Below, one piece after another: positions 1 to 64,000 of a stretch of DNA of 64,000 nucleotides. Within the stretch, counting starts at the first letter, position 1. Every line of letters starts with the position of its first letter. Source of the DNA: Lachnospiraceae bacterium (lineage in GTDB: Bacteria > Bacillota > Clostridia > Lachnospirales > Lachnospiraceae); the NCBI GenBank assembly GCA_017621075.1, contig JAGATV010000017.1, forward strand, positions 1-64,000, written 5' to 3'. Both the position numbers and the translations under genes were made by a program. The notes beneath the pieces are model-generated. The model saw only the letters and a list, made by a program, of their open reading frames with translations. It searched no databases and was not told where the DNA came from.

Positions 1-131
1 GTTGTCTTTCCGGTTCCGTTGATACCAATGACACCTACCTTCTCTCCTTCCTGCAAGGAAAAGGATGCACCATCAAATAACTTCCTCTCAGTATAGGACT
101 TTGTCAGATTCTCTATGTTAATCAAATTCAT
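1..131 (-). CDS. ABC-F family ATPase, N-terminal fragment (cut by window edge)
   Basis: Reading from the start codon at 131 towards position 1, the first 43 or so codons encode an ABC ATPase N-terminus ending in a Walker A motif (GINGTGKTT). ABC-F proteins are soluble twin-ATPase proteins that act on the ribosome, some giving resistance to ribosome-targeting antibiotics; which subgroup this is cannot be told from the fragment. It is nearly identical in protein sequence to the first residues of the pseudogene that ends about 155 bp upstream, with mostly synonymous DNA differences. This is therefore the second member of a tandem duplication and may be the functional one. The ribosome site is AGAGGAA, 6-8 bases before ATG. 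The rest of the gene is outside the window. Confidence 0.85.
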   Translation of the reverse strand, partial: MNLINIENLTKSYTERKLFDGASFSLQEGEKVGVIGINGTGKT

Positions 132-163
132 GTTATTTCCTCTTTCATCTTGTTCTAACTACC

Positions 164-248
164 ATTATACACCAAATAAAAAAGTAGTCATCTCTTTTGA
201 CTACATCCTCTACTACACTATACACAGTACAATGATATTTTTGTGTAT
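164..248 (-). promoter_or_regulatory. Promoter and dyad operators upstream of the ABC-F gene
   Basis: A perfect TATAAT -10 box lies at 164-169 on the minus strand. No good -35 exists 17 bases upstream (GATGAC). That position is instead covered by a perfect inverted repeat, GTAGTCA (184-190), 7-nt spacer, TGACTAC (198-204). A second dyad, ATACACA (220-226) with TGTGTAT (242-248), lies further upstream. A weak -35 overlapped by a dyad is typical of promoters controlled by a DNA-binding regulator. The transcript leader would be only about 25-30 nt, leaving no room for a translational attenuator peptide. The regulator is not in the window. Confidence 0.55.
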
Positions 249-286
249 CCTGTACCTTTTACACCAATTTTATTACACGATACACT

Positions 287-1642
287 CTATGCACACCTCA
301 AAAGGGTACTACAGTTTACATCCAGCAAAATAAAGTTAGGGGATGAGGCCAATACACGAAGTAAATTTAATCTTTTCTTCTCTCCGCCTGACAATTTTCC
401 AATGGGGCTGTATTGTTTTTCCGGTGGAAACAAAAAGCGCTCCAGTATGGCTGTTGCAGACATTACACCGTCCGCTGTCTGAATATACTCCGCCGTATCC
501 TTCACATAATCAATCACTCTTTGCCCGGGGTCCATATAGGACAAATCAATTTCATTTTCCCCATCTGTTTTTTCGGAGGCTATTTCCTGTGCATAATATC
601 CCACTTTCACAGTCTGCCCTATGATAACCTGACCGGAATCCTGTGGAATAATGCCCGCTATGATTTTCATTAAAGTTGATTTTCCGCAACCGTTTGGTCC
701 TATGAAGCCAACTCTGTCACCCTTTAAAAAGATATAGGAAAAATCATCTATCAGTTTTCTTTCTCAATATGCCTTGCAGATGTGTTCCAGCTCTACGGTA
801 GTTTTTCCCAGTCTTGTTGAAATAGAACTTAATTCTACCTGCGCATCCTGCACCGGAGCCTGACGATCTCTCAGTTCTTCATAGCGCTGAATATGTGCTT
901 TCTGCTTTGTAGAACGAGCCCTTGCTCCTCTGCGTATCCATTCCAGTTCTACACGCAATATGGATTGACGCTTTCGTTCACTGGCTAACTCCATTTCCTG
1001 ACGCTGGGTTTTCAATTCCAAATACCCAGAATAGTTTGTTTGATAACTGTATATAAGTCCTTTATCGATTTCAATCATTCGATTTGTTACGCTATCCAAA
1101 AAATAGCGGTCATGGGTTACCATGATAAGCGCCCCTCTCCACTTTTTCAGATAATCTTCCAACCAGTCCGCCATATCATTATCTAAATGATTTGTAGGCT
1201 CATCCAACAAAAGAATATCTGCCGGGGAAAGCAATACGGAAATCAATGCGAGACGTTTTCTTTGTCCTCCGGATAATTGTCCTGCCGGCTGCATGAAGTC
1301 TTTAATACCAAGACGAGTCATCATTGCTTTGGCATCACTTTCTATGGACCAACGATTTTCATCCGTTACATTTCCTTCCAGTACACATTCCAGACTACTT
1401 TTATCCGGAGCAAATTCCGGATGCTGTGGCAGATAGCGAAGCACCACATGGTTTGCAATTGTAATGTTTCCTTCATCCGGCTCTTCTTCTCCCATAATCA
1501 TTCGCAGTAAGGTTGTCTTTCCGGTTCCATTGATCCCTATGACACCAACCTTCTCCCCTTCCTGTAAGGAAAACGAAGCTCCGCAAAAAAGTTTTCTTTC
1601 GGTATAGGACTTTGTCAGTTTCTCTATATTTATCAAATTCAT
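287..1642 (-). pseudogene. ABC-F ATPase duplicate, broken by a nonsense codon and 3' truncation
   Basis: The reading frame opens at 1642 with an intact first ABC domain: Walker A GINGTGKTT, signature LSGGQRKR, Walker B LLLDEPTNHLD, followed by the charged inter-domain linker. An in-frame TGA at 764-766 stops it after about 292 residues. The same frame then continues into the second ABC domain (Walker A GPNGCGKST, signature LSGGEKKR). The frame ends at the Walker B stretch: after FILLD the sequence changes to unrelated residues and a stop near 287, so the end of domain two is lost. The break falls where the upstream region of the next copy begins, consistent with a recombination junction of a tandem duplication. 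A truncated single-domain product is possible, but a working ABC-F protein needs both domains. Confidence 0.85.
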
Positions 1643-1693
1643 GTTATTGCCTCACTCATTTATTCTATCTCTCATGATGCACCAAATAAAAAA

Positions 1694-1714
1694 GTACTCA
1701 TCTCCTCTGACTAC
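1694..1714 (-). promoter_or_regulatory. Degenerate copy of the ABC-F operator dyad
   Basis: GTACTCA (1694-1700), 7-nt spacer, TGACTAC (1708-1714) lies at the same distance before the pseudogene start as the perfect dyad before the other copy, inside a shared AT-rich block. One arm has a mismatch, and the -10 box has decayed (TGCATCAT where the other copy has TGTATAAT). The regulatory region was therefore duplicated with the gene and has degraded together with it. Confidence 0.5.
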
Positions 1715-1782
1715 ATTCCTTGCTACACGATACACACCTTAAAAGGGCAGGCTTTCCCTCGCCATATGATTTGGTGATATGA

Positions 1783-3144
1783 TCAAGGGTTAATCTGTTC
1801 ATTTTCTATCTTTCTTCGTCTTTCCAGCACTTTTCGTACATGGAAGTATGCCGGAATCAGGAATGCGTCTGCAAACACCCAGGCAATAGGGCTTCCCAGA
1901 CAGACTCCCAGGAACCCAAAAACAGGAACCAGCAAAAAGCCTGCGATGGCCCTTGCGATCATTTCAAATACCCCTGCCAGAATGGCAAAGGTGGGAAATC
2001 CCATACCCTGGATCATGAAACGCACAATATTCACCAAGGCAAGCGGGAAGTAAAACGCCGTATTGATTACCAGAAACAGTTTGATATTGCCAATGATCCC
2101 GGTTTCTGCACTCTCCACGAAAAGCATTCCCAAAGGACCGCCGCCAAAGACAGCAGTCAAAAGAGCGATCACAGAATAGCCTGCTCCCAGAAGGATGCAG
2201 GACTTTAAGCCTTTCCCCAGACGATCCAGCTTGCCGGCTCCCACGTTCTGTCCACCGTAAGTAGCCATGGTGGAACCCAGGGCATCAAAAGGGCATGCCA
2301 GGAAGTTACCGATCTTGCCGGCTGCCGTCATGGCCGCTACTGCCTGGGACCCCAGCGTGTTGGCCGCACTCTGCAGGATGACGCTGCCGATGGCCGTGAT
2401 GGAATACTGCAGTCCCATGGGCACTCCCATGCCGCACAGCACCATCATCATGTGTCTGTCAGGTGCCCATTCTTCTTTACGGATGTGCAGGATCTCAAAC
2501 TTTTTGATCATGTACAAAAGACAGGCAATGCCCGATACACCCTGGGCAATGACCGTTGCCCAGGCTGCTCCCGCCACTCCCATTTTCAGGTTGAGGATAA
2601 AGAACAGATCCAGGGCAATATTGATCACCGAGGACAGGATCAGGAAAATGACGGGAGTCTTACTGTCCCCCAGCGCACGGATCACTCCGGATACGATATT
2701 GTAAAGATATACCGTGGGAATCCCAAGAAAGATCACCCAGATATAATGATAAGCGCCCTCCAGGATGTTTTCCGGAGTCCGCATCAGTACCAGGATATCC
2801 CGGCACAAAAACGTAGTGACAGCCGTCATGACAACAGAAAAAGCAATGCCCAGCCATACACAGTTAGCCGCATATTTACGCAGGCCCACAAAGTCCCCTG
2901 CACCAAATTTGTGGGATACCGGGATGGAGAAGCCATTGCATACTCCCATACAGAAACCGATCACCAAAAAATTGATACAGCCTGTGGAGCCCACTGCCGC
3001 CAGATCATCCACCCCCAAAAATCTGCCCACGATAATGGTATCTACCAGGTTATAAAACTGCTGGAACAAAAATCCGAAAAACAAGGGAACAGAAAATCCC
3101 AGTATCAGTTTCATGGGCGATCCCTGTGTCATATCCTTTGTCAT
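1783..3144 (-). CDS. MATE family multidrug/Na+ efflux transporter
   Basis: The product is a 453-residue polytopic membrane protein with the two-fold six-helix organisation of MATE exporters, which push cationic drugs or metabolites out of the cell against Na+ or H+. The N-terminal signature GSPMKLILGFSVPLFFG and the following QQFYNLVDTIIVG are typical of the MepA/DinF-like clade in Clostridia. Length matches the family (440-480). The start at 3144 follows AAAGGAG at a 9-base spacing. It lies downstream of the sugar isomerase gene but is separated from it by a strong terminator, so it is probably transcribed alone. The substrate cannot be read from the sequence. Confidence 0.9.
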   Translation of the reverse strand: MTKDMTQGSPMKLILGFSVPLFFGFLFQQFYNLVDTIIVGRFLGVDDLAAVGSTGCINFLVIGFCMGVCNGFSIPVSHKFGAGDFVGLRKYAANCVWLGIAFSVVMTAVTTFLCRDILVLMRTPENILEGAYHYIWVIFLGIPTVYLYNIVSGVIRALGDSKTPVIFLILSSVINIALDLFFILNLKMGVAGAAWATVIAQGVSGIACLLYMIKKFEILHIRKEEWAPDRHMMMVLCGMGVPMGLQYSITAIGSVILQSAANTLGSQAVAAMTAAGKIGNFLACPFDALGSTMATYGGQNVGAGKLDRLGKGLKSCILLGAGYSVIALLTAVFGGGPLGMLFVESAETGIIGNIKLFLVINTAFYFPLALVNIVRFMIQGMGFPTFAILAGVFEMIARAIAGFLLVPVFGFLGVCLGSPIAWVFADAFLIPAYFHVRKVLERRRKIENEQINP

Positions 3145-3167
3145 GACAAAATCTCCTTTCTGGATCT

Positions 3168-3224
3168 ATGAAAAACAAAAACTCTGTAGCTGATTCGCCA
3201 AAACCTTACTTATCAGCTACAGAG
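3168..3224 (-). terminator. Intrinsic terminator after the sugar isomerase gene
   Basis: Perfect 12-bp inverted repeat CTCTGTAGCTGA (3182-3193) and TCAGCTACAGAG (3213-3224) with a 19-nt loop, followed on the minus strand by TTTTTGTTTTTC. It ends the xylulokinase-isomerase transcript before the MATE gene. Confidence 0.85.
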
Positions 3225-3269
3225 TATATACGCAAAGGCCCTAAAGTGCAATCTCTTTTTTCAGGAAAT

Positions 3270-4754
3270 TTATGCAAAAGGATTTTCCGTGGGATACATC
3301 ATGCTCTTAGGCCGGTTGAAATCCAGATCCTCCACCGGAACACCGATGTATTTGAATACCTCAAAAAGCGCCTTGCCATAATGTCCGAAAGCTACCGCAC
3401 CATGGTGGGGATAATTCTTCTCGATCAGTACATGACGGTAGAATCGTCCCATTTCGGGGATGGCGAATACACCGATGCCTCCGAAAGATCTGGTGGCCAC
3501 CGGCAGGATCTCTCCCTGTGCAATATATGCGCGGAGTCTGCAGTCTGCAGTGGACTGTAACCGGTAAAAGGTGATATCACCGGGAACGATATCTCCCTCC
3601 AAAGTACCCTGGGTTACCTCCTCAGGCAGCGTCCTTGCCATGATCATCTGGTATTTCATGCTGCAGGAGGAAAGCTTTCCGGAATTGGTATTGCCACAGT
3701 GGAAGCCCATAAAGGTGTCATTGTGGGTATATCCGTACTTATTGCGGATGGATTCCTCATACATATCCCGTGGAACCGTATTGTTGATGTCCAAAAGAGT
3801 CACGGCATCTTCACTGACGCAGGCACCGATAAACTCGCTTAAACATCCGTAGATATCTACCTCACAGGAAACGGGAATACCCATTCCGGTGAGACGGCTG
3901 TTCACATAGCAGGGCACAAATCCAAACTGTGTCTGGAAAGCCGGCCAGCATTTGCCGGCGATCGCCACATATTTGCGATAGCCTCTGTGAGCCTCCACCC
4001 AGTCGAGCAGAGTCAGTTCATACTGTGCCAGCTTGGGCAGTACCTCGGGCTTTAAGTTGCCTCCGCCCAGTTCTTCCTCCATCTCCTTGACCTTGGCCGG
4101 GATGCGCTCATCTCCCTCATGCTTCTTGAATGCCTCAAAAAGATCCAGTTCGGAGTTTTCCTCGATCTCTACGCCCAGATTGTAAAGCTGTTTGATAGGC
4201 GCATTGCATGCCAGGAAATTAAGGGGTCTGGGGCCGAAAGAGATGATTTTTAAATCCTTAAGCCCTACGATGGCTCTTGCAACAGGCAAAAACTCATGGA
4301 TCATGTCTGCGCATTCCTCTGCAGTCCCCACCGGATTTTCAGGAATATATGCTTTCACGTTGCGAAGCTTCAGATTGTAGCTGGCATTCAGCATACCGCA
4401 GTAGGCATCACCACGCCCGCCGATCAGATCATTCTGGGTCTCCTCCGCCGCCGCAATGAACATGGCGGGACCGTCAAAATGCTTTGCCAGCAGAGTCTCT
4501 GAGATTTCAGGGCCGAAATTGCCAAGATATACGCAGAGTGCATTGCAGCCTGCAGCCTTGATATCTTCCAGGGCCTGCACCATGTGGATCTCGCTTTCCA
4601 CGATACATACGGGGCACTCATAAACGCCCTCTGTACCGTATTTTGCCGCATAAGCCTCCATCAGGGCCTTTCTTCTGTTTACGGAAAGGCTTTCCGGAAA
4701 GCAGTCGCGGCTCACCGCCACGATACCTACTTTTACCTTGGGTAAATTGTCCAT
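3270..4754 (-). CDS. L-fucose/L-arabinose isomerase family protein
   Basis: A 494-residue cytoplasmic protein of the L-fucose/L-arabinose isomerase superfamily, metal-dependent aldose-ketose isomerases. It has the family layout: an N-terminal Rossmann-like half (KVKVGIVAVSRDCF), a middle domain with the FGPRPLNF segment, and a C-terminal half rich in small beta strands. It is one of the broad 'isomerase family' paralogues rather than a canonical FucI or AraA, so the sugar is uncertain. The start at 4754 is preferred over the ATG-like codon further upstream because TAAGGAGG sits just before it. It follows a xylulokinase gene by 65 bp and should supply the ketose for that kinase. Confidence 0.8.
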   Translation of the reverse strand: MDNLPKVKVGIVAVSRDCFPESLSVNRRKALMEAYAAKYGTEGVYECPVCIVESEIHMVQALEDIKAAGCNALCVYLGNFGPEISETLLAKHFDGPAMFIAAAEETQNDLIGGRGDAYCGMLNASYNLKLRNVKAYIPENPVGTAEECADMIHEFLPVARAIVGLKDLKIISFGPRPLNFLACNAPIKQLYNLGVEIEENSELDLFEAFKKHEGDERIPAKVKEMEEELGGGNLKPEVLPKLAQYELTLLDWVEAHRGYRKYVAIAGKCWPAFQTQFGFVPCYVNSRLTGMGIPVSCEVDIYGCLSEFIGACVSEDAVTLLDINNTVPRDMYEESIRNKYGYTHNDTFMGFHCGNTNSGKLSSCSMKYQMIMARTLPEEVTQGTLEGDIVPGDITFYRLQSTADCRLRAYIAQGEILPVATRSFGGIGVFAIPEMGRFYRHVLIEKNYPHHGAVAFGHYGKALFEVFKYIGVPVEDLDFNRPKSMMYPTENPFA

Positions 4755-4819
4755 TTCCAAAATCCTCCTTATCATTTATTTTATTTTTATACTTTTTCCA
4801 TGAAAATCTGCCGCACCTG

Positions 4820-6292
4820 TCATTGTGCCATTAAGTCAAACACAGGCTCGCACGCCGGGTAAAGCTCCTGAAACACCTGATAACGCTCCCGGTATTTTGC
4901 CACAAGTTCCGGTTCCGGCTCTATGGTGTCCACCACCTTTACCACTTTGTCTGCGATCTCTTTTACATCCGCATATTCCCCACAGGCCACAGCCGCAAGC
5001 ATCGCCCCGCCCAGTGCGGGCCCCTGCTCATTTTCAATAACATCCACCTTAAGCCCCAGCACATTGGCAATGATCTTTCTCCAAAGGGGACTCCTGGCGC
5101 CACCGCCACAGATCTTGGTGCGTTCCAGGCGGATGCCCAGAGCCTTTGCCACCTCCAGGGAATCCCTGAGGGCAAAAGCCACTCCCTCCAGCACGGCCTG
5201 GGTCATATCTGCCCTGGTGGTATCCATACTCATACCGATAAAGGTCCCCCTGGCATTGGGATTATTGTGGGGAGAGCGCTCACCCATGAGATAGGGCAGG
5301 AAATATACGGGATTCTCTCCCAGCTTTTGGATCGTCTCCTGCTCTCCTGCATAATCCTTTGTGCCAATGATCTCATCCATCCACCACTTATTGCAGGATG
5401 CTGCGCTGAGCATGCACCCCATAAGGTGATAATTTCCGTCCGCATGGGCAAAAGAATGCAGGGCATTATGCTCATCTACGCCAAAATGATCCGTGGTGAT
5501 AAAGATGGTGCCGCTGGTTCCCAGGGAAATATTGCATCTGTTGGGGCCTACCGTAGCAGTACCTACGGCTGCCGCCGCATTGTCCCCGGCCCCTGCCGCC
5601 ACCACGGTACTCTCCGGAATGCCAAGCTCTGCCGCCACCACGGGCAGAACAGTCCCCACCTTCTCATAGCTTTCAAAACATTTGGGAAGCACATCCTCCC
5701 CCACGCCGCAGATCTCGCACATCTCTTTGGACCAGGTGCGGTTCTTTACGTCAAACAACAGCGTGCCGGAAGCATCCGACACATCGGTACAATGCACACC
5801 GCTCAGCCGATAGGCTATGTAATCCTTGGGAAGCATGATCTTGGCAATGCGGGCAAAGTTTTGCGGCTCTTTCTCCTTCACCCAGAGAAGTTTCGGCGCC
5901 GTAAATCCGGCAAAGGCAATATTTGCCGTGTATTCCGACAGTCTCTCCCTTCCGACCACCTCATTCAGATATCTGCATTCCTCCACAGTCCTGCCGTCAT
6001 TCCAGAGGATGGCAGGACGGATCACCCGGTCCTCTTTGTCCAGCATCACCAGCCCGTGCATCTGACCGCCGAAGCCAATCCCCGCCACCTTGCTCTTGTC
6101 AAAACCCCCAAGCAGTTCTTTCATGCCGTCCATGGTCTGCTCATACCAATCCGCCGGGTCCTGTTCCGACCATCCCGAATGTGGGAAGAAAAGTGGGTAT
6201 TCCCTGGATACGATATTGCGTATCCCGCCCTCACTGTCCATCAAAAGCAGCTTTACCGCAGAGGTTCCCAAGTCTATTCCGATGTAATACAT
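4820..6292 (-). CDS. xylB: Xylulokinase-type FGGY carbohydrate kinase
   Basis: A 490-residue FGGY-family kinase that phosphorylates a ketopentose, most likely D-xylulose, to feed the pentose phosphate pathway. Visible motifs are the N-terminal phosphate loop YIGIDLGTSAVK, the sugar-binding GQMHGLV and WNDGRT segments typical of XylB, the catalytic GAGDNAAAAVG region, and the C-terminal adenosine-binding CGGGARSPLWR. Length fits XylB (about 490). The start at 6292 has GGGAGG upstream. It is the first gene of a two-gene unit with the isomerase-family protein. The pairing with a fucose-isomerase relative instead of XylA leaves open that the natural substrate is another ketose. Confidence 0.88.
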   Translation of the reverse strand: MYYIGIDLGTSAVKLLLMDSEGGIRNIVSREYPLFFPHSGWSEQDPADWYEQTMDGMKELLGGFDKSKVAGIGFGGQMHGLVMLDKEDRVIRPAILWNDGRTVEECRYLNEVVGRERLSEYTANIAFAGFTAPKLLWVKEKEPQNFARIAKIMLPKDYIAYRLSGVHCTDVSDASGTLLFDVKNRTWSKEMCEICGVGEDVLPKCFESYEKVGTVLPVVAAELGIPESTVVAAGAGDNAAAAVGTATVGPNRCNISLGTSGTIFITTDHFGVDEHNALHSFAHADGNYHLMGCMLSAASCNKWWMDEIIGTKDYAGEQETIQKLGENPVYFLPYLMGERSPHNNPNARGTFIGMSMDTTRADMTQAVLEGVAFALRDSLEVAKALGIRLERTKICGGGARSPLWRKIIANVLGLKVDVIENEQGPALGGAMLAAVACGEYADVKEIADKVVKVVDTIEPEPELVAKYRERYQVFQELYPACEPVFDLMAQ

Positions 6293-6356
6293 TTACAGCC
6301 TCCCTTTCTTCCTGCAACCATGACTTATCATTATAATGCGCTGCGTCAGCAGAATC

Positions 6357-6385
6357 ATTATACCATACTCTCCTGCAAAAAGACA
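6357..6385 (-). promoter_or_regulatory. Probable sigma-A promoter of the xylB unit
   Basis: On the minus strand a TATAAT box (6357-6362) is preceded at 17 bases by TGTCTT (6380-6385). The -35 match is modest. The spacer and the roughly 60-nt leader before the xylB start are reasonable. Confidence 0.45.
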
Positions 6386-6388
6386 GTT

Positions 6389-7258
6389 CTAAAACAAGCT
6401 CAGTTGCTCATATCCCTTCTCCTCCGGGAACGTCCTCAAGTAAGCAAATACCTTTTCCGGTCTGCACTCTATGCCTGCTTCCCCGCATCTCTCCCGCAGA
6501 AGGCTCATCAGCTCCTCATTCCTGTCACTGTTCACCTCATAGGCGTATCCGTACCTCTGATGATATTTCTTCCTCATCCCCGGAAAATGCTTATCCAGAC
6601 AGGCATAGAAGTATTCACGGTTCCCTTCCCTGAGAGTAAGTCCCATACTGAAAACCACAATGCCGTACACTCCGGCACGGATGCAATAGTCGAGGATACC
6701 CTCGATATTTTCACGGGTATCGTTGATGAAAGGCAGAATGGGGTCCAGCCACACTACGGTGGGAATACCGCTTTCCTGCATGATCTGCAAAACTTCAAAC
6801 CGTCTTTTGGTAGTGCAGACATTCGGTTCCAGGATCTTACACAGATCCTCGTCGTAAGTGGTCAGCGTCATCTGTACCACACATTTGGACTGTCTGTGAA
6901 TGCTCTTTAATAAGTCCAGGTCCCGCAGGATACGGTCGGATTTGGTCTGTATCGCCAGCCCGAATCCATATCGGTCGATCAGTTCCAGACATCTCCGTGT
7001 CAGACCCAGCTCCTCCTCACAGTGCATATAGGGATCACACATCGCTCCCGTTCCGATCATGCACTTTTTGCGTTTGGAACAGAGCGCCCGCTCCAGAAGA
7101 AGGGGGGCATTCTGTTTGACCTCGATATCCTCAAATGCGTGATTGATCTGATAACATCTGCTGCGGCTGTCGCAATAGATACAGCCATGGGTACAGCCCC
7201 TGTACAGATTCATGCCGTTTTGGGCAGAAAGGATTCCCTTGGCGTCTACAAAATGCAT
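6389..7258 (-). CDS. SPL-family radical SAM protein
   Basis: A 289-residue radical SAM enzyme. The 4Fe-4S motif CTHGCIYC (CX3CX2C) sits near residue 20, and the length and following IGTGAMCDPY segment match the spore-photoproduct-lyase-like COG1533 group. Real SplB repairs spore DNA, but most members of this group have unknown substrates and this one lacks the extra C-terminal features needed to call it SplB. The start at 7258 is chosen because AGAGGTGAAGCT precedes it, and that site contains the stop codon of nspC (4-bp gap), so it is translated as the last gene of the polyamine operon. Its role there is unknown. Confidence 0.8.
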   Translation of the reverse strand: MHFVDAKGILSAQNGMNLYRGCTHGCIYCDSRSRCYQINHAFEDIEVKQNAPLLLERALCSKRKKCMIGTGAMCDPYMHCEEELGLTRRCLELIDRYGFGLAIQTKSDRILRDLDLLKSIHRQSKCVVQMTLTTYDEDLCKILEPNVCTTKRRFEVLQIMQESGIPTVVWLDPILPFINDTRENIEGILDYCIRAGVYGIVVFSMGLTLREGNREYFYACLDKHFPGMRKKYHQRYGYAYEVNSDRNEELMSLLRERCGEAGIECRPEKVFAYLRTFPEEKGYEQLSLF

Positions 7259-7262
7259 AGCT

Positions 7263-8462
7263 TCACCTCTTTCCCCCCAGCCTTCCCTTGAAGTCCTCAT
7301 AGCCAAAGGCTGCCAGAAGCCCGGTACTGCCGTCCTCCTTGAGCAGATAGATATCCGGTAGCGGCATCCCGTTGAAGGTATTGTTCTTGCACATTGTATA
7401 GATCGCCATATCTTCAAAGATCAGCCGGTCTCCCTCCCGAAGTTCTTCCGGGAAGCTGTATTCTCCTATCACATCCCCCGCCAGGCAGGTAGGCCCTCCC
7501 AGACGGCAGGTATAGGCATATTCTCCCGGCTTACCGGCCCCCATAAGAGGCGGGCGGTAAGGCATCTCCAACACATCCGGTGCATGACAGGCGGCAGACA
7601 TATCCAGGATCGCCACACCGCCAGGGCCCAGATCCAACACCTGAGTCACCAGATAGCCCGCATGTAGCGCCACCGCCTCGCCGGGCTCCAGATACACCTG
7701 CACATCATACTTTTCCTTGATACGGCAGATACACCTCTCCAGCAGCTCCACATCATAGTCCTTGCGGGTAATATGATGCCCTCCTCCCATGTTGAGCCAT
7801 TTCATCCGGGGCAGGAACTCTCCAAAGCGCTCCTCCACGGCCTCAAGGGTGCACTCCAGTGCATCCGCATTCTGCTCGCACAGGGTATGAAAATGGAGGC
7901 CGTCCAACAGTCCGATCCATTCTTCCCCCATCCGGGCATCCCACAACGCCCTGGTGGTCCCCAGTCTGCTTCCCGGTGCGCAGGGGTCATAGATGGCATG
8001 TCCCTCCTGGGTGGAGCATTCCGGATTCACCCGAAGTCCGATGCTCTTGCCGGCACGCTTCGCCTGTAAGCCGTACTTTTTCAGCTGTCCGGGGGAATTG
8101 AACACGATATGGTCCGCCCATTTCAGCAGCTCGTCAAATTCCTCTTGCCGGTACGCTGCGCAAAATACATGGCATTCCCTGTCAGGCATCTCTTCCGCAC
8201 CCAGCCTGGCTTCATAGAGTCCGCTGGCTTCCGTTCCCGCCAGATACTCTGACAAAAGAGGATACAGCTCATAGTTGGAAAATGCTTTCTGGGCAAGCAG
8301 GATCTTACAGCCGGTGCGCTCCTGCACCCCCTTTAGGATTTCCCCGTTCCTACGCAGCTTCCGCTCGTCGATCACATAGCAGGGAGTGGGCAGCTTTTCC
8401 AGGCTGTTCCTAAGTTCCCCTATCTTTTCCGCAGCAAGTTCCCTATCCTTTTTGTTTTCCAT
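7263..8462 (-). CDS. nspC: Carboxynorspermidine/carboxyspermidine decarboxylase
   Basis: A 399-residue PLP-dependent decarboxylase of the alanine-racemase fold (fold III). It removes CO2 from carboxyspermidine (or carboxynorspermidine) to give spermidine (or norspermidine). The PLP lysine is in LLAQKAFSNY (Lys59). Family marks include GLHFHTLCEQ, the glycine-rich NMGGGHHIT and the active-site segment GPTCLAGD. The start at 8462 uses AAGGAG five bases upstream; a GTG two codons earlier would overlap that site. It follows the matching dehydrogenase gene, giving the complete aspartate-semialdehyde-dependent route to spermidine. Confidence 0.93.
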   Translation of the reverse strand: MENKKDRELAAEKIGELRNSLEKLPTPCYVIDERKLRRNGEILKGVQERTGCKILLAQKAFSNYELYPLLSEYLAGTEASGLYEARLGAEEMPDRECHVFCAAYRQEEFDELLKWADHIVFNSPGQLKKYGLQAKRAGKSIGLRVNPECSTQEGHAIYDPCAPGSRLGTTRALWDARMGEEWIGLLDGLHFHTLCEQNADALECTLEAVEERFGEFLPRMKWLNMGGGHHITRKDYDVELLERCICRIKEKYDVQVYLEPGEAVALHAGYLVTQVLDLGPGGVAILDMSAACHAPDVLEMPYRPPLMGAGKPGEYAYTCRLGGPTCLAGDVIGEYSFPEELREGDRLIFEDMAIYTMCKNNTFNGMPLPDIYLLKEDGSTGLLAAFGYEDFKGRLGGKR

Positions 8463-8500
8463 GCCCACTCCTTCTCCGCATACTTCTTCTTATGTTCTCC

Positions 8501-8525
8501 CACAGATCCGTCCTGAGGATCTGTG
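8501..8525 (-). other. Intercistronic hairpin between lys1 and nspC
   Basis: A 9-bp perfect stem, CACAGATCC (8501-8509) and GGATCTGTG (8517-8525), lies in the 82-bp gap between the dehydrogenase and decarboxylase genes. No U-tract follows on the minus strand, so it is unlikely to terminate. It may affect mRNA processing or stability. Confidence 0.5.
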
Positions 8526-8544
8526 ACACCTATCCGCAGGCTGC

Positions 8545-9804
8545 TTATTCCACCAGCACCGGATTCTCCTCCACACTCCTTGGCAGTCCGTATCGGTCCA
8601 GGGCCTCCAGGAAGGGATCGGGATCGAACTCCTCCACAGTGTACACACCGGGCTTATTCCATTTGCCCGTAAGGAGCATCAGTGCCCCACACATGGCAGG
8701 CACTCCCGTAGTGTAACTGATCGCCTGGGATCCCACCTCTTTGTAGCACTCCTCGTGGTCGCACACATTATAGATATACCAGGTTTTTTCCCTGCCGTCC
8801 TTCCTGCCGGTAAAAATGCAGCCGATATTGGTCTTTCCCTTGGTACGGGGACCCAGGCTCGCAGGGTCCGGCAGCAACGCCTTCAAAAACTGGATGGGCA
8901 CGATCTCCCTTCCTTCGTACATCTCAGGCGTGGTGGACAACATGCCCACATCTTCCAGGCAGCGCATATGGTCCAGGTAACTCTGTCCAAAGGTCATAAA
9001 GAAGCGGATGCGCTTTACCTCGGGCAGATTCTTTGCCAGGGATTCGATCTCCTCATGATGCAGAAGATACATATCTTTTGTGCCCACCCGGTCAAAATCA
9101 TATTCCCGCTTGATGCTCATGGCAGGGATCTCTACCCAGCGGCCGTCCTCCCAGTAGCTGCCGGGTGCGGATACCTCTCTGAGATTGATCTCCGGATTGA
9201 AATTGGTGGCAAAAGCGTAACCGTGATCACCGCCGTTGCAGTCCAGGATGTCTATAGTGTCGATCTCATCAAATTCATGCTTTTTGGCATAAGCGCAATA
9301 AGCCTGGGTCACTCCGGGGTCAAAACCGGAGCCCAAAAGCGCCGTAAGCCCTGCCGCTTTAAACTTCTCCTGATATGCCCATTGCCAGGAATAGTCAAAA
9401 TATGCGGAGAAACCCGCCTCCCTGCAGCGCTTCTCATAAACGGCGCGCCACTTGGGGTCCTCCGTATCCTCCGGCTCGTAATTGGCCGTGTCCATATAAT
9501 TGACTCCGCATGCAAGGCAGGCATCCATAATGGTCAGATCCTGATAGGGCAGGGCGATATTCATGACCAGATCCGGCTGATAGGAACGGATCAGGGAAAT
9601 GACCTCCTCCACCTTGTCCGCATCCACCTTGGCGGTGGTGATGACCGTGGCGGTCCCGGGCGCCAGCTTGGCCGCCAGCGCATCACATTTTTCCTTGGTG
9701 CGGCTGGCAATGCAGATTTCCGTAAATACTTCACTGACCTGACAACATTTTTGAATGGCAACAGATGCCACCCCGCCGCAACCGATAATCAATACTCTGC
9801 TCAT
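8545..9804 (-). CDS. Carboxyspermidine dehydrogenase (saccharopine dehydrogenase-like)
   Basis: A 419-residue NAD(P)H-dependent reductase of the saccharopine dehydrogenase family (Lys1-like). In the alternative polyamine pathway it condenses putrescine with L-aspartate semialdehyde to carboxyspermidine, which NspC then decarboxylates. The N-terminal Rossmann motif VLIIGCGGVASVA is clear, as are the DTANYEPEDTED and FDYSWQWAYQEKF segments typical of this enzyme group. Genomic pairing with nspC and speB distinguishes it from lysine-pathway saccharopine dehydrogenases. Its ATG overlaps the speB stop codon (ATGA), so the two are translationally coupled. It cannot be told from sequence alone whether diaminopropane or putrescine is preferred; speB next door favours putrescine. 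Confidence 0.9.
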   Translation of the reverse strand: MSRVLIIGCGGVASVAIQKCCQVSEVFTEICIASRTKEKCDALAAKLAPGTATVITTAKVDADKVEEVISLIRSYQPDLVMNIALPYQDLTIMDACLACGVNYMDTANYEPEDTEDPKWRAVYEKRCREAGFSAYFDYSWQWAYQEKFKAAGLTALLGSGFDPGVTQAYCAYAKKHEFDEIDTIDILDCNGGDHGYAFATNFNPEINLREVSAPGSYWEDGRWVEIPAMSIKREYDFDRVGTKDMYLLHHEEIESLAKNLPEVKRIRFFMTFGQSYLDHMRCLEDVGMLSTTPEMYEGREIVPIQFLKALLPDPASLGPRTKGKTNIGCIFTGRKDGREKTWYIYNVCDHEECYKEVGSQAISYTTGVPAMCGALMLLTGKWNKPGVYTVEEFDPDPFLEALDRYGLPRSVEENPVLVE

Positions 9805-10700
9805 TTTCTCCTCCGTTCCGAAACATCACCGTTTCCCTTGTTTTTCTTTAAAAGTGCCAATAATACTTCTCTCACCACCTTGCAGGCCACAGCGGTGGAT
9901 GCTCCCGAAGCATCCAGCATGGGAGCCAGTTCATTCACATCCACTCCCACCACCTCTGTCTCTGCCACGGTGCAGACCGCCGCCAGCAGTTCCGGGAAAC
10001 TTACACCTCCCGCCTCCGGGGTGCCTGTGCCGGGAAAGGCCGACGGGTCCAGGCAGTCCAAGTCAATGGTCAGATACACCGGCACTCTTTGTGTGCGCAG
10101 GTTTTCTGTCACTTCCCTAAGTCCTTTAAAATCAAACCGGTGAAGGTCCGTGTGTTCTGCCGCAAAGGCAAATTCACTCCGCTCACCGCTGCGGATGCAG
10201 AATTGATGGATGCGTCCGTCCCCCATCAGTTCCTGGCAGCGCCTCAGCACGCATGCATGGCTTAAGCGGGCCCCCAGGTAATCCTCCCTGAGATCCGCAT
10301 GGGCATCAAAATGGATGATGTGAAGCTGCGGCCACTGTTTCAGAGCCGCCCGCACCGCCCCCAGGGTCACCAGGTGCTCCCCGCCCATCATAAAGGGCAG
10401 CTTGCCATCCTCTATGATCTGTGACGCCCTGTCCTCAATATCCTGCAAAGCCGCCTCAGACGAACCAAAGCACAGCTCCAGATCCCCGCTGTCAAACACC
10501 TGATAATCCGTAAGATCCTCATCCTGATAAGGACTGTAGGTCTCCAGGCCATAGCTTTCATGGCGGATGGCCGATGAGCCGAAACGGGCTCCCGGACGAT
10601 AGCTTGTGGTGGAATCAAAGGGGGCGCCAAACAGCACGATTTCCGATTCCGGATAATCCCCATCACAGCCGATGAAAGTTTCAACATTTCTTTCCAACAT
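9801..10700 (-). CDS. speB: Agmatinase (ureohydrolase family)
   Basis: A 299-residue Mn2+-dependent ureohydrolase that hydrolyses agmatine to putrescine and urea. The metal ligands are visible: His109 in GGEHLVTLG, the DAHAD motif at 132-136, and DLD at 213-215. Length matches SpeB (about 290-300). I place the start at 10700 (MLERNVETF), with AAGGAG 11 bases upstream. The alternative GTG at 10712 would sit directly on that site. Between speE and the carboxyspermidine dehydrogenase gene, it completes arginine to putrescine with SpeA. Arginase or formiminoglutamase activity is less likely given the operon. Confidence 0.93.
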   Translation of the reverse strand: MLERNVETFIGCDGDYPESEIVLFGAPFDSTTSYRPGARFGSSAIRHESYGLETYSPYQDEDLTDYQVFDSGDLELCFGSSEAALQDIEDRASQIIEDGKLPFMMGGEHLVTLGAVRAALKQWPQLHIIHFDAHADLREDYLGARLSHACVLRRCQELMGDGRIHQFCIRSGERSEFAFAAEHTDLHRFDFKGLREVTENLRTQRVPVYLTIDLDCLDPSAFPGTGTPEAGGVSFPELLAAVCTVAETEVVGVDVNELAPMLDASGASTAVACKVVREVLLALLKKNKGNGDVSERRRK

Positions 10701-10740
10701 ATTCTCCGTCACTCCTTTTTGCCGATCCTGTACCTTGTTC

Positions 10741-11595
10741 CTACCGCTCTACTTCCTCCAGCATTTCCTCTAAGAAAGCCGGCAGATAAAAAGCTCCCAC
10801 ATGCAGACGGGTCGTGTAATAGCGTGTTCTGAGATGCTTACTGTTCCATCTGTCCGGGTTTAAGTCCTCTATAGGATGATATTTCTTGCTGGCGAAGCCG
10901 AACAGCCAGTAGCCTGCCGCATAGGTGGGAATATGCGCCTGGTATACCCGGCTGATGGGAAAGGTATTCACGATCCGCTTGTGACTGCGCTGCATGGCCA
11001 TGGCATCCTCCGCATAAAAGGGGCTTCCCTGCTGATTGACCATGATGCCGTCCTCCTCCAGCGCCTTGTAGCAGTTGCCATAAAATTCCCTGGTAAACAG
11101 CCCCTCCGACGGTCCGAAGGGATCGTTGGAATCCACGATGATCAGATCATACTGATCCTCACACCTGCGGATAAATTTCAAAGCGTTCTCGTAGTAGATA
11201 TGGACTCTCTCATCATCCAGACGGCAGGCATTCTCTGGCAGATACTGACGGCAGGCCTCCGCCACCATCTCATCCATCTCCACCAGATCGATACGGGTAA
11301 TCTGTTCATAGCGGGTCAGCTCCCTGACTACACCGCCGTCACCCACGCCGATGACCAGCACTTTTGTAATATTGGGATGCACCGCCATTGGCACATGCAC
11401 GATCATTTCATCATAAATGAACTCATCTCTCTCGGTCAGCATGATATTGCCGTCCAACACTAACACCCTTCCAAACTCCGGTGTCTCCAGCACATCTATC
11501 TTCTGGTAGTCACTTTTTTTGGAATACAGCTGTCTGTCTACCCGAAGACTCAGCTTTACATCCGGGGTATGACTCTCACTGAACCATAATTCCAT
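10741..11595 (-). CDS. speE: Spermidine synthase-type aminopropyltransferase
   Basis: A 284-residue protein with the SpeE layout: a small N-terminal beta domain, then a Rossmann methyltransferase-like domain with the nucleotide motif VIGVGDGGVVREL and the active-site segment DSNDPFGPSEGLF, where classical enzymes usually read DSTDPxGP. SpeE transfers the aminopropyl group of decarboxylated SAM to putrescine. GGAGGG precedes the start at 11595. The SAM decarboxylase gene speD is absent from this operon and window, while a second complete spermidine route (dehydrogenase and nspC) is present. SpeE therefore either depends on a distant speD or makes another product. Confidence 0.9.
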   Translation of the reverse strand: MELWFSESHTPDVKLSLRVDRQLYSKKSDYQKIDVLETPEFGRVLVLDGNIMLTERDEFIYDEMIVHVPMAVHPNITKVLVIGVGDGGVVRELTRYEQITRIDLVEMDEMVAEACRQYLPENACRLDDERVHIYYENALKFIRRCEDQYDLIIVDSNDPFGPSEGLFTREFYGNCYKALEEDGIMVNQQGSPFYAEDAMAMQRSHKRIVNTFPISRVYQAHIPTYAAGYWLFGFASKKYHPIEDLNPDRWNSKHLRTRYYTTRLHVGAFYLPAFLEEMLEEVER

Positions 11596-11645
11596 TTCCG
11601 CCCTCCATTCACTTTCCGCATCTTTGGTGTCACAAAAATCTGTCT

Positions 11646-13175
11646 TTATTTCAGCACATTTAAGTACTTGATATCCGGATCCGCAGGACCTGTCATGTTA
11701 CAGCCCTTGATCTTTGCATAATTGATATATTTCAGAATATCCGGGGTGATCCGCTCTCCCGGTGCCAGAATGGGAATGCCCGGCGGATAGCACATGACAA
11801 ATTCACTGCAGATACGCCCTGTAGTCTCCATTAGCGGCAGGCTGATCTTGTCCGCATAGAATGCCTCCTGGGGACTGGCCACCACTTCCGGATCAATATA
11901 TTCCTGGGTCAGCATACCCGACGGGTCCTTCTGGTAACGGCGGCGGATCTCCGCCAGTGCGCTGACCAGCCGCTCCACCTCCTGCCACCTGTCTCCGATG
12001 GACAGATACGCCAGGATATTGCCAAGATCACCAAACTCTATCTGGATATCGTAATCATCCCGCAGCGTGTCATAGACCTCAATTCCCGCCAGACCGATAT
12101 CCAGGGTATGAATGCTCAGCTTCACCGGGTCAAAGTCAAACACCGAGTCCCCGTTGATCAGTTCCCTGCCGAAAGCATAATACCCGCCGATCTGATTCAC
12201 CTCATCTCTGGCATATTCCGCCAGTTCACAGACATGCCGGAACACTTCCCTGCCCCTGAGAGCCAGATTCCGCCTTGAAATATCCAAACTGGACATGAGA
12301 AGATAGCTGCCGGAGGTGGTCTGAGTCAGATTGATGATCTGCCTTACATAACCCTCCTGTACATTGGGCCCTGCCAACAGGAAGCTGGACTGGGTCAGGC
12401 TGCCTCCGCTCTTATGCATCGACACTGCCGCCATATCCGCTCCTGCTGCCATGGCGGATACAGGGAGATCGTCTCCGAAATAAAAGTGGGTGCCATGGGC
12501 CTCGTCTGCCAGGCACAGCATCCCTGCATCATGGGCCATCTCCACGATCGCCTTCAGATCCGAGCACACACCGTAGTAAGTGGGGTTGTTCACCAGAATG
12601 GCTACCGCATTGGGATGTTCCGCTATGGCTTTAGCCACCTGCTCCCGCTTCATGCCCAGGGAGATGCCCAGTCTTTTGTCCACATCCGGATTCACATACA
12701 CGGGAACGGCTCCACACAGCACCAGTGCGTTGATGACACTTCTATGGACATTCCTGGGCAGGATGATCTCATCCCCCCGCTTGCAGGCAGTCAGCACCAT
12801 ACTCTGCACGGAACTGGTAGTGCCTCCCACCATCAGAAAAGCATGCGCCGCACCAAAAGCCTCTGCCGCCAGCTGCTCCGCCTCTCTGATCACCGAAATG
12901 GGATGGCAGAGATTATCCAGTGGCTTCATGCTGTTTACATCCACACCCACACACTGCTCTCCCAAAAATTGCGTCAGTTCCGGATTGCCCCGTCCTCTCT
13001 TATGTCCGGGGACATCAAACGGCACCACCCGCATCTTTCGGAACCGCTCCAACGCCTCATAGATCGGCGCCCGGTTCTGATCCAGATCCTTGTGGGTGTT
13101 CCCTGCGCCCTCTTGTTCCATACCGCCCTCCGGCTTTGTTTTTCTTTGCTCCTGATTTTCCATGGCCACATCCAT
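11646..13175 (-). CDS. speA: Arginine decarboxylase, Orn/Lys/Arg decarboxylase fold I family
   Basis: A PLP-dependent decarboxylase of about 509 residues, of the small Gram-positive type lacking the N-terminal wing domain. The PLP lysine is Lys255 in SMHKSGGSLTQ, with DEAHGTHF (224-231) supplying the cofactor aspartate; PGHKRGRG near residue 56 is a family mark. Substrate arginine is inferred from the downstream speB; lysine or ornithine cannot be excluded from sequence. The frame is open back to 13220, inside the upstream terminator, so the real start is probably ATG 13175 (after GAAGAAAGAG) or ATG 13163. It is the first gene of the polyamine operon, and its leader holds a large structured RNA. 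Confidence 0.9.
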   Translation of the reverse strand: MDVAMENQEQRKTKPEGGMEQEGAGNTHKDLDQNRAPIYEALERFRKMRVVPFDVPGHKRGRGNPELTQFLGEQCVGVDVNSMKPLDNLCHPISVIREAEQLAAEAFGAAHAFLMVGGTTSSVQSMVLTACKRGDEIILPRNVHRSVINALVLCGAVPVYVNPDVDKRLGISLGMKREQVAKAIAEHPNAVAILVNNPTYYGVCSDLKAIVEMAHDAGMLCLADEAHGTHFYFGDDLPVSAMAAGADMAAVSMHKSGGSLTQSSFLLAGPNVQEGYVRQIINLTQTTSGSYLLMSSLDISRRNLALRGREVFRHVCELAEYARDEVNQIGGYYAFGRELINGDSVFDFDPVKLSIHTLDIGLAGIEVYDTLRDDYDIQIEFGDLGNILAYLSIGDRWQEVERLVSALAEIRRRYQKDPSGMLTQEYIDPEVVASPQEAFYADKISLPLMETTGRICSEFVMCYPPGIPILAPGERITPDILKYINYAKIKGCNMTGPADPDIKYLNVLK

Positions 13176-13197
13176 CTCTTTCTTCACTCGTAAATAC

Positions 13198-13234
13198 AAA
13201 AAAGCAAGACCCGTGCACACATCACCTGTCTTGC
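13198..13234 (-). terminator. Terminator at the end of the speA leader RNA
   Basis: On the minus strand GCAAGAC (13234-13228), a 17-nt loop and GTCTTGC (13210-13204) form a stem followed by TTTTTT (13203-13198). It ends about 23-35 nt before the possible speA start codons. Its 5' arm and loop contain ACAGG, which could also pair with the upstream CCTGT at 13260-13264, a competing pairing that would open the terminator. Confidence 0.75.
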
Positions 13235-13580
13235 TTCAAAATTCGTCCTTTAGGCCCTTACAGGCAGATATTTCCTGTGGGGCTTTGAATTTGGATTGGT
13301 CAGAGTCTATATAGCAATTACACTTTTACTACTCTTATTGACTGTTTCACAAGTCAGTGCGTCAGCACCTTTTCGGTTTCAATCTTTCTTACAGAAAACC
13401 AACTTATAAAATTTGAGCTCTTAACTCCCGGAGCTTTGGAAACTCCGCAATCAATAAGGCAACGAAAGTTGCCAGTCGGCAGTGGACCCGGCTGTCCGTA
13501 TGGCCTTGACTTCCCCACAAGAGAAGTGGTCCCAAATTGCTCTGAAAAGACCCTGAATCATCTCAATCTTTTCAAAAAGT
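13198..13580 (-). ncRNA. Large structured leader RNA upstream of speA (class unassigned)
   Basis: About 380 nt lie between a strong promoter and a U-tract terminator. On the minus strand there are many stable hairpins: GGCAAC-TTTC-GTTGCC (13473-13458), CGGAG/CTCCG (13447-13429), ACTTC/GAAGT with an outer GGACC/GGTCC helix (about 13532-13484), GTGC-TGAC-GCAC and GACT/AGTC. AATTTGG (13538-13532) can pair with CCAAATT (13294-13288), while TCAGAG (13545-13540) can pair with CTCTGA (13305-13300), which together make a pseudoknot. I find no T-box, SAM, lysine, cobalamin or ykkC core. It may be a standalone RNA (the raiA motif is one candidate by general resemblance, unverified) or a polyamine-operon riboswitch. 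No credible ORF fits it. Confidence 0.65.
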
Positions 13581-13586
13581 AGTTAT

Positions 13587-13615
13587 ATGTTATCATCCCG
13601 CAACTGCTTTGTCAA
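13587..13615 (-). promoter_or_regulatory. Sigma-A promoter of the leader RNA and polyamine operon
   Basis: TTGACA (13610-13615) and TAACAT (13587-13592) lie on the minus strand with a 17-base spacer. The perfect -35 box points to strong transcription of the leader RNA. Start of transcription is expected near 13580. Confidence 0.7.
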
Positions 13616-13905
13616 TCATCCCATCCGGAAAAATACATCAAAAATTGCATCCCTATCAATCCCTACATACAACAGCGTATCTATCAGTGCCATTTCTTTC
13701 TCCTCATCACACGCCAAAATGCTCACTTCGATCGCCCCGCTCTATTCCTCTGAAGGAATTCCGACAGGATTCCTTCACGGATACACTCCCCAAACGCCCG
13801 TTCCGTCGCTTCATTTCCGGCTGTTTTCCGTCCCGTTATAAAATACCGCAAAATACGGAGTAGGAAGTTTGATCATAAAAAATTCTTAAGATTATCCCGA
13901 CACCA
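13616..13905. other. Intergenic stretch between divergent promoters
   Basis: About 290 bases with no convincing gene. Short open frames here lack ribosome sites and family features. The only structure seen is an inverted repeat, TGAAGGAAT (13751-13759) with ATTCCTTCA (13769-13777), without a U-tract. Confidence 0.5.
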
Positions 13906-13934
13906 TTGTCATTTACAATATATAGTACTATAAT
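13906..13934 (+). promoter_or_regulatory. Sigma-A promoter of the tocopherol-cyclase-like gene
   Basis: TTGTCA (13906-13911), 17-base spacer and perfect TATAAT (13929-13934), about 50 bases before the ATG at 13986. The spacer end and -10 box include the small palindrome TATAGTACTATA. Confidence 0.75.
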
Positions 13935-13985
13935 AGAGATAATGAACACGATATCTAGCGTAACCAAAGAATAGAGAAGATACTG

Positions 13986-15119
13986 ATGAATCGATCCGAC
14001 TTAGATAGAAATGCTTATATGCTGCGCGGTCCTTTAGCCAAACGAGGATATGTGCGCTGGTACCACTCTTTCAAAGGAATGGCACCGGGCACCGGGAATA
14101 TGCGCACTTTTTTTGTGGAATATCTCATCCTGAATCCTGCCCTGGGATCTTCCCAGCCTATTTTGGGACAACACCCTTATTTTAAGAGGCGCAGGATGAA
14201 GCCCTCTTATGTGATGGTAAAAGCAGGCGTCTTTCCTGACGAGAACGGAGAAGACGGCAGGCAGTTAAATGCTTTTTACCCCATGACCTCACTGAAGGTC
14301 ACCCAAAGTCCTTTTACCCTGCAGACAGAAGACTGCTTCTACAGTGAAAACCGCATTGCAGGATTTATCGATGTTTCAGCGGCGAAGGCCCGCCACCGCT
14401 CCCTGATGACAGATGCCGGCTGTATGGAATGGGATCTGGAGATTCACAAGGCAGTATCCTGCCACACCGGATTCATTGCCAATCCTTTCTTTACTGCCAT
14501 CGGAGCCCTCAACAGTTTCTGGCACGGAGAAGGCATCCGTTCTTTCTTCCAGGGAACCGTTTCCCTGGATGGTGTGGTTTATGAGGTCATTCCCGACCAA
14601 AGCTATGGCTATGCCGACAAACACTGGGGCCGAAGTTTCAACAATCCGTTATTGCGCCTTTCCTCCGGACATATCGTCAGCGGCCGCACCGGCCGGGATT
14701 TGAAGCATTCCGCCCTTGCCGTGGACGGCTGTTGTCCCAAGTTTCTGTGTTTTCCGTTGCGGCGAAGGCTTATCATTCAACTGACCTATATGGGAGAAGA
14801 TTTTGAATTTCATTTTGCGAGGCCCGGGACGCTGTCCCGCTGCAAATGGAAGGTAACGGAGACCAACAAACGGTTTATCTGGCACATCATGGCTCAAAAC
14901 AAAGATGCCGTCCTTAAATTGATCTTAAGCTGTACCAAAGAACACTTGATGGATCTGACTTATGAAAACCCCGACGGCAGCCTTACTGCCGCTCCTCTCC
15001 TGGGAGGCGGCTGTGGCGTGGGTACGATTGAACTCTATCGCCGCCAGGCAGGATCAGTACAGTTGATCGATACCCTTTCTGTCAAGGACGCTCTCTGTGA
15101 ATATCAGTCCCAAGCCTAA
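13986..15119 (+). CDS. Tocopherol cyclase-like family protein
   Basis: A 377-residue soluble protein with no signal peptide or membrane segment. It resembles the tocopherol-cyclase/AttH/CrtC-like lipocalin-fold superfamily: the N-terminal KRGYVRWYHSFKG segment, the central EWDLEIHKAVSCHTGF region, and DQSYGYADKHWGRSF with its conserved W-G-R. Plant and cyanobacterial relatives cyclise prenylated quinols, but an anaerobic Firmicute is not expected to make tocopherol, and bacterial homologues are uncharacterised. It is transcribed alone from a good promoter, divergent from the polyamine operon, and ends in a strong terminator. A lipid or terpenoid substrate is only a guess. Confidence 0.7.
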   Translation: MNRSDLDRNAYMLRGPLAKRGYVRWYHSFKGMAPGTGNMRTFFVEYLILNPALGSSQPILGQHPYFKRRRMKPSYVMVKAGVFPDENGEDGRQLNAFYPMTSLKVTQSPFTLQTEDCFYSENRIAGFIDVSAAKARHRSLMTDAGCMEWDLEIHKAVSCHTGFIANPFFTAIGALNSFWHGEGIRSFFQGTVSLDGVVYEVIPDQSYGYADKHWGRSFNNPLLRLSSGHIVSGRTGRDLKHSALAVDGCCPKFLCFPLRRRLIIQLTYMGEDFEFHFARPGTLSRCKWKVTETNKRFIWHIMAQNKDAVLKLILSCTKEHLMDLTYENPDGSLTAAPLLGGGCGVGTIELYRRQAGSVQLIDTLSVKDALCEYQSQA

Positions 15120-15156
15120 AAAACAGGGGCTGCGGCATCGCCGCAGCCCCTGTCTC
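15118..15156. terminator. Bidirectional terminator between tocopherol-cyclase-like gene and iscR-like gene
   Basis: A 14-bp GC-rich stem (15123-15136 and 15140-15153) with a three-base loop separates two convergent genes. On the minus strand it is followed by TTTTTT, making a strong terminator for the regulator gene. On the plus strand the U-tract is weaker. Confidence 0.85.
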
Positions 15157-15175
15157 ATCCTTTTCCACATCAGTA

Positions 15176-15616
15176 TCAGATACTGAAATCATACATTTCA
15201 AGACGTTTGTTATGTTGTTCCACAAGATCGGCAATGGTTACATTATCCACGACCTTGTTGATGGCATCATACAGATCCTTCCATACCTGGAGCGTGTCAC
15301 AGATATCCCCCCGTTCACACTCATCTGCATTTTCTCCCAGACAGGCTACCGGGGCCAATGACCCCTCCGTCAGTCTAAGGATCATTCCCACGGTGTATTC
15401 TCTCGGATCTTTCGCAATGCGGTATCCTCCCTGGGCACCCCGCACGCTCTTGACGAAGCCAGCCTTATTTAAGACCGCAATGATCTGCTCCAGATATTTC
15501 TCGGAAACTCCCTGACGGGTCGCAATATCCTTTACCTTAATGCACTCTCCCGTATTGTGCAATGCCAGATCCAACATGACCCGCACTGCATATCTGCCCT
15601 TTGTCGAGATCTTCAT
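15176..15616 (-). CDS. Rrf2/IscR-family transcriptional regulator
   Basis: A 146-residue winged-helix regulator beginning MKISTKGRYAVRVMLDLA, the Rrf2-family signature. The recognition region SVRGAQGGYRIAK is present, and three cysteines (Cys92, Cys100, Cys106; CX7CX5C) stand where IscR binds a 2Fe-2S cluster, so it is probably a redox or Fe-S sensor rather than a cluster-less CymR. No isc or suf genes are near; the closest genes are the methionine importer, raising the possibility of control of sulfur amino acid uptake. It has its own promoter and terminator. Target genes are inferred, not shown. Confidence 0.88.
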   Translation of the reverse strand: MKISTKGRYAVRVMLDLALHNTGECIKVKDIATRQGVSEKYLEQIIAVLNKAGFVKSVRGAQGGYRIAKDPREYTVGMILRLTEGSLAPVACLGENADECERGDICDTLQVWKDLYDAINKVVDNVTIADLVEQHNKRLEMYDFSI

Positions 15617-15661
15617 GATTTACCTTTCTATTTCCTAGTATCTCTATATGATTACATTAAA

Positions 15662-15690
15662 ATAATACTCTATGGTTCTTCCCTTGTCAA
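15662..15690 (-). promoter_or_regulatory. Sigma-A promoter of the Rrf2-family regulator
   Basis: TTGACA (15685-15690), 17-base spacer and TATTAT (15662-15667) on the minus strand, directly downstream of the metI stop codon. The stretch CATAGAGTATTAT around the -10 resembles part of the dyad at the metQ promoter, which could mean shared control; this is weak evidence. Confidence 0.7.
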
Positions 15691-15697
15691 GAAGATT

Positions 15698-16333
15698 TTA
15701 GGAAAGCTTCTTATAAAGCAGGTTTCCGATACTTTGAATGATTTGCACAAACACGATCAATATGATACTTGTCACGATCAGATAATTCACTTTGTATGCC
15801 TGATAGCCGTAACGGATCGCCACGTCTCCGAGACCTCCTGCGCCGATGGCTCCTCCCATTGCACTGTAACCGATCAGGCTGATCATGGTAAGCGTGATCC
15901 CCGAAAGGATCGACGGCACGGCTTCTTTCAGATAAACTCTGAAAATAATCTGTGCATCACTGGCTCCGAAAGACCTGGCTGCCTCGATCAATCCACTGTC
16001 CACTCCCCGCAGCGCAGATTCGATGACCCTGGCCACAAAGGGAATTGCGGAAATCGTCAATGGCACAATGGCTGCCGTAGTTCCGATGGCTTTCCCCACT
16101 AACAGCCGGGTAAACGGAATCACAATGACCATCAGAATAATGAAAGGGAAGCTTCTGAAAGTATTCACCAAAAAATCCAGTATCCCGTAAATGATCTTAT
16201 TGGGTTTCAATCCGTCCGGTGCTGTCAGTGTCAGGACGATCGCCGGGATAAAACCAATGATGACCGAAAACAGGGTGGACCAGAATACCATTGTAAGTGT
16301 CTGTCCTGTAGCTTTGATAATAATATCCGTCAT
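15698..16333 (-). CDS. metI: Methionine ABC transporter permease
   Basis: A 211-residue inner permease with about five membrane helices and the ABC coupling motif in ESALRGVDSGLIEAARSFGAS (EAA loop). MetI forms the membrane channel of the MetNIQ importer for methionine and its derivatives. It follows metN with one base between stop and start and is the last gene of the unit. Length and sequence are typical of the family. Confidence 0.93.
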   Translation of the reverse strand: MTDIIIKATGQTLTMVFWSTLFSVIIGFIPAIVLTLTAPDGLKPNKIIYGILDFLVNTFRSFPFIILMVIVIPFTRLLVGKAIGTTAAIVPLTISAIPFVARVIESALRGVDSGLIEAARSFGASDAQIIFRVYLKEAVPSILSGITLTMISLIGYSAMGGAIGAGGLGDVAIRYGYQAYKVNYLIVTSIILIVFVQIIQSIGNLLYKKLS

Positions 16334-16334
16334 A

Positions 16335-17300
16335 TCAGAGTTCCTCCCACAATACGTTGATTTTATCTAAATACTCTGTAACCTTTTCCTTGTCGCTTTC
16401 CTTGATATTGATCACAAGGCTTCCCAAAATCGTGCCCCGGAAATTGTCCAGCTTACCCTGGCAGATTGAGAAATCAATTCCCAGCGTTCTGGCCAGTTGT
16501 GTGATAACATGATCCTCGGAATTTTCATTGTTAAAAAACAGTTTGATATTGATGCCTGTCCTGGGCAGGATGTCCAGATGTTCTCCCACGAACTGCTGGA
16601 TCTCCTTATTGGGAGAGACAAACAGTTCTTCCGGTCTTCCCATGGCAACATTTCTGCCGTCTTTAATAAAAATCATCTTATTACAGATCTCTTTCACCAC
16701 TTCCATCTGGTGGGTCACCAAAATGATGGTGATGTTCATCTCCTTATTGATCTTGGACAGCAGGGCCAGAATCCCTTTGGTAATCTGCGGATCAAGTGCC
16801 GAAGTTGCCTCGTCGCACAGCAGGATCTTGGGATCCAGCACCAGAGCCCTGGCAATGGCCACTCTCTGCTTCTGACCGCCGCTTAACTGCCTGGGATAGC
16901 TGTGGACCTTGTCCTCCAGTCCCACCAGCGCTAACAGCTCCATGATCTTTTTTCTGTTCTCCTCACTGTCCTTCTTCTGCCCCCAGAATTGCAGCGGAAG
17001 CGCTATATTATCATAGACATCCAGCCGGTTCAGCAAATTGAAATTCTGGAAGATCATTCCCATTCCTTTCTGGACATTGCGAAGCTCCTTCTTATTGAGG
17101 GAGGACACTTCCTTATCTTCAATAAAAATAGACCCTTCATTATAGGTTTCCAAACCGTTGATGCACCTGAGTAATGTGGATTTGCCGGCTCCGCTCTGTC
17201 CGATGATCCCATAGATGTCCCCCTGCTCGATCTCAAGCGAGATATCCTCCAGAACTTTCAGTTCCCCAAAGCTCTTTCCCAAATTTTGGATGCGTATCAT
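16335..17300 (-). CDS. metN: Methionine ABC transporter ATP-binding protein
   Basis: A 321-residue ATPase that powers MetNIQ. Walker A GQSGAGKST, signature LSGGQKQR and Walker B ILLCDEATSALD are present, followed by a C-terminal NIL/ACT-like domain (about residues 245-321) that in MetN binds methionine and shuts the transporter down. The start at 17300 (MIRIQNLGKSF) is supported by AAAGGAG about 11 bases upstream; the in-frame extension further upstream overlaps the terminator after metQ. Confidence 0.93.
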   Translation of the reverse strand: MIRIQNLGKSFGELKVLEDISLEIEQGDIYGIIGQSGAGKSTLLRCINGLETYNEGSIFIEDKEVSSLNKKELRNVQKGMGMIFQNFNLLNRLDVYDNIALPLQFWGQKKDSEENRKKIMELLALVGLEDKVHSYPRQLSGGQKQRVAIARALVLDPKILLCDEATSALDPQITKGILALLSKINKEMNITIILVTHQMEVVKEICNKMIFIKDGRNVAMGRPEELFVSPNKEIQQFVGEHLDILPRTGINIKLFFNNENSEDHVITQLARTLGIDFSICQGKLDNFRGTILGSLVINIKESDKEKVTEYLDKINVLWEEL

Positions 17301-17321
17301 ATATCCTGCTTCTCCTTTACT

Positions 17322-17383
17322 AAAAAAACTATCCATCTGGCGACATATCTATATTACACCGAAGTCGCCGCCAGATAAATAGT
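17322..17383 (-). terminator. Internal terminator between metQ and metN
   Basis: A 15-base arm (17369-17383) pairs with 17328-17342 with only two or three non-Watson-Crick positions, followed on the minus strand by a run of U (17327-17322). It lies between metQ and metN. Such a partial terminator would give more binding protein than transporter from a single promoter. Confidence 0.75.
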
Positions 17384-17418
17384 CTTTTTCATTTTCCGCA
17401 AAATTCCAGAAATCTTTC

Positions 17419-18333
17419 TTAGAATGCAGGAATTACGGAACCTGTGTACTTTTCTTCAATATACTTCTTGACATCTTCATTCTGCAGAGCTGCGATCAGG
17501 GCCTTGGTCTTTGCGGTCTGCTCATTTCCTTCCTTAACTACAAGATAGTTGATGTACTTGTAGCTCTCATCACTGTCGGCAAGTTCTGCAACGAGAGCAT
17601 CCGTCTGAGGATTCAGATTGGCTTCCAGTGCATAGTTTCCGTTGATGACTGCAGCATCCACATCATCAAGGGAGCGGGGAAGGTTTGCAGCATCCAGCTC
17701 CAAAATCTCAAAGTTGTGAGGGTTTTCGCTTACATTTGACAGGTTATAAAGATCATCTGTCTCGCTCAGCTTGATCAAGCCATTGTCTGCAAGCAGCTTT
17801 AAAGCACGGGACTCGTTGGAGCCGTCATTGGGAACTGCAATGGTTGCTCCGTCAGGAAGCTCCTCCAGGGACTTTGCTTCACTTGCATACAAGCCCATGG
17901 GTTCCAAATGGATACCTGCCACCTCTACCAGATGAAGGCCTCTTTCCTGATTCTGCTCCTGCAGATAGCGGATGGTCTGAAAATAGTTTGCATCCAGCTC
18001 ACCGTCTTCCAGGGCTGTATTGGGCTGTACATAGTCATTGAATTCTACTACATCTACCTTCCAGCCTGCTGCTTCCAACTTTCCCTTGACTACGTCATTG
18101 ACGATTTCTGCATGGGGCACCGGAGTCACTCCGATGGAGATCACATTGTCCTCTCCCTCTGGAACAGGGATTCCGTCAACCTCTGCGGGTGCAGCCGATG
18201 TACTCTCCACTGTGGCCTCTGAAGAAGGTGTGCTGCCTGCCGGAGCTGATGCTCCCTTTTCCGTACTGCCGCATCCGGTAAGCACCGATACCGTGAACGC
18301 TGCTACCAGAACTTTTGCCAATAATTTTTTCAT
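17419..18333 (-). CDS. metQ: Methionine-binding lipoprotein of the MetNIQ importer
   Basis: A 304-residue NlpA/MetQ-family lipoprotein. The signal peptide ends in the lipobox LTGCGS with Cys21 as the lipidated residue, then a serine/alanine-rich tether to about residue 50 and the solute-binding domain (VISIGVTPVPHAEIV onwards). It captures methionine outside the membrane and hands it to MetI. It is the first gene of the unit, under a promoter overlapped by a strong dyad, and is separated from metN by a terminator. Confidence 0.93.
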   Translation of the reverse strand: MKKLLAKVLVAAFTVSVLTGCGSTEKGASAPAGSTPSSEATVESTSAAPAEVDGIPVPEGEDNVISIGVTPVPHAEIVNDVVKGKLEAAGWKVDVVEFNDYVQPNTALEDGELDANYFQTIRYLQEQNQERGLHLVEVAGIHLEPMGLYASEAKSLEELPDGATIAVPNDGSNESRALKLLADNGLIKLSETDDLYNLSNVSENPHNFEILELDAANLPRSLDDVDAAVINGNYALEANLNPQTDALVAELADSDESYKYINYLVVKEGNEQTAKTKALIAALQNEDVKKYIEEKYTGSVIPAF

Positions 18334-18392
18334 AATGTTCTCCTCCTGTTTCCATCTACCTTTGTAGATATTTTGCCGTTTGGCTTTTTCAT

Positions 18393-18428
18393 AGTATTCA
18401 TACTATAATACTATGAATACTTTGTCAA
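18393..18428 (-). promoter_or_regulatory. metQ promoter with an overlapping dyad operator
   Basis: TTGACA (18423-18428), 17-base spacer and TAGTAT (18400-18405) form a good sigma-A promoter. The spacer and -10 box are covered by a perfect inverted repeat: AGTATTCATA (18393-18402), nine bases, TATGAATACT (18412-18421). A repressor bound there would block polymerase. No S-box or T-box leader is present before metQ, so control is probably by a protein, perhaps the Rrf2-family regulator encoded downstream. Confidence 0.7.
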
Positions 18429-18542
18429 CACCTTTTTGCAAATTATTTGAATTATTTTTAAATTGTTTCATTAGACTTTGCTACAAGGTGGTAGTATACT
18501 ATTATATATGTTACATTGCAAGTGATGAAAGGGATTTTGTTT

Positions 18543-20786
18543 ATGGAAACTGCAGAAGATATCCAGATCATCCATACCACCGGCCGGAACAACTGTGGCG
18601 GACGCTGCATCATCCATGCTCATGTAAAGGACGGACAGATCATAAAGCTCACTTCTGATACTCCCGGGGAAGCTGCCCGCAGCGGGCAGGACTTTCCTCT
18701 CTGTGCCTGTGTACGGGGTCTCAATTACCACAAAACCTTTCTCTCTCCGGACAGGCTCCGTTATCCCATGAAACGGATCGGAGAGCGGGGAGAAGGCAAA
18801 TTTGAACGTATTACCTGGGAGGAAGCAGTTTCCATGATCTCCCGGGAATGGATCCGGATACGCGACACCTACGGTCCCGGGTCCCGCTATGTCAATTATG
18901 CCACCGGAGTCAGCGGCCTGATGCGCGGCAACGAACTTGCCAAGCGGCTGCTTGCCTTGGACGGTGGTTTCCTTGATTATTATAATTCCTACAGCACGGC
19001 CTGCATCAGACAGGCCACTACCCTGATGTACGGAACAAATGAGACCGGCAATGACCTTGCCGACTGGCAAAACAGCCATCTGATCATTTTGCTGGGCCAC
19101 AACCCTATGGAGACCAAATTTGACTGCGGCACCATGTACTATTTGAGAAAGGCAAAGGAAAAAGGCATCCCTATCGTCGTGATCGATCCCCGCAAAAATG
19201 ATACGGTGCTCGCCTTAGATGCAGAGTGGATCCCCATCAGACCGGCAACGGACAGCGCCCTCACCGATGCCATGGCATACGTGATCGTATCCGAGCATCT
19301 GCAGGACCAGGATTTCCTTGACCGCTGCTGCCTTGGTTTTGACAAAGAGCATATGCCTGCCGGAGTAGATCCCGGGGAATGTTATCTTTCTTATCTGAAC
19401 GGAGAAAAGGACGGCATTCCCAAAACGCCTGCCTGGGCAGAAGCGATCACCGGGATTCCCGCAGATACGATCATCAGTCTCGCACGCCGATATGCCCTTG
19501 CCAAACCTGCCGCCCTGATCCAGGGGTTTGGGGCTCAGAGAAATGCAAATGGCGAACAGAGTGTGCGTGGCGGTATCCTGTTAGCATGTATGACGGGCAA
19601 TGTGGGAGTAAGCGGCGGATGGGCCAGCGGTGTTGCGGACTGCACCAGACACCAAAACCCTCATCTTGACCTCCCGGACAATCCTTATCCCATGCAGATC
19701 CCCGTTTACCGTTGGACGGATGCCGTTGTCAGAGGACATGAAATGACCGCTCTTGACGGCGTTACCGGCGGCAGGCAATTACAGAGCGATATCAAGATGA
19801 TCATCAATCTGGCCGGGAACTGCCTGATCAATCAGCACGGTGATATCAATCGCACAAAGGAAATCCTGAAAGACACCTCAAAATGTGAATTTATCCTCTG
19901 CAGCGATCTGTTTATGACCGCCAGTGCCAAATTTGCGGATATCCTTCTTCCCGGTATTTCCATGTTTGAGGGAGAAAATATCACTATGCCCTGGCAGTAC
20001 GGAGATTTTATCGGATTCAACAACAAGGTGATAGAGCCTCTCTATGAGGGGCGTTTTGAATATGACTGGCTGGTGGAGGTGGCCGAAAGATTGGGCCTTA
20101 GGGAAGCGTTCTCACAGGGCAGGACCACCGGGGAATGGCTGGAATATCTGTATCGGGAACTTCAAAAAACCGAAAAGGAGCTGCCTGACTACCAGACTTT
20201 CAAAAAGGCCGGCATTTACCGCTATCGCCATAACACTCCTGTCATTGCCTTTGAAAAGGAACGCAGGGACCCTGTACAGTATCCTTTTCCCACGCCAAGC
20301 GGCAAGATCGAAATTTTTTCCAAAACAGTCTTTCAGACAGAATATGAAGACTTTTTCCCTGCCATCCCCCGATATGTGGCCCCTCCCGAGGGGCCTCAGG
20401 ATGCTCTGGCCTCCCGGTATCCGCTGCAGTTGATCGGCTGGCATACCAAAAGACGCTGTCACAGCATCCATGACAATAACCCCGAAATGCAGAAGATCGA
20501 TCCCCAAAAGCTTTGGATGCATCCCTTGGATGCCCTTAGCCGCGGGATCCGGGACGGAGACACGGTACTGGTCTTCAATGATCGCGGACAGCTTCTGATC
20601 CCTGTCAAAGTCACCGACAGGATCATGCAGGGTGTTACCGCTATGGCCCAGGGCGCCTGGTACGATCCCGATCCCTCGGGCACCGACAAGGGAGGCTCCA
20701 TCAATGTACTGACCTCTCTGAAAACAACGCCTTACGCCAGAGGAAACGCCCAGCATACCAACCTGGTGGAAGTACGCAAAGCCTGA
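18543..20786 (+). CDS. DMSO-reductase-family molybdopterin oxidoreductase, orphan subunit
   Basis: A 747-residue catalytic subunit related to DmsA, binding bis-MGD molybdenum. The N-terminus has NNCGGRC and later LCACVRG. Compared with the DmsA pattern CxxxCxxxC...C, the first cysteine is replaced by Gly and an extra Cys appears in LCAC. YYNSYSTACIRQ carries the predicted Ser ligand to Mo. RLRYPMKRIGERGEGKFERI and the C-terminal molydopterin-binding domain are typical. There is no Tat signal, so the protein should be cytoplasmic, and no iron-sulfur or membrane anchor partner (DmsB/DmsC) is adjacent. The start at 18543 follows GAAAGGG; an in-frame ATG at 18516 is less likely. Substrate unknown. 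Confidence 0.85.
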   Translation: METAEDIQIIHTTGRNNCGGRCIIHAHVKDGQIIKLTSDTPGEAARSGQDFPLCACVRGLNYHKTFLSPDRLRYPMKRIGERGEGKFERITWEEAVSMISREWIRIRDTYGPGSRYVNYATGVSGLMRGNELAKRLLALDGGFLDYYNSYSTACIRQATTLMYGTNETGNDLADWQNSHLIILLGHNPMETKFDCGTMYYLRKAKEKGIPIVVIDPRKNDTVLALDAEWIPIRPATDSALTDAMAYVIVSEHLQDQDFLDRCCLGFDKEHMPAGVDPGECYLSYLNGEKDGIPKTPAWAEAITGIPADTIISLARRYALAKPAALIQGFGAQRNANGEQSVRGGILLACMTGNVGVSGGWASGVADCTRHQNPHLDLPDNPYPMQIPVYRWTDAVVRGHEMTALDGVTGGRQLQSDIKMIINLAGNCLINQHGDINRTKEILKDTSKCEFILCSDLFMTASAKFADILLPGISMFEGENITMPWQYGDFIGFNNKVIEPLYEGRFEYDWLVEVAERLGLREAFSQGRTTGEWLEYLYRELQKTEKELPDYQTFKKAGIYRYRHNTPVIAFEKERRDPVQYPFPTPSGKIEIFSKTVFQTEYEDFFPAIPRYVAPPEGPQDALASRYPLQLIGWHTKRRCHSIHDNNPEMQKIDPQKLWMHPLDALSRGIRDGDTVLVFNDRGQLLIPVKVTDRIMQGVTAMAQGAWYDPDPSGTDKGGSINVLTSLKTTPYARGNAQHTNLVEVRKA

Positions 20787-20819
20787 TAGGATTTACGCAA
20801 TGTGCAGATAGGATGAGCT

Positions 20820-22175
20820 ATGGAAAACCAAATTTATTATGTGACAGAGATCTACCATACTCTGTGTGAGCACCCGCTCCGCAGTCCTCTTACAATAGAA
20901 GTGCCGGGCTCCAAGAGCATCACCAACCGGTCCCTGCTCCTTGCCACCTTGGCAGAAGGCACCTCCCGTCTGGAAAACGTACTTTTCAGCGACGATTCCA
21001 GGCACTTTTTAAAATGCATCCAGGATCTTGGCTTTGAGACCACAGTGGATGAGCCCGGCCGGGTGATCACCGTCACCGGATGCGGCGGCAATGTCCCCTT
21101 AAAGGAAGCCCGCCAGTATGTGGGCAGCGCCGGCACTGCCGCAAGATTCCTCACCGCATATCTGGGCGTATCCCATGGGACTTATGATATGGATGCCTCC
21201 GAACAGATGCGAAAACGCCCCATGGCTCCCCTGCTTTCCTCTTTACAAGAGCTGGGCTGCCGGATCACCTATAGGGGAGTGGAAGGCTTCTTTCCCTTCG
21301 TATTACAGAGTAACGGCTTTGCAAAGCATGAGATCACCATCGATATCGGGCACAGCAGCCAGTTCTTAAGTGCCCTGCTGATCGCCTCCTGCCTTTCTGC
21401 AGAAGATTTCACCATCCATGTGAAAGGCACCCATGGCATGTCCTATATCCATATGACCTGCAGGATGATGGAACAGTTCGGGGTGAAGGCAGAACATATC
21501 CCGGGCAGCGGCGAAACCAAAGATTCCTTCCTGACAAGATCCGGCCAGACCTACCAAAGCCGGGATTACCTGGTGGAACCGGATGTCTCCGCCGCCTGCT
21601 ATTTCTATGCCTGTGTACCATTGTTGCATATCCCGGTACTGGTAAGGCATGTGCACCCTCATTCCCTGCAGGGCGATATGGCCTTCTTACAGATTTTGGT
21701 GCAGATGGGCTGCACTATGGAGGATACCCCGGACGGCATCCTGCTAAGTCCCCCTGCCTCCCCCGCTTACCATGGGGTGACAGTGGACATGTCAGCCTGC
21801 TCGGATCAGGCTATCACCCTTGCTGCCATCGCTCCCTTTGCGGACAGTCCCACCACCATCACCGGCATCGGACACATCCGTTTCCAGGAGAGCGACCGCA
21901 TCCACGCCATCGTGACAGAGCTTTCCAAAATGAAGATCCGCTGTGAAGAAACTCAGGACAGCATCACCATCTATCCGGGCACCCCTGCCCCCTCCTTCGT
22001 GGACACTTATGATGACCACCGCATGGCTATGGGTTTCTCCCTGATCGGCCTTAGGGCCCCCGGCATCGCCATAAAGGACCCCGGCTGCTGCCGTAAGACC
22101 TTTGAAAATTATTTTGAGGTACTGGATCGGATGCTTGAGACTATACAGGAAAATAAAGATGTGATAAAATCATAG
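20820..22175 (+). CDS. aroA: 5-enolpyruvylshikimate-3-phosphate synthase
   Basis: A 451-residue enzyme of the shikimate pathway that joins shikimate-3-phosphate with PEP. PGSKSITNRS (29-38) binds substrate, VGSAGTAARFLTA is the PEP loop, and MRKRPMAPL and DDHRMAMGFSL are further active-site segments. The RPM form of the third motif, seen here, is found in class II enzymes, so glyphosate tolerance is possible but cannot be decided from sequence. It lies 33 bp after the molybdoenzyme gene and is probably cotranscribed, although no other shikimate gene is nearby. Confidence 0.93.
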   Translation: MENQIYYVTEIYHTLCEHPLRSPLTIEVPGSKSITNRSLLLATLAEGTSRLENVLFSDDSRHFLKCIQDLGFETTVDEPGRVITVTGCGGNVPLKEARQYVGSAGTAARFLTAYLGVSHGTYDMDASEQMRKRPMAPLLSSLQELGCRITYRGVEGFFPFVLQSNGFAKHEITIDIGHSSQFLSALLIASCLSAEDFTIHVKGTHGMSYIHMTCRMMEQFGVKAEHIPGSGETKDSFLTRSGQTYQSRDYLVEPDVSAACYFYACVPLLHIPVLVRHVHPHSLQGDMAFLQILVQMGCTMEDTPDGILLSPPASPAYHGVTVDMSACSDQAITLAAIAPFADSPTTITGIGHIRFQESDRIHAIVTELSKMKIRCEETQDSITIYPGTPAPSFVDTYDDHRMAMGFSLIGLRAPGIAIKDPGCCRKTFENYFEVLDRMLETIQENKDVIKS

Positions 22176-22226
22176 ATAGTTGATTCTCTCAAGCAGGGAA
22201 TATTTCAAACAGAGCGAGGTAACAAT

Positions 22227-23162
22227 ATGAGCAAAAAGAAAGTTGTAGTTTCTCTGGGACACGATGCCTTGGGCTACACCACCACAGAACAATGGGACGC
22301 TGTAAAAGTGACCGCAAGAGCTTTGGCCGATCTGGTCGAGGAAGATTACCAGCTCACCATCACCCACAGCAACGGCCCCCAGGTCAGCATGATTCACAAG
22401 GCAATGACCGAGCTGCGCCGTGTGTACATAGACTATACGCCTGCTCCCATGTGCGTATGCTCTGCCATGAGCCAGGGTTATGTTGGTTATGATATCCAGA
22501 ATGCCCTTCGGGCCGAACTGATCGGACGCGGCATCTCCAAACCCGTCAGCACCATCCTGACCCAGGTAACCGTAGATCCTTATGACGAGGCTTTCTATGA
22601 GCCCACCAAGGTCATCGGACGCTATATGTCCAAAGAGGATGCCGAGACCGAGATCAAAAAGGGCAATTACGTCAAAGAAGACCCGGGCAAAGGCTTCCGC
22701 CGTGTGGTAGCTGCCCCCAAACCCATTGATATCGTAGAGATTGATGCCATCCGCACCCTGGCCGATGCCGACCAGGTAGTGATCGCCTGCGGCGGCGGCG
22801 GTATTCCCGTAATTGAACAGAAACATGCCCTGAAGGGTGCCTCTGCCGTGATTGAAAAAGATGCTATTGCCGGAAAGCTTGCCGCCGATCTAAAGACGGA
22901 CGAACTGATCATCCTGACCAGTGTAGATTGTGTCTACAAAAATTTTGGCACCGACAGCCAGACCCCCATCTCTTCCATGACCATCACCGAGGCCAAAGAG
23001 CTGATGGAGCAGGGACAGTTCGAGGCGGGCACCATGCTCCCCAAGATCGAGGCTGCCATTGCTTATCTGGAAAAGGTTCCCGGCGGCAAAGTCCTCATCA
23101 CTTCCATCCAGAGTGTGAAGGATGCCGTAAAAGGAAAGGCCGGAACCGTTATCACAGCATAA
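22227..23162 (+). CDS. arcC: Carbamate kinase
   Basis: A 311-residue amino-acid-kinase-family enzyme that makes ATP from carbamoyl phosphate and ADP, or the reverse. Family marks are THSNGPQVSM, the PMCVCSAMSQGYVGYDIQNAL segment and the nucleotide loop ACGGGGIPV. The N-terminus reads VVVSLGHDALG where most carbamate kinases have ALGGNAL, a small variation at the phosphate-binding loop. There is no arginine deiminase or ornithine carbamoyltransferase nearby, so it may act on carbamoyl phosphate from purine, allantoin or other carbamoyl breakdown. It ends in a strong terminator. Confidence 0.9.
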   Translation: MSKKKVVVSLGHDALGYTTTEQWDAVKVTARALADLVEEDYQLTITHSNGPQVSMIHKAMTELRRVYIDYTPAPMCVCSAMSQGYVGYDIQNALRAELIGRGISKPVSTILTQVTVDPYDEAFYEPTKVIGRYMSKEDAETEIKKGNYVKEDPGKGFRRVVAAPKPIDIVEIDAIRTLADADQVVIACGGGGIPVIEQKHALKGASAVIEKDAIAGKLAADLKTDELIILTSVDCVYKNFGTDSQTPISSMTITEAKELMEQGQFEAGTMLPKIEAAIAYLEKVPGGKVLITSIQSVKDAVKGKAGTVITA

Positions 23163-23186
23163 TCTTTCCACATTTTGCAGAACACA

Positions 23187-23232
23187 AAAGCACATTGCCG
23201 ATCTTTTTACTGTCGGCAATGTGCTTTTCTTT
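23187..23232 (+). terminator. Terminator after arcC
   Basis: A perfect 15-bp stem, 23187-23201 with 23213-23227, then TTTCTTTTTG on the plus strand. It ends the molybdoenzyme-aroA-arcC unit. Confidence 0.9.
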
Positions 23233-23264
23233 TTGCTCCGGGTCTGTCACCTGATCCGGCTTTA

Positions 23265-23732
23265 TCAGCCCTCGATGGCAATGTAAGAATTCTTCTCCCT
23301 GTTTTCGGGCTCCTTCTTCGGAATATCCAGCTTCAAAATACCATTTTTGTATTTTGCCTTGATTTCCTCCCTTGTAACCTCTTCTCCAACAAAGAAGCTC
23401 CTGCTCATGGCTCCGGCATAACGTTCCCTGCGGATAAACTGTCCGTCTTTTGCCTTCTCATCCTTATCCAGGCCCTTTGCTGCTGAAATGGTCAGATAAC
23501 CGTTGTCCAGTTGTACATTGATCTCATCCTTGTCAAATCCGGGCAGATCGATCATGACTTCATAGCTGTCCTTTTTCTCCCGGACATCCGTCTTCATCAT
23601 CCGTCCTGCACGCTTTCCGTATAACGGGTTCCTCTTACCAAACCACTCCTCCTCGAAAGGCGAATCCATTAAGCCATCAAACAGGTTCTCCCCAAAAACA
23701 TCATGAAAAACATTTTTACTCGGCATCAACAT
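23265..23732 (-). CDS. Hsp20 small heat-shock chaperone
   Basis: A 155-residue alpha-crystallin-domain protein that holds unfolding proteins until other chaperones act. The domain spans about residues 45-140 (TDVREKKDSYEVMIDLPGF to NGILKLDIPKK); the C-terminal YIAIEG carries an I-x-I-type anchor. Start 23732 (MLMPSKNVF) has AAAGGAG eight bases upstream; the ATG two codons earlier would abut that site. It is transcribed alone from a consensus promoter with a nearby dyad. Confidence 0.93.
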   Translation of the reverse strand: MLMPSKNVFHDVFGENLFDGLMDSPFEEEWFGKRNPLYGKRAGRMMKTDVREKKDSYEVMIDLPGFDKDEINVQLDNGYLTISAAKGLDKDEKAKDGQFIRRERYAGAMSRSFFVGEEVTREEIKAKYKNGILKLDIPKKEPENREKNSYIAIEG

Positions 23733-23752
23733 AATCATCTCTCCTTTCTTTT

Positions 23753-23792
23753 GTTATACATGTAATATAACACCTATTATATGTACTGTCAA
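23753..23792 (-). promoter_or_regulatory. hsp20 promoter with start-site dyad
   Basis: TTGACA (23787-23792), 17-base spacer, TATATT (23764-23769). A 6-bp dyad GTTATA...TATAAC (23753-23758 and 23766-23771) overlaps the -10 box and the probable transcription start. No CIRCE element or CtsR box is visible. Confidence 0.65.
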
Positions 23793-23839
23793 GAGGTGCT
23801 TTCTGAAACAAACATAAACTATCTGTAAAAAAACCATTA

Positions 23840-23870
23840 AAAAGGCTCATGAACAATTCATGAGCCTTTT
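23840..23870. terminator. Bidirectional terminator after hppA
   Basis: AAAAGGCTCATGAA (23840-23853) pairs with TTCATGAGCCTTTT (23857-23870) with a three-base loop. It serves the minus-strand pyrophosphatase gene and works in either direction. Confidence 0.8.
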
Positions 23871-23921
23871 CTTGCCATTTTGATATATCCTGCATACACC
23901 AGTCCTGTGACTGATTGCCTG

Positions 23922-26102
23922 TTAACGGATTCCGAAGATCAGATACAGCAGGTTGTAATTGTAGAACAGCACTGCCGCTACCAGGGAAACAGTGGACATG
24001 ATCTTGATCAGGATATCCAGGGAAGGTCCTACGGTATCCTTTAAAGGATCACCCACCGTATCGCCAACCACGGCTGCATCGTGGGCAGGAGAACCCTTCT
24101 TCTGTCCTTCCAGTGCACCGGATTCGATGTACTTCTTTGCATTGTCCCATGCGCCGCCTGCATTGCCGGTAAAGATTGCCAGCATAATGGCAGACAGGGT
24201 TGCACCGATCAAAAGACCACCTACAAAATAAGGTCCGAACAGGAAACCGGATACTACCGGGAACACGATGGAAAGGATGGCAGGAACACGCATCTCCTTA
24301 AGTGCTCCCTGGGAAGAGATCTCGATACAGGTCTTGTAATCCGGTTTTGCCTTTCCCTCTAAGATTCCGGGAATCTCTTTAAACTGGCGTCTTACTTCCT
24401 CTACCATCTTGCGGGCTGCGTTGGCCACTGCCTCGATGAGCATACCCGAGAACAGGAAAGGAAGGGCACCTCCCACCAGGGCACCTGCCAAGATCAGCGG
24501 GTTGGTAAAATTCAGATCCAGGCTGGAGCCTTCCGGTTGAAATGCATACAGGAAGGAAACCATCAGGGACAATGCTGCCAAAGAGGCAGAACCGATTGCA
24601 AATCCCTTACCGATAGCTGCAGTGGTATTGCCCACAGAATCCAGCTTGTCAGTGATCTCTCTCACTTCGCTCTCCAACTCAGACATTTCCGCAATACCGC
24701 CGGCATTGTCGGAGATGGGGCCGTAGGTATCAACAGATACGGTGGCAGACACGAAGGAAAGCATACCCACTGCTGCCATAGCGATACCGAACATGCCGGA
24801 TACCGCAAAAGAAACATAAGTGGTGATACCAAGTACGATCAACGGGAACATACAGGACTTCATTCCTACCGCAAGACCCTGTGTGATCGTAAGCGCAGGA
24901 CCTTCCTTGGAGCTCTCTGCGATCTTCTGGGTGGGCTTGAAATCATAACTGGTATAATACTCTGCAATGCCGCCGATGATAACACCGCTGATAACACCCA
25001 GGGATGCTGCGATCCAAGGGGAGAGGAATCCTAAATTGAAGCCGGCAGGTACAAGCACGCTTGCCGCCTCGCTGCCAAACATGAAATAGGTTGCTCCAAG
25101 GCCGCCCACAATGGTGATGGCTGCTGCACTCCAGGTAGAAATATTCAGATCCCTGTGAGGATTGTCGGAACCTTTCTTGAGCAATACATAAGCGATGCCC
25201 AAACAGGAGGCGATCAGTCCGATTGCTGCAAATACCAGCGGAAAATACATCATCTTCATCAAAAGTGTGTCAGATACTTCCTGATTGTTTGCCACATTTG
25301 TCAAAAACAGGCTGACAGCCAGGATGATGGCAGAAGAAATGGCGCCTACGAAGGATTCCAGCAGATCGGAACCTAAGCCGGCCACATCGCCCACATTATC
25401 ACCTACATTGTCGGCAATGGTTGCAGGGTTACGAGGGTCATCCTCAGGGATATGTGCCTCGGTCTTACCAACCAGATCTGCACCCATATCTGCCGCCTTG
25501 GTGTAGATACCGCCGCCTACACGGTTGAACATAGCCACGATAGAACAACCCAGCGCATAACAGGACAGGCACTGAGTGAAGATGTGCTGTCCGTCCCGCA
25601 GGGCTTCAATGGAAATCATGTTCAGCCCATATCCGAATATGATATACACAAGAAACAGGCCAAGCAGTGCGAAACCGCCCACGCAGAGGCCCATTACGGA
25701 ACCGCCCTTTAAAGCCGCTTTCAAAGTAGAGCCGATGTTCTTGGTCAAACGTGCTGTATTTGACACTCTGACATTGGCATAAGTAGCGATCTTCATGCCT
25801 ACCCAGCCGGCCGCTGCACTCATGCATACGCCGATGACAAAGCATACCGAGGGCTCCCAACTGAATTTTCCGTACTGAATACTAAAGATACCTGCAAAAA
25901 CAACTGTGATGACCGCTACAACGATAGCGATGATCTTGTACTCGTATGTAATAAAGGCATTGGCACCGATACGGATTGCTTCTGCGATCTCGGACATACG
26001 ATCTGTTCCTTCTTCCAGCTTTTTCACGCTTGCGAAGTTAAAAGCTGCATAGCCAAGGGCAAGCAGGGCTGCCACAATGACTAAGATCAAAAATGCTTCC
26101 AT
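23922..26102 (-). CDS. hppA: K+-stimulated ion-translocating membrane pyrophosphatase
   Basis: A 726-residue protein with about 16 membrane helices that couples pyrophosphate hydrolysis to H+ and/or Na+ export. The catalytic acidic motifs are DNVGDNVGDVAGLGSD, SDNAGGIAEMSELE and GDTVGDPLKDTVGPSLD. In the GNTTAAIGKG segment an Ala stands where K+-independent enzymes have Lys, which marks the K+-dependent family. Na+ or H+ preference cannot be settled here, but Na+ is common in this clade. It is transcribed alone from a promoter about 100 bases upstream. In an anaerobe it salvages energy from biosynthetic pyrophosphate. Confidence 0.95.
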   Translation of the reverse strand: MEAFLILVIVAALLALGYAAFNFASVKKLEEGTDRMSEIAEAIRIGANAFITYEYKIIAIVVAVITVVFAGIFSIQYGKFSWEPSVCFVIGVCMSAAAGWVGMKIATYANVRVSNTARLTKNIGSTLKAALKGGSVMGLCVGGFALLGLFLVYIIFGYGLNMISIEALRDGQHIFTQCLSCYALGCSIVAMFNRVGGGIYTKAADMGADLVGKTEAHIPEDDPRNPATIADNVGDNVGDVAGLGSDLLESFVGAISSAIILAVSLFLTNVANNQEVSDTLLMKMMYFPLVFAAIGLIASCLGIAYVLLKKGSDNPHRDLNISTWSAAAITIVGGLGATYFMFGSEAASVLVPAGFNLGFLSPWIAASLGVISGVIIGGIAEYYTSYDFKPTQKIAESSKEGPALTITQGLAVGMKSCMFPLIVLGITTYVSFAVSGMFGIAMAAVGMLSFVSATVSVDTYGPISDNAGGIAEMSELESEVREITDKLDSVGNTTAAIGKGFAIGSASLAALSLMVSFLYAFQPEGSSLDLNFTNPLILAGALVGGALPFLFSGMLIEAVANAARKMVEEVRRQFKEIPGILEGKAKPDYKTCIEISSQGALKEMRVPAILSIVFPVVSGFLFGPYFVGGLLIGATLSAIMLAIFTGNAGGAWDNAKKYIESGALEGQKKGSPAHDAAVVGDTVGDPLKDTVGPSLDILIKIMSTVSLVAAVLFYNYNLLYLIFGIR

Positions 26103-26202
26103 GATTACTCTCTCCGTCTTCTGTTATTTTTTACAAATCTTTGGAAAGAACCCCGACCAATTATTCAGCACTGCACAATTGCCCCAATTCCCTCCATGAT
26201 AC

Positions 26203-26230
26203 AGTATACCAATTTTTACAGGAATTTCAA
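26203..26230 (-). promoter_or_regulatory. Sigma-A promoter of hppA
   Basis: TTGAAA (26225-26230), 16-base spacer, TATACT (26203-26208). The leader to the hppA ATG is about 95 nt; I see no known riboswitch in it. Confidence 0.65.
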
Positions 26231-26274
26231 TATTTATATTTTCTTTTTGTACATTTTTCACAAGCTATCATCCG

Positions 26275-26871
26275 TCATGCTTCCATCCGCTTCCTGATAT
26301 AGCTTTCGATCACATCCGCAGTTCCCAAAACGCCTAAATAGCTGCTGTTGACGGTAAGATCATACGTCCTGGAATCTCCCCACTTTTCCTGGCAGTGGTA
26401 GTTGTGATAGCTCTTGCGGCTGGCATCTTCCCGTTTCATCATCTGGGCTGCCCCTGCCGGCAGGACATGGTATTTTTCCACGATGCGCTGTATCTTTGTC
26501 TCCGTCCTGCCCAAAATGAACACCGACACCAGCGCCGGAAACTCTTTCAGTTTGGTCTCTGCACAGCGCCCCACGATCACAAAGGATTTTCCTTCCTCCG
26601 CCATCTTTTTCAGGTATTGGAACTGGAGATTGGCCACATTCTCCTGAGGAGAGTTGGAGAATCCCTTGACTTTCCGGTAAAGCAGCCTGTTCTTGGGCTT
26701 CTCATCGTATTTTCCAAGCAGTTTGCCATCCAGTTTTCTTTCCTGCGCAATACATTCCAGCAGATTGCTGTCATACAGCGGGATGTCAAACCTACGGGCC
26801 AATTCCTCGGCAATTTCATGACCGCCGCTCCCGAACTCACGTCCAACGGAAATAATCAGTTGTCTTTCCAT
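26275..26871 (-). CDS. Cytidylate kinase-like family protein
   Basis: A 198-residue P-loop protein of the cytidylate-kinase-like (Cytidylate_kin2) family. The nucleotide loop is atypical: SVGREFGSGGHEIAEEL in place of the usual GxxGxGK[ST]. This family is common in Clostridia and is distinct from the essential Cmk; its substrate is unknown. The segment SFVIVGRCAE with later Arg/Lys residues (MMKREDASRKSYHNYHC) resembles the kinase lid. It follows the ArsB/NhaD transporter by 12 bp and is probably cotranscribed with it. Confidence 0.8.
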   Translation of the reverse strand: MERQLIISVGREFGSGGHEIAEELARRFDIPLYDSNLLECIAQERKLDGKLLGKYDEKPKNRLLYRKVKGFSNSPQENVANLQFQYLKKMAEEGKSFVIVGRCAETKLKEFPALVSVFILGRTETKIQRIVEKYHVLPAGAAQMMKREDASRKSYHNYHCQEKWGDSRTYDLTVNSSYLGVLGTADVIESYIRKRMEA

Positions 26872-26883
26872 ATTTTTCCTCCT

Positions 26884-28248
26884 TTAGCCTGCGATTCCAC
26901 AATATCTGACATAGATGCATAGCATGGAAATGAAGACTACGATAATGGTAGCCGGAGCCGCATACTTACAGTATTTTCCCCAACCTATCAGATGTCCGCT
27001 CCTGGAGGCCACAGAGATCCCCACCACATTGGCAGAGGCACCGATGGGTGTTGCGCTCCCGCCGATATCTGTCCCCAGAGCCAGCGTCCAAGCCAATACC
27101 GCAAGATCCACTCCCACTGTCTGGGACAAAGTCTTGATAATGGGAATCATGGTAGCTGCAAAGGGGATATTATCCACAAAAGCACTGGCGATGGCAGATA
27201 CCCACAAAACGATGGCGATCATCAAAAGCATGTTATCCCCGCTGATCCTTGCGATGAAATCAGCAATGACGCCAAGGATTTTGGTCTGCTCCAGTCCTCC
27301 TACCACCACGAACAATCCGGTAAAGAATGCCAAAGTGCTGTAATCTACTTTCCGAAGCAGGATTACCGCATCTTTCCCGGCTGCCACCAATGTCACTACC
27401 CCTATCATAAGCCCAATGGAAGCCACCGTCAATCCCGTCTGCGCATGCGTGACCAAAAGGATCACCGCACCTGCAAAGATTGCGCTGCTGACAGCAAATG
27501 CCCGCTTGTCCTGTATGGCACCGGCAGGATCAGGATAGACGATGGTCTCTTTGTCTTCCGGTTTCTGCTTCAGCTCCTTGCGAAAGCAGAGATAAAAATA
27601 AAGGATGATGAACACCAGGGATATTACCGCGATCAGACCTGTGTTGGTGATGAAGTCACCAAACGTATATCCCAGGGAAGTGCCGATGATGATATTGGGC
27701 GGATCGCCGCACATGGTGGCTGAGCCTCCCAGATTGGCACAGAAGATCTCCGACAGGATCATGGGAACGGGATTGAACTTCAAAAGCTGGGAAAGCTCCA
27801 CCGTCACTGCCGCCAGGAACAAAATCACCGTGATACTGTCAATAAACATGGCCAGTCCGAAAGACATGACCATAAAGGTAACGAAAATAGGGATCACCTG
27901 GTAGCGCACTGCCTTTGCGATCCTGATACAGAGCCACCTGAAAAATCCGGCTCTTCCCATTCCTTCCACCATTACCATCATCCCCGCAATGAAGAGAATG
28001 GTCTCCCAGTTGATTCCCGCCGAGGTCTCGGCAGCAGACCCGGTATGATACCAGAAATCAAGCGTAAAGATACTTCTGATATTCAAGGTCTCCAACACCG
28101 CCGTCATACTGTGCATGCAAAATCCGAAAACCACCGTCAGCATCAGGGCTCCACAGCCCATGGATGCTATATGCCTCTCTACTTTTTCCGAAACGATCAA
28201 TGCGAACATTACCACAAAGATCACCACTGCTAAAATCTGTGCTATCAT
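26884..28248 (-). CDS. ArsB/NhaD-type ion transporter (SLC13/CitMHS superfamily)
   Basis: A 454-residue polytopic protein with about 11-12 helices and two pseudo-repeats, of the ion transporter superfamily holding ArsB, NhaD and SLC13 carriers. The repeated substrate-loop motifs are visible: SEIFCANLGGSATMCGDPPNIIIG in the first half and LGTDIGGSATPIGASANVVG in the second. NhaD-like members exchange Na+ for H+, others carry arsenite or dicarboxylates; the substrate is unclear, with no ars genes nearby. The start at 28248 follows AAGGAGG. Confidence 0.85.
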   Translation of the reverse strand: MIAQILAVVIFVVMFALIVSEKVERHIASMGCGALMLTVVFGFCMHSMTAVLETLNIRSIFTLDFWYHTGSAAETSAGINWETILFIAGMMVMVEGMGRAGFFRWLCIRIAKAVRYQVIPIFVTFMVMSFGLAMFIDSITVILFLAAVTVELSQLLKFNPVPMILSEIFCANLGGSATMCGDPPNIIIGTSLGYTFGDFITNTGLIAVISLVFIILYFYLCFRKELKQKPEDKETIVYPDPAGAIQDKRAFAVSSAIFAGAVILLVTHAQTGLTVASIGLMIGVVTLVAAGKDAVILLRKVDYSTLAFFTGLFVVVGGLEQTKILGVIADFIARISGDNMLLMIAIVLWVSAIASAFVDNIPFAATMIPIIKTLSQTVGVDLAVLAWTLALGTDIGGSATPIGASANVVGISVASRSGHLIGWGKYCKYAAPATIIVVFISMLCIYVRYCGIAG

Positions 28249-28303
28249 TATGCTTCTGCCTCCTTATATGCCTGTTCTTCTCCAAACTGTTTTCCTATAC
28301 GCC

Positions 28304-28328
28304 AAAAAAGCCTATGTATCCACATAGG
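28304..28328 (-). terminator. Terminator after the small exported protein gene
   Basis: CCTATGT (28311-28317) pairs with ACATAGG (28322-28328) with a four-base loop; on the minus strand a run of six U follows (28309-28304). It lies upstream of the ArsB/NhaD gene. Confidence 0.75.
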
Positions 28329-28350
28329 TTCCGTCTCCTTTGACATATAA

Positions 28351-28767
28351 TCACATAAGATTCTTGAATCCGTCCTGATGATGGACGTAATCGATAATGA
28401 TGTGGCTGCTCAGGTGCTCCCAGACCAAGCCCCCGCAGTCTTCCAAAGAAGAAAAACACCGGTATGGCCAAAATGCCGCTTTACAGGAAAGGAGTCTGTC
28501 ACTGCCCAATGCAGGTTGCCTGTGACTTCCGGCATCCGGACAGGATCTGAAAAACAGATCTCCCAATCCGCCCGATGCATCCAGATATGCCTGTTCGGAC
28601 GCAAAAGGTACTCTTTCCGCATATTGCTTTTCAAGCCTCCCACGCCATGCCGCAGAACAGGCATCAGGACTGTCTCCCAAAAGGTCCGGCATCGTTTGCA
28701 GGCACAAGGTTCCCAAAACCAGGGTAAGGATCAATATCAGACAGATGCTGTTCTTTTCCTTTTTCAT
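28351..28767 (-). CDS. Small hypothetical exported protein
   Basis: A 138-residue protein of unknown function. It starts MKKEKNSICLILILTLVLGTLCL, a positively charged end plus a hydrophobic helix, so it is probably exported or membrane-anchored; no clean lipobox is seen. AAAGG and GGGAAG precede the ATG. Residues about 38-75 (RLEKQYAERVPFASEQAYLD) faintly resemble the N-terminus of DHHW/AlgX-like surface-polymer proteins. The second half is Cys-, Trp- and His-rich and looks unlike a folded family domain, which suggests it may be a frameshifted remnant of a longer gene. A U-tract terminator follows. Confidence 0.5.
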   Translation of the reverse strand: MKKEKNSICLILILTLVLGTLCLQTMPDLLGDSPDACSAAWRGRLEKQYAERVPFASEQAYLDASGGLGDLFFRSCPDAGSHRQPALGSDRLLSCKAAFWPYRCFSSLEDCGGLVWEHLSSHIIIDYVHHQDGFKNLM

Positions 28768-28858
28768 CTTCCCGCCTGCCTTTCCTTTTGTTACCGGTCA
28801 AATTGATATTTTAAACCTTTTACTGGCAGAAATCAACAACTTTGCCGAAATAATCTTG

Positions 28859-28888
28859 TTGAATTGCAATATAAATACATGGTAAGAT
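28859..28888 (+). promoter_or_regulatory. Probable focA promoter
   Basis: TTGAAT (28859-28864), 18-base spacer, TAAGAT (28883-28888), about 30 bases before the focA ATG, whose ribosome site is GGAGGG. Confidence 0.5.
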
Positions 28889-28917
28889 AAATAATAACGG
28901 ATTTAGGAGGGACAGAT

Positions 28918-29763
28918 ATGCATTCACCTTTGGAAATTGCCAGAAATTATATTGATGTGGGAATCCACAAGGTCAATATTTCCGCTTTTAAGACATTTTT
29001 GCTGGCTTTCTTCGCCGGCATCTTTATCGGCTTTGCCGGCATTGCTTCCACCACTGCTTCCTGTACGGTTCCGACCGGTTCCCTTTCCAGGCTTTTGGGC
29101 GCCATTGTGTTCCCTGCGGGTATGGCCATGTGCCTGATCTCCGGCAGTGAGCTCTTTACCGGGAACAGCCTTATCATCATCTCCGTCCTGGAAAAGAAAA
29201 TCTCCTTGCGAAAAATGTTGAAGAACTGGTTCTTTGCATATATCGGCAACTTCATGGGCGCCGCCTTCGTGGCGCTGCTGGTGGTATACGGCCATACCCC
29301 TTCCCTCTTTAGCGGCGCTCTGGCACAGAGTATTGTGAATGCCGGAGTGGCCAGAACTGATTTGAGTTTTTCAGAGAGCCTGATCCGCGGCATCCTCTGC
29401 AACATCCTTGTGTGTATCGCAGTCTGGATGGCCTTTGCCTCCAAGAATGTGTCCGGCAAGCTCCTCACCAGCTTCTGGCCCATCTTCCTGTTTGTCCTCT
29501 GTGGCTTCGAGCATTGTGTTGCCGATATGTACTTTGGAGTTGCGGCTCTTTTGACCTCTCTGGAATACGGCATTCCCGCCGGCAGCCTCAATTGGGGCAG
29601 TTTCCTTTGGGGCAATCTTTTGCCGGTGTCCCTGGGCAATGTCATAGGCGGCGCCCTGATCGTGGGATTAGGATACTGGGCCGTCTATCTGCACGAGACA
29701 CCTTACGCCCATAGCACGATCGCCGCAGAACAGGCAGAAATAGATATTGCAGAGGAATATTGA
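28918..29763 (+). CDS. focA: Formate/nitrite transporter family channel
   Basis: A 281-residue membrane protein of the pentameric FNT family, six helices, that moves formate (FocA), nitrite (NirC) or hydrosulfide. Signatures include GIASTTASCTVPTGSLSRLLGAIVFPAGMAM and the C-terminal CGFEHCVADMY, with the conserved His in the pore. Formate is likely in a fermenter using pyruvate formate-lyase, but pflB is not nearby. It is transcribed alone. Confidence 0.88.
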   Translation: MHSPLEIARNYIDVGIHKVNISAFKTFLLAFFAGIFIGFAGIASTTASCTVPTGSLSRLLGAIVFPAGMAMCLISGSELFTGNSLIIISVLEKKISLRKMLKNWFFAYIGNFMGAAFVALLVVYGHTPSLFSGALAQSIVNAGVARTDLSFSESLIRGILCNILVCIAVWMAFASKNVSGKLLTSFWPIFLFVLCGFEHCVADMYFGVAALLTSLEYGIPAGSLNWGSFLWGNLLPVSLGNVIGGALIVGLGYWAVYLHETPYAHSTIAAEQAEIDIAEEY

Positions 29764-29784
29764 TTCCTCTGCAATCTTTGTTCT
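29747..29784 (+). terminator. Terminator at the end of focA
   Basis: TTGCAGAGGAAT (29747-29758) pairs perfectly with ATTCCTCTGCAA (29763-29774), then TCTTTGTTCT. The stem includes the last focA codons. Confidence 0.75.
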
Positions 29785-29787
29785 AAG

Positions 29788-30462
29788 CTAGTAAGTTACT
29801 TCACCGTCATGGGAAAGAAGGGATACGGATCTGACCTTTTCTAATGCTCCCACTTCCTTTACCAAGCTTCCCCCATCTTTCACCCGCAGTTCCATAACAA
29901 GATCCATGCCATTTACGGTAAGGTTGCGTGACTTGACCTGATAGCTTCCCGCATACTTGGAAACCGCTTCTTTCAATTTTTCCTCCACATCACAATCTTG
30001 TGCATTGACGATCAGGAGCATGGATTCCTTTCGTACCGGCAGAAGCTCCAGCAGAAGGATCACAATGGTCACCAGTGCGGCCATGATGGCTGCCACCTCA
30101 AAAAGTCCGGCGCCACAGATAATGCCCGTGGAAATGGACCAGAACAAAAACACCAGATCCTGAGGATCCTTCACTGCCGTGCGGAAACGGACGATGGAAA
30201 GAGCACCTACCATACCCAGGGAGATCACCACACTGGACTGTATGGTGAGAATGACTGCCGCCGTGATCACTGCCAGCGCCACCAGAGAGATGTTAAAGCT
30301 CTTGGAATAAAAATTCCTTCTGGCAGCAATGCGGTACACCGCAAAGATATAGATCCCGATAGCCGCCGTCACTGTCAGCGATATGAGTATGGAAGTCGTG
30401 GAAAGGTCAGCAGAAGCAAAACCCTCCAGAAATGATTTTTTCAGTACGTCTTGAAATCCCAT
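29788..30462 (-). CDS. DUF4956 membrane protein
   Basis: A 224-residue protein with four predicted helices in the first 140 residues (ILISLTVTAAIGIYIFAV, ALAVITAAVILTI, then VFLFWSISTGIICGAGL and MAALVTIVILLLEL) and a cytoplasmic beta-rich C-terminal domain. The conserved MVGALSIVRFRTAVKDPQDL segment identifies DUF4956. These proteins are repeatedly found next to VTC-domain proteins and CotH-like kinases, as here with the VTC gene 16 bp upstream. Function is unknown. Confidence 0.88.
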   Translation of the reverse strand: MGFQDVLKKSFLEGFASADLSTTSILISLTVTAAIGIYIFAVYRIAARRNFYSKSFNISLVALAVITAAVILTIQSSVVISLGMVGALSIVRFRTAVKDPQDLVFLFWSISTGIICGAGLFEVAAIMAALVTIVILLLELLPVRKESMLLIVNAQDCDVEEKLKEAVSKYAGSYQVKSRNLTVNGMDLVMELRVKDGGSLVKEVGALEKVRSVSLLSHDGEVTY

Positions 30463-30478
30463 ATTTTTCTCCTTTTCT

Positions 30479-31186
30479 TTATCCGCAGAATTGCCGACAG
30501 ATCACATATTTAGAGTACGCCGTCTGTTTCAGGCTGCCGATCTGCATGGCGTTGTACAGATAGTCCGGCAGCAGCTCGTCGTATTTCACTTCCAGGATGT
30601 GCTGTCCCGGGGGCATCACCGGACATTTTATGATTTCCCGATCCAGAAAACGCCCGACCTGAGACGATCCGGATATATTTCTGTCAAAGGTGATCCGCAC
30701 ATTGCCTGTTTCACAGACAAAAGGCGTCCGCTCGTAAGACACGATGACCTTTGCACGCAAAAAGCGGGTGCTGTAATCAGAAAAGAATTTGTGGAACACT
30801 TTCCGCTCGTCCTTATATGCCACAGTCTGACGCACCTGTTCCCAACAGAGTGTTCCTTCCAGGATCGCCCTGCACTGCTCCTTTGTCAACGGGCAGCTAT
30901 CCTTGTGGTTTTTGCCGTTCAGCTTCTGTTTACATTCCAGCGTAATATGCTCCGTGTCCCCGTTATAAGTGCGGATACGGAACTTTTCCCTGGAATTCAC
31001 CCCGTCTTCACTTTCATAAAAACAGGTATTGTCATAATCATCAAAATAGACACTCCGAATCGTATAGATTCCTGACGGTCCCACATGAGGGTCCCGTTTT
31101 AACATGGTTCCGATACGGCTCTCAATCAGCTTAAGTTCCTGCTCCGTACATATATACTTTATCTCATGACGGTACTTTCTTTCCAC
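30479..31186 (-). CDS. VTC-domain (polyphosphate polymerase-like) protein
   Basis: A 235-residue triphosphate-tunnel-fold protein related to the catalytic domain of the eukaryotic VTC complex, which makes polyphosphate from ATP. The start RKYRHEIKYIC supplies the basic tunnel residues; IRSVYFDDYDNTCFYE, EKFRIRTYNG and ITLECKQKLNGKNHKD are typical, as is LEVKYDELLPDYL near the end. It is the first gene of a unit with DUF4956. Bacterial VTC domains linked to DUF4956 and CotH may act on something other than polyphosphate, so activity is inferred only. Confidence 0.88.
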   Translation of the reverse strand: MERKYRHEIKYICTEQELKLIESRIGTMLKRDPHVGPSGIYTIRSVYFDDYDNTCFYESEDGVNSREKFRIRTYNGDTEHITLECKQKLNGKNHKDSCPLTKEQCRAILEGTLCWEQVRQTVAYKDERKVFHKFFSDYSTRFLRAKVIVSYERTPFVCETGNVRITFDRNISGSSQVGRFLDREIIKCPVMPPGQHILEVKYDELLPDYLYNAMQIGSLKQTAYSKYVICRQFCG

Positions 31187-31248
31187 GGTTTCCTCACTTT
31201 TTATCTGCAGTCCGGGCAGGATGCCTCATACCCGCTATATAACTATTG

Positions 31249-31277
31249 ATTTTATCACAAACAGGCTTCTCTTGCAA
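31249..31277 (-). promoter_or_regulatory. Sigma-A promoter of the VTC-DUF4956 unit
   Basis: TTGCAA (31272-31277), 17-base spacer, TAAAAT (31249-31254), about 60 bases before the VTC start codon. Confidence 0.65.
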
Positions 31278-31299
31278 GGGCAGTGCCCCGCTTTGAAAT

Positions 31300-33015
31300 C
31301 TACACTCCGATCAGCGCATCAAAGGTTCCTACCATATTCAGTCTGCCGTAACCGAATTCCCGGTTGGGATAGGTCAGATTGGCATCACGGGAGGCACCCC
31401 GGATAAAGTAATTCCTGATCTCACGGCTCTCCGCATTGCTGTTGTAGCCTTCCACCACAGCCCACTGCAAAAACTGGGCGACGGCACCTGCCGTGATGGC
31501 AGCCGCAAGACTGCTGCCGGTATTTTTCCCGAATATAGTGGATACATCCACTCCCGGTGCCGCAAAATCCGGCCGGATCGCCCCCGTGCGCGTAAATCCT
31601 CTCCCCGACTCCGTATAGAAGCTGTTGTTCCGGGAATTGTAGGTGGACACACTGATGATATCCCTGGCCATGGCCGGCTCCGTCAGTGTGATATAAGGAT
31701 CAGGGGACAAAAAATAGATGGGTACGTCCAGGAATGCCGTTATAGGCAGCCACAGGTGAAAAGTGCCGTTGTGTAACTCCCCCACTGCCATCACCCGCAA
31801 TGTCCAGATCCCTGGGGTAGGGTCCTCTATCCGAAATCGGATCAACTGCTCCCCGGAATTGGGCTCCACAAGGGTGCCGTCTATGGTGACCCTCGTCCTC
31901 TCATAGATGAACCCGTAGGTAATACTTTGATTCAGCCCCAGTCTGGTGGGTGGTATGACTTCTCCTCCCGGAGACCGGATACTTAAGTTGAACACGTCCG
32001 GAACATTTCCCCACAGTTCCAGATAAAATCCGCGGGAGCCTTCGCCCACCCGGATTTCCACATCCACACTGTTTTCCCCTCCCACGGAACGGACAGGCAA
32101 CTGTCCCTGATAGTGATGGGCGGCATTTCCCTCGTTTCCGCCGCACACTACCACACCCCTGCTGCGTCTGACTGCCACTGCACTCAGATATTCTGACAGG
32201 AAGGAACTTCCGCTGTGATCGCCCATGTTGGTGCCCACACCCAGGCAGATCACCACCGGTCTGCGAAAGACCCGGGCAAAAGAATCGGCATATTCCACCG
32301 CCAGCATAATATCATTCTCCTGATAGGCAGGGACCTCACCGGGCACCAGATAAAATTCCCGCAGGTACGGCTTACACTCCTTCAGTTTCACCACCACCAG
32401 CCAGGCATCCGGTGCCGCTCCCAGGTAAGTATAGCCGCCGTCTATGCTGCTTCCCGCAGCGATCCCCGCCATGGCGCTTCCGTGCCCGTTCTCATCCCTG
32501 GAAGGCACCACGGAATAGGGGTCCGGAGAACGCAGTGCCCGGTTGATCTCCTCTGTGGTATATTCGGTGCCGTAAAGGAAGCCCTCCGGCGGTGTGCCCT
32601 CCTGTATGGTCTGATCCCAGATCGCCAGTATCCTGGTATTCCCGTCTGCATCCCGAAAAGCTGCATTGGTATAATCAATCCCCGTGTCGATGATGCAGAC
32701 CACTGTACCTCTTCCCGTCAGATTCAAGGGTGGGCGCTGTATCTGTGTGATGCCGCCGGCTATCAGGCTGCCCGGGTCAAATCCGCCTGCCACCCCCGTT
32801 CCCTGCATCAGCCCATACAATTTGGGCATACTCTGATATTCCTGAAATTGTTCCAAAATATTACCGGCTCCGCTGCGATTGATATAAACGATATTGTAGA
32901 GATGTTCCACATCCGTGGAACACAGATCATATCCTTCCACGTTTTCGATCCGCAGAGGATAATCGGTGATGACATCATAATAATGATCAGAAAGGACCCT
33001 TGCCTTACAATCCAT
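31300..33015 (-). CDS. Subtilisin-like S8 serine peptidase, Csp type
   Basis: A 571-residue subtilase with an intact triad: Asp110 in CIIDTGIDYTN, His178 in DENGHGSAMAG, and Ser502 in NTGSSLAAA. A long insertion with a jelly-roll-like beta domain lies between His and Ser (about 300-430), as in the CspA/B/C germination proteases of Clostridia. There is no signal peptide, matching Csp enzymes packaged in spores. The N-terminal 95 residues would be the prodomain. It is transcribed alone. Other members of this clade have unknown targets, so a germination role is only suggested. Confidence 0.85.
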   Translation of the reverse strand: MDCKARVLSDHYYDVITDYPLRIENVEGYDLCSTDVEHLYNIVYINRSGAGNILEQFQEYQSMPKLYGLMQGTGVAGGFDPGSLIAGGITQIQRPPLNLTGRGTVVCIIDTGIDYTNAAFRDADGNTRILAIWDQTIQEGTPPEGFLYGTEYTTEEINRALRSPDPYSVVPSRDENGHGSAMAGIAAGSSIDGGYTYLGAAPDAWLVVVKLKECKPYLREFYLVPGEVPAYQENDIMLAVEYADSFARVFRRPVVICLGVGTNMGDHSGSSFLSEYLSAVAVRRSRGVVVCGGNEGNAAHHYQGQLPVRSVGGENSVDVEIRVGEGSRGFYLELWGNVPDVFNLSIRSPGGEVIPPTRLGLNQSITYGFIYERTRVTIDGTLVEPNSGEQLIRFRIEDPTPGIWTLRVMAVGELHNGTFHLWLPITAFLDVPIYFLSPDPYITLTEPAMARDIISVSTYNSRNNSFYTESGRGFTRTGAIRPDFAAPGVDVSTIFGKNTGSSLAAAITAGAVAQFLQWAVVEGYNSNAESREIRNYFIRGASRDANLTYPNREFGYGRLNMVGTFDALIGV

Positions 33016-33090
33016 AAGCCACCATAATGATATTTTTACTATCTTATGTGCTTTGGCAGGGCAACGGTCCTTTTGTTTTACATTTCCTGT

Positions 33091-34959
33091 TTATTTTATC
33101 TTCAGACACCGGATGGCATTCAGTACTGCCAGTACCATGACACCCACATCTGCAAAGATGGCTGCCCACATGCCGGCGATGCCCAGTGCTCCCAGGATCA
33201 GGCACAAAGCTTTTATGCCAAGGGCAAATACGATATTTTCATAAACGATACGCATACACTTTCTGGAAATCCGCATAGCAAGAGCGATCTTCATGGGATT
33301 GTCGTCCATCAGCACCACATCTGCCGCCTCGATGGCCGCATCGGACCCCAGAGCTCCCATGGCGATGCCGATATCTGCCCGGGACAGCACCGGAGCGTCA
33401 TTGATGCCGTCTCCTACAAAGGCCAACTTCTCCCCGGCCTTCTTTTGGGCGAGGAGCTTTTCCACCCACGCCACCTTATCCCCGGGCAAAAGCTCGCTGT
33501 GTACTTCATCCACACCCAGCCTGGAAGCCACGTCCTCTGCAACTTCCCTTCCGTCTCCGGTCAGCATGACGGTCTTTTTGATCCCCGCCTTTTTCAGGGC
33601 TGCCACCGCCTCCCCTGCCTGTTCCTTTTCCACATCGGCAATGAGGATATATCCCCCATAGCTTCCATCCACTGCCACATACACTACGGTTCCGATTCCC
33701 TCTGCTTCCTCGTAAGGAACACCCAGTTTCTTCATCAGTTTTGCGTTTCCGGCTGCCACTTGTTTCCCGTCCACCCAGGCTGTGACACCGTGTCCGCCGA
33801 TCTCCTCCACATCCGTCACCCTGCCGGGTTCCGGTTCTTCCCCAAAGGCTTCTTTGAGGCTCTTGCTGATGGGATGATTGGAATAGCTTTCCGCATAAGC
33901 CGCATAAAAGAGCAGTTTCTTCTCATCCATGTCATGGCCTGCAGGCACAGTCCGTATCACCCGGAATACCCCCTTGGTCAGAGTACCGGTCTTGTCAAAT
34001 ACCACATACTTTGTCTGGGAGAGTGCCTCCAGATAATTGGAGCCTTTCACCAGGATACCGCAGGCAGAAGCACCGCCGATGCCCCCAAAAAAGCTCAAGG
34101 GGATCGAGATCACCAGTGCACAGGGACAACTGATGACAAGGAAGGTCAAAGCTCGGATGATCCACTCTCCCCAGGCTGCCGGATTGCCCATCAAAAGATT
34201 CACAATGGGAGGAAGCAATGCCAGAGCCAGGGCGCCATAGCAGACCGCAGGCGTGTAATATCTTGCAAATTTGGTGATGAAATTCTCGGAACGAGACTTC
34301 TTCATGCTGGAATTTTCCACCAGATCCAGTATCCTGGATACGGTGGACTCTCCGAATTCCTTAGTGGTGCGGACCTTTAACAGACCCGTCATATTCACGC
34401 AGCCACTGATGACAGCATCCCCCGGCACCGCTTCTCTGGGAAGACTTTCTCCTGTCAGGGCGCTGGTATTCAACACGGCACTGCCCTCTTCCACCACACC
34501 GTCGATGGGGATCTTTTCACCGGGCCGCACCACAATGACCGTACCGATCTCCACCTCATCGGGGTCTACCTGCTCCAGATTGCCTTCCTCATCCTCAATA
34601 TTGGCATAATCCGGGCGGATGTCCATCAGTGCGCTGATATTCCTGCGGCTCTTTCCCACAGCCACCGACTGGAACAGCTCCCCGATCTGATAAAACAGCA
34701 TGACCGCCACTCCCTCGGTATAATCCCCCAGGATAACAGCTCCTATGGTAGCAACCGCCATCAGAAAGTTCTCATCAAAGACCTCCCTGTGGCATATACC
34801 CAAAAAGGCTTTCTTCAGGATATCATAACCAATGATCAGATATGGAACCATGTAAAGTGCCAGCCGCCACATCCCCTGCACCGGCAAAAAATGCAGGACC
34901 GCTATAAGCACGGTCGCAAGGATGATCCGATAAAGTGTTCTTTTCTGCTTCTTTGTCAT
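33091..34959 (-). CDS. P1B-type heavy-metal-exporting ATPase
   Basis: A 622-residue P-type ATPase exporting Zn2+, Cd2+, Pb2+ or Co2+. The membrane metal site CPC is in VISCPCALVISIPL, which with the surrounding helices fits the Zn/Cd (ZntA/CadA) group; the phosphorylation site is DKTGTLT and the hinge is GDGINDAP. The protein lacks an N-terminal metal-binding domain, starting directly at the first helices. That domain is supplied instead by the separate 72-residue HMA protein encoded just upstream (33-bp gap). Both are controlled by the palindromic operator before the HMA gene. Confidence 0.92.
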   Translation of the reverse strand: MTKKQKRTLYRIILATVLIAVLHFLPVQGMWRLALYMVPYLIIGYDILKKAFLGICHREVFDENFLMAVATIGAVILGDYTEGVAVMLFYQIGELFQSVAVGKSRRNISALMDIRPDYANIEDEEGNLEQVDPDEVEIGTVIVVRPGEKIPIDGVVEEGSAVLNTSALTGESLPREAVPGDAVISGCVNMTGLLKVRTTKEFGESTVSRILDLVENSSMKKSRSENFITKFARYYTPAVCYGALALALLPPIVNLLMGNPAAWGEWIIRALTFLVISCPCALVISIPLSFFGGIGGASACGILVKGSNYLEALSQTKYVVFDKTGTLTKGVFRVIRTVPAGHDMDEKKLLFYAAYAESYSNHPISKSLKEAFGEEPEPGRVTDVEEIGGHGVTAWVDGKQVAAGNAKLMKKLGVPYEEAEGIGTVVYVAVDGSYGGYILIADVEKEQAGEAVAALKKAGIKKTVMLTGDGREVAEDVASRLGVDEVHSELLPGDKVAWVEKLLAQKKAGEKLAFVGDGINDAPVLSRADIGIAMGALGSDAAIEAADVVLMDDNPMKIALAMRISRKCMRIVYENIVFALGIKALCLILGALGIAGMWAAIFADVGVMVLAVLNAIRCLKIK

Positions 34960-34992
34960 GTTACGCCCTCCTGTTTATCACTCTTTTGTATC

Positions 34993-35211
34993 CTACAGGA
35001 AGATTTCGCAATCGGACTCCACTTTTTTGCAGGCCTTTACCACCTGCTCCATAACCGCCTGCTCCTGGGCACCTTCCGCAAACTCTATCTTCATTTTCTG
35101 GGTCATGAAGCTCACCGCAGCATCTGCCACACCGGTTACTTTTTTTGCTGCATCCTCCATCTTCAAAGCACATGCCGCGCAATCCACTTCAATCTTATAA
35201 GTCTTTTTCAT
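34993..35211 (-). CDS. Small heavy-metal-associated (HMA) domain protein
   Basis: A 72-residue ferredoxin-like HMA domain with the metal-binding motif DCAAC (Cys11, Cys14). It probably carries metal to, or senses metal for, the ATPase encoded next. The start at 35211 is set by GGGAGG eight bases upstream; the frame continues upstream but through the operator and promoter. In many species this domain is fused to the ATPase. Confidence 0.88.
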   Translation of the reverse strand: MKKTYKIEVDCAACALKMEDAAKKVTGVADAAVSFMTQKMKIEFAEGAQEQAVMEQVVKACKKVESDCEIFL

Positions 35212-35248
35212 AAAATGATCCTCCCTGTCAACATCCACGTCGTTTCTT

Positions 35249-35301
35249 CGTATGAACCATTGTTCATACGTTAATATTACCATATTTCTGCGGGATGTCA
35301 A
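35249..35301 (-). promoter_or_regulatory. Metal-efflux promoter with ArsR/SmtB-like palindrome
   Basis: TTGACA (35296-35301), 16-base spacer, TAATAT (35274-35279). Directly downstream is a perfect palindrome, CGTATGAAC (35249-35257), CATT, GTTCATACG (35262-35270), which would sit on the transcription start. TGAAC...GTTCA is the core of many ArsR/SmtB metal-sensor operators, so metal-released repression is likely. The regulator gene is not in the window. Confidence 0.75.
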
Positions 35302-35317
35302 TAGGGAGGATCTGATT

Positions 35318-36808
35318 TTATTGAGAAATTTCTTTCAAGTTCTCCATGGGTTCCAGGATCTGATTGCTGCGGATATCAATGATAGGGCCGCCCGTTCCTT
35401 CAATATATTCCCTGGTGATGGTCACTTTGCCGATATTGTCATCTTTGGGGATCTCATACATGATATCCAGCATGAATTCCTCAATAATGGAACGAAGGGC
35501 TCTGGCGCCCGTATCCTTCTCCATGGCTTTTTCGGCAATGGCATCCAGGGCACCGTCCGTAAACTCCAGTTTTACCTCGTCCAATTCCAAAAGTTTCTGA
35601 TACTGTTTTAAAATGGCATTTCTGGGCTCCTTCAAGATCCTGACCATCATCTCCTTGGAAAGTCCTTCCAAAGTGTAAATGACAGGGAGACGCCCGATAA
35701 ACTCGGGAATCATGCCAAATTTGCGCAAGTCTTCCACCGTGACCTTGGACAGAATGTTCTTATCCTTGTCATACTGATCCTTCAACTGGGCATTGAACCC
35801 GATGGAAGATGTCTTGTTCAGACGTTCTTTGATGATATCTTCCAGATCCGGGAAAGCGCCGCCGCAGATAAACAGGATATTTCTGGTGTTTACCGTAGCC
35901 AACGGAACCATGGCGTTCTTGCTGTTGGCGCCTACCGGCACCTCCACCTCGGCCCCCTCCAAGAGTCTTAACATCCCCTGCTGTACGCTCTCACCGCTGA
36001 CATCCCGGGTGGTAGTATTCTTTTTCTTGGCGATCTTGTCGATCTCATCGATAAAGATGATGCCGCGCTCTGCCTTTTCCACATCATTGTCTGCGGCTGC
36101 CAGCAGCTTGGACACCACGCTCTCGATATCGTCACCGATATAGCCCGCCTCCGTAAGGGAAGTGGCATCCGCAATGGCAAGGGGCACATCCAGAAGTCTT
36201 GCCAGGGTCTTTACCAGGTAGGTCTTACCGCATCCCGTAGGCCCGATCATTAGCATATTGGATTTTTCGATCTCGATCTCGTCCATAGTGTTGGTGGCCA
36301 CACGCTTATAATGGTTGTACACAGCCACGGAAATGACCTTCTTGGCATGCTCCTGCCCCACCACATATTCATCCAGGCTTGCCTTGATCTTGTGGGGCGC
36401 CGGGATATCCCTGATGTTCAACACAGGGGCAGTCTCCTCCTGCTTCTTTTTCTTTTTCAGTTTCTGCTTGTTGGGGATGCCGTTGCTGCCCTGCAGATCT
36501 GCCAGATTCACAAAACTGATGTTGGAATTGTTGAGCATACCCTGATAATCGAACTGGCTCACAGTCTCCATGGTCTTATGCATGCAGTCATTACATACAC
36601 AGATATCGCTGGGGAGCTTGAACATCTTGCCCGCTTTGCTCTCCGGCCTGCGGCAGACAAAGCAGACGTCCTCATATTCCTTGTCGTTGTCTGTCTTTTC
36701 GTTTGAGATCTCTTCTTTTTTGATCTCTTCCTTTTTGATCTCTTCGCTTTTGGTTTCTTCGTTCCGGTTTTCTTCGTTATCCGTTATTTCTCTATAATCA
36801 TCAGACAT
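35318..36808 (-). CDS. clpX: Divergent ClpX-like AAA+ unfoldase
   Basis: A 496-residue AAA+ protein that would unfold proteins for ClpP. A charged N-terminal tail (residues 1-45, with 15-bp DNA repeats encoding EEIKK) precedes a four-Cys zinc finger (CFVC...CVCNDCM). Walker A GPTGCGKT, Walker B IIFIDEIDK, pore loop AGYIGDD and the ClpP-docking IGF (in SSIGFNAQ) are intact. The RKH pore loop of classical ClpX is replaced by GANSKNAM. It is longer than usual (about 420), and no clpP is adjacent, so it may be a second ClpX paralogue. The start at 36808 is preferred, since the -35 box lies where the longer frame begins. Confidence 0.88.
   Translation of the reverse strand: MSDDYREITDNEENRNEETKSEEIKKEEIKKEEISNEKTDNDKEYEDVCFVCRRPESKAGKMFKLPSDICVCNDCMHKTMETVSQFDYQGMLNNSNISFVNLADLQGSNGIPNKQKLKKKKKQEETAPVLNIRDIPAPHKIKASLDEYVVGQEHAKKVISVAVYNHYKRVATNTMDEIEIEKSNMLMIGPTGCGKTYLVKTLARLLDVPLAIADATSLTEAGYIGDDIESVVSKLLAAADNDVEKAERGIIFIDEIDKIAKKKNTTTRDVSGESVQQGMLRLLEGAEVEVPVGANSKNAMVPLATVNTRNILFICGGAFPDLEDIIKERLNKTSSIGFNAQLKDQYDKDKNILSKVTVEDLRKFGMIPEFIGRLPVIYTLEGLSKEMMVRILKEPRNAILKQYQKLLELDEVKLEFTDGALDAIAEKAMEKDTGARALRSIIEEFMLDIMYEIPKDDNIGKVTITREYIEGTGGPIIDIRSNQILEPMENLKEISQ
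36707..36751 (-). repeat. Three 15-bp tandem repeats in the clpX N-terminal coding region
   Basis: Three units of the pattern GATCTCTTCxTTTTT (plus strand) at 36707-36721, 36722-36736 and 36737-36751, with one or two differences. They encode repeated EEIKK-like residues in a disordered acidic/basic tail and could vary in number by slippage. Confidence 0.7.
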
Positions 36809-36878
36809 AGCCGGTCTCCAATCGTTTTGTCTTTTTTGTGTATTGTAAAATTCGGCATATTTTTCTTCGGCCTTATCT

Positions 36879-36907
36879 ATTATACCTAATAACAGGGTCT
36901 GCCACAA
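36879..36907 (-). promoter_or_regulatory. Sigma-A promoter of the clpX-like gene
   Basis: TTGTGG (36902-36907), 17-base spacer, TATAAT (36879-36884), about 70 bases before the chosen start. The upstream part of the open frame therefore lies within promoter DNA. Confidence 0.65.
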
Positions 36908-36946
36908 GTGAAGTTTTTATAAATCGAAAAGCAAAAATTTTGATAT

Positions 36947-36997
36947 AAAAAAGGATTCCCGACAGCTTTTGATGTTCCGCTGTCTGAAATCCTTTTT
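36947..36997 (-). terminator. Terminator after the HtrA-like protease gene
   Basis: AAAAAGGATT and GACAGC arms pair with GCTGTC and AATCCTTTTT across 36947-36997, followed on the minus strand by U residues. It separates the protease gene from clpX. Confidence 0.8.
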
Positions 36998-37011
36998 GTC
37001 CTGATCGATCT

Positions 37012-38451
37012 TTATCTGGAACCCGACGGTTTCTTTCCTAACGTAAGTGTGTACTCGTAAGGTACATATTCACCTTTTTCCTGCCTCATAACAGTAACAT
37101 CCGCGCTGTCGCCCACTGCATAGTACTGAAGACATGACTGCAGATCGGAATAGGAGGAAATCTTCTCACCGTCAAACTTCACGATAATATCGCCGCTCAT
37201 AATACCGGCCTTGTCAGCAGCACCGCCCTCGATCACATTTACCACAAAAACACCTTCCGGCATATTATACATCTTGGCGATCTGACTGTTTACTTCCTGA
37301 AGTTCGATCCCGATATAGCCGGCATCTCCTTCCGCCACCTTGTTCCTGGTCTGACGCTCCATCAGATCAGCAATGATAGGGCTGGCAGAGGTGATGGGGA
37401 TCGCATATCCCATTCCTTCAATGGCCTCGCCGCCAAATTTGTTGGAGTTGATACCGATGACCTCCCCTTTGATATTCAGCAGAGCGCCGCCGGAATTGCC
37501 GTAATTGATGGCCGCATTGGTCTGAATAAAAGTGCCTGTGGAGCCATCCTCCAGCTTGATTTCCCTGTCAAGGGCGCTGACAATACCATTGGTTACGGAC
37601 TGACCATATCCAAGGGCGTTGCCGATGGCGATCACCGGCTCTCCCAGTTTCAGCTCATCACTGTTGCCCAAAGTTGCAACGGTGATGGCTACCTTGGTGT
37701 CCTCGCTAAGATCTTCCAGGGAAACTGCGATCACCGCCAGATCCATCTCCGAATCCATTCCTTTGATGCGGGCTGCCGCTTCCGTCCCGTCGATGAAAGT
37801 CACCTCCAGGCTGTCGGCGTCCGCCACCACATGCTGATTGGTGACGATCAGGAGTTCTTCCGCATTCTCCGCTACGATGATGCCGGAACCGCTGGCTTCA
37901 TATTGTTCCTTAATGGTACGTCCCCAATAATTCTCCGTTGACGTATAGCTATTGATGATGGACACCATGGCAGGCATCACATCCTCCACTACCTCCGACA
38001 CATCGGAAGTGATATAATTGATGGACTGAAATGCAGGTTGTCCGTCTTCCGTCAGCACTTCTTTTTCGCTTCCGCTCTCATCGGCGGTATCCAGGGCGCT
38101 GCCTGATACGGCCTGTCCGGGTTCATCACCCAAAAGTCCCGCAGCCTGCCGTACTCCATAAAATCCAAGTCCGGCAAAGATGCCAAAAAGGAGTCCCAAG
38201 CTGACACTGAGCAGTGCTTTGCGCACAAAACCGCCGCTCTTTTTCTTTTTGCGGTCTTTTTCGGCCCCGGCTGCGGCATTGTTGTCCGCTCCCGGCTCCC
38301 CATGCACTTCCCTATAAGCAGCATTATATTCTGCCCGGCCGGTGCCGTAATCCCTGCCGGAGGAAATCGTTTCTTCAAAAGCTGCGCCGCTGAACTGTCC
38401 GGCTGTATGAACGCCGGTGTCAGTACCGGAATAATTATCATTTTCGTACAT
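37012..38451 (-). CDS. HtrA/DegP-type membrane-anchored serine protease
   Basis: A 479-residue S1C protease of surface protein quality control. A cytoplasmic N-terminal tail of about 75 residues is followed by one membrane helix (ALLSVSLGLLFGIFAGLGFYGV), the trypsin-like domain with His in TNQHVVAD, Asp in MDLAVIAV and Ser in NYGNSGGALLN, and a C-terminal PDZ domain (GYIGIELQEV to the end). The layout matches Gram-positive HtrA. It is transcribed alone and ends in a terminator. Confidence 0.92.
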   Translation of the reverse strand: MYENDNYSGTDTGVHTAGQFSGAAFEETISSGRDYGTGRAEYNAAYREVHGEPGADNNAAAGAEKDRKKKKSGGFVRKALLSVSLGLLFGIFAGLGFYGVRQAAGLLGDEPGQAVSGSALDTADESGSEKEVLTEDGQPAFQSINYITSDVSEVVEDVMPAMVSIINSYTSTENYWGRTIKEQYEASGSGIIVAENAEELLIVTNQHVVADADSLEVTFIDGTEAAARIKGMDSEMDLAVIAVSLEDLSEDTKVAITVATLGNSDELKLGEPVIAIGNALGYGQSVTNGIVSALDREIKLEDGSTGTFIQTNAAINYGNSGGALLNIKGEVIGINSNKFGGEAIEGMGYAIPITSASPIIADLMERQTRNKVAEGDAGYIGIELQEVNSQIAKMYNMPEGVFVVNVIEGGAADKAGIMSGDIIVKFDGEKISSYSDLQSCLQYYAVGDSADVTVMRQEKGEYVPYEYTLTLGKKPSGSR

Positions 38452-38541
38452 AATGATTACCCTCTTTCCTTTATCTTTATGTACTCAGTATAGTTTCGAT
38501 TTGTGTCCGAATTGTGATAAAAATATTATCAGTGTGTGAAA

Positions 38542-40368
38542 TCATTCTACCGTCACGGACTTTGCCAGATTCCTGGGCTTATCCACATCGCAGCCTCTGC
38601 CCACCGCCACATAATAAGCAAACAACTGCAAAGGAATGATGGCTAACGAATTGGAAAACCAGGGATTGGTTTCCGGGATGTATACCACATAGTCCGCAGC
38701 CTTCTCAATGGCCTTGTTGCCTTCATTGGTCACTGCCATCACAAACGCCCCTCTTGCTTTTACTTCCACCATATTGCTGATGGTCTTCTGGAACAGTTCC
38801 GGCTGGGTGGACAATGCCACCACCAGCGTACCATCCTCGATCAGGGAAATGGTCCCGTGCTTCAATTCGCCTGCCGCATATGCCTCCGAATGGATATAGG
38901 AAATCTCTTTCAGCTTCAGGGAACCTTCCAGGGAAATGGCATAATCAATGCCTCTTCCGATAAAGAAGATATCCCGCGCTCCCACATAACGGTTGGCAAA
39001 ATGCTGGATCTTCTCCTTCTGCCCCAGCAAAAGCTCGATCTGGTCAGGCAGGCATCTTAAATCGTTCAGCAGATTTGCAAACTGTTCCTCATTGATGTTG
39101 CCACGCACCTTGGCAAGCTTCATGGCAAGCATATACAGGGCAACCAGCTGGGCGCTGTATGCCTTGGTGGTCGCAACAGCGATCTCGGGCCCTGCCCAGG
39201 TATACATGACGCTGTCTGCCTCTCTGGCAATGGAGCTGCCCACCACATTCACGATGCCAAGCACCTTAAAGCCTCTGGCCTTGGACTCTCTTAAGGCAGC
39301 CAGAGTGTCTGCGGTCTCACCGGACTGGCTGATGACGATCACCATGCTTCCTTCCTCCAGGATGGGATCACGGTAACGGAATTCACTGGCCACATCCACC
39401 TCCACGGGGATCCGCACCATGCCTTCCAGCACATACTTGGCGGTAACACCGGTATGATAAGCGGAACCGCAGGCAACAATGTGGATCTTGCGGATGCTCT
39501 TGAGTTCCTCATCGGACATATTCAGTTCTTCAATGACGATGTCTCCGTCCTTGATACGGGGGGAGATGGTATCGGTAATGGTCTTAGGCTGCTCATACAT
39601 CTCCTTTAACATGAAATGCTCATAGCCGGCCTTCTCCGCAGCGTCTGCGTCCCAGTCAATGGTAACGGGTTTTTTGGTAAGCGGTTCTTCATCCACGGAA
39701 AAGAACTGCAGATCCTCCGCACCGAGCCTTACCACCTCCTGATTGTCCATATAATAAACAGTTCTGGTATACTTTAAGATTGCAGGAACATCGGAGGCGA
39801 TGAAGCAGCCGTCCTCGTTCTTACCCACGATCAGCGGGCTGTCCTTGCGGGCAGCATAAAGCTCACCGGGAAAATCTGCGAACATAATACCCAGTGCATA
39901 GGAGCCTTCCACCCTGTGGAGCACCTTGGTAATGGCCTCCAGAGGATTTCCCTTATAGTAATAGTCCAGAAGATGGGCCAGCACCTCGGTATCGGTCTCC
40001 GACACGAACTCATAGCCCTTATCCAGCATCTTCTTGCGAAGAGGGATATAATTTTCGATGATACCGTTGTGTACCACTGCGATGGTTCTTTCTTTGTTGG
40101 TATGAGGATGTGCATTCAGATCACTGGGAGCGCCGTGGGTGGCCCACCGGGTGTGTCCGATGCCGGAAAATCCCTTCAGGCTCTCCCCGCCGTGAGTGAG
40201 GTTTTCCAATACTTTCAGTCTGCCCACCGCTTTCTGGGTAACGATCTTCTCACCGTCAAAAACAGCGATGCCTGCAGAGTCATATCCTCTGTATTCCAAC
40301 TTTGCCAGTCCGTCCAAAATAATGGGAGCAGCCTGCTTCTTTCCAATATATCCTACGATACCACACAT
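38542..40368 (-). CDS. glmS: Glutamine-fructose-6-phosphate aminotransferase
   Basis: A 608-residue enzyme making glucosamine-6-phosphate, the first step to UDP-GlcNAc for peptidoglycan and surface glycans. The start at 40368 places the catalytic Cys directly after Met (MCGIVGYIG). The glutaminase domain (HTRWATHGAP, HNGIIENY) spans about 1-240, and two SIS sugar-binding domains follow (SQSGETADT; RGIDYAISLEGSLKLKEISY). Only 35 bp separate it from the glycosyltransferase gene upstream, so the glmS ribozyme usual in Firmicutes has no room and is absent. Confidence 0.95.
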   Translation of the reverse strand: MCGIVGYIGKKQAAPIILDGLAKLEYRGYDSAGIAVFDGEKIVTQKAVGRLKVLENLTHGGESLKGFSGIGHTRWATHGAPSDLNAHPHTNKERTIAVVHNGIIENYIPLRKKMLDKGYEFVSETDTEVLAHLLDYYYKGNPLEAITKVLHRVEGSYALGIMFADFPGELYAARKDSPLIVGKNEDGCFIASDVPAILKYTRTVYYMDNQEVVRLGAEDLQFFSVDEEPLTKKPVTIDWDADAAEKAGYEHFMLKEMYEQPKTITDTISPRIKDGDIVIEELNMSDEELKSIRKIHIVACGSAYHTGVTAKYVLEGMVRIPVEVDVASEFRYRDPILEEGSMVIVISQSGETADTLAALRESKARGFKVLGIVNVVGSSIAREADSVMYTWAGPEIAVATTKAYSAQLVALYMLAMKLAKVRGNINEEQFANLLNDLRCLPDQIELLLGQKEKIQHFANRYVGARDIFFIGRGIDYAISLEGSLKLKEISYIHSEAYAAGELKHGTISLIEDGTLVVALSTQPELFQKTISNMVEVKARGAFVMAVTNEGNKAIEKAADYVVYIPETNPWFSNSLAIIPLQLFAYYVAVGRGCDVDKPRNLAKSVTVE

Positions 40369-40403
40369 ACGCAATACCTTCCTTTCCCGGTTGTTGATTG
40401 ATG

Positions 40404-41333
40404 TTAGCGCCAGTACTCATGATTGTCCGTAAATGCCAGGACCAGGCTCTTTGGCAGCAGACGATAATGTCTGCCCAACAGATAACCCGCATATTTGCCG
40501 GCACACTGCAGATAGAAGTACGGCAGTTTCCTAAGCTGTTTCTGTCTGCGCAGATAGGAGGTGACTTCCTTTACCAGTTTCTTTCCTTCCGCCTCCGAGG
40601 GAACTTTCTCAAAGACCTCCGGGTACTGGGCCTGGGACACTCCCAAGTCAAAATTGCGTCTGAACTGCTGTCTGATCGTGTAGTCATGGGAATGATACAC
40701 CTTTGCTTCCGCCTCATAAGCAATGCGGTAGCCCGCCTTGACAGCGCCTGCCGCATAGATCATGTCTTCATTAAATATCGTATGCTTTACGAAGCCGCCC
40801 AATTCCTCATAGATATCCCGACGGTATGCAGCGCATACGTTGGAGCAGAAATAAGTCTTGATACCCAGCCTGGGCAGATCCTCCAGGGATTTGACACAGG
40901 AGCGATCCGGATAATTGAAGGAGCGGGTAAAGGCTTCCACCATACTGCATCCTTCCTTTGGAAGCTGTCTCCCATAGACTGCCGCAATGTTTTGTTCCCG
41001 GTCCCTTAAGGGTGCCGTCAGCGTTTCCAAAAGTCTGTCATCTGCAGGGACAGCATCCTGGGTCATCATCACGAAAATATCCGCCTCAGATTTTTTTACA
41101 CCCATGCGTCTCGTGCCGCCGTGATCAAATTCCCTTTTGGAGAGATGAAATACCCGGACATTTTTGTGCTGTTCCAAAAATCTTGACCCGTAAACCAACT
41201 GCTCGAAATATTTTTCCTCCGTATTCATCAGTATGATGCGGTGGACCGGCAAGGTCTGACGGTTGAGCTGACCGATCAGCGCAAAAAGAGTCTTGTCCGG
41301 TTTGTACAAAGGTATGATCACATCGATGTCCAT
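40404..41333 (-). CDS. Family 2 glycosyltransferase (rhamnosyltransferase-like)
   Basis: A 309-residue GT-A glycosyltransferase. It starts DIDVIIPLYKPDKTL, has a DxD-like MMTQDAVPAD metal/nucleotide site, and carries the EFDHGGTRRMG segment characteristic of rhamnosyltransferases of surface polysaccharides. The C-terminal part (about 230-309) is basic and may contact the membrane. It is the first gene of a two-gene unit with glmS. It probably adds dTDP-L-rhamnose to the glycan built by neighbouring genes; acceptor unknown. Confidence 0.85.
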   Translation of the reverse strand: MDIDVIIPLYKPDKTLFALIGQLNRQTLPVHRIILMNTEEKYFEQLVYGSRFLEQHKNVRVFHLSKREFDHGGTRRMGVKKSEADIFVMMTQDAVPADDRLLETLTAPLRDREQNIAAVYGRQLPKEGCSMVEAFTRSFNYPDRSCVKSLEDLPRLGIKTYFCSNVCAAYRRDIYEELGGFVKHTIFNEDMIYAAGAVKAGYRIAYEAEAKVYHSHDYTIRQQFRRNFDLGVSQAQYPEVFEKVPSEAEGKKLVKEVTSYLRRQKQLRKLPYFYLQCAGKYAGYLLGRHYRLLPKSLVLAFTDNHEYWR

Positions 41334-41360
41334 TTATGCCTGCCCTTCTTCCTTTCGCTT

Positions 41361-41389
41361 ATTATAAAATAAAACCTTGGAATATACAA
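41361..41389 (-). promoter_or_regulatory. Sigma-A promoter of the glycosyltransferase-glmS unit
   Basis: TTGTAT (41384-41389), 17-base spacer, TATAAT (41361-41366), just after the LCP terminator and about 25 bases before the start codon. Confidence 0.65.
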
Positions 41390-41405
41390 GCAAAAGTCAG
41401 TTTTC

Positions 41406-41440
41406 AAAAAAGAGGAGGCCCGAAAGCCTCCTCGCTTTTT
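41406..41440 (-). terminator. Terminator after the LCP gene
   Basis: GAGGAGGC (41412-41419) pairs with GCCTCCTC (41426-41433), flanked by A and T runs. On the minus strand six U follow the stem. Confidence 0.9.
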
Positions 41441-41442
41441 GT

Positions 41443-42582
41443 CTAATTTAATCTCTTGATATACGGATCTGTGTCCGATTTGATCTTATTACTGTATTCC
41501 TTGATATTGTCCGTCACCTGATAAGATTCATCCTCGAACAGGAACTGATGCAGCCACACTACATTGCTCTCCAGATCTACAGGGATGACACAGCTGCCCT
41601 TTGCGCCGATATTGGCAGTGGTACGCATGCTCTCCTCAGGGAAACCACCCTCGTCCACGATGCGGTATTCGGAAATGTGTGCCAGCAGATTGGTGATATC
41701 TTCGGAATCCAGACTGGTATACACATCATCGATGACATTGTTGAATACCTTGGTCAAAGTAGCAAGATCCGCCTTCTTGGCCTGCTCCTCGATCGCCTTG
41801 ATGACCTCACGCTGACGTGCGGCACGTTTGAAATCGTCGCCTGCAGTATAACGGATACGGCAGTATGCGGTTGCCTGCAGACCGTCCAGCAGCTGATAGC
41901 CGGTCTGCGTTACCGGCTTATAGTCACATTTTAAGGTATTGGCAATACCGATCTGATAGTTGTTGATATGCTTGATCTCCTCGGAATCCACATCGATATA
42001 AACGCCGCCCAGACCATCGATGACCTCACTGAGCCCTCTGTAGCCTACAGTGACAAAGTTGGTGATATCCATATCCAGGTTCATGTTGAGCATTTTTACT
42101 GCCTGCTCTGCACCGCCGACGGAATAAGCGCCGTTGCACTTATCATAGACATCGTTGGCACGGTTTAAATAAGTATCACGATAAACACTGACGAGCTTGA
42201 TATCGCCGGTATCCATGTTGATGCTGGCGATCATGATGCTGTCGCTTCGGCTGCCCTTATAGAGCTGGCTGTCCTTGGTGGCATCCACGCCGAACAGTGC
42301 GATGTTCATGTAGCCTTTCATGGTGCCTTCTTCTTTTTCCTTCTGGACTTCCGCAGGGATCGCCACATCTTCCGGTTCAAGGACGGTGTAGCTGGGGCCG
42401 TCGGTGTTGGTCTTGGTCATCACCACATACAGGACGCCGATCATAGCTAAGATCACTACGATCTCAATGGCAAAGATAATGATCTTTCGTCTTTTTCTTG
42501 CTTCCCGCTGTTGTGCAGTCATCCTTTTGGGATTGCCGCCCTGTGTACTTCTGGTGTTTCTCTGGTTGGAATTGGTTGCCAT
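41443..42582 (-). CDS. LytR-CpsA-Psr (LCP) family wall-polymer ligase
   Basis: A 379-residue membrane-anchored LCP protein. A basic cytoplasmic N-terminus is followed by one helix (IIIFAIEIVVILAMIGVLYVV) and the extracellular LCP domain, with the conserved SRSDSIMIASIN, VSVYRDTYL and ARQREVIKAI segments that bind the pyrophosphoryl-lipid substrate. LCP enzymes move glycans from undecaprenyl pyrophosphate to peptidoglycan. It follows the initiating sugar transferase by 28 bp, so the two are coexpressed and may start and finish the same polymer. Confidence 0.93.
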   Translation of the reverse strand: MATNSNQRNTRSTQGGNPKRMTAQQREARKRRKIIIFAIEIVVILAMIGVLYVVMTKTNTDGPSYTVLEPEDVAIPAEVQKEKEEGTMKGYMNIALFGVDATKDSQLYKGSRSDSIMIASINMDTGDIKLVSVYRDTYLNRANDVYDKCNGAYSVGGAEQAVKMLNMNLDMDITNFVTVGYRGLSEVIDGLGGVYIDVDSEEIKHINNYQIGIANTLKCDYKPVTQTGYQLLDGLQATAYCRIRYTAGDDFKRAARQREVIKAIEEQAKKADLATLTKVFNNVIDDVYTSLDSEDITNLLAHISEYRIVDEGGFPEESMRTTANIGAKGSCVIPVDLESNVVWLHQFLFEDESYQVTDNIKEYSNKIKSDTDPYIKRLN

Positions 42583-42610
42583 AACATGTCTCCTTATTCA
42601 TTTACATCTT

Positions 42611-44017
42611 TTAATATGCATTTTTATTGATAAAACCTGTAAAAAATGTCATAAATATGATTTTTATGTCAAAACCGATGGTCCAGTTTTCAATATAGTA
42701 GATATCGTACTCGATCCGCTTGCGGATGGAAGTATCGCCCCGCAGCCCATTGACCTGCGCCCATCCGGTCAGCCCGGGCCTCACCTGATGCTTGACCATG
42801 TATCTGGGGATCTCTTCTTTAAACTTCTCCACAAAAAGCGGCCGCTCCGGTCTGGGGCCCACCAGGCTCATGTCACCCTTTAAGATATTGAACAACTGCG
42901 GAAGCTCATCTAAACTGGTACGGCGCAGGATCTTGCCGATACCGGTGACCCTGGGATCGTTTCGCACGGTCCAGGCCTTCTTTTCCTTGGCCGGCGCCTG
43001 TTGCTCCATGCTACGGAATTTGTACATCCAAAAAGGCTTATTGTGCAGTCCCACCCGTTCCTGCTTAAAGATCACGGGACCCGGGCTGGAGCATTTTACC
43101 AGAATGGCTGCGACCAGCATAATGGGTGCTGTAAGGATGATGCCGCACAGAGAACCCACGATATCCATGGCCCGCTTGATCAGGATATTCCCCGTATTGG
43201 TCAGAGGAACATAACGGATATTGATGACGGGCAGTCCCATCAGGTCCTCGGTATAAGGTCTGGTGGGGATCATGCTGTTATAATCCGGCACGAACTTTGT
43301 GTGTACACCGGATTTTTCACAGGTGTCCACAATCTCCTCCAGGATGTCATAATCCTTCAGGGCTAACGTGATGGCGATCTCATCTAACTTGTTCTCCGGG
43401 AGGATGATCTCCAGATTGCCGATGGTTCCCAGCACCTTGACGCCCTTGTAAACGGTTCCCGCAGGGATATGGTCATCCAGGATGCCGCACACCACATAGC
43501 CCCACTGGGGATTGTCGATGATGCGGGAAATATATTCCTCTGCCGCCCTGGAATAACCCACCAGCAGGATATGTTTCAAATTATATCCTTTGCTGCGCAT
43601 GGTCTGCAGGAATTTCCGAAGGATGATCCTGGAAAGGGTCATGAGGAAAATGTTCAGGGCATAAAAAATGGCCATGACGGAACGTGAATAGTTGATTTCC
43701 TTAACAATGACATAAAGGACTATGATCAGTGCCGCCATACCGATGGTATTGGCCTGAAAAATCCCGGAAATCTCATGTCTGCGCTTCACCGTCCGCTTGG
43801 GGGTATACACATTGCAACTGTAGTACAACACCAGATACAGCGGTACGATAAGATACAGGAGTTTGAAATAATCTCCTACCGGCAGGACACCGATCCCCGG
43901 TCCCTGTTCAAAAATATAAAATTTGATATAGTATGCCAGGATAAAGGAAGCTCCGGTCAATACCGCATCCATTGCCACCAACAGCCTGTTGAATATCTTC
44001 TGATTGTCTTTTATCAT
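42611..44017 (-). CDS. Polyprenyl-phosphate sugar-1-phosphate transferase (initiating enzyme)
   Basis: A 468-residue polytopic phosphoglycosyl transferase of the WbaP/CpsE type, which loads the first sugar-phosphate on undecaprenyl phosphate. Four or five N-terminal helices are followed by a nucleotide-binding-like domain (HILLVGYSRAAEEYI) and the C-terminal catalytic domain: KRAMDIVGSLCG, YKFRSM, TSLDELPQLFNILKGDMSLV, GPRPERP and RPGLTGWAQVNG. The sugar is not predictable. The start at 44017 (MIKDNQK) is favoured; a TTG start 13 codons upstream is possible. It heads a unit with the LCP gene. Confidence 0.93.
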   Translation of the reverse strand: MIKDNQKIFNRLLVAMDAVLTGASFILAYYIKFYIFEQGPGIGVLPVGDYFKLLYLIVPLYLVLYYSCNVYTPKRTVKRRHEISGIFQANTIGMAALIIVLYVIVKEINYSRSVMAIFYALNIFLMTLSRIILRKFLQTMRSKGYNLKHILLVGYSRAAEEYISRIIDNPQWGYVVCGILDDHIPAGTVYKGVKVLGTIGNLEIILPENKLDEIAITLALKDYDILEEIVDTCEKSGVHTKFVPDYNSMIPTRPYTEDLMGLPVINIRYVPLTNTGNILIKRAMDIVGSLCGIILTAPIMLVAAILVKCSSPGPVIFKQERVGLHNKPFWMYKFRSMEQQAPAKEKKAWTVRNDPRVTGIGKILRRTSLDELPQLFNILKGDMSLVGPRPERPLFVEKFKEEIPRYMVKHQVRPGLTGWAQVNGLRGDTSIRKRIEYDIYYIENWTIGFDIKIIFMTFFTGFINKNAY

Positions 44018-44079
44018 AGCGCCACCCGGTAACCACATCGCAGTGTAAAAGTCCAAAAGGTGCCCTTACATTTAAAAAT

Positions 44080-44108
44080 ATTTTACAATAGGGTACCCAA
44101 TTTCTCAA
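44080..44108 (-). promoter_or_regulatory. Sigma-A promoter of the sugar transferase-LCP unit
   Basis: TTGAGA (44103-44108), 17-base spacer, TAAAAT (44080-44085). Three CTTAAG sites lie at and upstream of it (44110-44151), two of them inside the end of the preceding gene. Confidence 0.65.
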
Positions 44109-44125
44109 CTTAAGAATGTATGAAG

Positions 44126-45106
44126 CTATTTCTTAAGAAATCTTAAGAAATTGGCCCATAACTCCCACTGGATGACCAGATAATTTTTTAGATTTTTGAG
44201 ACGAAAAGGCACTCTGTTCCTGCGTCCCTCCACGCTAAAGCACCGCGCCAGTCCTCTTGCACAGCCTTTCAGATAAGTCATGCCCATCTTCTTTCTGCAA
44301 AAGAACAGAAATTTGATAAAATATCCCACAAGCAGCAGGGGAAGATTCCAAAGGATCTGAAGCAGGGGCATATTTTTGCCGATGACGTACACACTGTTGG
44401 CGGAGGCCAACCTTGTCTTCCACTCATTGTAGCGGGAGCCGGAGGAAGCACTGCCGTAATGCAGCACCCTGGCCGAGGGCTCATACAGATTGTGATAACC
44501 GTAGATCTTGGCCCGATAGCCGATGTCCAGATCCTCCAGATAAGCAAAATGCGCCTCATCAAAAAGTCCAATCTCGGCAAAAACAGACCTCCTGTAAATG
44601 GCTGCGCCTCCACAGGCAGAAAAAACCTTCACCGGCCGGTCATACTGTTCTGCCGGTCTGCCCTTGCCTCGGGCGAAGGCCCAGCCCAGGGCACAATAAT
44701 AGTCCCCGGCATCATCCACCAATTCCGGCCTGTCCCACATCAGCATCCTGGCGCTGACAGAAAACGCCTTCGGGTCCCTGTTTATGGCGCGATGCAGGCC
44801 TTTAATAAATCCGGATTTAATTTTTGTGTCATTGTTCAGTAAAATAACATAAGGGGCCTGCGATGCCTGTATGCCCACGTTGACAGCATGGCAGAAACCG
44901 GTATTTTCCTGAAGGAGGATCTTGCGCACCCGGGGCCACTGTTCTGTCAATAACGGCACGCTTCCGTCCGTGGAGCCATTGTCTACCACAATCACCTCAA
45001 ATTCCGGAGTCTGTGGGTCCCGGGTCTCCTGTTCCAGAGCCATCAGGCAGTCCGTCAGATAAGTCCGTCCGTTATAATTTGGAATAACAACCGCTATTTC
45101 TTTCAT
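44126..45106 (-). CDS. Family 2 glycosyltransferase
   Basis: A 326-residue GT-A enzyme of the WcaA/rhamnosyltransferase-like group: EIAVVIPNYNGRTYL at the start, IVVDNGSTDGS for the nucleotide, LLNNDTKI as the metal-binding motif and the acceptor-site segment FAYLEDLDIGYR. A basic, hydrophobic C-terminus (about 240-326) suggests membrane contact. It starts 6 bp after the preceding glycosyltransferase with AGGTGAGG upstream. Donor and linkage unknown. Confidence 0.88.
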   Translation of the reverse strand: MKEIAVVIPNYNGRTYLTDCLMALEQETRDPQTPEFEVIVVDNGSTDGSVPLLTEQWPRVRKILLQENTGFCHAVNVGIQASQAPYVILLNNDTKIKSGFIKGLHRAINRDPKAFSVSARMLMWDRPELVDDAGDYYCALGWAFARGKGRPAEQYDRPVKVFSACGGAAIYRRSVFAEIGLFDEAHFAYLEDLDIGYRAKIYGYHNLYEPSARVLHYGSASSGSRYNEWKTRLASANSVYVIGKNMPLLQILWNLPLLLVGYFIKFLFFCRKKMGMTYLKGCARGLARCFSVEGRRNRVPFRLKNLKNYLVIQWELWANFLRFLKK

Positions 45107-45112
45107 ATATCC

Positions 45113-46486
45113 TCACCTGCGGTCGATCTGCCGCTTCTTTGCATTCCATTTTTCCGCTCTGTCCGGCGTATAGAGCAGCCGATAGCCTGCTTCCCTGACA
45201 GCCTTGGACAGCTTCAGACTTAAGGCTGTATAATCCGTGCCTTCCGGCAGGGTGGAGGCGTCAAACAGATCGGTCCCGGGAAACTTCCTGTAGGGAACTT
45301 CCGTCACTTCTTCAAACAGCGCATACAATTCTTCCTTCACCTGGATACAGCGAATGTCCAACGCCTCTGCATCCTGCGTCAGCGCCGCCCGGTGCAGATA
45401 GCCGCTGTACGCCTTGGGAAGTCCCTTATAATACACTTCCCCCTCTTTGGTCATCCTGCCGCCCATGGTCCTGCCCCAGGATAGCAGTCTGCCGCCCACG
45501 GCACCCACATCCTTTCTGGCCTTTAGCGGACCCTCCTCATACAGAAGCTGATAAAATCCAAGATGTTTCAGGGGTATCGCGCGGGCCTTCCACTTCCTGG
45601 CATCCGCGAAGTCCTGCAAGGCTCTAAGCCCCGCATCATAAGCATACTGCTTGCTTTGCGGATTCTGGGCTGTGGAGTCCTCATGGCATCTCCAATGATA
45701 AAGTACCTTGGGGATATGCACGATCTGTTCTTCCTGTCCCATCAGTTTTCCTGCTCCTCTGAGCACCAGATCATAATCCTGGGCTCCGTCATATTCTTTC
45801 CGGAAACCCAGTTCCTTTATCAGTCCGCTTTCCATCACCAGTAAATGACAGATATAGTTGTTGCTGAGTAATAAATCAAGATTAAATTTTTCTTTTCTGT
45901 TGGGCTCGTAGAAATGTTTTCCCTCGCCGTCACATTTATCTTCATCGGAATAAAGCATCTTTACCTCTATTCCGGCTTTCTTTCCTTTTTCAACAGCCGC
46001 TGCCATTTCGTACAAGGCATCCGGTGTCAGGATATCATCATGGTCCAGAAGACCGATATACTTTCCTGCGGCATGCTGCAATGCCTCGTTGGTATTTTCC
46101 GAGATACCTCTGTTTCCCGGAAGCTTCACATAACAAATCCGGGAATCCGCATAAGTGTCGATGACCTTCTTTACGCTGTCATCCTCCGTAGCATCAGCAA
46201 GGATCAGTTCCCAGTAGGGATAGCTTTGGTCCTGCAGAGAGGCCACAAGTTCCCGCAGATAGCCTTCCCCGGTGCGGTAAGCCGGCACCAGGATGCTGAA
46301 CAGGAAAGGGTCTTCCGCCCACTTTTTCTGCTCTTCCAACACTTCTGCAGACACCGGCCGGAACACATAAGGCTCCTGCTTTCCTTCCTCCAAACGCTCT
46401 TTTGCCGCATACCAGGTGCTCTGAAGGCCGTTACGCTTCAGATAGTACCAGGTCTTTTTCACATTGGCCGGATTGATCTTTCCCAT
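45113..46486 (-). CDS. Family 2 glycosyltransferase with C-terminal extension
   Basis: A 457-residue protein. The first 55 residues are a basic helical segment, then a GT-A domain (FSILVPAYRTGEGYL; LILADATEDDSV; GLLDHDDILTPDAL with the metal-binding DHDD; YDGAQDYDLVLR). Past about residue 300 a second region resembles a degenerate glycosyltransferase fold lacking metal-binding residues. It has the same N-terminal style as the two larger glycosyltransferases at 48481-52432 and is probably a paralogue. The start follows AAGGAGC. Confidence 0.85.
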   Translation of the reverse strand: MGKINPANVKKTWYYLKRNGLQSTWYAAKERLEEGKQEPYVFRPVSAEVLEEQKKWAEDPFLFSILVPAYRTGEGYLRELVASLQDQSYPYWELILADATEDDSVKKVIDTYADSRICYVKLPGNRGISENTNEALQHAAGKYIGLLDHDDILTPDALYEMAAAVEKGKKAGIEVKMLYSDEDKCDGEGKHFYEPNRKEKFNLDLLLSNNYICHLLVMESGLIKELGFRKEYDGAQDYDLVLRGAGKLMGQEEQIVHIPKVLYHWRCHEDSTAQNPQSKQYAYDAGLRALQDFADARKWKARAIPLKHLGFYQLLYEEGPLKARKDVGAVGGRLLSWGRTMGGRMTKEGEVYYKGLPKAYSGYLHRAALTQDAEALDIRCIQVKEELYALFEEVTEVPYRKFPGTDLFDASTLPEGTDYTALSLKLSKAVREAGYRLLYTPDRAEKWNAKKRQIDRR

Positions 46487-46540
46487 AACGCTCCTTGGCT
46501 CCTTTCTGCGCCATTGTCCTCCTGACCGGACTCCACAGAG

Positions 46541-46566
46541 AAAAATCGCCTTTTGCAGGCGATTTT
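46541..46566 (-). terminator. Terminator after the phosphoglucomutase gene
   Basis: AAAATCGCC (46542-46550) pairs with GGCGATTTT (46558-46566); the minus strand ends in TTTTTCTC. It isolates the phosphoglucomutase from the next glycosyltransferase genes. Confidence 0.75.
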
Positions 46567-46613
46567 CTCTTTATGAATCATGTATGGGGTCCATTATAAA
46601 ATCAAGATTTATT

Positions 46614-48335
46614 TTACAGCACTGCTTTTACATCCTCAGTGAGCTGTGCCACCTTCGCCTGGGCATCCTCCAGGCTGCTGCCCTTGACACCCATGTAGAA
46701 CTTGATCTTGGGCTCTGTGCCGGAAGGACGTGCACAGCACCATGCGTTGTCGGGAAGTTCAAAGTAAAGCACATTGGACTTGGGAAGTCCGGTGGTGGTC
46801 TTCTCCCCGGTCTCCATATCGATCACCACATCATTCTGGTAATCCCTGAACTTCAATACTTTCAGATCGCCGAATGCCTTGGGCGGATTATTGCGCAGCT
46901 TCTCCATGATCTCTGCGATCTGCTTGGAGCCGTCGATACCCTTTAAGGTTATGGTGTACTGAGTCTCCTTGAAATACCCGTACTTTTCGTACAGATCGAT
47001 CATCATATCCCACAGGGTCTTGCCCTGCTTCTTGCAGAATGCAGCCACCTCGCACAGACTCATGACTGCCACCACGGCGTCCTTGTCCCTTGCATGGGTG
47101 CCCACCAGACAGCCGTAACTCTCTTCCAGGCCGAATACGTAATGGTTGCTTCCGGTCTGCTCGAACAGCTTGATCTGCTCGCCGATGAATTTGAAGCCCG
47201 TAAGCACTTCGATCAGCTTTACGCCGTAAGCCTGCGTGATAGGCACTGTCATATTGGTGGTCACAATGGTGGTCACCAGGGCAGGATTTTCCGGCATGGT
47301 GCCTGTAGCAGCTTTTTCTCTCAGGATATATTCTGCGATCAGCATACCGGACATATTGCCTGTAAAGGCCACATACTCACCGGTCTTTTGATCCTTTGCA
47401 TAGACGCCCAGACGGTCTGCGTCGGGGTCGGTTGCCAGCACGATGTCCGCATCCTTCTCCTTAGCCAGACGGAGTGCGTAGGTAAACGCCTTGGGGTCCT
47501 CGGGATTGGGATAGTCCAGAGTGGTAAACTTGGGATCGGGATTTTCCTGCTCCGGCACTACATAGACATGCTTGAAGCCCAGCTCCGACAAAATACGTCT
47601 CACCGGCTTGTTTCCCGTGCCGCACAGAGGCGTATATACGATCTTGATATCATCAGCCATCTCCTTGATCACCTCGGGATGGATAATCTGCTTCTTCAAT
47701 TCTGCCATGTAAGCATCGTCGATGTCACTGCCGATGACCTGATACAGACCTGCTGCAACGGCAGCTTCTTTATCCATGGTCTTTACGGTGTGATAATCCT
47801 TGATAGCCTGCACTTCTTCAATGATCTGCTTATCCTTGGGAGCGGTGACCTGTGCGCCATCCTCCCAGTATACCTTGTAGCCGTTATATTCAGGAGGATT
47901 ATGGCTTGCCGTCACAACAATGCCTGCGGTACAGCCCAGTTTGCGCAGGGCAAAGGAAAGCTCGGGCGTGGGTCTTAAGGACTCGAAGATATATGCCTTG
48001 ATGCCGTTTGCAGCCAGACAGAGTGCCGCCTCGTTAGAAAATTCAGGTGACATATTGCGGGAATCGAAGGCAATGGCTACCCCCTTGTCCTGGGTGCCCT
48101 GCTTTAAGATAAAGTTGGCAAGTCCCTGGGTCGCCTTACGGACGGTGTAGATGTTCATGCGGTTGGTGCCCGCACCGATGATGCCGCGCAGACCGCCGGT
48201 GCCGAATTCCAGTTCCTTGTAGAACCGCTCTTCGATTTCCCCTTCCTCATTTCGGATAGACAGAAGTTCATTCTTGGTGTCCTGGTCAAAGTAATCATCC
48301 TCAAGCCAGAAATTAAATTCATCCATAAAACTCAT
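46614..48335 (-). CDS. Phosphoglucomutase / phosphomannomutase family enzyme
   Basis: A 573-residue alpha-phosphohexomutase with four domains. The phosphoserine loop is TASHNPPEYNGYKVYW, the metal loop is DPDADRLGV, the sugar-binding loop is GLEESYGC and the phosphate-binding site is RPSGTEPKIKFYM. Length and sequence match the Firmicute PgcA/phospho-sugar mutase group, which interconverts glucose-6-phosphate and glucose-1-phosphate and thereby feeds RfbA. It has its own promoter and terminator although it lies inside the glycan region. Confidence 0.93.
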   Translation of the reverse strand: MSFMDEFNFWLEDDYFDQDTKNELLSIRNEEGEIEERFYKELEFGTGGLRGIIGAGTNRMNIYTVRKATQGLANFILKQGTQDKGVAIAFDSRNMSPEFSNEAALCLAANGIKAYIFESLRPTPELSFALRKLGCTAGIVVTASHNPPEYNGYKVYWEDGAQVTAPKDKQIIEEVQAIKDYHTVKTMDKEAAVAAGLYQVIGSDIDDAYMAELKKQIIHPEVIKEMADDIKIVYTPLCGTGNKPVRRILSELGFKHVYVVPEQENPDPKFTTLDYPNPEDPKAFTYALRLAKEKDADIVLATDPDADRLGVYAKDQKTGEYVAFTGNMSGMLIAEYILREKAATGTMPENPALVTTIVTTNMTVPITQAYGVKLIEVLTGFKFIGEQIKLFEQTGSNHYVFGLEESYGCLVGTHARDKDAVVAVMSLCEVAAFCKKQGKTLWDMMIDLYEKYGYFKETQYTITLKGIDGSKQIAEIMEKLRNNPPKAFGDLKVLKFRDYQNDVVIDMETGEKTTTGLPKSNVLYFELPDNAWCCARPSGTEPKIKFYMGVKGSSLEDAQAKVAQLTEDVKAVL

Positions 48336-48424
48336 TTACATATCCTCCTAATTCTTTTTCGGTCAATCAGGGTGATGCGTTCCCCGAAAAGCAGGCTTCG
48401 GAAAAAGCAGCCCCCATTAACTTC

Positions 48425-48452
48425 ATTTTACCATAAATTATCGGCCTTGCAA
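48425..48452 (-). promoter_or_regulatory. Sigma-A promoter of the phosphoglucomutase gene
   Basis: TTGCAA (48447-48452), 16-base spacer, TAAAAT (48425-48430), between the end of the ten-gene glycan operon and the mutase start. Confidence 0.65.
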
Positions 48453-48480
48453 ATACTCTTTCGCAAAGATAGGACAGGAT

Positions 48481-50520
48481 TTATTCCTCGATCTTCAGCG
48501 AAAAATCACTGCGGTCCAAAGAAAAATTAGGGTTGTAATAGGGATCTCCCTTCTTCAGCACCTCTTTCCACTTTTCCCTGAACCGTTCCGATTCCCTGTT
48601 GTAGCGCTCCGCCCTTTCTCCGCTGTCATCCGGTCCTCTGGAAACGGATTCGTGGTGGAACAGCTCCGCAAACGGAGTGAATACGTTTAACAGACCTTTT
48701 TCCCTGAGTTTCAAGCAGAAGTCCACGTCATTTAAGGAGATGACGAAGCTCTCATCAAGTCCCCCCACTTCTTCAAACAGGCGCTTCTTCACAAGCAGAC
48801 AGGCGCCCGTCACTGCCGATACATCCTGCGCATAGCAGAGCCTGCCCATATATCCCAGATTCTGTCTATGCTGCTTGTAATGGCTGTGTCCCGCCGTGCG
48901 ATGGGCTCCCAGGCCGATGACCACCCCTGCATGCTGGATGGTCCTGTCCCCATAATAGAGCTTGGCCCCCACGGCGCCCACGTCCTCACGCTGTGCGTAC
49001 ATCAAAAGCTCTTCCATCCAGTTTACGGTGATCACTTCCGTATCATTGTTCAACAAGAGGATATATTCGCCGTCTGCGTAGGAAACACCCAGATTATTGA
49101 CCGCAGAATAATTGAAATCGCCTCTGTAGGTAACCACAGAAAGAGAACCGTCCCCGTTTCGCACGATCCCGCCGTCCCGTCCATCCTTCTGCCCGTTTCC
49201 GCCGTCATACTCATATCCCAGAAGTTTGGAGTAATACTCCCGGATTTCCCGGGTGGTACTGTTATTCTCCACAATGATGATCTCATAATTGTCATAAGTA
49301 GATTTTTCCCGGATGGAGTTTATGCACCTTTTCAAATCCTCTACATGATCCTTGTTGGGAATCACGATAGATATCTTAGGATTGCCGATGATCTCATAGC
49401 GGATGCGGAAAATGGTCTCAAAAGCCCTGGTGCTTGTGATCTGAAAATGCTCGTAACCATGCTTGCGAAGATGCTCCGCCACCGCTCCCTTGGCCGCCTC
49501 GATGGCATAAGGTTTCGCATCGATGCCGGAGGCCACGCTTCCCGCATGGCTTCTCCAGTAATACATCAGTCTGGGAACATGTACGATCTTTTGTGCATTG
49601 TCGGTGAGGCGAAGGATCATATCATGGTCCTGGCTTCCGTCAAACTTAGGCCGAAACAGCTCTGTCCCTTCCATCAGTTCCCTGGAAAACACACTGAAAT
49701 GGCAGATATAATTGTTGGCCCTAAGATTGTCCGGCGCAAAATCCGGCTTAAAATGCATGGTCAGCATCCTGTTGATGTCTCCGCTTCTAAAGGTGGTCTC
49801 ATCACAGTATAGATAATCTGCACCCTGCTCATTGATGGCCTTGGCATATTCATACAATACAGAAGGGTGAAGAATGTCGTCATGGTCGAAGAGTCCGATA
49901 TACTCTCCCCCAGCCATGGCATAGCACCGGTTGGTATTGCCTGCTATGCCTTCATTTTGGGCAAGTTTCTGATAGACAATGCGCCCTTCTGCCCGCCTTT
50001 TGTATTCCTCGCAGACCTCTCCCACATAAGCATGCTCTGCGTCAGAGCCGTCTGCCAGGCAGAGCTCCCACTTTTCGTAGGTCTGGTTCATAACGGAATC
50101 CAACATCTCCACAAGGAAAGTCCTGGGGGTATTGTACAAAGGCACCAGGATGCTGAAGGTCACCATCCTGGGAAATACGGTCTCCCGCTCCAGCTTTCTC
50201 TGAGCCTCATCGGGGAAGCTGTCCGTGCCGAACTGCCGCATGGCCCTGCGCTCCCTTTTCTTGTACCCCAGCTTGCGGATCACCCCTTTGGGGCCCCCGC
50301 AGTTTGCCAGCCTGTCCTTCTGGCGGATGGCCCAGTGCATCACATTCCTGGCGGGCTTACTGGCCTTCCAAAGAGGATTCTTCTTGATGCGGTCAAGCTT
50401 CCAGGTCAGCTCTTCGTTCTTTTCTTCCAGCTCAGCTACCCTTGCCGCCAGATCCGCATTTTTCAGATGTTCCTTTTCATAGGCTTCCTTGTATTCCAAA
50501 TCGGACTGATCATTGCTCAT
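48481..50520 (-). CDS. Large dual-domain family 2 glycosyltransferase
   Basis: A 679-residue protein with an N-terminal coiled coil (about 8-50), a basic linker and two GT-A domains. Domain one (about 118-330) has FSILVPLYNTPRTFLVEML and GLFDHDDILHPSVL. Domain two (about 370-640) has ISIVIPNKDHVEDLKRCI, IIIVENNST, LLLNNDTEV, RTIQHAGVVIG and FVISLNDVDFCLKLR. Such two-headed enzymes often alternate linkages in a repeating polymer. It is the last gene of the operon that begins at rfbB, and its start follows AGGAGG. Confidence 0.9.
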   Translation of the reverse strand: MSNDQSDLEYKEAYEKEHLKNADLAARVAELEEKNEELTWKLDRIKKNPLWKASKPARNVMHWAIRQKDRLANCGGPKGVIRKLGYKKRERRAMRQFGTDSFPDEAQRKLERETVFPRMVTFSILVPLYNTPRTFLVEMLDSVMNQTYEKWELCLADGSDAEHAYVGEVCEEYKRRAEGRIVYQKLAQNEGIAGNTNRCYAMAGGEYIGLFDHDDILHPSVLYEYAKAINEQGADYLYCDETTFRSGDINRMLTMHFKPDFAPDNLRANNYICHFSVFSRELMEGTELFRPKFDGSQDHDMILRLTDNAQKIVHVPRLMYYWRSHAGSVASGIDAKPYAIEAAKGAVAEHLRKHGYEHFQITSTRAFETIFRIRYEIIGNPKISIVIPNKDHVEDLKRCINSIREKSTYDNYEIIIVENNSTTREIREYYSKLLGYEYDGGNGQKDGRDGGIVRNGDGSLSVVTYRGDFNYSAVNNLGVSYADGEYILLLNNDTEVITVNWMEELLMYAQREDVGAVGAKLYYGDRTIQHAGVVIGLGAHRTAGHSHYKQHRQNLGYMGRLCYAQDVSAVTGACLLVKKRLFEEVGGLDESFVISLNDVDFCLKLREKGLLNVFTPFAELFHHESVSRGPDDSGERAERYNRESERFREKWKEVLKKGDPYYNPNFSLDRSDFSLKIEE

Positions 50521-50533
50521 TCCTCAGTACCTC

Positions 50534-52432
50534 CTAACACTTTCCCAAAATCGTCACCGTCCTGTTGCTAAAACTGATCAGTTTCAGTCCGGTCACGCGG
50601 TTTTTCACTGCCATGCCGATGCGGTATGTTCCCGACAGACCGCTTTCCTCAGCAAACTGCACCCAGAAACCACACAGTCCCACATTGGTCTGGTCCGGCA
50701 TATTTTCCACCAGATCGGGACGATACTGTCCCTCTGCCCTAATGGCCAGGCACTCACCATCCTCCCCTTCCAGCACCAAAAGTTTTTCATAACAGGCGTT
50801 ATCATCTCCCAGGACCACGCTGTAGCCTTGTATCTGCCCGCCACGGCTGTCCTCCACCCGAAGGAGTACACAGGCATCCTGTCTGTACTGCTCTGTATGT
50901 ATCCCGGATGGGGCGCCCGCAACCGTCTGCACCCTGTTCCCCGCGGTTTTATAAGCCGGTCTGATCCGGGTATCCAGTCCATCCCTGCCCAATCCCCATC
51001 CATAATAGGGGTCGATACCGCAAAGCTTCGGATGTCTCTCATAAAGGGTGTCCCGCTCCGCCAAAAGACGTGCAAGCTTCTCCGCAGACTCGTCATCTCC
51101 CCTGCTTAGGGACTCATGATGATAAGCGAAGCAATCATTCCTGCACACATTATCATATCCCAGCTCATACAGTCCGAAACACAGATCCACATCGTTAAAG
51201 GCTACCTTAAGTTCCTCCGAAAAGCCCCCTGCCTCAAAAAATTTTGCCCTATCCACCATAAGGCATGCGGCAGTCACGGCCAGCACATTCCGCAAACCGC
51301 GGTTGGCACCGAAATAATAGGAGACATCATCCGCAAGGAACTGGAGCTTATGCACCGGACCCATGGGCAGATTGGTGATCCCTGCATGCTGTATCCTCAC
51401 AGAATCCGGATAATATAATTTCATGCCCACTGCACCGGTATGCTCCTGGCCGGCAAGCTCTGCCAGCTTTGCAAGGCTTCCCGGCTGCGCCAGTTCCACA
51501 TCATCATTCAAAAATAAGAGCAACTCCCCCGTTGCGGCTTGTGCACCCAGATTGCACATTTTGGAAAAATCAAACTCCATGGGACGGTACAGATAGGTGA
51601 CAGGATGCTCCTGCCCTGACGTCTCCCGGACCAGATCTTCCGTGAGCCGTTTTTTATCTTCCCTGCTTCCGTTGTCCACGATCAGTATCTCATAAGGCAG
51701 ATCTCCTGCAGCCTTGGGAATTGCCGCCAGACAGGTCCTTAAGATCTCCGGATGGTCCTTGGACGGAATGATGATGGACAGAGATCTCTCCGCTTCAGAC
51801 ACTGTCACTTCCACCCGGGGCTCATAGCGATGAAGCATTGCTTCCTTCTGAGCGTGGCACAAAATTTCAGGGATATGCCCCACAACCCTGCTGCCTTTCT
51901 CATATCCTCCCGCTTCCCGGACACACTGCCTGACCCACCTTTGAAAGGATTCCGGCTCCAATATCCGGTATTCTGCTATCTCTGCCTCTCCTACTTTCCT
52001 TAAAAGAGGGGATTCTCTGGAAATTCCGATCTCCGGCAGCGGATATCTCTCTGCGATACTTTCCCAATACTCCCTGCGCATGGCAAAGAGATTGCCAAAA
52101 TAGAAGCTACAGTCTAACAAATGGGGGGACCAGTCCGGCTTGAACCAGGGACTGATGCGCCTCCCTGCCTCCATCACATCCTCATCGCCATACAAAAAGA
52201 CCGCTTCCGGGAACTTTCCGAAGTATCTTGCCGTCTCTGCGGCTGCATTCCTGGATGGCTCGCAGCCCGGCATCAGGAAATACACATATTCGCTCATTTT
52301 TCCGCCGTCCGTCACGTCTTCCTGCTTTTCTATCCACTCCTGATAGGTCACGGTACGCTCTGTCAGAAGCTTTCGGTATCTTTTATTCTGTTGTTCCGTA
52401 AGTACGCTTTTGATACGACTCTTAATATCCAC
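50534..52432 (-). CDS. Large family 2 glycosyltransferase with degenerate N-terminal domain
   Basis: A 632-residue protein. The first 200 residues resemble a GT domain lacking a clear DxD (FLMPGCEPSRNA; FLYGDEDVMEAG may supply acidic residues). A clear GT-A domain follows (SIIIPSKDHPEILRTCL, ILIVDNGSRE, LFLNDDVELA, IQHAGITNLP, VAFNDVDLCFGLYE), then a C-terminal beta-rich domain (about 510-632). The true start is taken as GTG 52432, with AGGAG six bases upstream and 17 bp after the previous gene; longer in-frame starts would overlap that gene. Confidence 0.87.
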   Translation of the reverse strand: MDIKSRIKSVLTEQQNKRYRKLLTERTVTYQEWIEKQEDVTDGGKMSEYVYFLMPGCEPSRNAAAETARYFGKFPEAVFLYGDEDVMEAGRRISPWFKPDWSPHLLDCSFYFGNLFAMRREYWESIAERYPLPEIGISRESPLLRKVGEAEIAEYRILEPESFQRWVRQCVREAGGYEKGSRVVGHIPEILCHAQKEAMLHRYEPRVEVTVSEAERSLSIIIPSKDHPEILRTCLAAIPKAAGDLPYEILIVDNGSREDKKRLTEDLVRETSGQEHPVTYLYRPMEFDFSKMCNLGAQAATGELLLFLNDDVELAQPGSLAKLAELAGQEHTGAVGMKLYYPDSVRIQHAGITNLPMGPVHKLQFLADDVSYYFGANRGLRNVLAVTAACLMVDRAKFFEAGGFSEELKVAFNDVDLCFGLYELGYDNVCRNDCFAYHHESLSRGDDESAEKLARLLAERDTLYERHPKLCGIDPYYGWGLGRDGLDTRIRPAYKTAGNRVQTVAGAPSGIHTEQYRQDACVLLRVEDSRGGQIQGYSVVLGDDNACYEKLLVLEGEDGECLAIRAEGQYRPDLVENMPDQTNVGLCGFWVQFAEESGLSGTYRIGMAVKNRVTGLKLISFSNRTVTILGKC

Positions 52433-52449
52433 GCCGGTCTCCTGACACA

Positions 52450-54537
52450 CTAAATCAATTTCTTTACCGCTCCTGCCATATCCTGTGCCATCCCAAGGGG
52501 CAGCCTCACCACTTCCATGCACACATACAGGGTATTTTCTCCCTGACGCTCCAAAGCAGTCAGATCCAGGTTCACATTAGGGTCCGTGGTGGGGAACACA
52601 ATGCTTGGCTGATACACAGAAACATCTTTTTCAGCAGGCTTTGCCACCTTTCCGTTGGTGATCATCACCTTCCGCTTCTCAAGCGGCACTGCCACACCAT
52701 TAAAGGTCAGTTCCCGTATCTTTACCATACAGGAATCCATGGCCGGGTCAATGCGCAGCATCCGCACATCACCACTGACCGAAAGTTCAAATTCAATCCG
52801 ATTCTCCCCCTGATAAGCCTCTTTTACAAAATAAGAGGTGTCCTCACTGTATCCCATTCCTCTGTCCTCATAGATCTGGACCCGGTTGACGCTCTCGGAG
52901 TCCTTGTACCTGTCGATCCACTTCTGAGGCACCATCAGACGGCCGCCGATCAGATCCCTGATCTGTGCCATGGACATCCTCTTTCCGGTGACAAAACTCT
53001 GGAAATCCCGCTCCTGCTCTCTATAGTGCTCCGCATCTTCCTCCGTGATCTGTAATTCCTCCAATATCCACTCAAGATCCAGCTTCTCCCGCTTCTCATT
53101 CTCCAGGATATAACAATAGATTGCCCTGAAAGCCAGCTCCTTTGTCTCGATCGGTTTGCCGAAGGTCCACTCATAATCGATGAGGGTCCACTTGTCCCCA
53201 TCCACCAAAATATTGGAAAAGATCAGATCAAAATCCGCCACGGGATATTCACTGTGATAACCGATCCTCTCTACATACTCCCGGAAATAACGGTGGAAGC
53301 CCTCCAGGTCATCCCGCTCCAGACAGCCGTCCATCAGCTCCGACAGAGGGATTCCTTCCTCAAAAACAAATTCTGCGCAAACGCCCTCAGGCCCCTCTAT
53401 CAACTCACAGGGATTGATGGAAAGACTCCCGCCCCGATACCGTTCCACCAGATTCTTATATGCTAACGGCATCTGGCGCACATGCTCCTCTGCCTGCCCG
53501 GTAAGGGGATATTTGCGCACAGACTTTTCTCCCTTGGCATTTCTTAATATCTCTGTGCGGATGGCATACTCCGGCGCACGGTCATTGGAATATTTTACAT
53601 ATCTCGTATCAAGATCCCCTCCCAGTACCACCAGGAAAGAATTGGAAAATACCGGGAACAGTCCCTCCCCGGAAATGCCGTCAAAAGCATTCTTCTCATC
53701 GAACAGCACCATCCTGTCCCTGTCAAAATTGCGCAGATTGTTGGACAGCTCCCCCTTTCCCGGCAGATACACGTCACTGTACACACTGGTCATGAATTTG
53801 TAATCGGGATAAGGATAATAGAAATGGTACTCAGACACCCCCACACTCTGAAAGATCTGCTCTAAGCCTTTCCGGCCGAAAGTGCGTACGCCGCCCCCTG
53901 CCATATAGTTTTCAATCCCCGAAAAGTAAGTGCCCAGGTGATCTTCCCTGCATCCGGCAAAATACTTCAGGCCGTATTTATTTTCAATGGCCATGATGAG
54001 CCTGCCGCCCTCTTTTAAATGGCGCAGAAGGATCTTCAAAAAATCCTCATAAGGAGTGTCGCCCCCCATGTAGCTCTGTCCGTATTCGAAGACACCGATC
54101 AGACAGATATCATCATAATCTGTGTCCAGATCCGGTTCAATATCCTTGAAATTTCCCACATGGATGGTCACATTGTCGCATTCGCTGTGCCGATAAGCAT
54201 TGATGAGGCTGCGCTTCTTGGACAGATCCACGCAGGTGACGCTGCCTGCCTTCCTTGCAAGGGCCCCTGTGATGGCGCCGCAGCCGCTTCCCACCTCCAG
54301 CACCTTGGCATCCTTCTTCATGGGGATCCACTCTATGATATTCTCCCGAAGGGGGGACAGGTGATACAGCACCGGCCAGCTTTTCTTCTCCTCAATGGCC
54401 TTCCCGTACTCTACGGGGGAAAGCTCCTTTACCAGAGCTAACAGTTCGTCCTCCACCGCTCCGTCACAGTAAAAGTCCTCACCGGGATATTTGCTGTAGT
54501 CCAATGTGATCTTTCCAATCTGTTCCTTCTGTTCCAT
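52450..54537 (-). CDS. SAM methyltransferase-kinase fusion, WbdD-like chain terminator candidate
   Basis: A 695-residue three-part protein. Residues 75-260 are a class I methyltransferase (AKVLEVGSGCGAITGAL; VTCVDLSKK). Residues about 300-560 look like an aminoglycoside-phosphotransferase/protein-kinase fold: DLIFSN (Asp437, Asn442) as catalytic loop, LIDYEW (Asp454) as metal-binding aspartate and Lys342 as a plausible ATP lysine. Residues 570-695 are beta-rich. This order matches WbdD, which phosphorylates and methylates the end of E. coli O9a chains to stop growth and mark them for ABC export. The adjacent Wzt-like ATPase with a C-terminal domain supports that role. Function is inferred from architecture and context. 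Confidence 0.75.
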   Translation of the reverse strand: MEQKEQIGKITLDYSKYPGEDFYCDGAVEDELLALVKELSPVEYGKAIEEKKSWPVLYHLSPLRENIIEWIPMKKDAKVLEVGSGCGAITGALARKAGSVTCVDLSKKRSLINAYRHSECDNVTIHVGNFKDIEPDLDTDYDDICLIGVFEYGQSYMGGDTPYEDFLKILLRHLKEGGRLIMAIENKYGLKYFAGCREDHLGTYFSGIENYMAGGGVRTFGRKGLEQIFQSVGVSEYHFYYPYPDYKFMTSVYSDVYLPGKGELSNNLRNFDRDRMVLFDEKNAFDGISGEGLFPVFSNSFLVVLGGDLDTRYVKYSNDRAPEYAIRTEILRNAKGEKSVRKYPLTGQAEEHVRQMPLAYKNLVERYRGGSLSINPCELIEGPEGVCAEFVFEEGIPLSELMDGCLERDDLEGFHRYFREYVERIGYHSEYPVADFDLIFSNILVDGDKWTLIDYEWTFGKPIETKELAFRAIYCYILENEKREKLDLEWILEELQITEEDAEHYREQERDFQSFVTGKRMSMAQIRDLIGGRLMVPQKWIDRYKDSESVNRVQIYEDRGMGYSEDTSYFVKEAYQGENRIEFELSVSGDVRMLRIDPAMDSCMVKIRELTFNGVAVPLEKRKVMITNGKVAKPAEKDVSVYQPSIVFPTTDPNVNLDLTALERQGENTLYVCMEVVRLPLGMAQDMAGAVKKLI

Positions 54538-54597
54538 GTATCGTTTCCTTTACTGATTTAATGTGAATCATCTACGTCCGGCGCAGACGCCCTCCTT

Positions 54598-55863
54598 TTA
54601 TTTCACCACCACCACAGAATCCATATCATAATACCCCACTGTGTCCTTGTCCGAAACCACCGTCACGTTCAGCACGTCATACAGCCTGTGGTACACCTCA
54701 AAGGTGTCTCCGCTATATCCGGTGACGCCCAGGGACAACAGATATTCGCCTCCCTGGAGGCTCATCTTCTGGGTAAAAGTCACTTCCTTTACCTGTCCGG
54801 CTTCCACACTGTCTAAGAAAGCCTTCTCGATCATGGAATTGGTGCCCGTGATCTCCGTGCCCTGCACGTTTTTAAAGGAAAAGGCAAAGATGGGTGCCGG
54901 AATGTGGTCCTTGATCTGCACTTTCATATGCAGGGTGAAGGTACTGCCTTTGATCACTGCGCTGGTGCGCACGCCGTTTTCATCCGTGAGATAATATTCC
55001 ACGATCTCGGCCTGCCCGGTGCCATATTCCAAGTGCTTGGGATTTTGGGCCGCCTGCTGCAGTTCACGGTCATTTAAAAGATCCTGATTCTCCTGTCGGT
55101 CCACGATCTCATACTGTCCCACCAGCACGCGCTTGTAAGCATCGATCATCTCCTTAGCGCTGCCCTCCCCCAGCAAAGTCCCCTTGTTCAGCAGAAACAC
55201 TCTGTCACAATATTTGCTGATGCTGCTTAAATCATGACTTACAAAAACGATGGTCTTGCCCATCTTCTTGAACTCTTCAAATTTGTGATAGCACTTTGCC
55301 TGAAAGAACACATCCCCCACGGAAAGGGCCTCATCCACGATCAGGATCTCCGGCTCGATATTGATGGCCACCGCAAAGGCAAGACGCACGAACATTCCGC
55401 TGGAATAGGTCTTTACCGGCTGATACACATAGTCCCCGATATCTGCAAATTCCAGGATGGCCGGAAGCTTTGCATCGATCTCCTTCTCGGAAAAGCCCAT
55501 CATGGTGCCGTTTAAGTACACATTTTCGATGCCGTTGTACTCCATGTTGAATCCGGCCCCCAGCTCTAACAGTGCAGAAATCCTGCCGTTCACCTGCACC
55601 TGTCCCGAGGTGGCATTCAACACCCCGGTAATGATCTTTAAGATGGTGGATTTTCCGGAGCCGTTGGTGCCGATGATCCCCACAGTCTCCCCTTTATAAA
55701 TATCCAGGCTGACCCCCTTTAAGGCATAATAAGGCTTACCATACTGCCGCTTTCCCAAATGAAAGGCATCCTTAAGTCGGTCCTTTGGCTTGTCATACAG
55801 CTTATAGACCTTTTTCACATCCTTTACGGCTATCGCCACTTCTCTTGCATCCTGCTTTTCCAT
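54598..55863 (-). CDS. Wzt-like polysaccharide ABC exporter ATPase with C-terminal glycan-binding domain
   Basis: A 421-residue ATPase. Residues 1-250 form the nucleotide-binding domain: Walker A GTNGSGKST (65-73), signature YSSGM (153-157), Walker B ILIVDE (173-178). Residues about 280-421 are a beta-sandwich like the Wzt C-terminal domain, which in O9a-type systems binds the capped end of the chain. TagH and RgpD exporters usually lack this type of domain. The start at 55863 (MEKQDAR) has GGAG six bases upstream; the ATG four codons earlier touches the ribosome site. The partner permease lies upstream. Confidence 0.92.
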   Translation of the reverse strand: MEKQDAREVAIAVKDVKKVYKLYDKPKDRLKDAFHLGKRQYGKPYYALKGVSLDIYKGETVGIIGTNGSGKSTILKIITGVLNATSGQVQVNGRISALLELGAGFNMEYNGIENVYLNGTMMGFSEKEIDAKLPAILEFADIGDYVYQPVKTYSSGMFVRLAFAVAINIEPEILIVDEALSVGDVFFQAKCYHKFEEFKKMGKTIVFVSHDLSSISKYCDRVFLLNKGTLLGEGSAKEMIDAYKRVLVGQYEIVDRQENQDLLNDRELQQAAQNPKHLEYGTGQAEIVEYYLTDENGVRTSAVIKGSTFTLHMKVQIKDHIPAPIFAFSFKNVQGTEITGTNSMIEKAFLDSVEAGQVKEVTFTQKMSLQGGEYLLSLGVTGYSGDTFEVYHRLYDVLNVTVVSDKDTVGYYDMDSVVVVK

Positions 55864-55880
55864 AACCTGCTCCATTCCTT

Positions 55881-57407
55881 TTATTCCGCCCCGGAAGCTT
55901 CCTCCCTGACAATAACGGAATCCTTATCGTACCAGGTCTCCACAAGCAGGTTTTCCTCCCGCTCCGGGTCCTCATACAGATCGCCCATGCACAATATCCA
56001 GGGCTTATATCGATAGGGTGTGAACACCACGTTCTTTTCGTCGCTCTTTAAGAGTTCCAGTCTCTCCTGATACTCCTGATAAAAATTGTAGGCTTCTCCG
56101 GTATGCACATAATAGTATGCCCCGTAAGAGGAGTAACAGCCCGCCTGATTCGGGGCCTGCCAAAAGATGCCGCACATCCACGCCCCAACACAAAGATAGA
56201 ACCACCAGGGGCACCTTCCCGACCAGACCTTTCGTCCCTTCTGTTCCAGGGTCTTTCGAAACCAGCCCAAAAGGTAAATCTCATTGACCACAAGCAGGAT
56301 CTGATAAGTAAGCTTCACGGCATTCCAGGTCCGGCTCAGTCCGCCGTGCCCCAAGGAATACAGACTGGGCGTATATCCTGCCGCATAGAGGCAGAAGGAC
56401 AACACCGGCACCACGCCCGGCCACCGAAAAGAGAAACTGCTCTCTCCTGCGATCTGCCAGATCACCGGCACCAGCAAAACCAGGATCGCTATAGTGATCC
56501 ATCCCGTCAGTTCCCCAAGATTTTGAAAGGCCTCCAAAAAGGAACGCAGCACCGCCTCCACCGGGGGATAGCCCCAGCCCACATAATTGGCGCTGCGCAC
56601 TGCATTTCCGGGTGCTCCCACATTCTTATAAAATCCGATGCCGTACACCATGAGGGCCGGCAGATACCACAGCACTTTTTTCCCGGCGGTACACAGCACC
56701 AACAACATAGCTGCCAAAAGGACGATCCCGCCCTGGAGGGCCGTGACGAAGTTGCTGCCGGATACAAGCAGTGCCCCCAGCATGCTGCACAGTACAAGGA
56801 CCATCCTTCCAGTCATCTTCTCCGTATGCTGCATCCGTATCAGACATGCTGCGAACAGCATGCCAAAAGAGTGCATCCCCACATAGTGCACTCCGGCATT
56901 ATACCAGTAAAAACCCGACTGCGAGGAATAGATCAGCACCACAGCCATGGCTGCCGTCACAGACTGCACTGCCAGACAGGACCATCTGTCTGCCCCAAAG
57001 ATATCCTTTAACAGCACCCCCATCAGCACAAAGATGCTCACCACCAACAGCAGGATCAGACATACCGGCCCCAGGAAATAGTATTCTTCCCCCCAGACGG
57101 CCGGCATCAGCGCCATGAAAAAGATAGAGGAAAAAGTCCCCTGCCAGGCATACCACTGGACCCTGACGCACTCAAAGGCTCCCTTCAGGGCCCCTCTGAT
57201 CCCCGGGGTATCTTTCATTGCCGCTTTGGTAAACCAACCATAGCTGAAATCATCATACCAGGGAACCGCATACTCCGCGATACGCAGCAGGGGCACCAGA
57301 AGCAGCAGGAGCACCAGACACACACCGATCCCTGTGATCCTGGCAGAGGGGCTCCACAAAAGCGCTCGCCGATACCATTTATCTTTCTTGTTTCCGTTAC
57401 AGCACAT
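55881..57407 (-). CDS. Polytopic membrane protein (DUF6056-like, possible GT-C glycosyltransferase)
   Basis: A 508-residue protein with about ten to twelve helices and a soluble C-terminal tail of 90 residues. After the first helix comes AVPWYDDFSYGWFTKAA, an acidic external-loop motif at the place where GT-C glycosyltransferases keep catalytic aspartates. Overall it resembles DUF6056 proteins of surface glycan clusters. It could use polyprenyl-phosphate sugars to decorate the polymer outside the membrane, but this is inference. Its start overlaps the permease end by 11 bp and its end is about 17 bp from the ATPase start. Confidence 0.75.
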   Translation of the reverse strand: MCCNGNKKDKWYRRALLWSPSARITGIGVCLVLLLLLVPLLRIAEYAVPWYDDFSYGWFTKAAMKDTPGIRGALKGAFECVRVQWYAWQGTFSSIFFMALMPAVWGEEYYFLGPVCLILLLVVSIFVLMGVLLKDIFGADRWSCLAVQSVTAAMAVVLIYSSQSGFYWYNAGVHYVGMHSFGMLFAACLIRMQHTEKMTGRMVLVLCSMLGALLVSGSNFVTALQGGIVLLAAMLLVLCTAGKKVLWYLPALMVYGIGFYKNVGAPGNAVRSANYVGWGYPPVEAVLRSFLEAFQNLGELTGWITIAILVLLVPVIWQIAGESSFSFRWPGVVPVLSFCLYAAGYTPSLYSLGHGGLSRTWNAVKLTYQILLVVNEIYLLGWFRKTLEQKGRKVWSGRCPWWFYLCVGAWMCGIFWQAPNQAGCYSSYGAYYYVHTGEAYNFYQEYQERLELLKSDEKNVVFTPYRYKPWILCMGDLYEDPEREENLLVETWYDKDSVIVREEASGAE

Positions 57408-58395
57408 CCGCAAAATGCTCCTTCAAACGTTTGAAGATCAGGGCGCCCACACCAAACAGCACCACCGTCACGATCCAGAAATACATAGTGGAAAAGAAAT
57501 CCTGAAAGAACCATTCTTTTTCATAAATAGCACTCCTGTAGCCGTTTACGACATACACTAACGGGTTGATCTTCAGCAAGGTCACTATGGTCTTATTCTC
57601 AATGGCATTGATGTCCCACAAAATAGGAGTCGCCCACATGCCGATCTGCAATGCGATATTGATGATCTGAGACAGATCCTTGAAAAACACAACCACTGCG
57701 CAGGTGGTATAACAGAGTGCCAGCACAAAGATGAACAGGCAGAAACTGTAATAGACCACTTGTATGGTATAGATGGTGGGATAGTAACCGTAAGCGATGG
57801 CCACCACCAAAAGCACACATACAAAAAATGCATGGATGAAGGTAGCCGCTATGATCTTGATGATAGGTAAGATACTGATCTTAAATACCACTTTCTTTAC
57901 CAGATAATTGTACTCCAAAAGCGCATTGGTCCCATGGTTCAGAGCTTCGCTAAAATAGAACCATGGCACCAGTCCCGCCGTCAAAAACAGCACAAAAGGC
58001 ACCTCTCCGCTCTCCCTCTGATTGGGAAAGATCAATCCGAATACCACATAGTACATAGCGACGGTAACCACAGGCTGTACCATGGCCCAGACCGCACCCA
58101 GATAGGAGCCTGCATAACGTTTCTTAAAATCATTCTTTGCCAGCTTCCAGATCAGATGCCTGTTCTGGAAAAGCTCCACCGGAAGCACCGTAAACTTGTC
58201 ATACCACCTGACGAAAACAGCGCAGGCGGCAAAGATCGCCAGACAGGAAATCAGCTTCTTTGCCAGCTCCACAGAAGGGTCGGCCCCCGGATTTTGATGG
58301 ATGACGATGACTGTTGCCGCAATAAACCCAATGGAAAGCACTGCGGTAATGACCACCTTCTTATTCAATTTGTGGGTGCCTGTTGTATTGTTCAT
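57397..58395 (-). CDS. Polysaccharide ABC exporter permease (Wzm/TagG type)
   Basis: A 332-residue ABC-2 permease. Two N-terminal helices (about 14-65) precede the usual six-helix core, marked by LIWKLAKNDFKKRYAGSYLGAVWAMVQP, the family entry motif, and by NPLVYVVNGYRSAIY near the end. It forms the channel for undecaprenyl-linked glycan with the Wzt-like ATPase. The two extra helices lengthen it beyond the usual 260 residues. Confidence 0.92.
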   Translation of the reverse strand: MNNTTGTHKLNKKVVITAVLSIGFIAATVIVIHQNPGADPSVELAKKLISCLAIFAACAVFVRWYDKFTVLPVELFQNRHLIWKLAKNDFKKRYAGSYLGAVWAMVQPVVTVAMYYVVFGLIFPNQRESGEVPFVLFLTAGLVPWFYFSEALNHGTNALLEYNYLVKKVVFKISILPIIKIIAATFIHAFFVCVLLVVAIAYGYYPTIYTIQVVYYSFCLFIFVLALCYTTCAVVVFFKDLSQIINIALQIGMWATPILWDINAIENKTIVTLLKINPLVYVVNGYRSAIYEKEWFFQDFFSTMYFWIVTVVLFGVGALIFKRLKEHFADVL

Positions 58396-58446
58396 ATATA
58401 ATCCGCTTTCCTCTTACTTTTGTTTTGGGAAGTTTCTTCCGGCATG

Positions 58447-58998
58447 TTAAAAGTTCTGCTCCGCAAGGGTTCCCCAACGGGTATCCTTCTCGGACAGGAT
58501 AAGCTCCATGCCCTCCGGGATGGGCCATTCCACGCCGATGGCAGGGTCATTGTACAGGATGCCGCCCTCGTCGTCCGGATGATAGAAATCCGTGCATTTA
58601 TAGCAAAATTCTGCATAGTCGGAAAGCACCAGGAAACCATGGGCAAAATTCTTGGGGATAAAGAACTGCTTCTTATTTTCTTCGGACAAAAGCACTCCAT
58701 ACCATTTCCCGTAGGTTTTCGAGTCTTTTCGCAAATCCACTGCCACGTCAAACACTTCTCCCCTGATAACCCGTACCAGCTTGTCCTGTGGAAACTGTTT
58801 CTGAAAGTGCAGCCCCCGCAGGACGCCCTTTCCGGAAGCAGACTGATTGTCCTGCACGAACACCTCAGGGATACCTGCCTCCTTGTAATCATTATAATGA
58901 TAAGTCTCCATGAAATAGCCCCTGGCATCGCCAAAGACAGTGGGGGTAATGACCTTAAGCCCCTCGATCTCACAGGTTTCTACTGTTATCTTTCCCAT
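58447..58998 (-). CDS. rfbC: dTDP-4-dehydrorhamnose 3,5-epimerase
   Basis: A 183-residue cupin-type epimerase, third step of dTDP-L-rhamnose synthesis. The catalytic His lies in VLRGLHFQ and the sugar-contact residues are in RGEVFDVAVDLRKDS and FAHGFLVLSD. Length is typical. It starts after AAAGGAAC, 18 bp after the GH25 gene. rfbA and rfbB are in the same operon; the reductase gene rfbD is not. Confidence 0.94.
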   Translation of the reverse strand: MGKITVETCEIEGLKVITPTVFGDARGYFMETYHYNDYKEAGIPEVFVQDNQSASGKGVLRGLHFQKQFPQDKLVRVIRGEVFDVAVDLRKDSKTYGKWYGVLLSEENKKQFFIPKNFAHGFLVLSDYAEFCYKCTDFYHPDDEGGILYNDPAIGVEWPIPEGMELILSEKDTRWGTLAEQNF

Positions 58999-59016
58999 TT
59001 TTTTGTTCCTTTCTGT

Positions 59017-60273
59017 CTATTCATAACTGATATTCAGATCCACATTTCCCTCGATACCGTCGATACGCCCTTTGGAAGTATACTGCCACATCCGGTAGTA
59101 ACCCTGGTAAAGAGGAGCTTCTCTATATTCTGCAAGCCAGATATCATAGTTATCCAGCCGCTCCATCTCAAGATTGTTGTTGAACCAGTTCCGGCTTCCG
59201 TAGACGCCGGCCTCCCCTCCGGCATTTTCAACGGTTCGGCAAAAAGCCTCGCAGACCAAAGTCCTGGTCTCTCTATCCAGTCCATCCGCCCTGCCGTTTC
59301 CTCCGGCACCCTCAGTATCTATGAAAATAGGGTAATCCAATTTGTAACCATCCACCATCCGCAGCACTGCGGAGGCTTCTTCCACGGCTTCCACCTCGTT
59401 TACCGCCTGGGTAAAGAAATAGACACCCACCTTTAGGCCTGCATCGGAAGCACCCCTGATATTCTGCTCAAAATAAGGGTCCTGCACCAGACTGCCCGTG
59501 ACGGAACCGCGATATCCCGCACGGATGATCACGAATTCCACTCCTGCATTCTTCACCTTGTCCCAGTCGATCTCCTTATTCCACTTGGACACATCGATGC
59601 CGGCTCTTGCCTTGCCGGAAGTGGGCCTTAGATCCTTGATCTCTGTCTTGTCCGAATCGTTTAGGGCATCCTGTATGCCTGTATCCTCGGCCTCGGCGTC
59701 CACCTCATCCTCCGTCTTGATCAGAAGAGAGATATCGTCGATCGCAAGGTATTCCACTTTTTCCTTCACCCGCACCCTGGTGTCGGTGACAGGCACCTGA
59801 TAACCGTCGATGGGCAGAAGCTCCACATAGTATTCTCCGGCATCCAGATCCCCGATATAGATGACTCCGTCCTGATCCAGATCCTTATACTCCCCCATGC
59901 CGTCCAGCTTTACAAAAAAGCCTTCTCCCTTCACAGGCTCGCCACTCTCATCCACGACCTGGATACGCAGATCCTTCTCCACGGAGGTTACCATCAGGGA
60001 CAGTCTGTTCTGCCGGTTCTTTGCCGCTTCCAGCACGGGATTGATTTCCGGATCAAAAAAGGCGCTGTCCTTAAGGAACGCCGAAAGATCATTTCCGATC
60101 TGTCCGCCCTCACTGCTTACAATGGATTCTTCTGTTTGTACCTTGACGGCATCCGTTTTCACCCTTGCAAGACCGCCCTGCATATCCCGGTTGGAATAGA
60201 ACACCAGCAGGGATACCAGCAGAATCACCGCCAGAGAGCCCAGGATGGCCAGTCTTCGCAATTTAGAGTCCAT
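59017..60273 (-). CDS. Membrane-anchored GH25 lysozyme-family hydrolase
   Basis: A 418-residue protein with an uncleaved N-terminal helix ([19 protein letters not shown]), an extracellular region with a small beta domain (about 100-175, a carboxypeptidase-regulatory or SpaA-like fold), a linker, and a GH25 muramidase domain (about 224-418). GH25 acidic residues are present: Asp227 in GIDVSKW, Asp319 and Glu321 in FIDTEG. GH25 enzymes cut the MurNAc-GlcNAc bond. The gene overlaps rfbA by 11 bp and lies 18 bp before rfbC, so it is an operon member, not an insertion. It may open peptidoglycan for polymer passage or attachment. Confidence 0.9.
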
Positions 60274-61132
60274 TTGCCACCTCTACCAGATATTTTCCGT
60301 AATTTGTCTTCATCAAAGGCTCCGCCAGCTTAAGCAGCTGTTCCTTGTCGATAAAGCCCCTCTTGTAAGCGATCTCCTCAATGCAGGAAATGTAGAGTCC
60401 CTGTCTTTTCTGGAAAGCGGCCACAAAATCCGACGCATCCAGAAGGGCATCGTGATTGCCGGTATCCAGCCATGCAAAGCCGCGGCCCAGGGTCTCCACC
60501 CGCAGAGCTCCTCTTCTTAAGTACTCATTGTTGATACTGGTGATCTCGATCTCTCCTCTTGCGGAAGGCTTTACGTTCTTTGCGATCTCCACCACGTCAT
60601 TGTCATAAAAATACAGGCCGGGAACCGCATAATTGCTCTTGGGATGTTCCGGCTTCTCCTCGATGGAAAGAGCCCTGCCGCTCTCATCAAACTCCACCAC
60701 GCCATACTCTCTGGGGTCCCGCACATAATATCCGAAAATCGTAGCGCCCTTTTCCCGGGATGCCACTTCCTTCAGCACTCTGGAAAAACTCTGTCCGTAA
60801 AAGATATTGTCTCCCAGCACCAGTGCCACCCGGTCTGTCCCGATGAAATCCGCACCGATGATGAACGCATCCGCCAGTCCTCTGGGCTGCTCCTGCACTG
60901 CATATGACAGCTCCATCCCCAACTGGTGCCCATCACCCAAAAGCTCACGGAACACAGGCAGATCCCTGGGCGTGGAGATGATCAGGATTTCCCGGATCCC
61001 CGCCAGCATCAGTGTGGACAGAGGATAATAGATCATGGGCTTGTCATAGACAGGCATGATCTGCTTGGAAATCGCCTTGGTCAGGGGATAAAGTCTGGTG
61101 CCGGAGCCTCCGGCCAATATGATACCTTTCAT
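60263..61132 (-). CDS. rfbA: Glucose-1-phosphate thymidylyltransferase
   Basis: A 289-residue nucleotidyltransferase making dTDP-glucose. The signature [11 protein letters not shown] is at residues 8-18, followed by [16 protein letters not shown] and later [16 protein letters not shown]. Length is exact for RfbA. AAGGAG precedes the start. It lies 79 bp after rfbB, with a hairpin between. Confidence 0.95.
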
Positions 61133-61161
61133 GTTTGGTTTGTCTCCTTTTTTTTACACCG

Positions 61162-61189
61162 AATGGGAACGACAGACATCGTTCCCATT
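61162..61189. other. Hairpin between rfbB and rfbA
   Basis: AATGGGAACGA (61162-61172) pairs perfectly with TCGTTCCCATT (61179-61189). No U-tract follows on the minus strand, so termination there is unlikely; it may stabilise or process the operon mRNA. Confidence 0.6.
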
Positions 61190-61211
61190 GCTTTGTTTCC
61201 TATTCAGCTTC

Positions 61212-62297
61212 CTATTTTCCTTCGTACATCTCCGCATAATACTTCTGATAGTCGCCGCTTGTGACATTCTTCATCCAGTCCTCATGCTCAAAGAACCATG
61301 CAATGGTCTTTTTGATGCCTTCCTTAAACATCGTCTCCGGATACCAGCCGATCTCTGCCTTGATCTTGTCCGGAGCGATGGCGTATCTGCGGTCGTGTCC
61401 CTTTCTGTCCTCCACATAAGTGATCAGATCCTTTGTCACCAGAGCCTTCCTGGGATCATTCTCAGGAAGCATCTCCTGCAGGGTCTCTATGATGATATTT
61501 ACGATCTCGATATTCTGCTTCTCGTTGTGCCCCCCGATATTGTAGGTTTCAAACAATCTGCCCTGTTCCTGTACCATATCGATGGCCTTGGCATGATCCT
61601 CCACATACAGCCAGTCACGGACATTCTTTCCGTCGCCGTACACCGGGAGCTTCTTGCCCTGAAGGGCATTGTTGATGATGAGAGGGATCAGTTTCTCCGG
61701 AAACTGATACGGTCCGTAGTTGTTGGAACAATTGGTGATATTGGCCGGGAATCTGTAGGTGTCCATATATGCCTTCACCAGCATGTCCGAGCTTGCCTTG
61801 CTTGCAGAGTAAGGACTGTGGGGATCGTAAGGCGTGGTCTCATAAAAGAAAGCGTTGTCATCGTCCGGCAGGGAACCGTACACCTCATCGGTGGACACAT
61901 GCAGGAATTTGTGGTCCTCCTGAAAGCTGCCGTCAGGAAGCTCCCATGCCGCTTTGGCACAGTTGAGCATCACCGCCGTGCCCAGCACATTGGTCTGGAC
62001 GAACACCTCCGGATTGCGGATGCTTCGGTCCACATGGCTCTCCGCCGCAAAATGCACCACCCTCTGGATGTCATTTTCCGCAAAGATCCTGCTGATGGCT
62101 TCCTTGTCACAGATATCCGCTTTCACAAAAGTATAATTTTCCCTATTCTCGATATCCTTGAGGTTCTCCAGATTGCCCGCATAAGTTAAGGCATCCACAT
62201 TGATGATGCGGATATCGTTACCATATTTTTTGAACATATAATGAATGTAGTTGGAACCGATAAATCCGGCTCCTCCGGTCACTAAATAAGTCCTCAT
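61212..62297 (-). CDS. rfbB: dTDP-glucose 4,6-dehydratase
   Basis: A 361-residue extended short-chain dehydrogenase. The NAD motif TGGAGFIGSNYI is at the N-terminus, the catalytic VSTDEVYGSL and YSASKASSD (Tyr-x3-Lys) follow, and CSNNYGPYQFPEKLIPL is typical. It makes dTDP-4-keto-6-deoxyglucose, the precursor of rhamnose and other deoxysugars. It is the first gene of the ten-gene glycan operon and has GGAGGG before its start. Confidence 0.95.
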   Translation of the reverse strand: MRTYLVTGGAGFIGSNYIHYMFKKYGNDIRIINVDALTYAGNLENLKDIENRENYTFVKADICDKEAISRIFAENDIQRVVHFAAESHVDRSIRNPEVFVQTNVLGTAVMLNCAKAAWELPDGSFQEDHKFLHVSTDEVYGSLPDDDNAFFYETTPYDPHSPYSASKASSDMLVKAYMDTYRFPANITNCSNNYGPYQFPEKLIPLIINNALQGKKLPVYGDGKNVRDWLYVEDHAKAIDMVQEQGRLFETYNIGGHNEKQNIEIVNIIIETLQEMLPENDPRKALVTKDLITYVEDRKGHDRRYAIAPDKIKAEIGWYPETMFKEGIKKTIAWFFEHEDWMKNVTSGDYQKYYAEMYEGK

Positions 62298-62309
62298 GTC
62301 TTCTCCCTC

Positions 62310-62385
62310 CGACGGCCCGCCTCTCTGAATAGAGCCGTCCTAAATCCCGGAATTATATTATACCATAAACCTCTGTCTCCTGGCT
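62310..62385 (-). promoter_or_regulatory. Probable promoter of the glycan operon
   Basis: TATAAT (62357-62362) is preceded by TGG as an extended -10; no clear -35 is present. Between it and rfbB a hairpin with GACGGC/GCCGTC arms (about 62310-62340) lies in the leader without a U-tract. I see no clear terminator for the upstream GH25 gene, so read-through is possible. Confidence 0.45.
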
Positions 62386-62403
62386 ATAAAAATCTTTTCC
62401 GGC

Positions 62404-64000
62404 CTAATATCCCAGGTAACTGATATTCATATCCACATCACCGCTGATGCCGCTGATCCTTCCCGTGGACTTATACTGCCACAGATCATATCTGCCTGTA
62501 TAGGTGGGCGCTGCGGCATACTGGGCCAGCCAGATCTTGTAGGCACCCAGTTCCCCGGTATTGATCTTTTCCGAAAGCCACGTCTTGTTGGCATAGATGC
62601 CTGCGGTATAACCTGCATTCTGGATGGTCTCACAAAAAGCCCTGCAGACTGCCGTCCTGGTCTCCCTGCTGATGGAATCCGCCCTGCCGCCGCTGGGCTC
62701 CACATCCAGGAATACCGGATAAGAGATCCGGTAGCCCTGAATCCTCTCCAGCACCATGGAAGCCTCTTCCACCGCCTCCACTTCGTCCACCGCCTGGGTG
62801 AAGAAATAGACGCCCACCTTAAGTCCTGCTGCCGTAGCTCCCTTGATATTGCTCTCAAACTTGGAATCATCGATCAGCGCTCCCTGGGAGGAACCTCTGT
62901 AACCCACACGGATGATTACATAAGATACACCGGAATTCTTCACGGCGTTCCAGTCAATGCTGCCATTCCACTTGGACACGTCGATACCCATGGTGCCGGA
63001 ATCCGTCACCAGACTTCCGTCGCTGGCAAAATTATATTTCGCACCCTGGATGACCTGCTCTCCGGTTACCTTGTCCCCGTTTGCGTCAAAGAAATAGACC
63101 TTTCCGTCCAGCGTCTGCCATCCCGTATACTTGGTGTCTCCCTTGATGAAGAACTTATCGGCATTATAATAATCAGAATACACCGCTTCCCGGTAAACCT
63201 CATCACTCAGCACATACAACTGGTTGCCGTCCTTGTCCTTAAGCTTATTGTTGCTGTCCTTTACCGTTACGGTGCAGACCGCCTTCACCTCAGCATTGTC
63301 CGGATGGATCACGGTGATGGTGACGCTTCCCACTGAAATGCCGGACACATAAATACGGCTGCCTTCCACAGATACTGTAGCGATATCTTCATTCTCGGAC
63401 TCTGCTTTTACTACATTGGTGGTAGCATTGCCGTCCAGTGTCGCCGTAATGCCAACAACACCGCCGGTCAAAACGGCGGCCGTGGTCTGATCCAGGCTGA
63501 TAGCCGCTGTGGGTGCCGGTGTGGGCGTGGGTGTCGGCACCGGTGTGGGCGTGGGCGTCGGCACCGGATCGTTTCCGGAAGCCGTCATCCGCAAGAAGCT
63601 TCCGCTCCTTGCCAGCGTTGCAGGGTCCGGAATGGTACTTTTGGAAACCTCTCTGTAAGTAACTGCCGTGGAGGTACTCTCCACCCAGGTAACGGTATCC
63701 TGCAAAACGGATTCTACCGCAGTCTGGTTCTTCTTGGTATCCTCCTTGGCTACATTGACCTCGCTTTCCTTCTTGATCTCGTTCTTGACATCCACCTTCT
63801 TGTAGTCGATATCCTTTTTGACTTCCACGGACTTTGCCTCCGTGGGGAGCGTATAATCTGCGTATTTTTCACCTGCCAGGGCATTTACCAGTACCTTGTA
63901 TGTGCCGGATGCGATGTCCTTTTTGTAAATGATGCCGTCCATATCGTCATCCGTCCAGGTCTCGCTCTTACCGTCCGGTTTTGTCACCGTCACTTCAAAA
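62404..64000 (-). CDS. GH25 cell-wall hydrolase with Pro-Thr linker and bacterial Ig-like domain (partial)
   Basis: The C-terminal 531 or so residues of a larger secreted protein whose start lies beyond the right edge; the frame is open to position 64000. In order: a SpaA/regulatory-like beta segment, a charged linker, a PTPTP-rich spacer, a Big_2-like domain (AISLDQTTAAVLTGG to VCTVTVKDS), a glycan-binding repeat (GWQTLDGKVYFFDANGDK, then KYNFASDGSLV) and a GH25 domain ([23 protein letters not shown] with the acidic pair). Its GH25 domain closely resembles that of the smaller anchored enzyme in the operon, so the two are paralogues. Confidence 0.9.
   Translation of the reverse strand, partial: FEVTVTKPDGKSETWTDDDMDGIIYKKDIASGTYKVLVNALAGEKYADYTLPTEAKSVEVKKDIDYKKVDVKNEIKKESEVNVAKEDTKKNQTAVESVLQDTVTWVESTSTAVTYREVSKSTIPDPATLARSGSFLRMTASGNDPVPTPTPTPVPTPTPTPAPTAAISLDQTTAAVLTGGVVGITATLDGNATTNVVKAESENEDIATVSVEGSRIYVSGISVGSVTITVIHPDNAEVKAVCTVTVKDSNNKLKDKDGNQLYVLSDEVYREAVYSDYYNADKFFIKGDTKYTGWQTLDGKVYFFDANGDKVTGEQVIQGAKYNFASDGSLVTDSGTMGIDVSKWNGSIDWNAVKNSGVSYVIIRVGYRGSSQGALIDDSKFESNIKGATAAGLKVGVYFFTQAVDEVEAVEEASMVLERIQGYRISYPVFLDVEPSGGRADSISRETRTAVCRAFCETIQNAGYTAGIYANKTWLSEKINTGELGAYKIWLAQYAAAPTYTGRYDLWQYKSTGRISGISGDVDMNISYLGY

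Follow-up and report, generated by a model that had tools for sequence, protein, structure and literature searches.

The stretch of DNA analysed, termed the window, comprises 64,000 nucleotides of contig JAGATV010000017.1 from a Lachnospiraceae bacterium. Its minus strand carries a presumed operon (7263-13175) for polyamine metabolism, which begins with a speA-type Orn/Lys/Arg decarboxylase gene preceded by a long untranslated leader (Table 1). With the aminopropyltransferase SpeE and the carboxynorspermidine enzyme pair, the operon encodes parts of two spermidine routes. Upon inspection of the ORFs at 6000-20000 of the window, done without profiles, no speD was noticed.

The leader and its terminator

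A promoter, a strongly folded leader of about 380 nt and a U-tract terminator just ahead of speA had been proposed in a preliminary description of this region, and all of them are present. The minus-strand leader has a minimum free energy of -123.5 kcal/mol (z = -5.04), with none of 100 shuffled sequences being as stable. The terminator hairpin amounts to -17.0 kcal/mol in a scan for the most stable hairpin, and the ATG at 13175 lies directly beyond it; a simpler terminator scan with a loop limit of 3-8 gave two other hairpins instead of this one. The motifs TCAGAG, AATTTGG, CCAAATT, CCTGT, and ACAGG are likewise located where they had been described.

Table 1. Features of the polyamine operon and its leader in the window (P, paired helix; coordinates of paired strands are separated by a slash)
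Feature	Position	Strand	Remarks
Promoter TTGACA-17-TAACAT	13587..13615 (-35, 13615-13610; -10, 13592-13587)	minus	consensus match only; sigma-70-like
Outer stem CAGGGUC / GACUCUG	13549..13555 / 13301-13307	minus	outer extension of P0
Folded domain	13301..13542	minus	covariance model R1 matched over its full length (158 bits; E 3.2e-38 in own genome, where this is the sole match)
P0 GCAAUU / AAUUGC	13535..13540 / 13314-13319	minus	closes domain
Rfam RF02440 (SpF59_sRNA, 'ldcC RNA') match	13476..13532	minus	spans P1-P3
P1 GGACC / GGUCC	13532-13528 / 13488-13484	minus	encloses P2, P3
P2	13527-13523 / 13513-13509	minus	
P3 GGC / GCC	13505-13503 / 13492-13490	minus	pairing absent from Rfam model
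Possible pseudoknot CGG (in ACGGACA loop, P3 loop) / CCG (in UGCCG)	13476..13498 (13498-13496 / 13479-13477)	minus	
P4 hairpin GGCAAC / GUUGCC	13458..13473	minus	
P5 UUAUUGA / UCAAUAA	13457-13451 / 13341-13335	minus	almost invariant; encloses P6-P9
P6	about 13450-13413	minus	inserted hairpin in window copy
P7 UUUUAUAAGU / ACUUGUGAAA	13411-13402 / 13354-13345	minus	3' strand doubles as terminator-arm partner
P8	13400-13396 / 13379-13375	minus	
P9	13368-13365 / 13360-13357	minus	
Highly conserved GAGUAGUAAAAGU	13322..13334	minus	near-invariant in training set
Alternative pairing ACUUGU / ACAGGU	13354-13349 / 13229-13224	minus	
Intrinsic terminator (hairpin + U tract)	13198..13237	minus	5' arm carries ACAGGU 13229-13224
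speA-type Orn/Lys/Arg decarboxylase	11646..13175	minus	OKR_DC_1, E 5e-70; start 13175 inferred
Remaining genes of presumed operon	7263..11595	minus	
speE	10741-11595	minus	presumed operon
Agmatinase	9801-10712	minus	presumed operon
Carboxynorspermidine synthase/dehydrogenase-like	8545-9804	minus	below curated cut-off; presumed operon
Carboxynorspermidine decarboxylase nspC	7263-8468	minus	presumed operon

Fold of the leader and its known fragment

The leader had been thought to match no recognisable RNA class. The Rfam scan proposed at that time assigns it to RF02440; the match scores 71.1 bits, where 37.2 are required, and covers all 54 model positions (1-54). No other family matches the window at gathering score, and a search of 13150-13700 up to E = 10 gave nothing beyond chance except RF02440. 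A raiA-type RNA, the main alternative put forward previously, gave no match up to E = 10; the raiA model presumably was part of the Rfam library searched. SAM-I-type and other known riboswitches were rejected for lack of an Rfam match, with no SAM family appearing up to E = 10. Upon searching 14 control genomes with RF02440, a match was found in one, Lactococcus lactis.

As modelled by Rfam, RF02440 is a 54-nt RNA that is typed as a Streptococcus sRNA and has no function named. We take SP0916 of Streptococcus pneumoniae to be a lysine/arginine decarboxylase gene, with which the name 'ldcC RNA' would be consistent. According to the available excerpts, the pneumococcal homologue, termed F59, srn235, SN20, or Spd_sr49, is a short transcript from the SP0915-SP0916 interval on the strand of SP0916 (PMC3395615, PMC12323649), and was matched in the genomes of all 385 of 385 compared strains (PMC12323649). 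It is listed under lung fitness in a review (PMC4387999, in excerpt), and the Tn-seq mutants srn235 and SN20 are given a low lung fitness of 0.05 each (PMC3395615, in excerpt). The window RNA and the pneumococcal RNA share the P1-P3 core as well as the position ahead of a gene on the same strand, SP0916 in the latter case. While RF02440 is confined to P1-P3, the conserved RNA extends over about 210 nt in the alignment of relatives and is followed by a terminator, and the part modelled by Rfam is absent or lost in some members.

The full-length covariance model R1 is based on a hand-written structure comprising P0 to P9 and was built from 25 of 69 loci (training alignment A3), chosen for clean ends and few insertions; alignment A2 is without seven of the 69 loci (L028, L040, L050, L054, L055, L058, and L110). 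In the training set, 93.2% of the cells are paired, versus 33-45% upon sliding the partners by 1-3 columns. Among 68 loci, the paired fraction is 94.7%, both-side changes occur in 35 of 56 pairs (shuffles, 23.0; slid, 13-21), and 346 cells are double-changed as opposed to 88.9 in shuffles. The 63 matches outside the training alignment are paired to 92.7%, with both-side changes in 43 of 56 pairs (shuffles, 24.7; slid, 12-25). The slid controls of these two larger alignments are paired to 32-45%; since the model itself guided these alignments, they lean towards it. Covarying pairs are present in nine of the ten model helices in the 68 loci, the exception being the almost invariant P5. Comparison of the sequences, thus, reveals an aptamer-type domain that is conserved and covaries.

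For the closing helix P0, both-side changes were seen in six of seven model pairs in alignment A4 and in seven of seven in A5. In the outer stem (5' AGAGUC-type, 3' GACUCU), matched partners surpass swapped ones (1/3000) in a test covering 54 loci, with 15 of the 69 loci left out by a pattern miss, including L059, which does carry ACUCUG. These two helices take the place of the pseudoknot suggested previously. AATTTGG had been paired with CCAAATT, a linker motif that the conserved model does not include; the conserved partner is AATTGC (13319-13314), and GCAATT/AATTGC is the covarying helix P0. Instead of TCAGAG/CTCTGA, the position of the AGAGUC of relatives is occupied by CAGGGUC, pairing with GACUCUG.

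Within the P1-P3 region, one P3 pair that Rfam treats as unpaired is C-G instead of G-C in 17 of 68 loci. Between 16 and 20 of the 63 rows of A5 have gaps at P1-P3; therefore, members without this domain exist. A pseudoknot between CGG and CCG, which are invariant in the training set, is possible. In addition, GAGU within GAGUAGUAAAAGU could form a candidate pseudoknot with P0 through ACUC in 13307-13301, both being near-invariant in the training set; by eye, a GAGC/GCUC version is seen in L168, and no ACUC partner is obvious in some members, e.g., L021, L023, and L026. In P6, the window copy contains an inserted hairpin (CGGAG..CUCCG), with an insertion at this site in few of the aligned relatives. 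As read from the alignment, the clade of the L068 type has a different helix in place of P7. Two loci, L166 and L167 (about 1501-1720), are strongly shortened as judged by eye; P1-P4 and the UUUUAUAAGU strand are not apparent, and CUUGUGAA, GAGUAGUAAAAGU, and P0 are retained. In L166 and L167, CUUGUGAA seems to be placed in a small hairpin loop, hinting at a role beyond P7 pairing.

Distribution and downstream genes

R1 matches were obtained in 59 of 250 genomes of the same family (RF02440 alone, 42/250), in 25 of 398 of the same phylum (RF02440 alone, 18/398), and in 41 of 291 of the same class. Among the phylum and class matches, 37 family labels are represented, of which a few rest on weak matches (E down to 4e-4). 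The distribution is patchy; the only further genome sampled from the genus of the window organism is without the RNA, and in the family of G348 one of six genomes is matched. Each matched genome has one copy, except G196 with two in tandem; therefore, no genome with a multi-copy regulon is among them. In L249, two nearly identical tandem copies (308-487 and 699-877), 391 bases apart, precede a sugar-type acetyltransferase gene and speD and would be due either to recent duplication or to the assembly.

A pattern scan of contigs, in which the pattern was one letter too long, gave 83 stretches, most of which look like chance. Ten were retained by eye, comprising seven at Rfam gathering score, two matching R1 (L115, L127), and L110, which apparently is the L056 contig (identical length and sequence); the other 73 were without a match in the downstream tblastn search. 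Two stretches with the pattern occur in viral sequences. An origin from phages or plasmids was rejected, with no match in the phage collection and a single Paenibacillus replicon, unannotated there, in the plasmid collection. In L124, a Clostridiales-1 RNA (RF01699, 108.5 bits, 7303-7470) is located on the opposite strand, about 140 bases away from the match to RF02440.

As neighbouring gene of each locus, we counted the first ORF on the same strand that had a minimum length of 180 aa (set 1) or 150 aa (set 2) or ran off the contig end; shorter ORFs were passed over, ORFs nested in others were discarded, and for L011 the second of two overlapping ORFs was taken by hand. The tally excludes L115 and L245 and counts L110/L056 twice, so that 129 entries correspond to 128 distinct loci. 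The first sizeable downstream gene is polyamine-related in 120 of the 129 loci (60/68 in set 1 and 60/61 in set 2), namely a speA/ldcC-type decarboxylase gene in 57, speD in 40, the importer gene potA in 13, and a carboxynorspermidine dehydrogenase gene in 10. Homologues are, thus, consistently associated with genes of one metabolite, the lack of which association would have spoken against the preliminary description. Set 1 consists of 33 Orn/Lys/Arg decarboxylases, 20 AdoMet decarboxylases (speD), seven saccharopine/carboxynorspermidine dehydrogenases, and, as non-polyamine genes, four M28 and four C70/C39 peptidases. Set 2 consists of 24 Orn/Lys/Arg decarboxylases, 20 speD, three saccharopine/carboxynorspermidine dehydrogenases, 13 ABC ATPases, and one acetyltransferase. 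The best NCBIfam match of the ABC ATPases is a spermidine/putrescine transporter ATPase in 13 of 13 cases, above cut-off in 11. Among the 24 loci that R1 added to those of RF02440 in the family and phylum samples, a polyamine gene comes first in 22; in the remaining two, the acetyltransferase gene is followed by speD (L249), and no ORF is contained in the fetched stretch (L245).

Apart from L249, the exceptions are eight loci ahead of secreted-type peptidases (M28 or C39/C70), i.e., L015 from a same-family genome and seven pattern-scan contigs titled Clostridia, Clostridiales, or Blautia (L068, L076, L095, L113, L118, L120, and L124). All eight genomes have a single copy of the RNA. In the first terminator scan, which did not include L076 and L124, terminators were found in L015, L068, L095, L113, and L120, and not in L118.

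Two routes of synthesis and import would have the polyamine itself in common. The view that the RNA is a stand-alone trans-acting sRNA that happens to precede polyamine genes could draw on the sRNA typing of RF02440, on its place among 76 candidate sRNAs (PMC12323649, in excerpt), and on the short transcripts catalogued in pneumococcus. It is very improbable in view of the location on the same strand upstream of four kinds of polyamine gene and of the covariation of the terminator arm with the folded domain described below; a short transcript would also be yielded by an attenuator.

Alternative pairing and proposed control

A terminator-like hairpin with a T tract, at -12 kcal/mol or better, was found in 122 of 129 regions as opposed to 10-18 in five dinucleotide-shuffled sets; the scan picks the hairpin of lowest energy in a stretch of 420 nt. 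This hairpin sometimes lies elsewhere, even within the gene (L009, L239), and the count is, hence, to be read against the shuffled controls. The first scan gave hairpins in 72 of 74 loci (none in L050 and L118; L076 and L124 missed) and the second one in 61 of 62 (none in L260).

The 5' arm of the terminator has its complement in the strand formed by the end of P9 and the start of the 3' side of P7 (..CAUCA-ACUUGU..). The partners differ between loci, such as CAUC-A-ACUUGU with GCAAGUGAUG in L005, the core AUCAUCUUGU with the arm AGAUGAUG in the L021/L051 type, and CACAUCC with GGUGAUGUG in the L068 type; the pairing of the window itself is modest (-11.4). In 72 loci, matched partners have a mean of -13.2 kcal/mol versus -10.1 kcal/mol for swapped ones (0/5000 permutations, relatedness between loci not removed), and in a second set of 61 loci, seven of them common to the first, -12.4 versus -9.4 (0/5000, relatedness likewise not removed); these tests include L052 and L167 with wrong anchors as well as L248 and L259, in which the anchored strand is without CUUGUGAA. 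Segments displaced by 20-80 nt reach -3.5 to -7.3 kcal/mol. The alternative pairing is incompatible with the formation of P7 and of the terminator, and the arrangement, therefore, has the build of an antiterminator. An expression platform with mutually exclusive pairings is, thus, recognisable, its energetic balance being unexplained. In the switch originally suggested, CCTGT would change between ACAGG of the linker and ACAGG of the terminator; CCTGT together with the linker ACAGG is found in two of the 72 loci scanned, L001 (the window) and L007, and the conserved alternative is ACUUGU/ACAGGU. Summarizing, the core of the preliminary description, that the polyamine genes have a leader whose terminator can be switched, is well supported by the association with these genes, the covariation of the helices, the terminators, and the alternative pairing, which also covaries, while its particular pseudoknot and switch pairings had to be replaced.

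Equilibrium folding was calculated with nearest-neighbour energies, without ligand or pseudoknots. For transcripts ending with the 5' arm, the mean probability of pairing of the strand is 0.69 on the upstream (P7) side versus 0.09 with the arm. Upstream pairing equals or exceeds arm pairing in 56 of 65 loci, with L052 showing neither. When the antiterminator is enforced, the median cost is 7.1 kcal/mol (0.4 to 19.7; window copy, 15.2). The antiterminator as equilibrium default is, hence, not supported by the folding, which favours the terminator-permissive fold in most loci. Given these unfavourable energetics, either the antiterminator would have to be favoured by kinetics or by a factor, or the sign of control would be the reverse of that proposed here.

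Comparison of related loci establishes the fold, its association with polyamine genes, the presence of a terminator, and the covariation of the alternative pairing. It is considered fairly probable that the leader is a cis-acting transcription attenuator of the polyamine operon, and probably a polyamine riboswitch which switches the genes off at plenty. The RNA would fold into a closed domain, with P0 around P1-P9, followed by the intrinsic terminator. In the alternative state, the 3' strand of P9/P7 would pair with the 5' arm of the terminator, by which the terminator would be blocked. Binding of a polyamine, i.e., spermidine or putrescine, would stabilise the folded domain, keeping P7/P9 closed and the terminator arm free, and transcription would stop when polyamines are plentiful. 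Upon scarcity, the strand and the terminator arm would pair and the genes for synthesis or uptake would be read. The comparative data fix the partners of the alternative pairing; the polyamine as signal, its direct binding, and the switch-off direction are what we infer from them.

Polyamine status might also be sensed indirectly by a cis attenuator, through an RNA-binding protein, the ribosome, or pausing of RNA polymerase. The finding that equilibrium folding alone does not favour the antiterminator would fit with such a mode, as would the persistence, judged by eye, of CUUGUGAAA and GAGUAGUAAAAGU in the shortened L166 and L167. Nevertheless, it is deemed unlikely; nine covarying helices and many invariant bases would exceed the usual needs of a protein site, and there is no leader peptide common to all members. 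ORFs of at least 8 codons preceded by a Shine-Dalgarno sequence were found in 22 of 65 leaders, none of them common. Recurrent small ORFs among relatives are one starting with MQIF.. (L002, L012, L020, L029), a 9-codon TTG ORF (L056/L110, L115, L127), and a 12-13-codon ORF (L034, L036, L041). A precedent for control by a leader peptide is speFL.

Less probable still is a riboswitch of the same build that responds to another metabolite, such as SAM, decarboxylated SAM, arginine, agmatine, ornithine, or lysine, or that turns the genes on. SAM is a substrate of SpeD, as are arginine/lysine/ornithine of SpeA-type enzymes, and in the absence of ligand the folded state has the lower energy, both of which would agree with this view. 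Against it, operons with potA or with genes of the carboxynorspermidine route would share with speD and speA chiefly the polyamine end product, and no SAM riboswitch family is matched. Of the signals considered originally (polyamine, arginine, or agmatine), polyamine is accordingly favoured, whereas arginine and agmatine appear less likely because the RNA also precedes potA and genes of the carboxynorspermidine route.

For a polyamine riboswitch ahead of these operons, the closest known system is the spermidine riboswitch, a SAM-I variant with a spermidine-triggered terminator/antiterminator that is associated with ldcC, speB, and speE (PMC10853860, in excerpt). It has the same outline of control as proposed here. 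According to the same excerpt, it adopts a SAM-I fold (13 aligned representatives), whereas the window RNA is larger, differs in architecture, and has no SAM match up to E = 10. Earlier claims of polyamine riboswitches are called unconvincing in the abstract of that paper, and in the portions of the literature covered the SAM-I variant is the sole spermidine riboswitch class met. The odc1 and potE motifs are likewise candidate cis-regulatory RNAs ahead of polyamine genes (PMC8632094); as far as the excerpt describes them, odc1 is an alphaproteobacterial hairpin concerned with start-codon choice and has a conserved uORF, and potE, from Veillonella, has no obvious expression platform, both being unlike the window RNA. 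For potB of Borrelia burgdorferi, spermidine lowers the importer mRNA and premature 3' ends rise (PMC10319736), which resembles the control proposed here; unlike in the window RNA, the premature end is inside the ORF, and the excerpt describes no comparable leader. Terms for polyamine genes are absent from the available text of PMC11109978, PMC6429828, PMC2864571, PMC7266159, and PMC6296669. In the excerpts of the literature on polyamine regulation and RNA discovery, which do not extend to a 2017 survey, the RNA is not described as a cis-regulator or riboswitch. That survey is said to comprise 224 candidate RNAs.

From this scenario, the leader is probably a widespread, hitherto unrecognised polyamine-controlled gene switch. 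It is, on balance, also suggested that it represents a new polyamine riboswitch class, unrelated to the SAM-I variant, which would control synthesis as well as uptake in 37 or more families of bacteria within the phylum of the window organism, and of which the pneumococcal sRNA would be the terminated product. If this is true, the pneumococcal sRNA would become a testable cis-regulator, and its lung-fitness phenotype may reflect a mis-set next operon. A common RNA ahead of the genes for synthesis and import would explain how polyamines are kept in balance in many bacteria.
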